Shown here: positions 1 to 64,000 of the stretch, piece by piece
How positions within the stretch are numbered: position 1 is the first letter of the stretch
Layout: the number at the start of each line of letters is the position of its first letter
Assembly: GCF_036324505.1 (NCBI RefSeq)
Contig: NC_086352.1
Span: 19,527,637 to 19,591,636 of the forward strand
Direction: 5' to 3'
Origin: Eleginops maclovinus
Lineage: Eukaryota; Chordata; Actinopteri; Perciformes; Eleginopidae
DNA: 64,000 nucleotides
Position numbers and translations under genes: made by a program
Notes under the pieces: generated by a model
Database searches by the model: none
What the model was told of the DNA's origin: nothing
Seen by the model: the letters and a program-made list of their open reading frames with translations, nothing else

Positions 1-886
1 TCCAGGTATGGGGGCTGTCGTTGAATGTGCCCTCATGAGCGTGAGAGCAGAACATCTGGAAAGACCTGCCACTGAATAAGCAGATTAAAATACTGTTGGA
101 ACAGATGTGGCTATTGTGTTGGAATATTAGTCCCTCAAGTATTTACATACAATGTTTCCCCTTTTCCTTTCAAGTATATTTAAGGTTGAAAATACATATT
201 CCTTACTTTGTGACAGTCTCACGTATTACTCAGTATATCCTGTACCAGGTGGTTCTAACTTGTCAAAGAGATGTTTGTTGTTTACAGAGCAAACCCAAAA
301 GATTTTTATGGCTGCACAATTCCATCAAAGTGAGTAAATAATAGAGGTGTTGTGCACCATTGTACACACATTCTCCCGAAAATCAGACTGACAATGGTAT
401 GTAGTCTTCACAGGATTTTAAGTAAAGGCATTGGTGGTTTTGATTGATGGTTTGCTACATAGCATGACTTTAATGACTGGCACACATACAGAGGGTTAAA
501 ACAATGACCAGGTAATCCATCAGGGGGTAAAGTTAGCTTTTGCAAAATTATAGTTTTTTACTTCAAATGCTATTGGAAGCCTGTACATTGGTATATATAA
601 GACTTGAGTGAAGTTCACTCTGTATTCTTCCAGATAAAAATAAATAAAATACAGTCCCTTATTTTGATCAAGAAAACAGAAGACTGCCATCAAAGCGCTG
701 CAACAACACAAGGCTATGATGTAACGGTTTAACTCGAGCAGTTACTTTGTGTAACGAAGACAAAGCTAAACACAATGTTATTTGAGGTTCATTAAATCAA
801 CGACTATACTGTTAACAGTATGCGCTTGGCACTTGATTAAATATAAACACTAACCAACCTGCAACCTTCAGCACGGCGGACGCCAT
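1..886 (-). CDS. mcee: Methylmalonyl-CoA epimerase, 5' part (exon 1 and start of exon 2), cut by the window edge
   Basis: Two coding pieces read on the minus strand. Exon 1 is 886-859: ATG at 886-884, nine codons starting MASAVLKVA, then a GT donor. Exon 2 runs from 71 to the window edge after an AG acceptor and reads VAGLSRCSALTLMRAHS, then TTAPIPG. This is the start of a mitochondrial targeting peptide; the catalytic glyoxalase-fold domain lies outside the window. The enzyme interconverts methylmalonyl-CoA epimers in the mitochondrial propionate pathway. Identification rests on the short N-terminus, consistent splicing phase (one base plus two bases giving Val) and the head-to-head position with mphosph10, which is also the arrangement known in human. 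Sequence identity alone would be too little to decide. Confidence 0.72.
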
Positions 887-978
887 GTTAGTATGTCGGA
901 ACCAAAAACACCAGCGGAAGAGTTTCCTATCGAGCCTGTTTACCTGCAACACAGACAGGCACGCATGTGGGTGCAACG
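842..978. promoter_or_regulatory. Bidirectional promoter of mcee and mphosph10
   Basis: Only 92 bases separate the mcee start codon (884-886, minus) and the mphosph10 start codon (979-981, plus). The interval has an ETS-like core (AGCGGAAGAG near 913) and no TATA box. A YY1-like motif (GCCATGTT, 883-890) overlaps the mcee ATG, as in many short-5'UTR housekeeping promoters. Both 5' UTRs must be very short or overlap. Confidence 0.6.
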
Positions 979-3900
979 ATGGCTAATAGAGATGTGTTGA
1001 GCGTGCTGGATGAGTGTGTAAAGAAAATAAATGCCAACACAGTGCACCCAGATAGCTTTCTTAGGTAAGTGTTTGCTGTGTATGTGTTTTCGTTTTTGAA
1101 AGAGGTGTTAAATGTTATTGAGGCTTGTTTTAAGAGACGCGTTTCAACTAGCTAATCGTTAGCTAATGCTAATTTCATGTACTTCTAGCGTTAGCAGCGT
1201 GTATCTGTCATCATCTTGGATACTTCAAGAACGTTTTGGGAGGGACGTTATTATTGGCTCAGTCGCTCTTTACCAGTAATTGTTTTATGTTATTGAAACT
1301 TCATGTATTTAGACTGATCAGTTGTGTGTTTAAAATAAGTTAAAAGTGGAACCAAAACTATCCCATCCACTGTTTTACCAATGAGGACCACAACAAAACG
1401 ACCACAGAAAATTAAACTCTTCTGCATCTACACTAATTAGATGTTAATTTACAGACAACAGCTGACCCTACTGCATTTACAGTAGCATCTGGTTGTTATA
1501 CCTGTTATGTTGCAAGACAACCAGCTGCTGTAAAGGTTAAATGTGAAAATACTTCTAAGTCTTAGTCTTACATGATTAAAACACGAGATATTTAGTGGAA
1601 TACAAAACCAAATAGACAATTCAGATATAATAATAATGTAGTGTAGAGAGAAACTCTTGAATAAAATATGCACCGCAAAAGGTATAGGTTTTTCACTTGA
1701 AATGGATAAAATAAAAACCTGCTAGTAAAAAATAGTTTGGGAAGATTAAATGGCTGTGTTTAATAGTATCCTGTAGTATCTCGCAAGTCTTTATATTAAG
1801 TACGTTTTATTTCATTGTATGGTACAAATTGTGGTTTACATGTCAGGTGTGTTGGTCAACTCGTTTTTGCATACTATTACATGATAAATGCTTAGTTTTA
1901 ATATTAAAGAATATCTTTATATCAATCAATCACAGATGGATGTCTTTCATAATATTGTAGTGAGTACTTGTAACCCAACATTGAACACTGAAACCTCTTG
2001 CTTTTATTTGACCATAGTTGTCATACTGATGTGTAATGTTTGATTCCACCTTTTCAGCCTTCAGGATGAAGTGGCAGCAGACTTTACATCTCTCACTAAG
2101 ACCCTGTATGACCTCCACAAAGCCCAGGAGCCTGCAGATTATAAAGGCAGCCTGTTGGATCAGCTGGTGGTGGAAAACTTTGACGAAGAGCAGATATGGC
2201 AGGAGCTGGAGCTACAGAACAACGCTGTACTGAAACACTTTAAAAATGTAGCGGACGAAGCTTTGTCAGATGAGACATTAACTGTGCTGGTAGAGGAAGA
2301 GGAAAGTGCTGAGGAAGAAGTAGAGTCTGATGATGAAAATGCAGAGGAAGAGGAGGAGCCACCAAGACAGTCTAAGAAAATGGCTGTGGAGCCTGAAGAT
2401 GGGGCCGAGGATAAGACCGATGAGGATTCTGATTTAGATTTTGATGTGGATGCTCTAGAGAAGCGAGAGAAACAGAAGAAGCAGATTGGTAAGAAAGCAT
2501 CCCAAAAAAAGGTGGTTCCCTCTGAGGTCGATGATACGTTCTTCAAACTGTCCGAGATGGAGTCTTTTCTTGATGATATGGACAAGCGAGAAGGAAAAGA
2601 TGATAAGAACGAAGATGAGCTAGATTACTTTCAGGACCTGCCCTCAGATGAGGATGATGAACTTGACTTGGATCAACTACTTTCTGCCAAAAAGCAAAAG
2701 AAAAACACTGTAAGTATTTTTCATCACTTAAATCAAACCTATTTTTTTATCCGATTTGATTGTACAGAATACAGAAGAAATATTGATTCATTGTTTTTAT
2801 TGACAGATAAAGAGCTCCAGGAATCTGAAGTACAAGGACTTCTTTGATGCTGTTGACGGTGAACCAGCTAAAGCAGATGAGCAGTCAGATGGCGAGGATG
2901 ACAGCATTGATGAAGAAGGTGAAGAAGAAATAGATGACGAGGCAGATGATTCCGACGGTGAAGAGGAGGGTGATGATGAGTAAGTGTTATTATATTATAA
3001 CAGATAATTGTGTGTGGGAGAAGCACGTATGGTCGATTTCAACATGTTTATGTCTACCTTTTGCCAGCGATGAAGAGGGAAATCAGTTAAAAGCATCCCA
3101 TAAGAAAGTGACCTTTAACCTCTCTGGAGACGAGGACAGTGAAGGAGAGGACGTGGTGGACATTTTTGGAGGAAAATCTCCAAGCTCAGCAAAGATTGAA
3201 TCAAAGTCATCGTTTGAGAAACGTCAAGACAAGGTAAGAAGCTTTAGAAAAATGATTTGGCTGACTGTGTGGCTCGAATGTGGAGTCAGAATAGAGTTTT
3301 AACACAACAACTTCGCTGATTGTGACCCATTTTTAATCAGGCAAACATTTTTATCAAAAGTGACCAGGGTGCTTATGCAAACATGAGACAAACATCTTAA
3401 ATTTACATCAGATTAACGTTGCGTTTTTGTGTCACTCTGGAGGTCACACGTGCCCATCAACGCAACCCATTGTGTTTTTAGCAAAGCGCTGACCATTAAT
3501 AGCATTTATTATATCGTATTGTTGTTGTAATCTGCAGATGTCAGAGAAGATCGATGAGTTGGAGAAAGCAGCTCTAGCGACAAAGCCGTGGCAGTTGTCC
3601 GGAGAGGTGACGGCGCAGACCCGTCCGGAGAACAGCATGCTGGAGGAAGATGTGGAGTTTGAGCAGACCTCCAGGATGGGTGAGTTGCGTCTCCTCTTTT
3701 GGGCCGTGCAGGTTATTTTTGATTTATACAATTATTCACACCGTTGTTATGTGTGTGTTGTTAAATTGAGCGTTATTAATTTGCTTATTCAGAACAGATA
3801 ACAAGAATGTATATGTGTTCTTTTAGCACCTAGTATCACAGAGGAAACCACACTACAGCTTGAAGACATCATCAAACAGAGGATAAAAGACCAGGTTAGT

Positions 3901-6870
3901 CACAAGAAAGTGTGTCTTTCTGTTGTTTGAATAAAATAGAGGAGTTGTTTTTGGATTGATCATAACCCTGGGCCTTTTGGCTTGTGTCTCTGTAAGGCGT
4001 TTGATGATGTGGTCCGAAAGGAGAAACCCAAAGAGGAAGTGTTTGAGTACAAGAAGAGACTTACGTTGGACCACGAGAAGAGCAAACAAAGTCTAGCAGA
4101 AATCTATGAGCAGGAATACCTCAAGCAGAATCAGGTTTGACATTTGTCTTGTTTTCACTGCCACTCTCTAACACATAACCGGTGTCGAATAAATTATTTT
4201 TGTATTTCTTTCTGATGTCAGAAAAAGACAGAGGAGGAGAACCCATCCCATGTAGAAATTCAAAAGCTTATGGACACGCTCTTCCTTAAGTTGGATGCTC
4301 TCTCCAACTTCCATTTCACACCTAAACCAGTAAGTTTTGCCTCTTGTGCCTAAAATATTGAGATTGGGTTTATTTTTTTAAAGGTCCCCTATAATGCTAC
4401 TTTTCAGGTCCATATATGTATTTTGTTGCTCCACTATGACATGTTTTCATGCTTCAATGTTGAAAAGGCGCTTTATTTTCCTCACACTGCCTGTACATAA
4501 ATGACCTCTTTTCACTCTGAAAACGCAATGAAGAGCCCATGCCCCCACCTTTGCAAAAGTGCACTCTGATCTGATTGGTTAGCTGGCGACTCTGTTGTGA
4601 TTGGTCATCCGCTTAGAGATTTATCAAATGTCCCGCCCCTGAAAAAAACTGGGGGAAATCAGTATAGTGGATTATCAGTAATCATTTCAAAGTGACCGAG
4701 ACATCGGGCTAACCTCCAGCAGCGTTTGTATGACCTTGAACACAACTTTTGATCACAAACAGCAAAGACTGTTTATAGTTATGGCTCTGTAAACTGAAGC
4801 AGTTTTCTTGCTCTTTCTTGGCTGCTAGTTCAATGAGTTTTGTTCATACAGTGATTAGACTTATACCAATGGAATCTGTGGAATCGCAGGTCTCATATGA
4901 TATGTAGTTTGTGCAGATAGCATGAAGTAAGAAAATTGCCGTAGCTCACTTGGTGCTATGGATGTCCTCGGGGCTTTCGTTCAGTGCTGATTTAGACGCT
5001 TGCTATTGGAATTATGTTGGGCATGCCACATTGATAGGTTGTTAAATGTTAACATGCCCTGAGACGCTGTTTCTTACAAGTTGCTGCGTCTGGGTTTAAG
5101 AGGTTAACGTGTTGTGATGAAAACCCATCGCCGTATTTCTGCACAGTTCAGGTAAAGTTAGTTTGCATTGTAAGAATGAAAGCTTGGTAGCGTAGCGTTT
5201 ATAGCGTTAGCTTGCTGCTTTGCCGAGGCAAGCAGTGTGCTTGTGGCTCAACTCCCACAACAGCTCCACATTCATCTGCGTCTGAAAAGCGGGTCTGCTA
5301 GTCACCGGATTTTGTTTTTCCTGGTTCTGACAAAAATTCTATGGGTGGTTACAAACCAAGTGGGCGGAGCCATGAATAATAATTAAGCTTTGCTACAACA
5401 CACTGCCGGAGACTTCAGATTGGCCCATATCTTCCGATTATTTTCTTTAATTGGCTATTGCATACAGCAGACAAGTTCCATAGTTTTCAAATCTACCATA
5501 GTTCACAAACTCATATTGACCTATCTTATGTCAAAAACAACAGTGCTGATCTAACTCTGGTAAAGGACATCTACAATTTAGTTTGTGATTTTAAATGCAT
5601 TATAAAGTTGTGAGGCACAATACACAACGAAAACTGATCATTTTAACTCATCTTTAAAAAAATGAAAAACATTCATTCATGTTTCTTTCTGTCCACAGCC
5701 TGTTCCAGAGGTCAAAGTGGTGTCCAACCTGCCGTCCATCACAATGGAGGAGGTGGCTCCAGTCAGCGCTAGTGATGCTACATTGCTGGCACCAGAAGAA
5801 GTCAAGGTTTGTCCCCGATTAATTTTTCCAACATTTATTTTCATCTTGTTATATTTTGTTACACTGTGTGTCTGACAATACTCTCCTCTGACCAAAGGCG
5901 AAGAACAAAGCAGGAGACATTATGGGTGATACTGAGAAGACATCGACAGACAAGAAGCGGGAGAGACGCAACAAGAAGTTGGTGAAGCGTGTAAAGATCA
6001 AGGAGAAAGAAAAGAGACAAAGACTTAAAGACGCCAGTAAAACCGATGAGAACAGAAAGCTGTCAAAGGCTGAAGTAGCAGAAAACCTGAAGAAACTCAC
6101 AAAAGGAGGCAAAGCCACAATACTCAAGGTGAGCGTCTGTTTACATGTTCTCACATTGTTCAGATCACTTAGGTTTAGGACTCAGCACAAGTATTGGTCC
6201 CACACCTCAGAGTGGGTAATAAGTATTGGGCTGTTCTACACTGTACACACAAAACTCATGAACAATGAAATATTACATTACATTTTGCTGACTTATAATA
6301 GGTGAAATCAACCATATGGATACAAATTCTAAGTATGATGTATTTTTAGAGATAATACCACTCTGAGTAAATAAAAAAAACTTAAAATGAGCTGCCTCGG
6401 GACCAGCTACAGCATTAACATGCTGTTTTACACGTTCAAGCAGAGATAATAGTAGTATATCACAGACTACTTACTTGCTGCAAAAGAAATATATTAACTT
6501 TTCACAAGTAAAATTAAAATACAGCTGTACTTTAATTCACTTACCATGTTAAAGTTTACTGTGGAGTTGTTACTTTGGTGTTAGTTGCCTGTTTCTGCTT
6601 CTACTTCAAACACTTCACTTTTTAATGCCAAAATAAACATTTCATTGATTATTAGATGATACATCAAATTGGGTATTTTCCGAAGGCTACTTAACTAATG
6701 TTGTTGTTCTCTTGTTTCAGGACGAGGGGAAGGACAAAGCTCTGCGGTCCTCTCAAGCTTTCTTCTCTGAGCTGCAGGACCAGGTTAAAAGTCAGATCAA
6801 AAGTGCAAAGGACCAGTCTTCAAAGAAGAAGAAAAACAAAGAGGTTTCTGTCAGCAAACTCAAGTTGTAA
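979..6870 (+). CDS. mphosph10: M-phase phosphoprotein 10, U3 snoRNP component
   Basis: Eleven coding exons join in one frame: 979-1064, 2058-2709, 2807-2979, 3068-3233, 3538-3679, 3827-3894, 3997-4134, 4222-4329, 5699-5806, 5898-6128 and 6721-6870, giving 673 aa (human about 681). The protein is the Mpp10 scaffold of the small-subunit processome, acting in the nucleolus with IMP3 and IMP4 and U3 snoRNA in pre-18S rRNA cleavage. Visible features: N-terminus [20 protein letters not shown]; long acidic Glu/Asp tracts in exons 2-4; the conserved block [11 protein letters not shown] at the start of exon 3; a lysine-rich helix in exon 10 ([20 protein letters not shown]); and a basic C-terminus. The start is the first ATG after the shared promoter and fits the family N-terminus. 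Intron 8 (4330-5698) holds a repeat. Confidence 0.95.
4380..5400. repeat. Teleost-type dispersed repeat in mphosph10 intron 8
   Basis: This 1 kb stretch starts with AGGTCCCCTATAATGCTACT and carries phrases typical of abundant fish non-autonomous repeats, such as TGATTGGTTAGCTGGC, CCCGCCCCTGAAAAA and GGGCGGAGCCATGAATAA. No long ORF lies inside. A shorter, diverged copy of its first about 85 bases lies at 18307-18391 in the pkd1l3-like gene. Family assignment was not possible by eye. Confidence 0.55.
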
Positions 6871-6970
6871 AACCTGGGACGTTTTGTTGAAGATCAATGT
6901 TTTATTGTATAGATTATTTTTTATGAGAAAGTGGCAATATATTAAGTCCTTGTTTAATGTTTCCATTTTC

Positions 6971-6976
6971 AATAAA
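6971..6976 (+). terminator. Polyadenylation signal of mphosph10
   Basis: AATAAA lies 100 bases after the mphosph10 stop codon and is followed by a T/GT-rich stretch (GTGTTTTTATTTCTT). This gives a short 3' UTR of about 120-130 bases. Confidence 0.75.
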
Positions 6977-6989
6977 ATCAAGTGAGTGC

Positions 6990-8440
6990 CCAGATGTGTT
7001 TTTATTTCTTATTGAGTAGAGCAATTTAAACTGCTATAATAAATGTTCGTTCACCACCTGGCACTCAATAGCAAAAAGCAAATTGCTTTGTGGAAAGCTA
7101 AATGCACAGTTCCTGTCTTATGACCCACTGATTTTGAAGATATGTAGAAATAAATACATAACTTGCAAACAATTAGGTATGTGTACATTGAGTTAAAATT
7201 AGTACAACATTAAAGAAGTCTATAACAGTTAGATGTTTAATAAGTATCTATACTGCTAGTGTGGTGTATTAAATCTGTTCATATATACAGTTAGTTACTC
7301 TCTGAGGTCATAGTGCAGAGAAGATGTTCAGGGGCCATATGGTGGGCAATCGGATGTTGTATAACAACATCTGGAATATGTCAGGGGGCCCCTATGAACG
7401 GATACATGTTATTTAGTGAGGCATACATTGTTATTGATTACCTCCTGTGAGCACACACACTTTGGACACACACACATTTTCTCCTATAAATTGCATGCAT
7501 GAAGAGAGTTCGGGGGACTTATACAATTGGCTCTTGGAACCTCGTATTGCCCGTGTTGGTGGATGATACTATGCTGTTTGTAATATACCTTATTATATAC
7601 AAGCTGGTGTCTCTGGAGACTTCTTCATCATCTTCACAAACATCGCTACAAGACATACCTCTCTAGTTTATTGAATCTAAAAATGTACTTAATTTCAGTA
7701 GCATGTGTAGTGTTTTGCAGGTTGGATAACCAGTACATGTAACAAATACATGACTTGTGCAATATGAAACTCAGGTAGTCAGAGAGGAAACGCAGTGAGT
7801 TTTTCGTGTTTACTGATATGGTATTCCTTTCATGACAAACAAGAAATGAAAATACTCTGGCCAGTTTCATAATGATTCCATTGATTCAATCTAAATGATA
7901 TGCTTTCGCCAATATGTTACTTAGAAAGTTTAGTATGCGTTTTATCAATGTAAATGATTATTTAGAGCTTTAGCCACACCTTGTATACACTTCAACTTTG
8001 AAACAGCTCCAGGAAAAGTATTATGTAAGGCTCATAGCTTTTAACAATGATTCAATGAGGTGCTTTCTACAGGTTCCCAGCCAGTTGAGTTACTTCAACT
8101 TGACCAACTCTGTTGGAGAATTTTTTGTCACTTGGTTTAGTTTAACAAAAGCATAATTATAGTGCCTTTACCCTTCCCTAAAAAAGCATACATATGAATT
8201 GTTTTATGTGTTTCCAATTTTATGAATAGTTGTAGGTTTATGTCCACTTTTCCTTTTTTTTTAATATATAGAAATGGACCTTTAGTAAAGTTTGAATTGA
8301 ATTGAAGATTGATATTTCTTTCCGACATGAGCCGTATAATAAAAGATATACCTGATACACTTAAGATGTAAGTAATAGTAGTTATTTTTAGCACCCTAAA
8401 CACAGTAATTGAACGTGTTTCGGTCACACCTGTCGTTGAC
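6990..8440. other. Intergenic region between mphosph10 and ist1
   Basis: No coding exon recognised on either strand. The only notable part is 7320-7660, which looks like a possible LTR-type repeat with a partial inverted repeat (GATGTTG, 5-base loop, CAACATC, near 7353). The rest is AT-rich single-copy-looking sequence. Confidence 0.5.
7354..7655 (+). repeat. Possible solo LTR (weak)
   Basis: The stretch begins TGTTGTATAACAACATCTGG, contains a TATA-like box (TATAAATTGC near 7486) and ends in a T/C-rich part near ACAAACATCGCTACAAGACA. These resemble LTR ends and a promoter. No second copy, polypurine tract or clear target duplication was seen, so this is only a suggestion. Confidence 0.25.
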
Positions 8441-8444
8441 GCCT

Positions 8445-8572
8445 GAAGACCCCGCCCCTCCAGAAAAACACCCATGACGTCACCTCAGAGCATTACGGAA
8501 GTGAACTGGACGACGAAACCAAACAGACAGAAACCCACATAAGTTGGGTGTACACTTCACTAGTACTTACAG
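8445..8572 (+). promoter_or_regulatory. ist1: ist1 promoter and first non-coding exon
   Basis: The segment has a GC box (CCCCGCCCCT, 8450-8459), a perfect palindromic cAMP-response element TGACGTCA (8475-8482) and an ETS-like core (TTACGGAAGTG, about 8493-8503), and no TATA box. It ends at a consensus donor (TTACAG then GTGAGT at 8573), so the 5' UTR exon should end at 8572 and splice to 9155. This is a housekeeping-type promoter. Confidence 0.55.
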
Positions 8573-9167
8573 GTGAGTTACTATCTCTGTATTATCCATT
8601 TATCGTTCTTAGAGTATCCAAGCTGTTTAACTACTTAGTGTGTCTGATAGTTTGTTTTGTTTTTGCTAGCATTGAGTGAGAGCTAGGTAGCTAACTGCTA
8701 GCACAAACGCTGACAGAATATACTTCTGCTAACAAAGCAATGGCTAGCTAACAGTAAGTGCAGGCAGCACGTATATAGTGTTTCTAAACGTGTTGGCAAC
8801 ATTATTGATAATTTAGTAGATTACAAGAACAAGAAGTTAAGTAAATAACATGTTAACGATTAAAGTAGCGTGACTAGGGTAACGTGAGCTTCCCTAGCTG
8901 TCCGTCGCGTCAGGCTAAAGCTAACTGATTTGAGCTGTCAAACATGTACGTAGTTTTTGTTGGTTAACCTCCTGTTTTCGTTTGTGTGATTGTTTGGAGT
9001 AAATCTGCGCAGTCATTATATTGCGATGGTTTGGTCATGCTCACATGATTAAGTGACTCACAGGATCAGAAGTAGGGGTGAGGTCAGATGGATTCTTTAG
9101 GTAGGCAATGGATTCCGTGTTTATTTAGCTATTCTCATGATCTCTTTCCCATAGATAGTCTATAATC

Positions 9168-12100
9168 ATGCTGGGAGGAGGATTCAAAGCAGAGAGGCTA
9201 AGAGTCAACCTGCGTCTGGTAATTAACCGACTCAAACTCTTGGAGAAGAAGAAAAGTAAGTATTCTGCTGAAGAAAAACATTGATTCTATTTATCCACAT
9301 TTGATGTGGAATGAGTGGTTTTATATTTCTGTTCATCACTTTATTGACTGTGTACTTTCTCCAATTCACACATTTTAATAAAGCTGAGCTCGCTCAAAAG
9401 GCAAGGAAAGAGATTGCAGATTACCTGTCATCTGGAAAAGATGAGCGGGCAAGGATCCGTGTGGAGCACATTATCAGAGAAGACTATCTGGTGGAAGCCA
9501 TGGAGATCCTGGAGCTTTACTGCGACCTGCTGCTGACTCGCTTTGGCCTCATACAGTCCATGAAGTGAGTTTACAAACAAAGCAGTGCACTTTACTACTT
9601 TATTTAACTTACTGACACACATTGTCCAGGAAAAGACAAGTAATGAATCCACAGAAAAATTGTTGCCAACTATTTGATAATCGACTATCCTTAAAACATG
9701 GCAATCATTGTGCTTTTCTCAGTTTCAACTGAATATCTTTGGGATGGGAATGACAAAAGTAGTAGTATAGTAATAGTATCCCTATGACTTTGGGAAAATG
9801 GGATGGGCAATTTTAAATTTTTTGGAACAAACTGTTATTTCCATAATCTAGAAAATAATTATAAGATGAAGCCCTCAACTTTGGAGAGTGTGAGGGTTAC
9901 TGATTATTAACATGTTCTCAGGCTGTGTGTTCTTTTTAACCCTTTATGTTTCTCCAATCAGGGAACTGGACCCAGGCTTGCAGGAGGCAGTGTCCACCCT
10001 CATCTGGGCAGCGCCTCGTCTCCAGGCAGAGGTGAATGAACTAAGAACTGTAAGTACTGTCTATATCAAACATGGATCTGATGTTAACAATATCTAACAA
10101 GCTCTGTTTTATTTGTTCCTGGTATGCCAAGTCATGACAATTTTATCTCTAAATGATTCAGGTATCTGACCAGCTCTGTGCAAAATATAGCAAGGAGTAC
10201 GGAAAACTGTGCAGGACAAACCAGATTGGCACAGTCAACGATAGGGTAGGCAACTAACTGGCCACTAATCTGTACAAGAATGCATGAACCTTTTAGCCTG
10301 GTATCTGATCAACTATTTGATATGTTTATAGCTGATGCACAAACTGGGTGTGGAGGCCCCTCCCAAGATCTTGGTGGAGCGCTACCTGATAGAGATCGCC
10401 AAGAACTATAATGTGCCGTATGAACCCGACGCCATGGTTCGCGTGAGTGTTCAATAATCTGTTCTATAATTCACCATGAAAGATGAAGTCATGCATTGTG
10501 TTTATTAACCCACTCATCCACCCTCGTGTCCTGACAGCCCGAGGTGTCTCTCGGAGAGGAAGCAGACCTGATTGACGTGGACAATGACAGGAGGGGTGGT
10601 AGAGGAGGAGGAGGAGGAGGAGGAGGAGGAGGAGGAGGAGGAGGCGGCGGCGGCGGAGGTTTCACTGTTCCTATGGGTGCTATGCCCATGCCTATGCCCA
10701 TGCATATGCCCATGCCATCAGCTTTCAACTATCCACCCCCCAAAGGAGCCGTAAGAGATTCACCTAAAAGACCATATTGTTCATAATTGTTGTGAGTTAT
10801 ACATTTGGGTGTGGAAAACCTGTAGAAGAACAATTGGCATCATGTAAAAATCTTCAATAATCATCATATCCGCCGATTGTATATTAAACAAAACAGTTTG
10901 AAATATACAATATTGCCTTGATTATAAACTAAAAATAAGTACTTTTTGCCATTCTCATAACTAGTTTTGGAAGGAAATTTCCCCCTTACCATGAAAACTT
11001 GTTTTTTTATAAATTATGTCCAGGCTACTTGAAGTATTCAAAAGGTATCTTTGAGGAGGATTGCAATGAAGATGGTGACTGTGTAGCAATGTGACACAGA
11101 AGCAGTTTACCAGTCGTCATTGCACCCAAAACCATTGTACTTCATTATCCCTTCTATCAGACTTGTACCTGACTCTCGTTTTCCTCCAGGAACCGTTTAA
11201 TTCTAACATCGGGACCTACAACAACTTCCAGCACCCCATGGGAGGAGGCCCGCCCCCTCAGCTGCCCACTTGTCCCCCCACATACGAGTCTGTAAGTGAC
11301 AGAACCCCTCCCATCCTTGCCCCTTCCTGTACCCACAGATGGAAAGACGGACAGGGCAGGGCATCACTCAGGGAAGAGCAGTTCACTTTACTTGACACTA
11401 TTTCTTCTAGGCCCGGCTCCTGCTTCTTCTGCAAAGATATAGATGGCATGACGTGCTTATACTTCACTAACTACTAACTAACTAAGTGATCAAAAAGTGA
11501 GGCTGAATTGAACAGATGAGTGGGTTTTAAAGAAAGCTGACAATAGCTCAGTCCTTTATCCTGTGACAGTCAGGGTGATCATTTCTTAAAAAAACCCTTT
11601 CCCTTTTTTGTTCTATTTTCTTACCGTTTCACTTCTTTGTTGAACACTAACACCATAAATAATTATTTTATTGATTTCAATATGAATAAGACAGATCCTT
11701 TACACATTTTCCCTGTATTTCAGATTGATGACCTAAATGACAAAGCTTCTTTTCCTTCCCAGGCCTTAGGTGAGTTCTGCAAACAATCAGCAACTGTAGG
11801 ATAAGACCGGGATATTCCTTATTTGTGATATTGTCATAAAATCTAAGATAATCATTCAATCCCAAATGTGTTTATTTGTGGTTTTCTTTTAAATGGTTAA
11901 AGATTTATAGACTTAATTGCACTTAGCTATTTAGCAAATGTTACTTGAATAAGAGTAAATGGTGTATTTTTTGGGAACAATATGCAGAAGCAGTTTTACT
12001 GCTGCAGATTGTGTATGTTTTTATGGATATGAACATATTAGAAACATTAACTAGAGTATAATACTACTGATATGCTTTTGATCTGTGGCAGAAAGTCATA

Positions 12101-12331
12101 AGCGTTCAGGCTTTGGCATCAAAGGCAACACAAATTTAATTGAACACCATTTATTACTCTCCAGGTCCTGGCCCTTCATCTCAGGTGTTTGACAACAACG
12201 CTCTCCCAGAACTCCCCTCTGTGCCCGACACACTCCCCACTGCCTCCTTCGGCAAAAAAACCACCAGCTCAGATGACATCGACTTTGATGACTTAACGCG
12301 GAGATTTGAGGAGCTGAAGAAGAAGACCTAA
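9168..12331 (+). CDS. ist1: IST1 homolog, ESCRT-III associated factor
   Basis: Nine coding exons: 9168-9255, 9384-9564, 9962-10049, 10162-10245, 10332-10442, 10538-10750, 11190-11291, 11724-11769 and 12165-12331, giving 359 aa (human about 364). IST1 binds CHMP1 and VPS4 and works in endosomal sorting, cytokinetic abscission and membrane remodelling. The N-terminal IST1 fold (about residues 1-185) is nearly unchanged from mammals: MLGGGFKAERLRVNLRLVIN, RIRVEHIIREDYLVEAMEIL, CRTNQIGTVNDRLMHKL. The linker carries a 19-glycine run and a Met-Pro repeat. The C-terminus keeps the proline-rich PELPSVPDTLPTAS and the MIT-interacting motif DIDFDDLTRRFEELKKKT. A spliced 5' UTR exon joins 13 bases before the ATG. 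Confidence 0.97.
10604..10660 (+). repeat. ist1: GGA/GGC trinucleotide run coding for 19 glycines in ist1
   Basis: Inside ist1 exon 6, thirteen GGA codons followed by GGC and a final GGA and GGT code for an unbroken run of 19 glycines, preceded by RRGGR and followed by FTVPMGAM. The run keeps the reading frame. It is purine-pure on the plus strand for most of its length. The human protein has only short, interrupted glycine stretches here. Confidence 0.9.
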
Positions 12332-14040
12332 ATGCTTTATCACTGGTCTATAAAAATGCACACACATACACACTGAGCCTGTGCCGTCGCGTACACAGAA
12401 CCCAAAATGATAAAGGTTCATGGCTCTGATATTCTGATTTGGATATTCCCCCCCCCATGGTAATATTACATAGATATTTAACATACCTGTATTCTTACCT
12501 CATTTGTATAAACATGACCTTGACAGTTAGCAACAATCTAATTACTCTTGGCAGTGCCATTGAGTACCATATGTTTTCATTTCTTTCTGTAGGGAACATA
12601 TCTGATATTAGTACATGCAATCTTGTTGGTGCTGACCCCCGTTTACTCCATTTAGTCACGCCAACTTTTATTTTTCTCTTATTTGTCTGTGTAACATTTT
12701 ATATAACCAAACTTTTTTAGATGTGTTTTTTCCCAGGGGTCTTTTGGGGTCTGAAGAATATATTTTGAGAACATACCTTGATTCTTCTTTGCACATGCTC
12801 TGTTGCTGTGATCTTTGCCACTGTGTCACACAGTCCTGTCTCAGGCAAGTCAAACCAGCCCGACCTGCCGCTCCAGTTTCATGGGGAGGTGCCAATCACA
12901 ATAACAAAAGCTAGAGGTTGTTTCCGAGGCGAGGCTGAAAATACCCGACAATGATGTTTGCATGAAGGTATGGGGTCAGATGGAAATCCCCTATTTCAGC
13001 CTTGTGCAGTCAAAAGTTTAAGCTATCTAGAAAGGACGTTTTGAAACACTCCCCTTCAAGGTTTATTTGATCAGATTATCAGAAAAAGTACCTCTGAGTC
13101 TTCCAGTTTAAAATGTGACGCAGTTTTAAATGTGACACATTTAAAACAGGTTACAGGTGTGGTGGGGCACAGATGTAAAGTTATAAAAAAAGAAATCTAC
13201 ACGAACGATTGAACTGTACAGCAAAAATAGTTTAATTTTCCAGAGTTGTATAAAATTTGACATATTTGTAAATCTCCAAATATTTATTTCTTGCTCCTTT
13301 GAATGCCTGTCCTACCAAATATCCACCCCTTTTTATTGTTTAAGTAGTTAAATGACAAATTTAGACAGAAAACAGCAGCTGTGCCCAATGTCATTGCTTC
13401 GCTGTATATATTGACCCCAGACGTTTGTGTTGCCCTATGTTTTTGTTTGTGCATGTATCTCGTACTGTATGCGCTCCACTGCATTTGCCTTAGTTACCAT
13501 TTTTCATCAGAGGCCTTGCCAGTCTGTCATAGGATTATGCATTTGTCATCCATCAAGACTGGATACATCTTTCCTGTTGTGATCAGATCACACCTCGATT
13601 TATTTGCTCTGCCCATGAACAATTCCCTCACAATATTCAGATTTTAGGAAAAACGGCTGTCCATTTTCTTATGGAGAAATATGCATTGCAGGCTTTTGTT
13701 GTACAGCGTGGACACGTCACTGCAGCCTAACCACACCTAGCTCTGCTTGCATGGAAAATTAATGGTGGCCTCTAATAAATGATTCAGTGATCTCTGGCAG
13801 TGAAGAACAGCTTTATAAATTAAAGCTATCCAGCTGGGTGATGGACACAGTTCATTGATAGGTTCAACATGTGTGGCAGGGTAGACATATTAACACTAAC
13901 AACTGTGATCTTCTCACTGTCTTTTCTATGTCTGACTGTTCTCTCATGCTAAACACTGACACATAATGGTGTCTGATTGCAGAAATGATTTTTCCACTGT
14001 ATACTGAAGTAACAATTGAATAAAGATTATTTAGAACTGG
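12332..14040 (+). other. ist1: ist1 3' UTR
   Basis: No new coding exon is seen after the ist1 stop. A consensus AATAAA occurs at 14019-14024, followed by a T-rich/GT-rich stretch. A 3' UTR of about 1.7 kb would match the long 3' UTR known for mammalian IST1. The exact end is inferred. Confidence 0.6.
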
Positions 14041-16440
14041 AAGCTGGTGGAACTTCTTTTTTACTTTTGACTCTTTTTGTTGTTTACAATAACTTCCTGT
14101 TTGTTACTGCGATGTGAAGTAGCTACCAGCAGGGGTCCTCAGTGTCGAGAGAAAATAGGTACTACTAAATATATAACTACTAAAGTAATACGGACATACA
14201 ACAAACATTTACTTAATGTAAAACATAATGTGGCTTATGAGTTTTGTATTTCTTAATCAGATAATCAGTTTACCTTCTTTATGCATCCTAATAGTCCTGT
14301 CTGATCAATCCTGCATCACATTTAGACATGTTTACCTGCTGAATATATGAAAATACACTCAGCTGAAATATATCTGTAAGGGGACACACGTTAGGGGAGC
14401 TTGGCAGATGGGAAAAAGTGCCACCCATTAGCTTTCCTGCCACTCTATAAATATTTTGATAATCACAAATAGCTCTTAAGGTCAGACTTACTGTATCTTT
14501 GTTTCTGAATATATTTTTTAGAGCTTGTGTAATACAAAATGTAGCAGACAAGGCTTTATTAAGACATGATTATGTCTTTTATTCACTACTAAGGGTTTGG
14601 TAGTCCATCTTAGACTTTTGGTTTACATTCTCAGGTGTGTTTGTAGAAGAGTGAAGTGGAGTCGGTGTGAATGAGCTGGACGTTTGTTAACCTAGAAAGG
14701 TCAACCACTTTTCAGACTGTGCTTTGTTGAATAAACAAATCAAGTTAGTTTACATGCCATGCATTTGAAAGGCTCTCTTATCCTTCAAATGCATTCAACC
14801 TACCAGAAACCAGAGCTAGATGTTATTAAAGGTGTTTAATATCAATCATTTGGGTTGACTCCCTAACATTATTTTTAGCATGTGTTACATCACAATGCCA
14901 CCTATCTGATTTGTGGCCCAGTGACAGACTGAGGTTTATGTTTAACCCAGACAGCGAAAAAGGGACTCATGCAACTTTCCATATATACTTTTGTGTTACT
15001 CCAGGCTCCTGAAACACATAATAAACTGACAAACGTATCATTGCTATCTCACAATACACAGCAGCATTGATGACGTAATCTCTTCCTTTTTCTCGGTGAT
15101 GGATTGCATCAGCCAATTATTGTGGCAAGAATGCGGTTGGGCTATTCTGCAGAAACTTGGAAAGAAAAAAGATGGCTCCTGACACAACAGGAGCTGGGAG
15201 CTGATGGCGAATAATATAAAGCAAATCATTTTTTATCTGCCAAGGTTATTCCACTGAAAGGATGCATTTTGCGAAAGGGATAATCACAGGCTGGTTTTGT
15301 TGTTGAATTATCTCATCACTATTGAAATGATCATTATATAGTTGTAATATTTGCTCTGTGTTCTTTAAGACTTCACAGGCTTCCTGTCCAGTTCAGGGGA
15401 TCAGAATCAGAAACTGAGGATGGAAGCCCTCAGATGATTGATTAGACTATTTGTGATGGTTTTTGAATAGTTATTGTGAATTATCAGACGGCCATCTTTT
15501 GTTTTATTTTGGTGTTTAACATTCAGCATGCTCTACAAGGACACAGATGAGAGTGATAGTAAGGAAAATATTAACTTTCACAACTTGTCAAATGCATTAT
15601 TTTGGATGTGATAAAATTGCAAGATGTCCATTCAGCAACCAAACGGCACTGTGTGTCAACAGAATGCCTAACGGATGCTGAAGCGCAGTTCATCCAAAGT
15701 CTATCAGGAAGGCAAAAACAAATCTTAATCGAAAGTGTTGTTGTGAGTCCGATTATAGTCCCTGATTATTAAATAAATAAAGAGATATAAAGATGATATA
15801 CATCAGTTTATTCAGTTTCACACATGTAATACCTACACAGTCACATTAATAAATGTCATGTAAATAGATGTAGTTAGATCTGCTACAAAATCATTCGTTT
15901 GGAGGACAGACTGAATCACATAGAAAGTCGGCGTATGAGGAGAGCTGCTGACATGCACCTTCAGAACATATTACAGTGAAACGAAGGTGGAAAGAAAAAA
16001 GTAATCAATTAATAATCTGTTTCCATATGTCCCACATATTACATAAAGGCACCTTTTCACTCTAATAAAAACCCATCTTAATGCGCGGTCTCACGCGACA
16101 CGGCAATGACTAGTCAAGTTAACAGCATTTAGGAGTTGCTTAATTCTAAATATGTCTATATGTCCATATTTTCAAAGTAACTTAAAGTGAATGATGTATG
16201 CTAACAATAAATATTGGAAGGATTGTTATTATTTCATGCATTAAACGAAAAGGATTCCTTTTTTCCCCCCATGGTAAGCCTATGAAGTATCGTTTACAGA
16301 AATAATTTACTAATCAACAGCTCTACTAAACCCCAAATTTACTCAGGTGAACTTGGGTAAGATAACATTTGGTATAGAATATCTCTACATACATTCAATA
16401 ACTCTAGCGTGGATTTCTATTATAATATTGATGAGTATGT
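14041..16440. other. Intergenic region between ist1 and the pkd1l3-like gene
   Basis: No exon recognised on either strand. I looked specifically for minus-strand exons that could code for a polycystin channel domain downstream of the pkd1l3-like stop and saw none; open frames are short and not membrane-like. Confidence 0.5.
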
Positions 16441-16445
16441 TTTCT

Positions 16446-16451
16446 TTATTG
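16446..16451 (-). terminator. Candidate polyadenylation signal of the pkd1l3-like gene
   Basis: Minus-strand AATAAA (plus TTTATT) lies about 300 bases after the proposed stop at 16749-16751. It is the closest good signal noticed; the actual site was not established. Confidence 0.35.
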
Positions 16452-16748
16452 CTTGGTTGAAGACAGTTTTTCAATAACCTAAAGAGCTCATGATGTCTAG
16501 ATTTTAAAAATAAACACTATAAAATGCAAGAACAACAGTTATTTATTTACCCATTTACCCTGACTCACTCTTTCAGAAAACTTCCTCATGCACTGGGAAC
16601 TCTGTACACGTAGAAAACACCAAGATTAATATTTTATCTAGAAAGTATAAACTTCCAAAAAGTGCAAGAGTGTTTAAGAAGTCAGGGTGTCGTGGATCAC
16701 AGCTGTGCCCATAGAAGAAAACAGCTTCTCTCGCTTTATGCAGCCTCC

Positions 16749-19700
16749 TCACAGGGTGGGTCTGCCAGAGTAGCGACCACACTTGATTTGTTGCTCTGGA
16801 AAATGGAGAGGACAGTAGTAAGACTCTGCACTTTACTGCTCTTTATCTGAAGGAAGGATGCACTGTTACACTGAAGAGAGAGAAGTAAGTTGGGAGGAGC
16901 AGAAAACTAAAAGGGTCACAACTTTATATTTTATAAAGCAAATATTATTTTACAGTTTCATATGCGTCATTACATAAGGGCTCTCTGCAGGCATCTCAAA
17001 TCAATTTAAACAATGAAGGATGATACCTGTGTCTGCTTTATAAATGATCAACAAGTAGTTTGGACTAAATCATTTATGTGAAAATTATATTTAGAGGCTT
17101 TTCAAATGCTGCATCCAATTTATACATTGTCAGTTGATAATCCTTCAAAATATTGATTAAACCAGCCTTTAGGATAATGAAAAACAACAGCGATGAAAAG
17201 CTACTATACTGGTTACATTTCAGGACTAACCATTGCAGGCATAAGATGAGCACAGACAATATTAAAGACAAAGAAAAGAGCTGGAGTAAACAATATATGA
17301 ATCATTGTATCTGCAATTTAATCCAGCATTAAGTGCACAATATTTTACATATTAACAGCAAGACATATGTACACTGAACCTGTTCTGGTAACAGATGGTC
17401 TGCATAATGTTCATCTTACCTAACTTCAACTGCTCAATTTCCTCAGATTCCTCCACAGCTACAGGTTTCAGCAGCAGGGCAAAAAAGACAGCAATTCCTA
17501 TCACCTGTAAACAAAGACAAGCCACAAGGAAGCTGAATATCTTAAATAAAGTCATATTAGTGTGATGCTGGAACAAATACAGTTTCCTGTTTTTACCCAC
17601 CTTGAGAGGCTGCAGTATAAAGATGCTCTGGAAGAGGGAGAGACCCAGAGACATGACCCACTTGATGGACTTATCTTTGCCATATTCCAAGCCGTAGAGC
17701 AGGGTGAAGAAAGTGGATATTCCACTGATGGACAGCAACAGGAACCAGCCAAGGAACACACACCACCAGGGCAGCCAAAATGTCGGTGTCTTCTTCCTCT
17801 TCTTTACTGGAGGTGGGCTGAGCCAACCAGGAAGAAGAAATGAGATGAAAACACAGAAGATACTCCAGTTAAACAAAATCAGTCATATTTTTAATTTTTG
17901 TTTAGATTTCTTTTGTGTCGACAGGATTGCTGACCAGTAGGCCAAGTGGCTGCTGAAGACCATCTCGGCTTTGCGAACCAGCACGTTGGTGATGTTGAGG
18001 GTCTGCTGGTATTCCTGTGGACTCGGGAAGTTCCTTTCATCCAGTTTCTCCAGACACATCAGCAGGTGACAGAGACCAGCCAAGAGGAACTTGCTGCAGT
18101 AAACCCAGTGAGGGGCACTCTCACTCTCACCTTTGACAGGATTACATAAACACCAGCGTGTGTAGTTATGCATATCTGTGAACTGTATGTCAAGAATCAC
18201 GTCGGGGTTATGACTTAATGGGCTTAGGACTGAGATAAGATAGGCTGGGAGAGTTGTTCAGAATCTCACTCTGTAGCTTTGGTCTTTTAGTTGGATATAT
18301 ATGGCCTTAAAGGGGTTCTGTTATGCTAACTTTGATGTTCATATTTGTATATTCTGCCTTTATTGTGATTTGTTTACATGCTTTAATGTAATCAGGCTAG
18401 CACAAGGGAGTCAATGCAATTTTTTTTAAATACCTTGCATAAGCTGGATGAAATCATGAACCATGTCCAGGGCGTAGCGGAGGTCAGAGGTGGACTCCAG
18501 CCTGTGCACCTCTGACATCATGTTCCTCGGACTAATGCTTATCATGGAAATAACTTCCTCTGTTTCCTAGGGATATTCAAGGGATGCACAACACATAGCA
18601 AATGCCAAATTTTTCACTGTCTGATCAAAGATATGGAAATTAAGACTATATACTTGGCTGTCAAAGGTCAGTGGAAAAAATGGATGAAAACACTTAACAT
18701 TTCTTAAGGAGAAAAAATGAAAATTGGCCCTCGAAAATGGGCTTACAAGGTCAGCGATGAGGTGTTGCAATAACAAGCCCCATAAGAAAGATGCTGAAAA
18801 CACTCACACCCAAAGGCATTTGATAATAGATAACACACCTTCAGAATAGATGGTAAGTTAATAGGGGGGGGTCTGAAGTTCTCCTCAGAGTCTCCTTTTT
18901 GAGATTTTGAAATGACGCGGGGCTTGATGCTTCGAAAGATGGTGATGATGAGGATGTTGATTGGAAACATGAGCAGACCACTCTGCACCCCCACCATGAG
19001 CTCCTGCCATGTGATTTGCATGGAACCTGTGGTGACAGTGAGCAAGGAGCAACTTAAGAGGTCAGAATCATCAAATCGGCGCATTCGGTTTATGTCTCTC
19101 TCCTAAAGTCTGTACGCTACCTCCCCAACACCAAACAGCACATAGATATTGTTAGCAACTAGCTGGTGAATATTGAGGAGCCTTTTGCTCAAGGGTCAGA
19201 TATTTCCTTCAAAGTCGATGAAGATTTTTTTTTTTTCACTTGACCAAAATCAATTTAGATATTACTCTCATTATTGAAAAAAAACGGTATAAAAACTTGG
19301 ATAATTAATGAAATCTATTAAAATGCTTGTATTTGACTGTTTACAGTGTTTACAATTTAAGAGAGTTTTACGGTTTTAATTTTCGTTTCAACAGAAGCGG
19401 CTGTGAAGGTCATCAGGAAGTTTTCTATTTCCCTCCTACATCAGGACGGAGACGAGCATTTCTATTCGACCAGTGGATTCAACAAGAGAAAGAAGTAACA
19501 ACTTAAAAATGTAGATCTGCAGATGTAGAAGTGCCAGTAAGTGCAATTTAGACAATAAATCTATCTACTGCTGTGATATTGAGGCACTGTTTTCTGAGAA
19601 AGTTTGTATCATAATTTCTCTTCTGGCCTTGTGGTTATGTATGAGTTGTTGTATGCAAAGGAAATGATCTTTTGTAGACTTTTTCTGATTAGTAATGTTG

Positions 19701-22700
19701 GATTGTTAAAATCAAAGGAATTGAGTGTTGACTTGACTGAATGAATACTTTTGCAATTTTTTCATCTTTGGGCATGGAGGAACGTTAGTATTTTCAACAA
19801 AAGGCTGAAGAGTCCCAGAAAGTAATTTCTGTTTAATCAAAGTCAAGTTGGATAGCTTTTTGTTTCTGTCAAGTTGATTCTAAAGTCATCAAATGTGTGA
19901 CCGGGGTCCACACTTTAATTAATAAGCTATAATAGTCAAGTCTTAGCAATTCACCAAATTCGAAGACAATGGGCGAATCCTCTTTTATAGGGATGTTCCA
20001 GAAGGCGATGTTGATGGCCATGGTGCAGAGGAGCAGGCTCATACAGCAGGAAACCCTCTGGGCACGTGTGAACGGACTACGTGATGGAGGGTCCACGACG
20101 GACACCCAGATGTGTTCATCCCTGAAGCCTGTTGAGGTTCTAGTCTGGAAAATATTCCTGGAAAAGAAACACAGAAACCCATAATGACACTTCCTCAAGT
20201 GTTGAATAGTTTTTATTTTAGCAGTAGAAAGTGAACTGACCTGAAGCTGGTAACTTCGTTGTTCTTCGCAGCATTGAAGGTTTTCTTGGTCATGTTGTCC
20301 CCATGGTCATCACTCAGCCAGCAGTGACAAAAGAAGTGAAACACCTGCCGTGTTTGGAGGTCCTGTACGGTTACCTTGTTTATGTACCTTTTTATAAAAT
20401 GAAAAACATTATATATTTATCCTATGGTTTAATTTATGTGGGAAATGTAAATGTTAAATAATAATTAAGTTCCACTTTGCAAAACAGCAGCATCTGATGG
20501 CCGCAAAAAGAGTGATTTTTATATGGTATTGGGCAGTTTGTGTATTTTATTTTGAGGTTTCCATTAACCTCTTACTGTATGCAGTGTATAGTTTCAAAAG
20601 CAAGTTGTGTTATGGCCCTCATCATTTCTATTATAGTATTACTATTGCTTATCTACATTACTTCATGTAGATTCAAGGGGTTACTGTTAAAAGCCAGAAA
20701 AGTTTCCAGCAGAGAGGCAATAAACACTTCCTGGACACAGATATAGAAAAAAACCTGTTAACGACTTTCCAATGACACCTACCAATTAACCACATGTTCT
20801 AGGGAAGAGCTGAATCGATACAATCATAAAAAACAAACAGCTATGACAATATAATGATAAGGTATAACCTAAAATCAAATCAAATAAAGTAAACATCATT
20901 TATACTTGTTTGAGCATTGACAAATGCCCTTCAGGTGCGAATACTTTTTTTGTTGTACCATGCACTGATCTTGAGTAAAACTAAGTGTTTTAAATGCTTA
21001 TGTTGTACCATGATGGACGACCCCCAGAGTTGTCGTGCTGCAGTCTGAGGTTTCGCACTTCGCCCAGAGGGAAGGGTGTTGCCAGCATGAACATATCGAC
21101 AGCTCCTCTCTCAAACACAGGCTTGTCAGGGTCTGTGAGGACGTGTGTGTCACTCTCGCCATCTGAGCCAGTCAGCTTCACTGTCACCTACAGGACAACA
21201 CAACAAACGCATTAATCATAGGTTCTCACATCAGTCATCTGAACCAATATTGTGTAAAAGACCACACAAAAGTGTTACCATTTAACCCAATTACTACAGT
21301 GTTGAACACTCCACATAACTCCCAACCGTTTGGTAAAGCAAACCATAGATAAGTAACTAAAATGATCAGTACATTTTTCTAGGCTTAATCATTCCAGTAC
21401 CTTATAAAAGACACAAAATAAGTTTACAGAAATACATCACGGTAAACGTATAATAATGCGGTAGAAGTATGCATTGATTATTAAAAAATGGTTATCCTTG
21501 TAATCTTATTTTGATTATTATATGAGCTATTCAACTTTCAGCAGCTATATATATATACTGTATATATATATATGTGTATATATATACAGTGGGGCAAAAA
21601 AGTATTTAGTCAGCCACCAATTGTGCAAGTTCTCCCATTTAAAAAGATGAGAAAGGCCTGTAATTTTTATCATAGGTACACCTCAACTATGAGAGACAGA
21701 ATGAGAAAAAAAATCCAGAAAATCACATTGTAGGATTTTTAAAGAATTTATTTTCAAATGATTGTGGAAAATAAGTATTTGGTCAATAACAAAAGTTCAT
21801 CTCAATACTTTGTTATTTACCCTTTGTTGGCAATGACAGAGGTCAAACGTTTTCTGTAAGTCTTCACAAGGTTTTCACACACTGTTGCTGGTATTTTGGC
21901 CCATTCCTCCATGCAGATCTCCTCTAAAGCAGTGATGTTTTGGGGCTGTCGCTGGGCAACACGGACTTTCAACTCCCTCCAAAGATTTTCTATGGGGTTG
22001 AGATCTGGAGACTGGCTAGGCCACTCCAGGACCTTGAAATGCTTCTTGAGAAGCCACTCCTTCGTTGCCCTGGCGGTGTGTTTGGGATCATTGTCATGCT
22101 GAAAGACCCAGCCACGCTTCATCTTCAGTGCCCTTGCTGATGGAAGGAGGTTTTCACTCAAAATCTCACGATACATGGCCCCATTCATTCTTTCCTTTAC
22201 ACGGATCAGTCGTCCTGGTCCCTTTGCAGAAAAACAGCCCCAAAGCATGATGTTTCCACCCCCATGCTTCACAGTAGGTATGGTGTTCTTTGGATGCAAC
22301 TCTGCATTCTTTCTCCTCCAAACACGACGAGTTGAGTTTTTACCAAAAAGTTCTATTTTGGTTTCATCTGACCATATGACATTCTCCGAACCCTCTTCTG
22401 GATCATCCAAATGCCCTCTAGCAAACTTCAGACGGGCCTGGACATGTACTGGCTTAAGCAGGGGGACACGTCTTGAACTGCAGGATTTAAGTCCCTGGCG
22501 GCGTAGTGTGTTACTGATGGTAGCCTCTGTTACTTTGGTCCCAGCTCTCTGCAGGTCATTCACTAGGTCCCCCCGTGTGGTTCTGGGATTTTTGCTCACC
22601 GTTCTTGTGATCATTTTGACCCCACGGGGTGAGATCTTGTGTGGAGCCCCAGATCGAGGGAGATTAGCAGTGGTCTTGTATGTCTTCCATTTTCTAATAA

Positions 22701-23196
22701 TTGCTCCCACAGTTGATTTCTTCACACCAAGCTGCTTACCTATTGCAGATTCAGTTTTCCCAGCCTGGTGCAGGTCTACAATTTAGTCTCTAGTCACCTT
22801 TGACAGCTCTTTGGTCTTGGCTATAGTGGAGTTTGAAGTATGACTGTTTGAGGTTGTGGACAGGTGTCTTTTATACTGATAACGAGTTCAAAAAGGTGCC
22901 ATTAATACAGGTAACGAGTGGAGGACAGAGGAGCCTCTTAAAGAAGAAGTTACAGGTCTGTGAGAGCCAGAAATCTTGCTTGTTTGTAGGTGACCAAATA
23001 CTTATTTTACCGAGGAATTTATAATTAATTCATTAAAAATCCTACAATGTGATTTCCTGGATTTTTTTTTCTCATTCTGTCTCTCATAGTTGAAGTATAC
23101 CTATGATGAAAAATTACAGGCCTCTCTCATCTTTTTAAATGGGAGAACTTGCACAATTGGTGGCTGACTAAATACTTTTTTGCCCCACTGTATATA

Positions 23197-23241
<45 letters not shown>

Positions 23242-26200
23242 ACACCATGACACCATTCTGTCAATCAAAAGTGACTCTTACATTGGCAGTAGTCCCAGCA
23301 TTCTTACGATGGCCAGTTTGGACACCAATCAGATAATTGTACTGAGCACCGGGGTGGTTGTCTTCCAGCAGAGTCATCTTCCTCTGATATTTCAACAGAA
23401 AACATTGTGGTGAATAAATGTGAATGTTTTTGCAGGTGGAATTAATAACATTGCACTCTTTTAAACTAGTGGTGAAAGCACACTTATTCAAGTACTGTTC
23501 TTGAATAAAACATTTTTTACATTTTATGCCACTTTATACTTTTATTCCACTACATGTGGATGCCAATACTTTTCACTGCACTACATTTATTTTATTTGAT
23601 ACTTTATAGATTCGCGTATTAATACTAGAAGTAAATCAAATAATAAACTTGTATGATAATGCAGATGGAGAATGATTTTATTGTACTTAAAGGCATGTTT
23701 ATGAGGGCTGTTAGATGAAACTGACCTTAGAGCGTGACCTGCGGTCAGCATAGCAGGCCCACAGCAGAGTGACCAGGTAGAGACCGAAGAAGGCGCACAG
23801 CAGAGCCAGCACCACAAAGTTCTCAGACACAGTGGAAAACAGCTGTGCAGTGCGAGATAAGTCGATGTAGTTTGGCATCACAAAGAAGGAGCTCCCAAAG
23901 AGAGTCAGGTGGTTACACAGACACTGTGTTTGCTCAGGAGTGCTTTTGTCCCCTACCTGAGACGAAGAGAGCACATTACTGTGTGATATGCAACTACTGG
24001 TGCTATACGAGAACATTGCTCAACATGCATAGGAGAAAGCAATACAAACAAGTCCATCACTCTTTATAATGGTGGAAATGTACCTTGCAACCATCAGTGC
24101 TCCATGTCTCCTTCTTTATGTCCCAGTACACACACTTGGCCATAAAAGAGTTGATCCTTAGTTCCAGACCTTGTTCCCAGGAGGAATTAACAAGTTCTGA
24201 TTCAATATACCAGATTCCAAGAGAATTATTATACATCTCTGGGGTTATCATCCAGCGATAGCCTCCTGTTCCAAAAACCAACCAGTATAACGTCATGACA
24301 AGAACCAATTGGAAGAAATCAATCAAATACTTTTTGTGTAGTGTAAGCACATGCCGATCATGCAAACAATGGTAAAATGGAGTCTGTTGCTGTGTGGTAT
24401 TATACTCACCTGGACCAGATTAGTCCTATTGCTACAGAGTGCTACAGATCTAAAAACTCTATGTGCTTTTTTTAACAGAGACTAGGGCATGCAGCAGAGA
24501 CAGTTACCTGTTAGGCTCAAGTTGGTTGTGTTACTGAAGTATGTGTCGTTTGGAGGTAACCCTTCAGACAACCTCAGGACCAAGGACACATTGGCATTGG
24601 GCTCCACAGTTAAGCAGATAGTCACATCAGGGTCTGTGACGTTGATTTTGGTAAGTACTTTTGTGTTTTTTTCCAAAACAATTGTACTGTTTGTTGGCCT
24701 TGAAGCATTTGGATGCGATATAAAGATCTGAACAAACCATGAAAATTAAGTTAATTAGCAAATGAGTTTATTTAGTTTTCATATTGACAATAAAAACAAT
24801 ATCTAGGAGTAAAATACATTGTGTGTTCAGTCACTCTGTCCAACCTAACTAATTAAAACTAATTTTTTTCATGTTCATGTGATGTGACATGTTAATCTTT
24901 CTTCTGCCGTAATCAAGAATTGCCCTGACATGCCCTGTGGAGGTATCTTAACGTTTAATTGTGTGCTTGTGATGCACAACATCGTGCAAAAACGACCTTT
25001 GTTTGCCACATTAACCCCAAAACATTAGCACTGTGCTACAAATCATAAAACCCACTTTTCATGTTGGCTTTACCTCTATCATATCTGACAGGTTTGACAG
25101 CTTTATTTCCGACTTTTTATTACTAAGTAAAAGGCTGCAAACAGTTCCTGAGATTTGGACTGAATCAGATGGATGTGGATTCCTTAAGAATGTAGCCATC
25201 TAACAAAGAGAAGAGATCTGATGAAAAGGCTGTATATTACAATGAAAATAAAGACACACGTATGTATGATGATAACACACACAGACCTGAACGGTGATTC
25301 TGTCGTATTGTCCAAGTTGACCCTTAAGCGCTGAAAATGAGGGGAGTTTGATGAATATACCATCTTGCTCTGAACCCAACACAGCATTGCCTAGATCTTC
25401 AGGTGTGTGACTAAGAGTAGGGAAATAAAATGTTGAATATACAGTCAATTTGTTTATATTTGCAGCTATTTTGATACAGTAAAAAATAATGAAAAGTTGC
25501 ATATTGATTTGACATAATTAAGCGAGACTATATAAGAAGAGACCTACGTGCTTTGATAGATGGTGCCTTTTGGGTGCCTGAAGATAACTTGCTTTTGGTA
25601 TTTTAAACCCACCAGCTCCGATACTATGCGAAAGATCTCAAAGACGTCCTCAAACAAAGACTGGAGAGAAAAAATGCATCATCATCTGACTGTAAGAGCA
25701 AGAATACCGACTCAATGTCCATGGTTGCCTCATACAGTACTTACAGTAGGGTTTGGGTTGTCCTCGATGTCACATTTGTTGATTGAGAGAAAAAGGATGC
25801 CAGAGCTGCATTTGATTATTTTAATGATAGTGTCATTGTCTGGCAAAAAAGAGTCATCGAGCAGCTTTGTAGCGCCAAGCAACAAATACCGAATGAAATT
25901 GTCCTGTTATAGGAAAATTAGACAATCAATGAATGTGCCATGATAGCAGAAAAAGGATGAATCTTGCCACAAGAATAATGCAATATTTTCCACAGGCTTT
26001 CCAAAGTGAAGGTACACACCCTGTTGTCTTGTGTGGGCTCATCTACTGTTGTTTCCATTCGCCGTAGTTCTTCTTCTGCTGCCTGTCTCAGAAAAACAGC
26101 ACTTGTGAACTTTAAGGTACAATTACATAACTATTAGTATTCAAAGGTTTTCATGATTCAAAGGTAAAACAGTCTTTGTGAAATAATGACGCATCTCTTA

Positions 26201-27957
26201 CCACGAGAAGTTTATCAATATTTGCAACAGACGATAGCATGTCAGATAAGCTACTCCTTTTGGGTCCTACAAAAGAATGTTTGGGAAGTAGAGAAAAATA
26301 GAGATGCAGGTAGACAAGCTCAGTCTTATGTTCCCTACTAAGTTAATGGAAATTATGGGTTACATCATGTTTCAAACTTACGCAATCTGGTTGCATGTCT
26401 TGAAACCATTGTGCTCTGGAAAGAAGACATGAACAAAACTAACATTTGAGAATTGAGTTTTCATTTTAATTTGGCTTCTTGTACACTGTGAACATTATTT
26501 CTTACCTTTGTGTTTGAGGCAGACAACTCATCTTAAAAACAAGAATGACACTTGTAAAAGACAGCCTATTGCACTTTTTTTTAAAACTGTAATAAAGCTT
26601 CATTCAGTTGATATGTAAGAAAAGTAAGGCAAGGAAAGACAAGTAAAGGAAAAGGTAAGGAAGGACGGAGTTAAAGCAGTGATAGGGAGGCTGTTGTTGC
26701 ATACTGTGCGTGCAGAGAAATCCTCGTCTGTGGTTGCAGTCGGGTGATAAGATGAGCTGAAAAGGATCGAACTTTATGTAGGTACAGTTTTCCTTTGAAA
26801 CTTCAGCGTTTCCTGTTTTGGAAAAAAGTTGGGTGTACATAATCACACACAGAGGAAAACCCTTGGCAAAGCTGAATTTTTGGGACATTGCTAAGAGAAA
26901 CGATTGTGTGATCCTAAACCGAGAGAAGAAAATCCGATTGGTCTGAACCTTTTGACTAAACAAAAGTTAAATATCTATTAAATCCAGAGTGCAGAGTGGG
27001 TCTTAAATTTCTTGTTTTTTATAACCAACAATCAAAAACACATTACTTTTAATTACAGGTTACGCTTGACAAATACCTCAATATATTAATGTAAAATACA
27101 TATTAATTAACTTTCCAAATTTTGTCCATCAATTTTCTGCTGATAGACATTTTAGACTGTGATCTTTATCACTAAAAATATTTGCTCTTTCAGGATACAA
27201 TTATGTAACATAATAATGAATGAGAACTAATAAGAAAGTGAGGTTAACATATTACTTGTCCAGACGGCTTTAAAGGATATAAAAAATACATAGGCCTAAT
27301 TAAAAAAACAATGTGCCGCCAACATCTTGAAATATTTTGTCACGCTTTGTGCCTTCATTAAAGTATTTCAAAAGTCTTACATTAAGGGTTCATTTATTAT
27401 GTCAATACATTTTGCTCATATGTGCGCTTTTTGTCATTAAAAATGTTGAGTTACATTTTAGACACATGGCCTTTGATAATTAATACAATATTTAACTATC
27501 AAACACTTTGCATGTAACCTGTGACAGGAGATCTCAAACAGACATGAGCGAAAAACACTATGAACTATTTAAAAAAAAAAATACACCAACAAAAGAAATG
27601 CAGCGTGTGTGGACGTTACTCACTTAAGGTGGGTTCCTGGTGCTGACCTTGGACCCCCTCCCCCAGCCACCAGGTGAAGTTGCTGATGTTTCCCTCTCTG
27701 GTGATGTTCTTCAGGAACATTTTGATTGGGATGTTCATCACCTTTAAGAGATCCCCTCCTCGGATTGCACAGCTGCTCCTGGCTTGGGACCAGGTTTCAG
27801 ATCCCCTAACAAACTCAAAACAGACATTTCTGAAAACAAATTGACATTGCGCAGGGAGGTCGTTGCCTGTAAAGGCAGAGGCATCAGAGTTTTCTGGTAA
27901 ACATAAAAATCCAACTGAAAGACAAAAAAAGACAGATGTTTGCAGTAAGGAGCCCAT
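16749..27957 (-). CDS. pkd1l3: Polycystin-1-like protein (PKD1L3-like): C-type lectin, GAIN/GPS, PLAT and about five TM segments, no channel domain
   Basis: Twenty-three exons join in one frame (1119 aa): 27957-27624, 26890-26705, 26531-26506, 26415-26382, 26266-26202, 26082-26020, 25903-25745, 25660-25548, 25410-25287, 25199-25074, 24727-24508, 24265-24084, 23956-23726, 23383-23282, 21187-21009, 20387-20241, 20157-19955, 19026-18839, 18566-18434, 18130-17935, 17817-17601, 17504-17420, 16795-16749. Order: signal peptide ([15 protein letters not shown]), C-type lectin (about 37-172, ending [11 protein letters not shown]), GAIN region, GPS ([11 protein letters not shown] to [14 protein letters not shown] cleavage near residue 561), TM1, PLAT (about 622-750), then hydrophobic segments to residue 1090. 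In mammals PKD1L3 (about 1730 aa) pairs with PKD2L1 in taste cells. Here the protein stops after YSGRPTL, before the TM6-TM11 channel. The gene symbol rests on synteny; pkd1l2 is the alternative. The last exon and the exon 20-21 join are the least certain. Confidence 0.8.
18307..18391 (+). repeat. Short copy of the mphosph10-intron repeat
   Basis: AGGGGTTCTGTTATGCTAAC and the following bases, including TTGTTTACATGCTTTAATG, align by eye with 4380-4465 (CCCCTATAATGC ... ATGTTTTCATGCTTCAATG). It lies in an intron of the pkd1l3-like gene and is a diverged end fragment of the same family. Confidence 0.5.
21547..21586. repeat. (TA)n microsatellite, left of the Tc1 element
   Basis: Alternating TA with a few interruptions (TATATATATACTGTATATATA). 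It continues on the other side of the element at 23191-23239, which marks the empty site as one TA repeat. Confidence 0.85.
21587..23190 (-). mobile_element. Near-complete Tc1/mariner DNA transposon, 1604 bp
   Basis: Terminal inverted repeats of about 165-170 bp start CAGTGGGGCAAAAAAGTATT at 21587 and end with the complement at 23190, with a TA on each side as expected for Tc1/mariner target duplication. It sits between two (TA)n runs (21547-21586 and 23191-23239), so it landed in a TA microsatellite. The host is the intron that splits the PLAT domain of the pkd1l3-like gene, and the transposase is in the same orientation as that gene. The TIR arms still match closely, so the insertion is fairly young. 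Confidence 0.93.
21817..22824 (-). pseudogene. Tc1-type transposase, inactivated near its start
   Basis: A 302-codon open stretch (22725-21817) holds a Tc1 transposase: the second part of the paired HTH DNA-binding region, then the DDE catalytic core with [21 protein letters not shown] and [14 protein letters not shown], so all three acidic residues are kept. The usual start is lost: the expected ATG reads ATA at 22824-22822, and codon 14 is TAA (22785-22783) where lysine is usual. The remaining frame has no ATG at its beginning, only GTG. The copy should therefore make no full-length enzyme, although its ends could still be mobilised by an active relative. Confidence 0.9.
23191..23239. repeat. 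(TA)n microsatellite, right of the Tc1 element
   Basis: About 49 bases of alternating TA directly after the right transposon end; the partner of 21547-21586. Confidence 0.85.
23495..23605 (+). repeat. Teleost dispersed repeat (CACTACATTTATTT type)
   Basis: Contains TTATGCCACTTTATACTTTT and TTCACTGCACTACATTTATT, phrases of a very common teleost dispersed repeat. Related fragments occur at 28880-29000 and 60775-61110. Intronic in the pkd1l3-like gene. Confidence 0.5.
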
Positions 27958-28499
27958 AGTTATTATAATGTACAGAGCTAAATCATGCTGAAGGAGCTGT
28001 GGATGGAACTGAGCAAGATCCCTTCCGTCTTTCACATGGAAATGAGAGAGCTTTCTCCAGAAAAACCCTGCATATGTTCTCAATATATTAGGAAAATCAC
28101 CAAAGACACTCAAACAAGATGCAAAGTGAAGTTTGCGATACCTGAGGTCACAATCTGAACCTCCCATTCTGACATAGGGCTCATTTAACTTTTGATTTGC
28201 TCTTCACATGAAAAACATACTGTAAATTATTATCAAATGTAATGTAATGATAATTTCTTAAAAAGAAAAGTATTTTTTCTTACATGAAATCACCTTTACA
28301 ACTGAAAAAGCACCTCACTCCATGAAAAGCACCTACACTTGACCAACATCTCTGCCCCGCTTTTCACACACTCCACTCATTGGTGGAAATACTACTGACG
28401 GAAATATCGCGAGAGTATGTGAAGGACGCTGAAACCGCGTGTGTTTGTGTAACATGTTAAGAAATGCATTCCCTTTAATGCAATGACAGAACTGCGTCC
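27958..28499. promoter_or_regulatory. Divergent promoter region between the pkd1l3-like gene and dhodh
   Basis: The two start codons (27957 minus, 28500 plus) are 542 bases apart and point away from each other. No TATA box is obvious for dhodh. The minus frame stays open upstream of the pkd1l3-like ATG, but the chosen ATG directly precedes a signal peptide. Shared regulation is possible but not shown. Confidence 0.45.
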
Positions 28500-31400
28500 A
28501 TGGCGGGACATATGAAGGTAATTCCACAGACGATCTATCATCGGACATTTTGTAGGATAATCAGATAATTGGAAACGTCTTAACGAAACTTGATGTGACA
28601 GTTTCCTGTTGCTCGCTCGGTTGCTCCGCCTAAATGTAACGTTAACCAGGACACACTTCAAGTTAGCTTGGATTTTTTTGCATACTGAAACACATGCTGT
28701 GGGGGTGTTTTGCCCTTTGAAAACGACGTGGACGGTCATTGTAAGTCAGTGTAGAAAACTGCATAAAGACAGATGTTCAGGGTTATGATTTTACGACTAA
28801 GCAACTCTTACTGAGACTAAAGTCATAGCCCCTTCAAATTGTAGCCAACCCCTTAGATCTGATTACAATATATCAACATAGGCGGATGTAAGTACATTCA
28901 CTTAAGTACTGTACTTATTATACTTACTATACATTTGGGCCACTCTAACCCATATTATTATTTAGTTGTATGCTACTTTATGAGCTACAGAATATAGACA
29001 CATGGAAGTCATGGAAGATTTATAAAGAAATTCAATTTAATGTTCAATCAAAGACACATATCTATTTTCTTTAAAATGTTAATTTAAAATGGTTGTTAAC
29101 TGATGGGTTCTACTCAAGTGTAGTACTACAATTCAGCATTGATTTGTAAATATTAAATCACATGACATGGTACTTAGACTGGTAGAGTAACTGCTACCTT
29201 TGTGTTACAATTTCCATATATATTTTAGTGGCTTATGTAAGTATTGCCTAGGTAACAAGCGTTAATTGGCAGCTATGCATGAAGAAGCATTCTGTTAGTG
29301 AGCCTCTGGTTAACTCGCCAAGTAACATAACCAGTGTCAAGTAGTCTTTAAAGCAGCCATAAAGAACACAAGAGCTGGACATCTCCTAAAGTATTTGTCA
29401 GAGATAAAAAACAAAGCTAATACTAAGTGAATATTACATATACATTTGCCATGTGGCCAGAAACACAACCCCAAATGCATGATTATGTTAATTTGTAACG
29501 GTTGGATGGACAGATAAGCAAAGTTTACTATATCAAATAAATTGGTAATGATATGTCAACATTGTGTCTACAACTCCAATAGACAAAACACTGTTCACAA
29601 CACAGGGTATTGTGGAAGCTGTGTCACTGCAAACATGTTTTCATTAAACTATTAGCAGCGTATCCACAGTAATTAGAGTCTGAGAGGATTCCTTTTGAAG
29701 GCACAGTCTTATGTTTTAATTTTTGATGCTCTTCTCAACAGAAGCAGTTTAAGGACGCAGTGAAGATCATCAGCTCGGGTAGCATTCTGTTTGCCTCCTA
29801 CCTCACTGCAGTGGGAGATGAGCGTTTCTATGCCAATCAGCTGATGCCCCTGCTGCAAAAGTGTGTGGGGGCAGAGACGGCGCATGTGTTGGCAGTGAAG
29901 TTGATCGGTCTTGGGCTGGTTCCTCTGAACCGCTACCAGGACCCTGCATCATTGGTAAACATATAACCTTATTTTCTGTTTGCATTATTGTCCATTGATC
30001 CAAGAAACTGTTATACTTATTTCCGTTTGTTTTTATGTATCTTCAGGAAGTGAAAGTCCTGGGTTTAAAGTTCAAAAACCCAATTGGGATTGCGGCGGGC
30101 TTCGATAAGCACGGAGAGGCCGTCGATGGGTTGTACAAGGTCGGATTTGGCTTTGTCGAAGTGGGCACAATCACTCCCAAACCTCAGGAGGGTAACCCAA
30201 AACCACGCGTGTTTCGACTAACTACAGACCAGGCAATAATTAACAGGTATGTTTTCTAAATGCTAAGGGCCAAAGGGATCGCCATTATGAGGGTATGTTC
30301 ATCTGAATAATTAATAAACAAACAAAGATAATTACATATAGGGCAATATGCTTGAAGTTAATGTTGCTAGATTTATCAGATATTTTGACCAAATCAATTT
30401 ATTAGGCGCTACATAGAATTTGCGTTATGCCATTGGTGGATCATGTAGATGCTAATTTTTATGTTGCCATGTTTTATTGTAGAAATTCAATATTTAGGAT
30501 GATGCGCTTATTTAGTCTAAAGTATGAAGTCCTGAAAAATCATTCAGAATCAGAACAGGGACAGTCGCTGGTACCGACACAACCACTAGATCTGACAGTG
30601 TCGAAGCAACATCAAACCAGAACTGTGTTACCGGTGGACAATCCCACATCATATGTAGGAATGTTCCTGGAGACTTTAAAGTACAAAAGGAGCACAAGGG
30701 AGAGTGTCAGTTTCATGTAGAAAAGTTTGCGAGGGGTTAAATAAGTTCTATGTATGAAATGGAACCTAGGGCGGTGTCATTGTATAAGTCTTTAAGGTAA
30801 TGGATGCCACTTTTGCTCCAGTGTGATGAAGAGATAGGTCTCCCTCCAATCAGTAGCCCTTTGTTGTTAAACAGAGGGGAAAGAGTATGCCATTTACAGG
30901 ATATCTTACATTCCTTTTCTACCAAGCGCCACGTTCGAATCACATTTGAAACTAAGGGACCAAAGCGTAACATGGTTTGCTGGTCAGAAACATTAGAAAA
31001 CACGACATCTCCCAAACTCCATGGTCGTACCATTTTTTCTTCCAACTTGCGCCAAGATACTGGGGTGTCAGGATCACACCACGTAACAATAGGGCGGAGC
31101 ACAAATGACCAAAAGTAATACTTCAAATTAGGTACAGCTAAACCACCATCCCCTCTACTCCTCTGCAAGGTGGAAAGTTTCAGTCTAGGACGTATTTTGT
31201 TCCAGATAAATTGGGAAACGTCAGAGTGGAGTTTCTTCCAATAATTTGTGGGAGGGCAAAGTGGAATCATTGAGCTAATAAAATTAATTCTAGGTAAGAT
31301 ATTCATCTTAACAATAGCGGTCCAGGCCTGTAGAGAGGCAGGTAGGATAGCCCACCTATCCATATCATTCTTCAGGGTTTTATGCATTTCCAAAAAGTTA

Positions 31401-34400
31401 TGAGTTGTAATGCAATGCAAAGAAGGGAAAATCTTAATTCCAAGATATTGAAAGTGCTGGACAACAGGGACATCAGCGGGGAAAGGCAGTGTTTTCGCTG
31501 AGTCATTAAGAGGCAAAAGAGCAGATTTGGACCAGTTGATCTTAAATCCAGAGTGAGAGCCAAACTCCTCACAAATTGATAATAAATTTGGTATTGACTG
31601 AATAGGATTTTCCATAAAGACTAAGACATCGTCTGCAAAAAGAGCTACTTTATGTTTCGTTTGAAGAATCGAAATGGGGTTTATGGAGGTAGACTGTCGT
31701 ATCATTTGAGCCAGGGGTTCGAGCGAAAGGGCAAAGAGTGAAGGGCTCAAACGGCAGCCCTGTCGTGATGACCTAGTCACAGGGAATGGAACGGAAAACA
31801 ACTGCCCAGTTAGAACTTGTGCAGTGGGGTTAGAGTACAAGACCTGAATCATATGGACAAACCCTTTCCCAAACCCCATAGTTTCCAGTACAGACCACAA
31901 AAAGGACCACTCCAGCCTATCAAAGGCCTTCATGGCATCAAGCGACAGCACAGCTTGTGGGACTTTTGCATCTTTTGCAGTATCAATTATGTGAAGAAGT
32001 CGCCTAACATTGTCAGAGGCAAGTCTGGACTTGATAAATCCCGTCTGATCACAATGAACTAAAAATGGCATAAACTTTTCAATACGCCGCGCAATTAGCT
32101 TTGCGTAGATTTTGAGGTCCGCATTTAACAAACTCAGGGGTCTGTAACTAGCACAGTCTGTGGGGTTTTTGTCTTTCTTTAGGGGCAAATATATAGGGCT
32201 GTATTGACATCTCTTGACGCTTTGATCATGTCTAGAAGTAAAGGGCCTAATTTCTCCCAGAACAACCGATAAGACTCTGGAATTTCTATTATTTTCACCC
32301 ACAATATTCAGTTGAGTGACACCCTACTTTTTTGTAGAATGTCACAGATTTATTTTAGTTGTATAACATAGGGTAATTCACTGTACTGTTCTTTTATATA
32401 TCCCTCAGTATGCTCAGAGAGATGATGATGCCTACATGTTGCTATTGAAGTGTTCACATTGATACAGCTGTGAATAGGAGTTCATGGGTTTACCACTTTT
32501 CCTTTTCAAATGTAATTAGCAACACTGACTTTAATAAGCTCAATTAAGCAAATCTCTATGTGACAGCTCTTTCCTGCATTTGTTTTTATTCCTGTCATTT
32601 ATACACGCTAACATTGGAAATGTATATTCATGAGTTATTGCATCACACAATTCACCACTGAATTCAAGCTTTGCTCATGGATTTTGAAAAATCTGATCTA
32701 AATGATTCCGTATTTAACATACATTTCTTATGTGATGGTGAGAGTATAAAGTTCACCTGATTGAATTCCTTTGAAAGGATGACCTTGTTACATATAATTT
32801 ATACAGCTGTACAATATTGACACAATATACTCTTGGGAGAGTGCCTTCACTCTTGTGTGCACATGTAATGCAAAGACAAATATAATAATCCCTCAGACAA
32901 ATTACAATACACCATTCATATACACTGCCCGGCCACAAAAAAGGTCACACTCTAATATTCGTTGGACCGCCTTTAGCTTTGATTACGGCAAGCATTCGTT
33001 GTGGCATCGTTTCCACAAGCTTCTGCAATGTCACAACATTTATTCTTTGCACATCCCAAAGATTCTCAATCGGGTTCAGGTCTGGACTCTGTGGTGGCAA
33101 ATCCACGTGTGAAAAGGATGTCTCATGCTCCCTGAACCACTCTTTCACAATTTGAGCCCCGATGGATCCTGGCATGGTCATCTTGGAACATGCCCGTGCC
33201 ATCAGGGAAGAAAAAATCCATTGATGGAATAACCTGGTCATTCAGTATATTCAGGTAGTCAGCTGACCTCTTTCTTTGGGCACGTTGCTGAACCTAGACC
33301 AGACCAACTGCAGCAGACACAGATCATAGCACTGCCCCCACAGGCTTGTGACCTTTTTTTAGGCCGGGCAGTGTGCGTATCATGCAGATACCAACAAATC
33401 AGGGCAAACCTTCCTGGAAGTTTCTCCATATAATTATGTGCATGTTGTGAAACAAGTTTGTATCTTATAACACAATGAGAAATAATTTTACACACCCTTT
33501 GGTTATTATTATTTGTGATGAAAAATAACTTATTATTGATATCTGTAAGGTGATATTTGAGTAGTTTTTAATGTGTGCTGTATGTGTGTGCTTCTCACCA
33601 GGTATGGATTCAACAGCTGTGGTTTGGCAGAAGCGCAACAGAGGCTCAAGGCCAGAGGCGACACACAGCAACAGCAAAGTAAAGGTCAGCAAGCTCTTTA
33701 GTCTTTAAATGTGTGATTTGCCATCAGTTTTATTACTACAACCTGGTGAAATCTGTCCTGTTCTATTTTTGGTGTTCATTTATATTTTAACTTTTCACGT
33801 TACAAATGAAGCCATATACTAAATCGGGTATAATCAAATACACTATTTTCTCCTATTTGAATGATATACCTATTGATAATTTGTCTGCGGATGCAGCCTT
33901 TGTTTGTGATTGCCTCAACCTTCCTGTGTGTTTGCATATGTGGGTGTGTCTGTGTTTATAGCTGGCTTTCCCCTTGGCATCAACCTGGGGAAAAACAAGG
34001 TGTCGCGTGACGCAGGAGCAGATTACTTGGAGGGGGTGAGGGTGCTGGGCCCGCTGGCTGACTACCTGGTGGTCAACGTCAGCAGTCCTAATACGCCGGG
34101 TCTCAGGGATCTACAGGGGAAGGAAGAGCTCCGCCAACTTCTACAAACGGTGGGACTGTCCAAATGTTTACTTACTTGCTGGGTTTTAATCCTGCACTGA
34201 CAAAAATATAAATTACATTTTATCAGCTGAGCCTTTCCCCTCGAAAAAATAAAGTTATCATCTTATCAAATGGCTTTTACTAATCAACAATCATCACCAA
34301 ACTAATTATTTTTAGCAGTAAACACAACATTAACAATATCATCTTTTAAGCAGCAAAACTAGTTTGCAAAAAATCATGGAGTTAAACTAGTCCAACTAGC

Positions 34401-37400
34401 CTTTGCCCCTCATAAAATAAGACAAATCTCTACAAAGAAATACTCAATACAGGGAACATATGAATACAACTTGGACTTGTTTTTTGTTTTATCTGATCAG
34501 CTTATACCATATGATGTATGATGGTTTAAAGAGTAACTTAACACTTCATTCGTATTTTTGTATTTTCCAATGGGCAAACTAAAAAGCGTTGGGTTTCAAA
34601 ATATGATAAGAACAGCTTTTTGAACAGGATTCATATTCATTAATTCAACCCTATCGTGGTCAGGGTTTGGAAGCAATGTTTAGAATTTTTAATTGGGGGT
34701 GTTTAAGCTTACATGTAAAGTTGTTCATAAGGAAACTATTTGGTATATTTGTTGTTTAGACCATCCTACATCAATTCTTATACTGATTTTTTAAGGCTTT
34801 CAGCACAGTTCACAATGTTTCTTGTTTTCTACACTAGCTTTCAGCCCTGTTACCTGATATACTCACATTCTCATACGTTCTGCTCAGGTGTTGAAGCAGC
34901 GCGATGCCCTGCAGGGAGAACATAAACCCCCGGTCCTGGTGAAGATCGCTCCTGACCTCACTGCCCAGGACAAACAAGACATTGCTGATGTTGTCACTGA
35001 GGTTTGACACTTATGAATGATTGATTTATTTTATTTGTAAAAAAAACTCATATGAAGTCGCTACACATATTAGGAATCATATATAAAAATTATACCCGGA
35101 ACAATACTTTAAACTTTGCATGTACTTCCATGAAATAACATCCTGAATAGGTGGTTTAATAAAAACATGTCTTTCTGAGATGACAGTACTGACAACGTGA
35201 GTTAACTACTGTAAATCACATGCTCTTATGCAAACCGCACCCACCCTACGCCAGGTTGCAGTCACCTTCTGTTTTAAATGGAAGCTTGTTTTCTGGGAAA
35301 TTAGATGTTTTATTAATTAAATCTGCCCATTAGCTGTAGAAATGGTTATACACTTTATTTGAACTGCCTCTTTCAAAGCAAAGTTACACAGTGCTCAGCA
35401 AGCTGAATACATTTAAATATTTCAAAATGCAAAACATAAGCAAATAAAGTGCAGAAAATCAAATTGAATAAATTAATTGAAATTAATTGAAATAATATTC
35501 ATATATACACTGCCCGGCCCCAAAAAAAAGTCACACACTCTAATCTTCGTTGGACCGCCTTTAGCTTTGATTACGGCACGCATTTGCTGTGGCAACAAGC
35601 TTCTGCAATGTCACAACATTTATTTCTGTCTTGCATTCATTTTTGGCCAATATCTTGTATTGATGACGGGAGATTCGGACCACTGCGCTAAGTCTTCTCC
35701 AGCACATCCCAAAGATTCTCAATCGGGTTCAGGTCTGGACTCTGTGGTGGCAAATCCATGTGTGAAAATGATGTCTCATGATCCCTGAACCACTCTTTCA
35801 CAATTTGAGCCCGATGGATCCTGGCATTGTCATCTTGGAACATGCCCGTGCCATCAAGGAAGAAAAAATCCATTGATGGAATAACCTGGTCCTTCAGTAT
35901 ATTCAGGTAGTCAGCTGACCTCTTTCTTTGGGCACATAACGTTGCTGAACCTAGACCAGACCAACTGCAGCAGCCCCAGATCATAGCACTGCCTCCACAG
36001 GCTTGTGACCTTTTTTTTAGGCTGGGCTGTGTATATATATATATATACACAGTCACGGAAAAAGTTAAGAGATCACTTCAGCATTATCATTTTCTCTTGT
36101 TTTATTATTTATAGGTATGTCTTATAGTTAAATTATTATTATTATTTTTATCGTATTCCATGAACTACTGACAAATTTTCTCTGCGCTGGAATTCAACAA
36201 ATACTGGAATGGCTGCCATAGATGTAGAGATAAAGATTTAAGAAAACATGTTTTTAAGTAGAGCATTTTAGCAGATGCTCAGCTAAACTTGTTTCACTGC
36301 GACCAGGGACATTTATTTAATATATTTTTCATTTTGCACAACAATCTTATGATAAATAATATCCTATACTTGCTTAACTGCAGCATCACTAGAACACATG
36401 TTTACATTTAAAAGCATACCGCTGCTTTCTGCTTTCTTAGTGAGTGGGGTGTTTTTTGTGCTCATTTGAAAAGCCTTAATGCAACAAATATGGAGGGAAC
36501 AGAAAGCTACATTTGAGCTGCTCTCTCTTGTTGTCTCAGTTAATTTCACATTAATGGTCTTTCTCCTAATTGCCTGCATACACACATACTGTATGTTACT
36601 CACTTCCTGTTGTTCCCTTTTTTGTTTTTTTTCTCCTCTGTATGCAGCTTGGAGTAGATGGTTTAATGGTGTCTAACACTACAGTGTCCAGACCGGAGAC
36701 GCTTCAGGACTCACACAAGTCGGAGACGGGTGGGCTGAGTGGCCACCCTCTCAAAGACCTCTCTACCACCACAGTGAGAGAGATGTACCACCTCACTAAA
36801 GGTGTGTTTCTTACACGCCAACATTTTCTGTATATATGTATTTGTAGATTTAGCTAAATCACCTCAGTATGGCGAGTGCAAATAAAATACACTTTTTTTT
36901 CCTCCTCCTTTTGTAGGTAAAGTACTAATTATTGGAATCGGTGGTGTGGCCAGTGGGCAGGATGCTATGGATAAGATCCGTGCTGGTGCATCACTGGTTC
37001 AGCTTTACACAGCTTTGACCTACCAGGGTCCGCCTGTAGTTACGAAGATAAAAAGGGAATTGGAGCATCTTCTGAAGTGAGTGAATGAAATGGTATTTCT
37101 TTCATGAATTCTGGGGAAATCATTTAATAATAGTTTAAGCTTTTGAGAGTGGTTCCTTTAAATATTCAAACGGTTATTCTGGGGTATTACAGCATTGGTC
37201 TTATTGAAGTGGACAGGGCCACAAATACAAGCAATCAGACAACTTGACAAACCACTAGGTTGTCCAAAATAATTGTATAAAGTGAAAAGGAATGGTAATA
37301 TTAATTATACCAGAATGTTCCTGTTAGAAAAAGTCATTACACTTCAAAAAATGATTTCTTGGTTCAACTTCAAGCTATTGTAGATGTAGTTCAGTCAAAC

Positions 37401-38149
37401 AACTCGCATGTTTCACTAATATGTTTATAAGAAGCAATAAATAGTTTGAGTTTGGCGTCTAGGCCCGGCCCTCATCACTCCACATATTTACATAGAACAT
37501 TGAGTGATGATTAGATAACTAACCCCCCAAGCCTACAGGTGGAAGCTGGAGTGGTGGTGTGTTCATGTTGGCGAGCTTCGCCAACATGAACACAGCAGTA
37601 GCGAGGTGAATGCATTAGCAGCGTGTAAGCAGCAGCAGTAGCAGCAGCAGCATTAGCGAGGCAGAGGTAGGCAGATCTGACAGCTTAAATAGAGCGCCAG
37701 ATTTAGGAGACGTTTGGTTGCAAGCGTGGCGAGGGGCATTATGTGCGAGTGCATCATTTGTGCTCGAGTTGACTGCCTGAACTAGCTCGCAGGTTTCCTC
37801 CCCATTTGTTGTACCTGCTCACAGTTTCTGATTTATTATGGATACTTATAAATTACCTTTGGATTTGCATCCATTACATTAAAAGTTTCCTGAGTGGTAC
37901 TTGAAATTAATAGCTTTTATTTGCTATAATATTGTGATTTTCTATCATTTAATTGTAGAAAAATATACATTTCATTCTCCAAACCAATATATTCTCATCT
38001 TTTTTTTTTTTTAAAGGGAACAAGGGTTCAGCAGTGTATCGGAAGCAGTTGGAGCAGATCACAGGGGAGCAGATGAGTCATCTAATAAGCAGGGCATGCT
38101 GAAAGAGATGGTAAATGCTAACACACTAATTGCTACACAGCACCTGTAG
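28500..38149 (+). CDS. dhodh: Dihydroorotate dehydrogenase (quinone), mitochondrial
   Basis: Nine coding exons: 28500-28517, 29742-29954, 30047-30246, 33602-33684, 33962-34149, 34888-35001, 36648-36801, 36917-37076 and 38017-38149, giving 420 aa (human 395). The enzyme oxidises dihydroorotate to orotate, passing electrons to ubiquinone at the inner mitochondrial membrane, step four of pyrimidine synthesis. Exon 1 codes only MAGHMK. A single N-terminal membrane helix follows ([20 protein letters not shown]). The class 2 barrel shows [47 protein letters not shown] with the catalytic-base serine, [15 protein letters not shown], and the FMN phosphate loop [11 protein letters not shown] ... [11 protein letters not shown]. 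The C-terminus passes the usual end (GADHRG) by about 26 residues. Introns 1, 2, 5 and 8 carry repeats. Confidence 0.96.
28880..29000 (+). repeat. Teleost dispersed repeat (AAGTACTGTACTT type)
   Basis: GTACATTCACTTAAGTACTG and the following TATGCTACTTTATGA match the beginning of the same common teleost repeat as 23495-23605. It is a fragment in dhodh intron 1; no ORF. Confidence 0.45.
30420..32320 (-). mobile_element. L1-clade LINE remnant (ORF2 reverse transcriptase part), antisense in dhodh intron 2
   Basis: A 521-codon frame (32302-30737) codes for a non-LTR reverse transcriptase: [56 protein letters not shown] and the catalytic LFADDVLVF (FADD box, near 31630), then thumb and C-terminal regions. 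A separate frame (30697-30512) has the C-terminal zinc-knuckle end, [20 protein letters not shown] frameshift near 32190 disrupts the upstream part, another change or deletion separates the two frames near 30710-30740, and the endonuclease domain and 5' end are missing. It is a dead, 5'-truncated copy. The frame being open over 1.5 kb suggests moderate age. Confidence 0.9.
32923..33373 (-). mobile_element. Internally deleted Tc1/mariner element, copy A (451 bp)
   Basis: Ends are CACTGCCCGGCCACAAAAAA at 32923 and its complement at 33373, after TA on the left; the right flank reads TG, a probable change from TA. The inside keeps the C-terminal part of a Tc1 transposase on the minus strand: [35 protein letters not shown] and [12 protein letters not shown]. 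The N-terminal DNA-binding domain and first catalytic Asp are missing. It lies in dhodh intron 2 and is related to copy B at 35508-36031. Confidence 0.88.
34150..34887. other. dhodh intron 5
   Basis: AT-rich intron between 34149 and 34888. No transposon ends, RNA gene or extra exon recognised. Confidence 0.5.
35508..36031 (-). mobile_element. Internally deleted Tc1/mariner element, copy B (524 bp)
   Basis: Starts CACTGCCCGGCCCCAAAAAA at 35508 and ends at 36031 with the diverged complement (GGCTGGGCTGTG), flanked by TA on both sides. The minus strand keeps a larger transposase part than copy [37 protein letters not shown] and [16 protein letters not shown]. It lies in the dhodh intron between 35001 and 36648, directly before a short TA run and a different Tc1-type fragment. 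Confidence 0.88.
36047..36245 (+). mobile_element. Fragment of another Tc1-type miniature element
   Basis: ACACAGTCACGGAAAAAGTT followed by AAGAGATCACTTCAGC, TTTATTATTTATAGGTATGT and CCATGAACTACTGACAAATT matches, from memory, the end of a common teleost Tc1-like miniature repeat. Only one end is recognisable. It abuts the TA run (36031-36047) shared with copy B, so two insertions targeted the same AT-rich spot. Confidence 0.55.
37430..37830. repeat. GC-richer repeat-like block with perfect hairpin, dhodh last intron
   Basis: This block differs in composition from the AT-rich intron around it. It holds a perfect hairpin at 37558-37594 (17-base arms, 3-base loop), a GCAGCAGTAGCAGCAGCAGC stretch near 37629, and GGCGAGGGGCATTATGTGCG, which looks like part of a dispersed teleost repeat. 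No ORF. Family not identified. Confidence 0.45.
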
Positions 38150-38742
38150 CTGCCATCATCTAATCAGGCAACATGATCCTGAACTTTTCCTGAACTTTGG
38201 TGAATGCTGAGGATTGTCTGTCCGTCCACGTGATCTCAAGGATGAGATATGGGCTGAACTGGGAGCTGTTGAAACCATATTTTAGGTATTTGTGTCGAGA
38301 AAATTCTGAATGCACCTAGTCTCACCTTTACTTGAACATATAAACAACGTCGTTATTCAAATCTTTTATGTTTTATAAGGAAACTGAGGTTTGTTTCTGT
38401 TTGTTACACGTTGATCATTTGTTACAGTGTAACAGCAGTAAGTGTTTCTCAAATGCATTGTGACTCCAAAGTGCTTAAACTCTTCAAACAAATATCATCA
38501 CATTTTTTACAGACATTGTACAAACTAAAATCTAGTTTATAAAGAAGATATCTAATCTGATGTTAAATAGATAAAGCAGCAAAACGTGATCGTTATCATG
38601 CATTTTAGAAATTGTTTTGCGCTCATATGATCTAAATTTAAATCTGGCACGTTTAAAAATGGATTGTTTGTGAATGAATGGCAGTGTGTCATGTGCTTGG
38701 CAACAGATCTACATTTCACTTGATTTCCCTGATAAAACTTCA

Positions 38743-38748
38743 AATAAA
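38743..38748 (+). terminator. Candidate dhodh polyadenylation signal
   Basis: AATAAA lies about 600 bases after the dhodh stop and is followed by a GT/T-rich stretch (TGTTTGTTCCAGTGTG). A second candidate is at 38993-38998. Which is used is not known. Confidence 0.35.
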
Positions 38749-38998
38749 AAATGTTTGTTCCAGTGTGAGATATCAACAACTGGAATCAAACTGTTGTAGG
38801 ATGATGATAACAAACATAATAATAATCTGTGTCCCGACCAAATGGCAATACATTTAACTGCTATTATATAACTGTATTTTGACACATCTTAAACATGATT
38901 GTCTGATTAAAAAATAAGAATTAAATGCTCCCCATAATATATAACCCTGCAATAGCTTGTGTAGAGTATCCTGTTTCGTCTGTTTAGAATGAAATAAA

Positions 38999-41900
38999 AA
39001 ATGATTGGTTTATTGTCCATCTAAAACAGACTTGCTATCACTACATTTTCCAGTTATTTGATTCAGGCTGTTTGAACCATCTTTTCATACGGCAGTCAGG
39101 CTGCTGTTATGAAGGTTTAATTGTGGGAGGAACTACAGATATCTTTTATTGAGAGAAATGTTGTTTGCCTGATGAGAATTTCATCAACTGACCCCTCCTC
39201 GTTATCTCCAGCAGGAGGAAACAGTCCATTGTCAATGATTCAAAAGCTGTTTAGCCTTGAAATACCAAGTGGAATTGCCATGTTCCTGACAGCAGTAGAA
39301 AAATACCTTCAAGTCTTTAAAGGCTGAACTCTCTCTCCCGGATGCTGTTATTTGGTGTGGACAATGTGGCGTAAAGGCCTCTCAAAACTAGCGGGTGCTG
39401 CTTCTTTTATTGATATCCTTGGGTTTTTCCTACCTCATCGCCACAGATAGCCTTTCCCACTTGATAATCCCAGAATAAGCGTTAGATATAGCCAGTGATG
39501 TTGGCAGGCCTATGAGGGTCAGCTGTGAGAAGCCAGGCACATCCTTCATCCTCCTCCCTGAGGCCAAACACAGACAGGCTCATATGTATGTGATGTCACC
39601 AGTGAGGAAAGGTAATGCTTGATGCTTGTTCTATCAGTCCAAATTCCAGAAGTGAAACACATTTCAGAAAATTTAAGCCAGCAAATGTGTCTATCCACAC
39701 TATTGGTGCTCGTTGCTCCACTGAAGGCAACATTATTTTGTCCACCACTTTCTTTCAAACTAAATATCTTAACTTGATGACTTGGCATGAAATGTGTTAC
39801 AGATATTGAAGTGTGTTTTTTTTATATTGAAATGGATATCGGAAATAACTTGTTGAGTTACGTAAACACTGAATCCTCTTCTTAGTCAGTATACAGCGCT
39901 TTCATTGGTGGAACTTAAGCAGACCCATTCATATATATAAATAAAACATGAGTACCAAAGCATGTTAAAAGAATGAATTAGGCAACCCCTCAAACAGTCA
40001 CATAACAACCTGGAATTTCTTCAGACTTCTCTTATAGAGCAAAATGCAAAACTGTTGAGGAGTTTAGTGAAAGCCAGGCACAGCCTGCCACCCATCTGGC
40101 ACAGTTTCCTCTGTGAATTGTGTCAATGGCAGCATTGGAGGACGCTCGTAGAGTCGACACAGTGAATAAAGACGATGTAGGAAAATTCTCCAGAGTAAAC
40201 CTGCATTACATTGCCAAAGACTTTAAATGGATACACTCCTTCAAACCACAACTGTGACAGCAACCATAGAGAATAATTTCAGAGCCAGAGCATGAAAGCA
40301 TGAAAAAGGCCGTTCACATATGAGCCAAAAACAAATCTGTGAAGAAGGCAGAGAAAACTGCCTGATCTATAAGTGCCCACGGGATACAGATGATTGTATA
40401 TATCTGCTTAGACTCTTAAAAATAAAGAAAAGCTGCCAAAGACCCCGTACATGGTTTATGTTTTGGGATTGAGAATGGTTCAGAAAAATATATCTAGTCA
40501 GAAGTTCTTAAATCTCAAAGTAACCTCATAGTAATATTTTTGTGAATCCTGTTTGGTATACAAACAGCTATGAATGAAATGTAATTATTAAAAGACTATT
40601 GCCACCAATAAGAAATGCAAACATCCAGAGTTCCATTTGCTGAAGATTGTGACTATTGTATTTCCTCTGAAAACACCATTGTCTCCTGGAGGCGAGAGGC
40701 GCACACACATGCAACAGCTGATAGCATGCCCTGCGTATTCATTGCAGAGCAAAGGATAAACTGGAGCTCTATTATCCCACTCCTCATCATTTGTGGCACC
40801 CACTTTTCCACAGCACATCCTATAGAAATGTATTCTGAAATGGCTTATAGCAAATAGTCCTGGAAAACCATTATTGAACTGTAATGGTCTTGAATTCAAC
40901 AAGGTCCTCTACAAATTGTGGAACATAGGTGAAAAATACAAGGACAAGGTGGATTATGATCATGTAACTCGGAGAGCTGCAGGTTTATTTCATTTCCATG
41001 AGGAGGAGGCGGTAGCTGCGAGGTCAGGGCAAACAAATAAGCATTACTGTTCCATTCCACTTACAACCTGGAAGTTATCTAAAGGATTGTATTTAACACA
41101 TGCTTAAGTAAGAGCATCGTTAAAATAAAAATGGTGTGAGAATTAGATAATAATTGTCTTAATACATATTAATTGTCAATTATATGTTGGTAACTTTAGT
41201 TTATTGAATTAGATGACATTTTTTTCACTAATCCCCCACAGGGTTAAGGCCACTGTGGTTAATGGTGTGCATCAATGTAGGATTAATAACATTGAACGTA
41301 TATGTATGAAGAATATCACATATGAACTTCCGGCTGCAAAAGCTTCAGAATCAGAAAGCATTTATTTATCCCGCAATTTATGGTGAATAAAGGCTTTCTC
41401 ATTCTGACTTACTGCATGTTAACCACTTGCAGAATCAAGGTGAGGCTACATAATTGCATCTGATTCAGCAAAAGCATCTGGTAGTATTTTCTAATCTGCA
41501 TCATGCACAATTTGTGTGAAAAAAGTGTCTCTCACTTAGCGCCTGTTTTTCCTACGTGCTTGTGTAGTCATTATAGCTCATTATACTTCTATCCTATAAG
41601 ACATTTTTCCCGACATTACAAACCTGGTTTTATTTCATATCTTGACAAATGTGGGTGAGTCACTAACATTTAGAGGAGACCATTTGACTGCGTACTGCTA
41701 TTTGGTTAGACGATCCTGTCCAAACAAACCCACATCAGTACCTCAACAGTTTAAACCAGCTTTACCACACCCTCTTTGTCTTGCATCACTTCACATAATG
41801 CAAATGAGAGCCGAGTTGCACAAAGATTACTATCCACTTTGACCACAATGCAGCCATGTTGCAAGCACTGGACACAGTCTTTCCTTTATTTTTCATCTCT

Positions 41901-43990
41901 ACAGTGAGGTTCAGTCTAAAGGTCTTTAGGGTGCACAATGTACAGAACAGTAGATTTGTGTCTGTATGGTGTATAAAAGAAGATAAAAGCCTAGTAGAAA
42001 ATAAGGCCAATTTTGTGTCATTATATCTGAACACCATAAACCTTGACACATTTTGAGAACATGCCTGCGGTGCAGTGTGACTGAACTTCTCAGCAAAGTG
42101 TCCTTCTGCAGATGGCTGTTTTCAAACCGAGAAGCCTCTAGCTACAGGAAGTCACAGGTGTGATGGAGGGACAAACTGCCCTAACTGATTACCGCTGACG
42201 AGAGTGTGTGCTTACATACAAAACACACAGAAGGCAGAGGGAAGCTAGAAGTATATAAATGAAAGAAAGGAGGAGGAACAAAGGAAAGGATGGAAAAGAA
42301 GATGTATAGATTTGGTTGAAGAAAGAGGATAAAGCAAAGTGCAGGGGAAGACGGAAACAAAAGTACAACGGTCCCACTTCAGAGGTTTCCCAAATATTAC
42401 TTTTTAACCTCTTCTATATTTAGCACTGTCCTGACGTTCTTTCAGGTTTTACATAACTCTCGTTTCCGACATAGCAAACACCCACTCACTGTCAGCCGTG
42501 CAGTACAGCCATATGGGACTTCAGCTCTCGTTAGACCAAGAAAGCGTAAAACAAGTCGGCTGAAAGGCATCAGAGATAACCATCATGTAACCTGGAAGTG
42601 GCTGCTATGTTAACCATAAAGGCAAAGTCTTAGGAGCTCTGTGACAAAAATATAACAAACTCTGTCCATCTTTACTGAGGCTTTACTCATAATCTGTTAT
42701 ATATATACAGGGAAAACTAAAGGTTTATTTAAAAGGCAAAATGAGATTCAAGTTTTTCAAATGTATAATACATAATATTTTACAGTGTTTATTTATTTAT
42801 TTGGATGTGACAGACTGATGATTCATTTTTAAAGCCAAAAAACTATTTTATGATTGCCCTGTCGCCGGAAACCTGTTGTGCTATTATACCACCTTCCACA
42901 AACACATTAAAACCTATGACACATTTTAAAGAGCAACCCCTCAGACTGAGGGTAGGCTGCAGCGACTGGACCTCTCAGGTTAACTGCAACAGTGATTTTA
43001 TTTAGGAAGCCTCTGTGTATTGGACAGGAGGGAGGATTCATAGAGGGCAGCATCAGCATGGACTCAAGGTACACTCAACACCAGAGCAGCAGCTTGTGCT
43101 CGTCTGAGGCTTGTACTGCTAGACCACGATATGAATAATCTAGGTGACATACCCTTGGGGTGTGAGAAGAAGCAAGACAGACAGCCAGTGATGAAGCTCG
43201 TGTTTAAGAGAAGCTTCTGCTCTTTCTTTTTTCAAGATGAAAACTTTCTTTGAGGATAGTGAGAGGAAGTCTGCATCAGCAAACAATCACAAACATCCTC
43301 CAAATCATGCTTTTTCAATTTCCCTCCACACAGCACTTAAGCAGTACCACTGATTGACGTATATATTATTCATAACGGAGAAAGAATGGGAATGCCGGCA
43401 AACAGAGAAGCAGTCAACTTTGCTAAGTTATAAGGCAAAGGAAAGTTTAAAGGGAACAGGCACCCAGTCCACATGTTTAAGAGATAACCTCACTATAGCA
43501 CTTCACATGATACCTGGATTAACATCAATCTTTTCGCAATGGACATATTTTGGTCAGGGACAGTGATACAATGGTTACTCGTGTTTTGCCATAGTTAAAT
43601 ATTGGTGGCTTTATACCATCGACTTTAGAACTGCATTTTGAGGATAAAGATATGAAGGTATTTCATGTTTCTTCAGTGTCATGTCATAGTTTGTTTGACT
43701 CCTGTACACCTGGCCAGCTATGGTTTATTGTTGCCAAAAAACAGCATCCCTTCAATATCACCCCTCTCAGCCATCTCTGCCTTTGCCCTTTCCTCTGTCG
43801 AGTCAAACACAGACAGCAGCCACAGGTGGTCTCTGTGCTTGATCAGTTCTGACACACATCTCTTGCCTTAAGAGCTTAGAGAGACAATTAAAAATGAGTT
43901 AGCACAATGAAACGGGAGAGGATAAAAAAGAAATAGGAAAGACCACAATACATAACCTTGCTTTGGCTACAAAGTGCTCTGACCTATGTC
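38999..43990. other. Gene-free region after dhodh
   Basis: No convincing coding exon on either strand; the longest frames (about 100 aa near 40.6-40.9 kb) have no recognisable domain. The part 40600-40870 is evenly composed and non-repetitive and could be a conserved non-coding element. A short fragment near 41344-41400 (TTCAGAATCAGAAAGCATTT) resembles a common fish repeat. Confidence 0.45.
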
Positions 43991-44007
43991 TTTTGCTGGT
44001 GGCAGTA

Positions 44008-44218
<211 letters not shown>

Positions 44219-46250
44219 TGTGTATTTGTCTTTCTGTCTGTCTGCTCGCACCTTTGTTTTGTTGTGGTGTAAATATAGTGATACGGTAGTCTGTCAAAAA
44301 TAGATAAGAAGGCCTCCCTGCTGTTGCCCTAGGACTCACACAATATGACAGATGGACATGTATTTATTATGTGGTTATGTTACTTAAAATCCACTCCTAC
44401 CTTTAACAATTTTCAGTTTATTTTTTATTTTCCTCAAGGCAGCTGGTCTGAGAGTGAGCTCAAGCGCACTATCCCCAGACATTTGACCACATTTAAATGA
44501 TTCTGACTAGCAAATAACCCTCATCCTGATTTTTTTTAACTTGAAAATTAGTCTCGAGGTTCTATGTTTAGCTCTCTTATAAGGGACTGAATTTGTGTTT
44601 TCCTTGTCGGATTGTTCCTGCACTTCAACACACCTTTTGATCAAATTCCCTCCAGGGTTTTCAGTCACGATCTGTGACACATGACATTAAAGTAACTGCC
44701 ATTTACGCACATTGTTTACGACACAGTCTTCCCTACGCAACAGAGTGAGGCAGACGTTATTGTTCCCTACGTACGTACATAGTGTCTTTGAGGTGTCGAG
44801 TGAGTGGTTAACTGCATTGTCTTAGGCTCTATTTATGAAATCACAAACAGCATTGTCATAATATCAAAAGTTATCCTTACATTTTAACCTTAAACAGACT
44901 TGAGGTAGGCGCAGCTTCTTAGATTAACACTAAATTACTATTCTTTAAATATCTCAAATCTTCTTTTGTTTACACAAACTACAGAGAGCTGCTTTTTAAA
45001 GGTGTCAGCAGTCAACAGGTCATGAGTTCAGCTCAAAAGACCCGGATTAATAGTCATTATATTTATATATTTTAAACTTGTTTGTCATATTTATTTTGCA
45101 AAAACATAGTTATTGTAAAAATCATTTTTAACCAATAGAAGCGCTACAGAGCTATATTTTGTAATGAAATCCCCATTTAGTTGTAACACATACCCGAATA
45201 CAATGAGGCGCACATTGGTTTCATGCTATTCCACTGAAATACATTTGGGTGTAATTTGGAACATGGATGTTAAAGTTGGTGTATTAGATCAGATTTATGA
45301 TTTACATTGTCAGGAAATGCTTACACATATGAACATTTTGCAGCTTGATGCCGTTATACATCCTTTCTTCATAATGTTGTTTGAAAACACACTTTCCCCT
45401 CCATTACGTATCTGTAAATATGTTATGGCCATTGCGAATTAGTACTTTATTAACATAATTTCTAGGGGATGTTCAACGCATGAGTATTAAGAGTCTCTAA
45501 AATGTGCATTCACCTTTGATTTTGGCCCAGAGGAAGGTAAATACAACCAGGCTCATTGATAAGACATTAAACTGACCTGTTGGTCTTATCTAGCTAAAGT
45601 AATGTAATACAACACGTTCAGACCTCAGGAGGTAATGAGAAAAGCCACTGAAGTGAATTCTGCAAATTTTCCACAACCATGTGAGTAAATCTACTACCAC
45701 AGTAGTTCGTGCATGAACGCTTTTGGACAGTGAGTAATGTTGTCAGCCAATAGCCTCCAAAGACACCAGGAACAAAGAGCATGATTCATAGACCTGTAAT
45801 ATATGGATATAAGGTAGTGATTCATGAGTGAGTCTGCACTGTCAATACAGATCAGGCTGTTCACATGAATATGCAAAAACTATATATAATATATATATAT
45901 ATATAAATATGGTGTTTGTGAATCATACTGTACAAAGGCTTCTTGGTTGCAAAGATCCTTAATTTATTCCCTCTCTTTCATTGTTTCTGGCCTTTTCCTC
46001 CACTGTCTTTTCAGTCTTGCCTTTCTCACTCGTAGTCTGCCTCACATCAAGGTCCGGATCAATGTATTTTATTTCGGTACTCAAGGTAGAGTATGCTTTT
46101 TATCACATCACTGCAGACATTGGCAGTCTGCCTCTAACCTCTTCCACCTTGCTCTCCAATGTCTTCTCAAATTGCGAGATAATACAAACATTATCATTTT
46201 AAAAACACATTTCCTTATCTTTTCAAACTACCTTTTAATACAATTGTATG
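44219..46250. other. Gene-free region
   Basis: AT-rich sequence with a short (TA)n tract at about 45881-45906. No coding exon or recognisable element was noticed before the L2-like fragment. Confidence 0.45.
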
Positions 46251-46254
46251 GCAT

Positions 46255-46525
46255 TAGGTTTGTCCTTCGCTGCAGCCTCCCCCACCCTCTGGAACTCCCT
46301 TCCCAGTCACATCCGAAAACCCAACACTCTGGAATCCTTCAAAAAATCTCTCAAAACTCACTTATTCAATCTAGCTTTCAAAATCGAATCAACTCCCCTC
46401 CCCCCCATTTTATTCCGCATTTAGGACTTTTGTTCTTTTTCTAAATTTTTCTGTTTTGATTTTATGTAAAGCGTCTTTGAGCATTAGGAAAAGCGCTATA
46501 TAAATCTTATGTATTATTATTATCA
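46255..46525 (+). mobile_element. L2-like LINE 3' end fragment
   Basis: One frame reads AAASPTLWNSLPSHIRKPNT then LESFKKSLKTHLFNLAFKIE, the typical C-terminal end of L2-type ORF2 proteins. It is followed by the characteristic tail AAAGCGTCTTTGAGCATTAG, GCGCTATATAAAT and short TTA repeats. The element is strongly 5' truncated. Only the last few dozen codons and the 3' UTR remain. Confidence 0.8.
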
Positions 46526-46564
46526 TTACATCTTTAGGCCGAGGATGTGCCATTTCACGTAACC

Positions 46565-46680
46565 TTTAATAAAAGTTACATTTCATTTAGCTGATGCTTT
46601 TATCCAAAGCAACTTACAAGAAGTTAAATCAACAATGAGAATACAAATTCAGAACAGCAAGGATCTTGCAATTGCATCAG
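46565..46680 (+). repeat. Common teleost dispersed repeat fragment
   Basis: TTTCATTTAGCTGATGCTTT followed by TATCCAAAGCAACTTACAAG is a phrase found very often in teleost genomes, just downstream of the L2-like tail. Family name not certain. Confidence 0.5.
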
Positions 46681-48414
46681 CTTCAAATGAGCAAAAAACG
46701 TTTTAAGGGCTACATACACAAAAGAGGACGAGTGTGTTTTTCTGCACAAGGTGCAGGCAAAACAAGTGGGTGCTTCTCCACATTACATAACATAACAAAT
46801 CTGATCCCAGTGGGGTTAAGTCAAAATGCTGACTCCGTTTTAATTGCTGAGGTTGTGAATATAACAGCAGTGAGCTGAGTGCATTACTGTCACACAGAAC
46901 CTCATTAAAACTCACAAATGAAATGTTTGCAAACACATTTATTATAATGCAATCTGATGCAAAATGATGCAATCACCCATGATGAATTATGCACTACTGA
47001 TACAACTCTGTACAGTGATTTAACATCAGCACAATAATAATCACTTGTTTTCTTACACAGAACCATCATAGTCAGGATGCTGAAGAACTTAAAGTTTTCC
47101 CTGATTGTGACATCAAAAAAGATGTGTTTTTGAGGGTCAACTTGCAGTACACAACAGCACCATTTGTATTTAAACAAAAGTATTTCATCAACATGCATGG
47201 GATTGTCAATCAGTTGATTTAAAGGAAAAGGTTTACATTTTGGGAAATATGCTTATTGATATTTCTGCTGGTACCATATCAAAAGGCATTTTTATTAGGA
47301 CAGAATTACATGCAACATTGCAACAATTGTGAAAATATATTTATATATATAACCTGAATGATAGGCGCAGTATGAAGGCCTGCTATAATCATGCTCTTTA
47401 TCCTATGTCTCGCTGTAAGCATCCTTTTCATTTAGTCTATAGTATAGACTATAGTATAGTTTATTTGTTAAAGCAGTAAACTTTATACTGACTCAAACGA
47501 TGTAAAAATCATCATTTAATTCACATAAATTACAGAAAACACAATATTATCCAACCTTCAATTTTGTCCAACCTTTAAAATAAAGCTTGGACAAAATGTA
47601 CATTGTTTTACATTTGGCACAATGCAAATGGCTTACATTGTAACTGGTAAAATCCATTTTGATCGTTTTAAAGCAATATGATGAAAAATAATGTAAGTCC
47701 CACAAACCGAATCTAATTTAAGATTTAGACTGCTGGCTGACATTTATATGCAATAACTCAAAGAGGACACAGTGGCAGGATTAATATCGATTAATATCCC
47801 CTCCACTGACATAAAACATGAACCAATATTGGTGCTGCTCCTGGAGATACACTTTTGGTCCCGCAACACACTTTTCAAAGACAAATATGGATATGGGAAA
47901 GACTTTTAATAAGGCTACAATTTAAAAGGTTCAAGAGCAAAAAGTTGCATCCCTGCATGAATTCATGTTTGAATGACCTTTGTTTGTTAATATGGTGTTA
48001 CATTTGAATTTAAGAGTAAAGTTTGACATTTCAGAACATGCACTTTCTTACCAAGAGTCAGGTTATATAAAAATATAACCACTCTCTTCTCGGATAAACA
48101 CTGTCAAAATGTAGCTCAATCTAGTAAGTAATCTAGATTTGCTTTGCATGGCTCTGTCAAAAGGTAACAAAATGTGCTAACCAGCTTGTTTAAAACTGAA
48201 AATGAGCACAGTAAACCTTGCTTATTATTCTGTACAAAAACTGTTAAAACAAAGAAGAGCAGAAAATGTAGAATATATACTGTATATAATATATAACCCC
48301 CTGCCTCTAAGTACATATGTACAATACAGAAGTTATCAGCAAGAAATGACATATTCGCAATATGCCAAGTTATTCCTTTTAAAATAAAATGAATGGAAAG
48401 CAACTTCAAGTCCC
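46681..48414. other. Intergenic region and likely 3' UTR of the GPCR gene
   Basis: AT-rich, no coding exon recognised. The part closest to 48415 is expected to include the GPCR 3' UTR on the minus strand, but no clear polyadenylation signal was picked. Confidence 0.4.
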
Positions 48415-49986
48415 TCAGGACTTCTCAGCATGTGGGGGGGAGTGATCTCGCTGAAAGAGCAGTTTCAAACCCTTCCTGAAGCGATGGTCCCTGACACTGT
48501 AGATAATGACGTTACAGCAACTGTTTCCTGTCAGCATCCAGAAGGCAAAAAAGGAAAAGTTACACCAGGTGTATCCCACCACGTTCCCGAGCACAAACAC
48601 TGCGATGGGAGAGAATGATGCTGTGAAGGCAAATGTGAGTATGCTTATTGTCTTGGCGGCTTTAATGTCTGAAAAGGAGGGCCTGTGAGAGCACCCTCCC
48701 GCACCTCCTCCTCCCGCTCCGTCACTCAGACTCCCTTCTGAGAGCAGTTTGCGTTTTTGGGAGTACCGTCTGATGCTTGTAAAAGACACAATGTTAACTG
48801 CTAATGTCCCACCAAGCAGTGTGAAGTCAAATGCTGGGAATAACAGCAAAATGTTGGCATCGGGTGGCAGCTGGCTCCTGAACATTAGAGGGGTGTAGTT
48901 ACACATACGACTGCACTCATTGTACTCCAAAATGAAGTTGCTGCTGAAGATGAGGGGTGCGAGAGCCAACAGGAAGCTGGCAGCCCAGGAGAGCAGGATG
49001 AGCAGTAGAGTTCTTCTCCCGGTCACCAAGGCATCCTTGTGGAGAGGTCGTAGAATGGCCACACTTCTCTCCAGCGTCATGAGGAAGATAGTGCTGATGG
49101 AGACAAAGGTGCATCCAGCAAATACGGGGCCAATCAGCAGGCAGGGCTGCCAAGTGCTCACCAGTCCCCCGAGAGAGGTGTTCAGGAAAGTAGAACTACC
49201 CTGGTACCAAGACGGAGGTGAGCTGGTCAACATGAGAGAGATCTCGGTGTAGACGCAGAAAGGGACAACGAGGACGCCCACCATTATGTCTGCTATGGCC
49301 AGAGACACTGTCAGAGAGCGACAAAAAGAGTAAGAGGGCTAGGAGGACATATTCAGGACAGTTTTTTTGTCAACACATTTCCAGCTCATTTCGTTAAAAC
49401 TTCACTTTTTAATGACAATTATCCAATGTTGGCATTCAAAAAGGTACTGCAATTAATAAACAATTAATAGGATTTAGACCTTAGAAGTTCTTGTGGTATT
49501 GACAGGATGATACATTCGTATTATTATTGTATAACAACATTGATATTATAGTTATATGAAATTCCATTATGCCATTTATCAATTTTGAAAATGAATATTG
49601 AATTTCTATCAGAGGAAGGTATTGTGGAATGTGTAAGCATATCTACATTGCATTGGTTTGTTCAAATAACTTTTGAAAGAAAACAAAATAATACATCTAC
49701 CTTTTAGGTATCCCTGTGGTGTTCGGTACTGCCTCGTTTGCACAAAGACAGTAAGGATGACCACATTTCCAACCACAATGGCGAAGGCCAGGATAACCAT
49801 GAACACCACTGCCAAGGTACGATTGACATATCCACAGCAACAGATGGTGCAGAATGGGGCCAGTGACTTTCCTGAGCCGAGTGCATCCTGAGCTGCTGCT
49901 GCACTCAGGTTGAAGGGAGAGTATGTGGCCTGCAGCTGAGCAGCTGTATTCCCAGGAACGCTTACGTTGTAAAGCAGCGCTGTCAT
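48415..49986 (-). CDS. Class A (rhodopsin-like) orphan G-protein coupled receptor
   Basis: Two coding exons, 49986-49701 and 49307-48415, join in phase to 392 aa. The start is the ATG at 49986 (MTALLYNVSVPGNTAAQ); the open frame reaches further upstream only through a GTG. The extracellular N-terminus has N-glycosylation sites (NVS, NLS, NRT). TM1 has GNVVILTVF, TM2 SLAIADIMVGVLVVPF with Asp2.50, TM3 begins after Cys3.25 (WQPCLLIGPVFAG), TM4 has LLSWAASFLL; ECL2 contains NECSRMCNY. Atypical points: LERSVAI replaces DRY, TM6 FTASFSPIAVF lacks the CWxP tryptophan, TM7 ends GNSCCNVIIYSV instead of NPxxY, and position 3.32 is Phe so an amine ligand is unlikely. I could not place it in a named receptor family. 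Confidence 0.85.
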
Positions 49987-50039
49987 CGCCCGGGATAGAC
50001 TGGTCTTACCCCTGTGATGTGTAGGTGATAGGGCCACTC

Positions 50040-53000
50040 AGGAGACCATGTCCTTGACTGGGAAACTAAACTGGGAGAAAAAAAGAAAAATATATGGAGG
50101 CAGTTGAATTGTCTGTCCAAATGTTGATCCAGACTTGTTATGAGCAGCACGTATGTCATTAATATGAATGTCAAACATGTGAAACTTACTTTTGTGGCAA
50201 ACATTCACTTGAAATTCAACACACCCTCAAACTTGCAGGTTACATCAGGCTTTACTTTTGGGACCACTGTTGAACAGTTGTGTTCAATCCCACTCTTTGT
50301 TTTAAATCACCCTGCATAAAACAACACCTTCAAAGAGCCTTCCCTCACGCAGTCATTCATTCTATAGTTATTTCGAAAATGATTAAACTGGACATTGCAA
50401 GTTGGAAAAAAATACAAAAGCCTACACATTATCGCTAGGTGAACTGTAATCACAAGCTTACAGATCCTGAATACTGTTCTGTTACAGAACATTTCACATG
50501 ATCTAACCATAAGTGCAGACCAATTTTCTGAATTGGTGTTTTAGGGGGCAACAGGTCCGCCCATTTTGTATTTAAAAGGATTTAATTACAGTTGACATTT
50601 TGATCTGCCCTCTACAATATGTTTCATCTATAATCTGCATGTAGAGGATTTCATGTTCAGTCCTTTCAAATGCATGGCTAGTTTCTAGCATTGGCTTTTA
50701 GAAAAACATGTCCCTTGAAACATTTCTTCATTTAAAGAAACTACTTGTACATCTTGCTTATAACGTATTAATCTGTATAATCTACACATCAATGCTAAAA
50801 AAGATTAAGTTAAGAGGCTCTTGGCTTAGAACTTTTGAAAGACAACTTTATCAGGCTACACAGAGGAATATGTGAGTGTCTTATGAATCTAACATTGATG
50901 TTAATCAATATGATTCTAAATATTTATTTCATATCTTTACATTCATCCTCTCTGAATTTGTTTTATAGTTATGTTATGTACATGTTACAATACTTCACAA
51001 AGTGTATGGAGGAGTAAAACTATGACACTTAAAAACTTGAAAATACTAGGTCGACTTCATGTTTTAAGGCAGGGTGGTTAGGGTGCATTTAATCCTTCAA
51101 ATGTTTTAGATATACAGCTACATTTCCTCAGATTATACAGTCTTCTGTGCCAAAAAACACACATGAATGTTGGTATTATATTCAAGATTTCCAAACAGCG
51201 TACTGACAGTGATTTTTCTACTTCTGTGTTGTGGTAACATGATGTTCTTGTGCCCTGCCACAGTTGGAAGCGATGCTGATCCAAGAAGAGACTCTTAGTT
51301 CAGGAACCAAATGTCTTTCTCTCAGATGACAACTAAATACATCCATCCTTCAATCACTTAAGTTGTTCACTGAGCAGGAGAGCAGCATAGCACACACATC
51401 CAAGAGAAAAAAGGTAACAGGGGTCGACATATTCAGAGCAAAACAACATTTCAGGTGCTAACTCTGTCTTTGTAAATGCTACAAGACCTTTCTCAGCTAT
51501 GAATAAGCCTCAGTTTAATGAGGTTTTCAATAAGCAGAAAAAAAAAAAAAGCATATTGTTCAGAATTGAATTAAGACTCAGAAGTGTTGCATACGAAAGG
51601 GTTGCAACATTTGACATGCCCCACAACTCATTGTCACATGATTGATTTCTTTGAATTAGAATATCAGTCTTTCCTCTTCAAATGACAATCAAAGAGGCTG
51701 GTGGAAAAAAACACTTGGGAATTATTGCTACAGACTGCCAATTCAAATGATGTACGAATAAAAAATAATTGTATGTAAAAGAGTATATAGTATAATGAAC
51801 TTGACAGACCTCTCTTGTTTTACTTTAACATTTTATATGCAGTGCTAAGAGCATATATAATTAAATGGATACATACTGTTTGTATTATTGGTCAGCAAAT
51901 ATTTCGCATTTCCACATGTCTCCTAGAAAAGATATGTACTGAATTGATTTCCCAAGGATGTTGTTCAGAGGCAGGTGAATGTTCTCGAGTTACAGCTTGC
52001 CCATATTAAACAGCTTATGCTCTTCAAAAAAATGCAATATCTGGATGAGCTCTGTTTGTGCTTCAGGTGAGAACACAGCTTGAGCACTGTGTCGTATGAC
52101 TACCTGATTGTTGTATTAATAAAACTGTCAGTAGTGTCTCAACTGTTGTATATGTAAGCTTGGTATTCACTTGGACATTTAGAGAGGATGCATGAAATGA
52201 TGTGTCTTTCTCCAAGACTGTTTGTAGTTGCTCAATAGGCAGTGACATCTGTATCCGTGTCCTTCACTAAGCAATCTGTTCAAGCATACTTAACTAAAGG
52301 CACAGCAGGGGCTCCTTGTGAATTAACCCTTGTTTGATGTTTCGAATGGCCTCACTTCCTCTCTACATACTGCCCTTGCTGTATGTGAACGAATAATAGT
52401 AAATGAATCATCTTCAGATCTTACATAACACCAAAGGAAAGTATTGAAATGATAATCCTTTGCCATGAACTGGGAAGGCACATTAATTAAGGTGACGTTA
52501 ATTAAGTTTGGGGTCAATCCAACCAGGTCTCGCTCCTCTTCTCTTCTAATCCTAACGTGGGACTATTTTAGGAACTGGGATGAATAGTGCTGTTACCACC
52601 AATCACAAATTTAGAAATAACTGTGTGTTTTACATGTCTCTGAGACCACAAACAGATATAGTATGAGAATTTACTTCTGTACTTCAAAATCATGTTTATA
52701 AAACATTTAATGAAAATTAGGAGAAGTCCTAAAGTAACTGGTTGATGAAACAATGTTTTTTATGTTCTTGAGTTAAAGAGGGCCCAGGTTCTCCAGCACC
52801 CCAAACAGAGGGCTTTGGGTGAAAAAAGGAATGTGTTGATTTGGTTGGCCTTTTGTCTCAAACCAACAATTAATCTTTACTTCTTAACTGATGCCAAAGT
52901 TTCTTTCTTTTTTTGCTTTGGTTTAACCATGCTTCAAGCGCCATACATAGAAAAATTGTTCATTTTAATATTCAGATTGTGTTGCCTGATTATTGGTTTG

Positions 53001-53940
53001 GCAAAAATGATCCTCTGTGGTTTCATTTATTGATGTTTGTTGCTGTTTGGTCATATTGGGAGGAAACCTGTCATCCTTATTGTTCTCTCGCTGAACATAT
53101 GGTTAGCAAGAATTTAGCTGAATCTACATTGGTAATATTTCATATCTCCAAGGCCAAGATTTATAAAGGAGTGTTGTGAGTGTTAACGTTATTAAATAAC
53201 TTTTAAATATTAAAGAACTGAAGTAAAAACCCAATTCCCCTGAGAGGTGGTGGGAGAGAAAGACAAAACATTTTCAGGAAAATGGTAGATCAAGTTTCAG
53301 CGTTCTTTGAATAGGCTACTTAAAAAAATAAGTTAAGATGTTGAGTGAATAGGAATTTTATGAAGTAAATAATTAAACGGTGTTCTACCTTTTCCAGAAT
53401 TATTGGCTTACAAACTTGATGGTATTTTAATAGTTTTAAGGATAACAGAGTAATTCCTTTTCTCTTAATTTCACCGTTAATAAAAGAAAAGTCAGTTTTT
53501 TTTACGGGTAAAGAGAGGATGAACTTTGTTACGGTGCTGTTTTCCTTTACTTTGAGTGAAGCCGACAGGCAGAGATCTTCCCTGTGGCAACACTTCAGGC
53601 GTAGTTAGGAAGACATCTGAGAGCTAGATACATGCGTTCGCGCACACGCACGCCCCGAATTAGCTATAGGAGGTTGCGCTTTGCATTGTAACCCTGTGTG
53701 TTCAGGAAAACCATCATTACTGTAATACTATAAAAGTGATGTTTTTCAAGGTCTTGAGTTATAAAGGAGCGTCTTTTTCCTAATGATATCTAAACGGATT
53801 TATGGATTGTTATGCACCAAGGACATGGAGCTATGATATCCTCGGAAAGTGTGAGTCACAGTAAATGAAAAGTATTTGTATTGTGTCTGTGTGTTAACGA
53901 TTATATTTATACAGGCACCAAAGGGCCTATTTATTCATCC
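50040..53940. other. Gene-free region upstream of the GPCR gene
   Basis: Probably contains the GPCR promoter and 5' UTR exon close to 50050-50210 (minus strand; a possible acceptor TTTCCCAG precedes the first coding exon). No other exon recognised. A poly(A) run lies at 51539-51550. Confidence 0.4.
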
Positions 53941-53952
53941 AATTAAGGTGTT

Positions 53953-54109
53953 TCCATCCATCCATCTTCTCCCACTTATCCGTCAGGGTTGCGAAATAAA
54001 CCCCTGATACACAGGTGTTTCATAAACGTTAATTACACGATAGGTGTGCATGTTGTTTATTTTGAGGTTTTAAAAACAAATGTGATGGAGTGTATCAGGG
54101 GTTTATTTC
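53953..54109. repeat. Fish (CCAT)n-type repeat end followed by a 20-bp perfect inverted repeat
   Basis: TTCCATCCATCCATCTTCTC and CCACTTATCCG (53951-53982) match the start of a very common teleost repeat. Directly after it, GAAATAAACCCCTGATACAC at 53993-54012 has an exact reverse complement at 54090-54109, with 77 bases between. The pair does not extend outward or inward. This could be the ends of a small fold-back element. Confidence 0.7.
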
Positions 54110-57100
54110 TTTCATTTTAGGACCACCGTTGGGAGTGAACAAAATTGAGGATTATGTATTGATTGCATACTCAACCTTTACACAACATCGAAGGACAACA
54201 TGTGAACAGAAATGAAACAGTGAGAGGATTTTTCTTTTTTCTTGTTGTTTTCTCCCCCTTATGTTTTCACTTCAGGAATAATCTATAAATGTGTTCCAAA
54301 ACCTGATAAGAGTCCTTTGACTCTGCTTTCCAGTCGATGCAGATGTGCATCCCCTTTTAATATGCTTATTTTAAGTCATTATTACACACACTATTGTGGT
54401 GCTGTTAACGCTCAGAGAGCACACAATGTGAATTAACCCACAGCTAAAACTAGTTCACTTCTGTTTTAGTAACACCCATTTACTGTAGGAAATCAGCTCT
54501 GAGAAATAAAATGAAAATATCTATTTATGACCTAAACTTCAACCAGTGCAATTTGAAGAGGGGAAGTATCAGCCTTGTCATCTGCAACAAATCACATCTT
54601 GTTCAATCTTGCGTAATGCAGCTGTTGTTCATAGTTTTTCTCAAGCAGAATGTAACACATCACTAAATACATTTTGAGATGATGATGGGACTATCTTCTT
54701 CTGGTGACCATGAAAGGCATCCATTCAATAGGAATCAGCACAATTCATTAACATGAAAAGCTATCAACCACATGGAACTCATCCATCAAGTAGGTCCCTG
54801 ATAAAGAGATATTTGTGTCATTAAGATTATTTTGGATTTAATGGAAATCCATTAGGTTATTTTCAAGAAATAATTCATCTACACCACAAATGTCAGCGTC
54901 AAGTTGGTGGAAGAGAAACAGTCGGGGTCATAAATAAATTTACTGAATGTCATTAAATCTGAGTAGGGCCTACTGGATTTGGACTTAAGACCAGACATGC
55001 AATCACGACTGAGCAAACCCAGTTATCAGCTCTAACTAATATTGCTAAATCATCATCCATTAACCGCATTAGATCACATGTTTGAATTATATTGAACATT
55101 GCTCCCTTAATGTCTAGTGTATCGTTCTCTTCAGACCATTGTTCTTCAATAGCTGCACGAGGGTGTAGGTTGTTCATGTATGCACTTAATTCCCTTTGAC
55201 AGGGCTTTGTCCCTCAGTGAAGGGTCAGGCAGAAGCAGGCAGGCCATGGGGGCTCGGTCAGAGGCCCGTCGCCTGGTGCACAGAAGGGTCATTTCCAGTA
55301 ATGATGGACAGGGTGGTTCAGCGCCGCTTGAGGCTGTCTGCCACAGCACATGAGCAGAAAGACAACTTTCTGTTTACATGTGTCATTCTGTCTGTGTTTG
55401 TTTCCCTTGTGTTTGTCAGGGAAGTACCCAAGCAACACATTATGACACACACAAACAAATATACGCTCACATAACAACTGTTACTCTTTTGTTTTAATGT
55501 GGTTCCTCTCAACTGTACTTTAACTTATCCTTCACTGAAGATGAAAAAAACATGAACTATTAACTTAAAAAGTATTTTATTGTTCAAGGCACCCTTCTTT
55601 CACAGTCCAAGTCTAGTATTTTATACCCATTTTAAAAACTACATGTATTATAATGAACTATTTTCATGTTTTGTGATATATATCAGACATTCTAATATAA
55701 TTAATTTAAATTTAAAGACCATTGATCCTGCCTGGTGACTGAACAATATTTTTGTCATACCCAGCGTTTTTTACATAGCAGCTCACTTATTTAAAAATAC
55801 TTTGAATTTAAGTGTTTTCTAAGTCCTTTAAATAATCAACTGTTAACCCTCATGGCCTAACCTTTGGTCTACTCCCTTTGTCCTTACATCTAAAGTATTA
55901 ACCCATTAAGTATCTTATTAATAACCTGTGAGGTTTATGGCAACACAATAACTTGCAGATTGTGATCTACCAAATTCATCAGATGAATGTTGAACTAATT
56001 TCTGAATCCTTGTCATATATGAGTGCGTGTGTGTGTGTGTATGTGGGTGCATTTCCATTCTGTTGGTGAGTCCCAGTCTCATGCAACAGCTGCTGCATGC
56101 CTGAGCGATCAGACACTGAGCAGGAATCCACGTGGCAGTTTCGTCCTCACAGTTATATTTCATTTTCAACAGATATTCTTCATTTAAATGATCATTTTGA
56201 ACGTTTGTCAGAATCTTTTTTTGTGAATGTTATCTTTTCGGAGTTAATCAAGGAACATGCGGCTCGTGTTGAAGAAAAACAATGTATATGTTCATTGGTG
56301 TATCATAATGCAAAACAATGACTGCAACAATTGCAAATAGACAGAGGAGTGTGTATCTGTGTGCTTAAGTGCATGCAGGTATGAGCCAGTCAGTGCATGT
56401 GTACATCAAGAGAGAACAAATGGCAAAATAAGTTTCCAATTAATATAAACAGTGTCTTTGTGATTAACAAGCTCCATTGATTTGGGGATTAATTTGCCGT
56501 ATAAATGTGTCTATTAGGAAATACATGTATTAAGACAATTGGCAATAGGCTGATTAAATGTATTAGTCTCATAGGTCTTCGTTTGTTGTCTTTGGCGGCA
56601 CTTATGGTGATAGGTGGTAATTGCAGGTGGGATTTCTGATCTCACTTCCTAGACGTACAAATAGTGAAGTTGCTTGTGTTTTTTCCTGGGAACGTCTCCA
56701 CATACACACAGTTCTGTAATGCTGCAAATGCAAGGACTTTCATCACTTGACTATATGCTCAATCTCCATTTTATTTCCTCATTCTGCTATGAATAGTGAC
56801 TGAACATTGTCATTGTAACACTGTATTTAGTTTAATAATGTAATTATAGAGATTTACTGTACTTTTACAATATCAGTCAATGTATAGCAATAATATAACT
56901 TGTTTGAATTCAAATATGTACATTACCTGTCATTTTTTTAAATGAAACATTGCAAATTGCAAATATCTTTAAAGAGCACTGTTAAGCATCCCAGGCAAAG
57001 TAATTATTCATATGCAAACACATATGTCAATGCAGCCTCACACACACCCATCTTCAATCTATGCGCAAACACCAAAAGCTTTACAGAAATATGTTATCTC

Positions 57101-58890
57101 CATTAAGGGGATTCCTTACAAAAAAAACCTGTCCTATAATAAAATACATGCACAAAAAAAAAAAAAAATCTTACCGGCATTTTTGCTACTATGGATCACA
57201 GAGCAGTTTTGCAGGCTGGGGTTGATAACAGGAGGTCAATCCCCTATCAAAGTGCTGAATAAGTGGAAGTGTAATCCAGTTAAAAATCCTCCGGTGAAGA
57301 AGGAAGTGGAACTGTAGTCCTCATCATTCATTCAAGCATAAAGTCCCTCACACACTCCTGCTCTTTGTCCTTGTGATTCAGCCTCTCCTCCTCCGCCTCT
57401 CATTCTGTGGAGCGCTAAACATCAAGTCCCCACTACACTGCTCCCCTCCCCTCACCCACTGAAAGGCTTACAGCAGTTCTTATCACATGCACACGCTCTT
57501 CCTTTGGAGCTTCAAGGTAAAATCCACAGCAGCTCCTTTCTCAATCTTAAATCACACATTCGTCCTCTGACGTGCCTCCCCCATCTTTATCTTGTTTCAT
57601 TTTTTAAATCTGACATTTTCCGTCAATGTTAGACTCTTATTGTATTCAATTAACTGTGGACTTCCCTGCCTTGTCCCCAAGCTCATTTTGTCAGCTGTAC
57701 ACCTTTGATCTCTGTACCTTTCACGTTTTCGCCCTGATCACAATGTTATCTAGTTATATGTTTCTATGCCTGGAATGCTCTAAATTAGAAAGAGAAACAG
57801 TGTCTGAATTAGAGCCGGATAATAATTCTATACTGCAATAATGAGACGTGAACTTTATTGGACGGGGTAAAATACATCCATCCTTTCTTTGATATTTGTC
57901 CAGCTTTGCCCCCGATGGCCATGCTCATTGTGAGTAGCTTTAATCATGTCTGGCACACGGGTCACATCCCATCCTCTTTCTTCCCCCAGGAGAGCAGACA
58001 CTGCAGCACTAAGTAAGACCCCTGCCCTCAGATATGGTTTGAAACAATGTAACTTGATCCTCAAGGGATTTTAACCCTGCCAGATAAAAAAACAATATAG
58101 CATATTCCATGCTATAGTAGGGGTCATGATGTATGTCTGATATTACCTTCCAACAGGATATAACCTGGCTGCTGGTCAACTATATACAGGGCCCCTGTAA
58201 CCTGAGAGACTGGTTTAATGCTACAGTAGGTAACAAAGCAAGATCTTTGTAGCCTGCTGTCAAAATGAATGGGTAAAGGTCTGTTAAAAGATGCATGCTA
58301 TGAAAAAAGAAAAACAAGGCAGCATTTCTCTGGAGGAAGTCTCTCTGAGGTGACGGTCGCTGTTTCATATTTCATGTGGACAGGAACTTATTTTCCTCTT
58401 TGAAATTTCAACATCTTATTTAAATCTCATTTTTATGGAGTACCCTGGTGTGGGACTCATGAAATCACAAGGAGTCTGGCTAATTTTCTGTCACATCTCT
58501 TCAGCTCTACTATCAGTTAAAGACTGCTTAAATGAGCCCTGGTGGTAGTACTAGAGTAAAGTCTGAAACGTTCACCCTATGTTATGGAAAATACCTGTGC
58601 ATAATCTTACTGGTCTCTATTTACGGAAACGCTATGATTTTGGTTCTGTATTCCAGCGCAGTTGATTTAAAATGACACTACTATTATGAGACCAAAGGAC
58701 TGTGTTTCAGAGAAGAGAAGTGTTTTCTAAATGAACAGCTCTCTGTCAGATCTAGCAAAGAGTGCACTTGCCTCAGGTTACTGAATACTGCTTTAGTAAC
58801 TCTGCTACCATGAAATGACTTCATTTAAAATCAGATTTTCCAGATTTTCAATTATATGCTTAAACTGATTAAGATGAAACTTACTTTCAA
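54110..58890. other. Gene-free region
   Basis: AT-rich with no coding exon recognised on either strand. A short CA/GT run lies at 56028-56042. Smooth, non-repetitive parts such as 56460-56600 could be conserved non-coding sequence, but nothing in the sequence alone proves this. Confidence 0.4.
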
Positions 58891-58895
58891 GTTTC

Positions 58896-58896
<1 letters not shown>

Positions 58897-58992
<96 letters not shown>
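58897..58992. repeat. (CA)n microsatellite, 96 bp
   Basis: Forty-eight perfect AC units, about 1 kb upstream of the haptoglobin start codon. Frames through it are open by chance. Confidence 0.97.
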
Positions 58993-58994
<2 letters not shown>

Positions 58995-59770
58995 CTAACA
59001 CATTTTTCTAAACAACTTATTTTGCGATAATGAAACTCACACAGACAAAAAAAATCTACTGTGACCTGTGCATATAGGTACAGTATCTGGTGGGAACACT
59101 TGTCTTTGATGACTGTTGATGGTAAATGTAAAATGATTCAAAGCAGCAAATACTAAAATTAAATCGTATTTGTTTAAACCGAGTAAAAACTTTTATAACC
59201 TTTCTATGACCTCTTGTAAATACCGAAATTGGTAATGCTGGACTTTCCTCCCTGCAGCACGTATCTGACTCACTGTTGTAACAGTTAACTTTCACTGCCA
59301 AGAATTTCATGGAACATTGTGTTTTTGTTCCCTGCAGAAAAAAACATCAGCAATAACATTACTCTTTCATTCACAACTGATACAAATGTCTAAATCAGCC
59401 AGCCTTGTTTACTTCCATTAAACTTTGATGCAAACAGTACAAGCTGAAAGTGAACATCTTGTTTTGTGAAATGTTGAAACACTGACTTGTAAAACAGTTT
59501 TACTTACAAAACTTCTAATCCTATTAAACCCTTCAAAGGATCCACTAAGCTAAAAAGATAAAATGTTGCTTCAATTACAATAACTCAGCTTGCATAATTA
59601 AACCATAATAAGGATATTTTACATCACATGACCAGACTTCAGACACAAGAGAAAATCTATTAATTTTCCAAGAAACCTGTTCTGAAAGTACAATACATTA
59701 AAAGCAATGATAGCTGCTGTTTTCCCTGAATCCAAACTGTGGAGTCTCCCGGCTGATGGAACATTTTATT

Positions 59771-59930
59771 TTGCAATTATTTGTTTCAGATTTCAGCAAT
59801 CATCATTTTTATGCCAAGCCCTGGCACCATGCTTTGTCTCTCAGCAGGTATAAATACTCCCCGCTCCAAAGGCAAAGAACGTTGAAAGAGATTATAACCT
59901 TAACTGCTGAAGCTGAATATTATCAACAAA
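59771..59930 (+). promoter_or_regulatory. hp: Haptoglobin core promoter and 5' UTR
   Basis: A clear TATA box, TATAAATA, lies at 59849-59856, so transcription should begin near 59880, about 50 bases before the ATG. Upstream are TTGCAAT (59771-59777) and TTCAGCAATC (about 59792-59801), both fitting the C/EBP pattern TTnnGnAA or its half site. In mammals C/EBP and STAT3 sites drive the acute-phase liver response of this gene, so similar control is likely here. Confidence 0.6.
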
Positions 59931-62900
59931 ATGTGGTAAGTTCAAATATTACTATTATTATATTATAATGTTTCCAGTCTCTCTGAACGTGCCTGACTAT
60001 AAATACATTTTTCTCAGTGTGAAATGATGCCTCATAAAGGTTAATAGAAATATATATTGTAATTACTTACAGGATAAAGGTTAGAATCTCTAAGAATAAT
60101 TTGAATATGAAAGGTCTGATATAAATGTTTTTAAGAAGCTTTCTAACTTGGTTATGTTTTATAATAATTATCTAGAATTTCGTTGCGATTATTAACTTTG
60201 TAGTTATTGAGCGTCTGATTTTTTTTTTTACAATTTGTCATTCATGATCCTTCAATGGGCAATAAGACATTTACATTTTGGTTAATCGTTTGGATCTGTG
60301 GTTTGTTATTGAAGGTTTTCTCAGACTGTGCTCCTTCTGGCCGCATGCACCTGGCTGGCAGACAAGGTTCAAACTGAAGAAAACATGAACCATCCTTTTT
60401 CAGGTGACACCCACTAACACAAACATGCTATACACTGGTAAACATGGTGTCCTAATTCAAAATGGATTTCTGTTTACATTTACTATAGATTATTTGTTGG
60501 TAGGGTACTGTATACGTCCAACAAGAAAACAAAATATACAGGCGTGCTGCAGGCTGAGGCTGTACAATACTTTAAGTTAAGCTAAGCTAAGGTTGGCATG
60601 CTAATGTAAATGCTAACAGGCTTATGTTAAGCAGGTGTATTGTTTCCCATGGTCATCACCTATTTTCACACAAGTTACTCAGATACATCATCTGCGGTCC
60701 CTGGATATCTGTATAACTTTTAATGGAATTTCATCCTTTTATTGTTGAAATAATCAGTTGTGTAAGGTAACCAAGAACATTGACTCAAATACTGTTTATT
60801 ATTAAGGTACTTATTTTTATGGTAGCACTTTTACTTCAGTACATGTCAGAGAAAAATATAATTATTTTCAAACCGGTAATGTGTTTGCTAATCTAAAATA
60901 CTTTGCAGATTTGCATTATTTATTAAAACATATATATAAAACATTATTCTGAAAGGGCCATTCTCCATAATAAGGCACTTTAGGTATATATATATATTGA
61001 TACCAATATTAATGTGCTTTTAACTAAAGAGTAAGTAGGTAGTATGGTAGTATGGTATTACTTCTTTTACTGAAGTAGATGATCTTAGTACTTACTCCAC
61101 TACTGGAGAAAATGTTGTCTGGTCCAAAGTGATGGACCAACAAAAAGCCAACAGTGCAGTACGGGGAATAAGTGGGTTATTGTGGCGCTTACAAAAACAC
61201 ATCTGTAGAGTATAAGAGAATTCAATTGGGAACTTGCATATACATCAGAATATCTAACCTCACATGTTTCCCTAATGACAGATCCAGAGATTCAAACGGC
61301 AGCCTTTTATTTTAGAACACACTGAAGTGGCTCCATTTTTTAGTTCTCTGAAGCTGCTGTATGACACTTCCTGCTCCTCGACAACTGCTGTTCAGATAAA
61401 TATCTCCGGAGTGAAATGACAGGCTTTCTGCGGGATCTGAGAGCTGATGCTATTATTGCTCATTTCAGATAGTGTCCTTCATGTTGCTAATAAAGATACT
61501 GTGTCTGAAAGGGAAATCGCCTGCTTCTCCTCAAACTTAAAAACTAAGGCTAACCAAGCGGTCAGAGAGCAGAAAGAGATGTGACACCGACTGGAGGCAT
61601 GTTGAAAATCAATTGTTGATAAAAGAAGGGAACTTATGTACATAAAAAATATTCGATTATTGAGAGAAAGAAAACCTGAACTCATGAATCCAGTTTTGTA
61701 TTTCATATTAATGCAGTCCCTAGGTAGTCATTAATTGAATTGCACTTGTAAGCAATGACTAACTGTAAAATACACTGGTTTAACAACACACCAGAAATTA
61801 TTCTTATGAAATATACCCTGTCAGGATACAACACACACAGGGTTAATGGTCAGAGTGCGAAGCATTGTCCAACACTTTAAAGGAAATATATCCTGAACCA
61901 ATTCCCTTGATTATCTCACCAAAGGCTTGAGGATCAAAGCACAACAAGTGGATTATCCTCTATCTTTCTTTTTTCTTCACGATGAATAAATTGTTTCTGG
62001 ATGAAACCCTCAGAGCATAAAAGCATCAGATGCAGAGGAAAATGCTTTTAGCAGCAGTCCGGGAAGTCATGACAGTGTGCCAAATACAGACATCTTAGAA
62101 AGGGATTATTCAGGAGATTTGAAAAGAAACTCTTTTGTCATTTTGGCATACCAATCATCACAGACAGACTTATTATATATTAGGAATGTCAATGTTGTGT
62201 GCATTGTGAAGCATAAACATTGTCTTTGTGGAGTTTAATGCAAGCTCTTAATTATATTAGACTTTATCAAACAAAGCACAATATAACCTGGGGAAAGTCT
62301 TGAAGTCAGCGGCATACAGGATGGTGATGTGGTGAAATAATATTCTTCAAATGTGTTATGTTTATTTAGACAAACAAAAAGATTTTCAAATAGGTGCAAT
62401 CATTCAAGGCAATCCTGCAGTGACTCATACTGAGCAAAAACTAGCCACGCATTTTATAGGAAAAAAGGGGATAATCGATGCATCATATTATCGCAATGCT
62501 TGCAATATCGATACACGGCATCCGTTTTTATATAAACTTTTCATATTGAAAATCCAAATTTAAGTTTTTGCTTACAATTGCTTTTTCAATCCACTAGATG
62601 GTACTGAGCTTTTTCTTTTGGGGTCATTGCCATGGGTAAAGTCAGTGGTAGTCAAAACAAAGATGGAGTCGGCGAAGAAACAAATGTGCCATATCGCAAT
62701 TTGAATCGTAATACTATCGTATCGTGGCTTAAGTATCGCGATAGTATGGTATCGTGGGGACCCTGGTGATTCCCACCCCTATTTAATATATACTGTATTT
62801 ATTTCCCAGCTTCCAGGTTAGAACCACTCCGCTCCAGGCGAATGGTTGGTGGAACCCTGGCTCCTCATGTCCCGTGGCAGGCCATGGTGTACATCGCTGA

Positions 62901-64000
62901 CAGTGTGCTGGCCGGAGGCTATGCAGGTGGTGCGCTCATCTCCGATCGCTGGATTCTGACTGCTGGCAGGAACTTGTTTGTCAGGAAGAGTCGACAGGAC
63001 ACTCAGGGGAGAAATCCTGTCAGTCCTAAGGTGTACCTGGGGATCCATGGGCGGCCAGAAGCTGATGCCTCCAAAGAAGTTGCTGTAGAAAAGGTGAGTG
63101 AGAAAAACATTTGATCATGCTGAACCACAGAGGCCGCTATTGAGATGCATGATGTTGGTCAATGATGTGTAGATTTCCATAAACACCTATAATGCAGTGC
63201 TGAATTACAGGAAATATGTAAGTTAATGCACCAACATTTATTTTTGTAGAGATATTTTTAAGGCTGTGCCATCATAGCAAATTAAAAGAAAAACAGCGTC
63301 ACATTTCCATTATGTGCTTTCAACCTAACACATATGAAAGCATGTATGAGACTTAGTTCAAGGAGTATTTCTAAACCAAAGAAACATGTAATCCTTTAAA
63401 GGAAAAAGGTGCTGATTTTCTTCATTTTTCTAAATATCATAATGCCCATATAAATACCAAAAGCAAGAATGCATGTGCCTGCTTTTGGATGTACAGGCAA
63501 TTTAACTTCTGCCTGTACGTACAACTCGTGTTGTGGTTACGTCCTGTGCCCTACAGTCCTCGATTGTTGTCAAAATATCTTCAAAATGCAATAATGAGCC
63601 ACAGATAGACTGTGATATTTTGGGAAATATGGAAAGAGAAACAAATGCATTTTCGGTTTTGATCTTTTCATAGGATGTGTTGACCATTATCATATCATCA
63701 GACTTTTCTAAAAACACATACAAAAACTTTCAAGAGTTGAAAGTTTTTTTTAAATGATTATTTCAGGCAATATTAAGAGTGACATTTTAATTTTTGTTCT
63801 ACTTCATTTCACTTGAATTTAAAGAACATTTTGTTGTGTTGTTTTTCTTTATTCTCCCTCCGGCAGGTTGTTCTTCATCCAGGCTTCCAGAACCGATCTG
63901 ACTGGGACAACGACCTGGCACTGATCCAGCTGAAGGAGCCTGTGCTGATGAGCAATAAAGTGACCCCCATCCCTCTGCCAGAGAGGGGCCAGAACCTGGC
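59931..64000 (+). CDS. hp: Haptoglobin, 5' part (continues past the right edge)
   Basis: Coding exons 59931-59935, 60315-60403, 62810-63093 and 63867-beyond 64000 join in phase. Exons 1-2 code for the signal peptide (MWFSQTVLLLAACTWLAD) and a short pro-region (KVQTEENMNHPFS). Exon 3 opens with SRRMVGGTLAPHVPWQAMVY, the cleavage site and start of the serine-protease-like beta chain. Haptoglobin is the secreted liver protein that captures free haemoglobin; it is a dead protease homologue. The catalytic His is replaced (WILTAGRNLFV in place of TAAHC) while the DNDLALIQL segment keeps Asp. There is no sushi (CCP) domain exon between the signal peptide and the beta chain, which agrees with known fish haptoglobins. 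The serine position lies outside the window. Confidence 0.93.
60775..61110 (-). repeat. Teleost dispersed repeat in hp intron 2
   Basis: GGTAGCACTTTTACTTCAGT with ACATGTCAGAGAAAAATATA and TTACTGAAGTAGATGATC belongs to the same very common teleost repeat as 23495-23605 and 28880-29000. It is diverged and has no ORF. Confidence 0.45.
62440..62785 (+). repeat. Teleost dispersed repeat (ATCGATACACGG / GGTGATTCCCACCCCT type), just before hp exon 3
   Basis: GCTTGCAATATCGATACACG, TATCGTATCGTGGCTTAAGT and GGGGACCCTGGTGATTCCCA are phrases of a widespread teleost non-autonomous DNA repeat (hAT-like is a guess). Its right end lies only about 25 bases before the hp exon 3 acceptor at 62808-62809, so it borders the splice region. 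Confidence 0.55.
63094..63866. other. hp intron 3
   Basis: AT-rich intron with a clear pyrimidine tract before the acceptor (TCTCCCTCCGGCAG). No other feature seen. Confidence 0.6.

Follow-up and report, generated by a model that had tools for sequence, protein, structure and literature searches.

Whether a polycystin-1-like gene that stops short of its ion-channel half is a damaged gene, an incompletely predicted gene or a complete gene of a different design is the question raised by a locus of Eleginops maclovinus. The window, the whole stretch of 64,000 nucleotides analysed in this study, which covers contig positions 19527637-19591636, carries such a gene, which an earlier note on this DNA described as a PKD1L3-like receptor without a pore. 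In England et al. 2017 (PMC5318412), the pkd1l3 of teleosts and gar is reported to be only partial and to lack the channel domain, and this gene is suggested to be in the process of being lost.

Gene structure

We rebuilt the gene model independently and rechecked it. The coding span lies at 16749..27957 on the minus strand (27957..16749 in reading order) and comprises 23 exons, with GT-AG boundaries at all 22 introns, consistent phases and no internal stops, so that the joining of 23 exons in one frame in the earlier note is borne out. That note was also correct on the last exon, on the stop and on where exon 22 ends (17420), while its protein length of 1119 was too high; the rebuilt product is 1093 aa long and has the C-terminus ...EQQIKCGRYSGRPTL. 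The stop lies 42 residues past the QPLKV motif of the fifth transmembrane segment (TM5). The annotated protein P0001 of Eleginops maclovinus (PBY51_019056) is 100% identical to residues 74-1093 of the rebuilt model. This database model lacks the first 73 residues, which hold the signal peptide and the start of the lectin domain, and the N-terminus added to it resembles the N-termini of related species (six compared).

All of the exons are located on the minus strand. Exon 1 (27624..27957) encodes the N-terminal signal peptide and, behind it, the first part of the C-type lectin domain (Pfam Lectin_C, residues 53-145), consistent with the N-termini of relatives, and exon 2 (26705..26812) encodes the remainder of this domain. 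Exon 3 (26506..26531), exon 4 (26382..26415) and exon 5 (26202..26266) encode linker sequence. The region preceding the GPS is GAIN-like by position and begins with exon 6 (26020..26082), followed by exon 7 (25745..25903), exon 8 (25548..25660), exon 9 (25287..25410), exon 10 (25074..25199) and exon 11 (24508..24727). Because the Pfam GAIN model matched nothing in the protein up to E 10, we infer the GAIN domain from its place before the GPS. The GPS (residues 501-539, E 5.7e-12) is divided between exon 12 (24084..24265; residues 458-518), which holds its first half, and exon 13 (23726..23956; residues 519-595), which holds its second half (CLCNHLT), the stalk and TM1 (hydropathy peak 565-583). 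The PLAT domain (residues 612-726, E 2.9e-22) starts in exon 14 (23282..23383), continues through exon 15 (21009..21187) and ends in exon 16 (20241..20387). TM2 (peak 773-791) is encoded by exon 17 (19955..20157) and TM3 (peak 815-833) by exon 18 (18839..19026). Exon 19 (18434..18566) encodes a loop, and exon 20 (17935..18130) encodes loop sequence with a weaker hydrophobic peak at 921-939, beside the approximately five TM segments seen by hydropathy. Exon 21 (17601..17817) encodes TM4 (997-1015) and the start of TM5, a long last helix at about 1028-1067; it ends with ...QPLK and aligns weakly to polycystin-1 (6a70_B). The end of TM5 and an acidic tail are encoded by exon 22 (17420..17504), and the terminal exon 23 (16749..16795) encodes EQQIKCGRYSGRPTL and the stop TGA, an end common to 106 of the 119 listed relatives. 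On the same strand, some 200 bases beyond the stop, there is an AATAAA polyadenylation-like hexamer (16542..16547), and a second one is located at 16445-16450.

The protein has the GPS of the polycystin-1 family, and its PLAT domain lies between the TM1 and TM2 peaks, as in that family. In the PDB comparison, residues 535-844 align to polycystin-1 (6a70_B), and the GPS is matched by the adhesion GPCRs 6v55_A and 7qu8_A. Pfam gave no match to a REJ domain (up to E 10) or to a 7tm domain in the protein, and a PDB search with the translated stretch 17352-17882 of the window, which contains an intron, gave no matches. The 11 TM segments and the channel half of polycystin-1 (Polycystin_dom PF20519 and PKD_channel PF08016) are lacking.

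Genomic neighbourhood

Pfam identifies Mpp10 and Ist1 on one side of the gene; on the other side are matches to DHO_dh, to a rhodopsin-type receptor and to a trypsin-like fragment. The gene therefore occupies a locus beside dhodh, and England et al. report PKD1L3 near DHODH in the genomes that they examined, those of mammals, teleosts and gar (PMC5318412).

The intron between exons 14 and 15 contains a Tc1/mariner-type transposon (21581-23196) with 88-nt terminal inverted repeats that are 99% complementary. Its transposase frame, read from stop to stop on the minus strand, is 321 aa long and has Tc3, DDE and Sleeping Beauty HTH matches; the element looks young. A LINE-like fragment with an RVT_1 frame of 528 aa (30737-32323) is located between dhodh coding pieces. 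The rhodopsin-type receptor gene occupies 48415-50037 on the minus strand, where 48415-49338 matches 7tm_1 and 49609-50037 seems by eye to be its first coding piece. The trypsin-like exon at 62770-63114 may be the fish counterpart of haptoglobin, which in human is located close to DHODH.

Absence of the channel half

The earlier note held that the protein ends before TM6-TM11 and that no channel exons are visible before ist1, proposed a PF08016 search and named clear channel homology within 14-17 kb as one finding that would speak against it. Pfam finds no PKD_channel (PF08016) match in the protein. The 4.4 kb gap between the stop of the gene and the stop of ist1 (12345..16748) is the expected place of a channel-bearing second module, module B (see below), on the minus strand, and no remnant of one was found there: tblastn of six relatives against 12345-16748 returned a single chance stretch of 19 aa with E 2.2, which speaks against channel exons in this gap. 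The PF08016 profile, run over the 606 Mb genome, gave 12 listed matches, none of them inside the window, and a 492-residue channel query from sturgeon module B found 11 places that are 28-57% identical, again with none inside the window. Both claims are upheld, and no such homology was found. The loss of module B was checked in one teleost genome, that of Eleginops maclovinus, and by Pfam, the genome profile search and tblastn, the channel half with which PKD1L3 joins PKD2L1 is absent.

Conservation among teleosts

A search with the poreless protein found 355 relatives, of which the best 120 were examined. These are 119 teleost-type proteins (113 named and 6 with the source tag lgn) of 615-1146 aa and the bowfin protein P0106. 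By name, elopomorph, clupeiform, otophysan and euteleost proteins are included in the 119, and no osteoglossomorph orthologue was seen among the matches listed. According to the precomputed domain column, PF08016 is present in 0 of the 119 listed teleost-type proteins, and P0106, the 120th, does carry it. The comparison with other teleosts suggested in the earlier note shows that the short end is common: the C-terminus lies 41-44 residues after QP[LM]KV in 106 of the 119 and exactly 42 residues after it in 92, and a loose terminal-exon signature is found in 104. The other 13 proteins end elsewhere, 4 to 84 residues past QP[LM]KV, with two having no motif, and most of them look like partial models or models running into an intron. 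The six lgn entries, a tag that we take to denote Logan assemblies of public reads, share the same end; four of them have open frames of 1073-1112 aa and two have open frames of 846-877 aa, and their contigs measure 2.7-4.8 kb. Because the 23 exons of the gene extend over 11 kb, these contigs look like spliced transcripts, and their sequences suggest that transcripts with the short end may be made.

The GPS tripeptide is HLT in 95 of the 119 listed proteins, so the HL/T said to be kept is indeed retained in most of them; the L is replaced by N in 12 (HNT), by T in 5 (HTT) and by M in 2 (HMT), and 5 proteins fall outside the pattern used. Compared to seven non-euteleost teleost proteins, the Eleginops model shows identities of 73% in TM2-3, 70% in TM4-5, 61% in the GPS, 60% in PLAT and 52% in the tail. 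Conservation is poor in the lectin, GAIN-like and loop parts in this comparison (31-37%). In support of the earlier view that the domains look intact, the frame is open and the GPS, PLAT and TM parts are conserved. Across a set of 23 full-length proteins chosen for comparison, pairwise identity averages 80% in TM2-3, 78% in TM4-5, 68% in PLAT, 67% in the GPS, 61% in the tail, 49% in the loop and 41-43% in the lectin and GAIN-like parts. The gene evolves faster than PKD1L2 in 10 of 10 species comparisons; from Eleginops to Megalops, for example, its identity is 62% versus 79% for PKD1L2, the two Megalops proteins coming from two species. The marks of a pseudogene, namely a disrupted frame or disrupted splice sites and lost conservation, were not found in this gene.

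Tandem modules in non-teleost protein models

A scan for multiple modules covered 343 proteins (342 retrieved and the rebuilt model). Two polycystin modules are present in three of them, P0240 (the frog Pelobates), P0241 (sturgeon) and P0243 (the lizard Phrynocephalus), and nine further multi-hit rows are PLAT-repeat (LOXHD1-type) proteins. In P0240, P0241 and P0243, the first module (module A) is channel-less and runs past TM5 straight into the channel-bearing second module (module B). The second module of lizard P0243 starts with MEPPLGMWLALLLGVCVARG, which is signal-peptide-like, and two genes were therefore probably merged by prediction. From their sequences, P0240, P0241, P0243 and bowfin P0106 each appear to be two neighbouring polycystin genes merged into one model, and in non-teleosts modules A and B are known only from such predicted, apparently merged models. 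The sturgeon P0241 is flagged UNVERIFIED_CONTAM and has exons missing in both modules.

Against the solved PKD1L3 chain, the frog B channel scores 403 bits, that of sturgeon 397 bits (for the whole of P0121) and that of lizard 354 bits; a fish PKD1L2 scores 361 bits, above the lizard B channel. These scores give modest support for naming module B PKD1L3 proper. Sturgeon P0121 was considered as an orthologue of the poreless gene and rejected, as it is module B.

The N-half of bowfin P0106 is 59% identical to the poreless gene and is joined in one predicted protein to channel domains, at a junction seemingly equivalent to the end of the poreless gene. In a channel tree, the bowfin channel and the sturgeon module-B channel form a group with support of 100/100, and a constraint that groups the three module-B channels without the bowfin channel is rejected (p-AU 4e-18). 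The four module-B rows do not form one group in a channel tree because the bowfin channel lies among them. Since its channel goes with sturgeon B and its N-half with A, P0106 looks like a merge, although it could be read as a full-length A; the tandem modules and the channel tree weaken it as proof of a simple teleost truncation.

We also searched for channel-bearing relatives. With the bowfin channel part as query, sturgeon P0121 alone stands above PKD1L2-level proteins among the matches listed (best 120 of 274). With the bowfin N-half and a lengthened query covering approximately 1154-3671 residues, the models of frog, sturgeon and lizard are among the high-ranking matches, and the listed teleost polycystins are at the PKD1L2 level (40-45%; best 120 of 844 matches). 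No channel-bearing teleost orthologue was seen among the matches listed in both searches. P0283 of Anguilla rostrata, named PKD1L2 and 2055 aa long, has no channel domain listed and is possibly another channel-less form or a cut model.

Phylogenetic placement

The main tree contains 27 rows extending from the GPS to TM5, and mammalian PKD1L3 N-halves are not among these rows. Module A forms a group of 16 rows with support of 99/97, comprising 12 teleost rows (the model and 11 listed proteins), the N-half of bowfin P0106 and the first module of each of the sturgeon, frog and lizard proteins; module B has support of 82/80 and PKD1L2 of 100/99. The branching order inside the module-A group broadly matches the species. 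When the lizard and one fragmentary row are removed, the supports are 96/98 for A and 72/69 for B. Among constrained groupings that were chosen after the first tree was seen, placing teleosts and bowfin with B is rejected (p-AU 0.0009), as is placing teleosts alone with B (3e-10). Uniting both the frog and the lizard modules in one tetrapod group, as expected if a tetrapod-only duplication gave rise to their modules A and B, is not rejected (p-AU 0.082); the frog and lizard rows are long branches.

The poreless gene thus groups neither with module B, as PKD1L3 would, nor with PKD1L2. Databases call most of the fish orthologues polycystin-1-like 2, and this naming is not supported by the tree, in which the PKD1L2 rows stand apart at 100/99. 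The PKD1L3-like identity proposed earlier is right about the lectin, GPS, PLAT and TM1-TM5 layout and about the dhodh locus, but the tree places the gene with module A. Judged from these comparisons, the gene is best read not as a channel-stripped PKD1L3 but as probably belonging with the separate module A.

Origin of the poreless gene

We consider it likely, at a probability of about 0.7, that the gene is complete and belongs to the polycystin-1 family as a poreless member, orthologous to the module A found directly 5' of B, and that teleosts kept A and lost B. With somewhat less assurance, we also favor the view that in bony vertebrates a separate poreless receptor gene beside PKD1L3, the taste-linked channel gene, predates the split of ray-finned and lobe-finned fishes and that of the two genes teleosts retain only the receptor, the channel gene having been lost. 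In non-teleosts, adjacent A and B may be joined by read-through into two-headed polycystins.

A single loss of channel exons from a full-length PKD1L3-type ancestor on the teleost stem, with the shorter functional protein being kept, would also leave a short gene beside dhodh, the locus of PKD1L3 in the accessible text of England et al. (PMC5318412), and would fit the junction in bowfin P0106, where an orthologous N-half (59%) meets a channel at a seemingly equivalent position. We regard this history as unlikely, since a merge better explains a bowfin channel that groups with sturgeon B (100/100) beside an N-half that groups with A, and since in the sturgeon, frog and lizard models the first module has no channel and the channel belongs to a separate second module.

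A decaying pkd1l3 remnant that is being lost, as proposed in 2017, agrees with the description of the teleost and gar sequences as partial and not bona fide in the available portion of PMC5318412 and with the faster change than that of PKD1L2 in all ten comparisons. The open frame, the intact splice sites, the C-terminus common to 106 of the 119 listed teleost proteins and the identities of 73% in TM2-3 and 70% in TM4-5 to seven non-euteleost teleosts make such decay highly improbable. There is even less reason to suppose that channel exons are present but were missed because of an assembly gap, distant exons or alternative splicing: the search covered one assembly and alternative 3' ends are possible, but channel exons were found neither in 12345-16748 nor elsewhere in the window, and none of the 119 listed teleost-type relatives has a channel domain.

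Proposed function and significance

The protein is the complement of the PKD1L3 channel half, with a sensor, a stalk, PLAT, TM1-TM5 and a short tail. As far as the available text of PMC8357825 goes, the PKD1L3 channel half alone suffices for channel activity with PKD2L1. The poreless protein has no TM6-TM11 and therefore cannot serve as the fourth pore-forming subunit of a PKD2-type channel. The polycystin-1 GAIN domain self-cleaves and the exposed stalk is held to be a tethered agonist (PMC11458180 and PMC12513491, in the portions available), and the PC1 C-tail carries a G-protein motif (PMC9672506, likewise in part). Because it has neither the portion through which a PKD2-type tetramer is joined nor a PC1-type C-tail with the G-protein motif, the poreless protein is expected to be a cleaved receptor that acts via the TM bundle, PLAT or the tail, or that regulates another polycystin in trans. 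Judging from the motif, the region before and at the GPS would fold as a GAIN domain and would cleave itself at HL/T, and the lectin-bearing ectodomain would then remain attached to the membrane fragment. A ligand or force could expose the stalk that follows the cut, which could act on the TM1-TM5 bundle, and the signal might be relayed by the PLAT domain inside the cell and by the conserved tail on its cytosolic side. Such a receptor might signal by itself, or it might control another polycystin channel in trans.

If this reading is true, the gene is a natural experiment, a polycystin sensor half without a pore. The pore-independent receptor role of polycystin-1 proteins is a long-standing question in kidney-disease research, and laboratory fish with a conserved member that is poreless by nature would allow a direct test of it. 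Such a member would also correct the published view that pkd1l3 is decaying in ray-finned fish, as well as the name polycystin-1-like 2 used in databases. If the origin as an old paralogue is true, the sensor half would have existed without a pore for more than 250 million years.

Comparison with known systems

The gene resembles adhesion GPCRs in its GPS motif and in the stalk after the cut, but it has approximately five TM segments by hydropathy rather than their seven-TM bundle, and its PLAT domain lies between TM1 and TM2. Members of the PKD1 family without a channel half are also known from sea urchin: in the accessible part of PMC1934368, SpREJ1, 2, 8, 9 and 10 have 0-2 TM segments and SpREJ7 has 6, and the cation-channel half is found in four SpREJ proteins, with those having few TM segments falling outside. 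Unlike these, the fish protein has no REJ match, has approximately five TM segments and belongs to the vertebrate lineage. Human PKD1L2, which is called a polymorphic pseudogene, and stickleback pkd1b are reported, as annotated, to have no channel domain (PMC5318412, in the part available); these are single-species cases, whereas the poreless gene is common to the listed teleosts.

With PKD1L3 the gene shares the DHODH-adjacent locus, the lectin domain, the GPS, PLAT and the TM1-TM5 arrangement, and it differs in having no TM6-TM11 channel half and in lying outside the PKD1L3-like module B in trees. It is almost surely the partial pkd1l3 of England et al., who describe the same dhodh locus and the same missing channel domain (PMC5318412, in the text available), so it is already published that teleost pkd1l3 lacks the channel domain. 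Our searches of the open-licence PMC literature showed no report of a channel-less neighbour of PKD1L3. To the extent of these searches, three results are new: that the end point is conserved, that a channel-less module lies in tandem with B in non-teleost models, and that the teleost gene is the probable orthologue of this module A. Where the accessible text of England et al. 2017 sees a remnant being lost, our results point to a complete, conserved gene that probably derives from a separate channel-less module.
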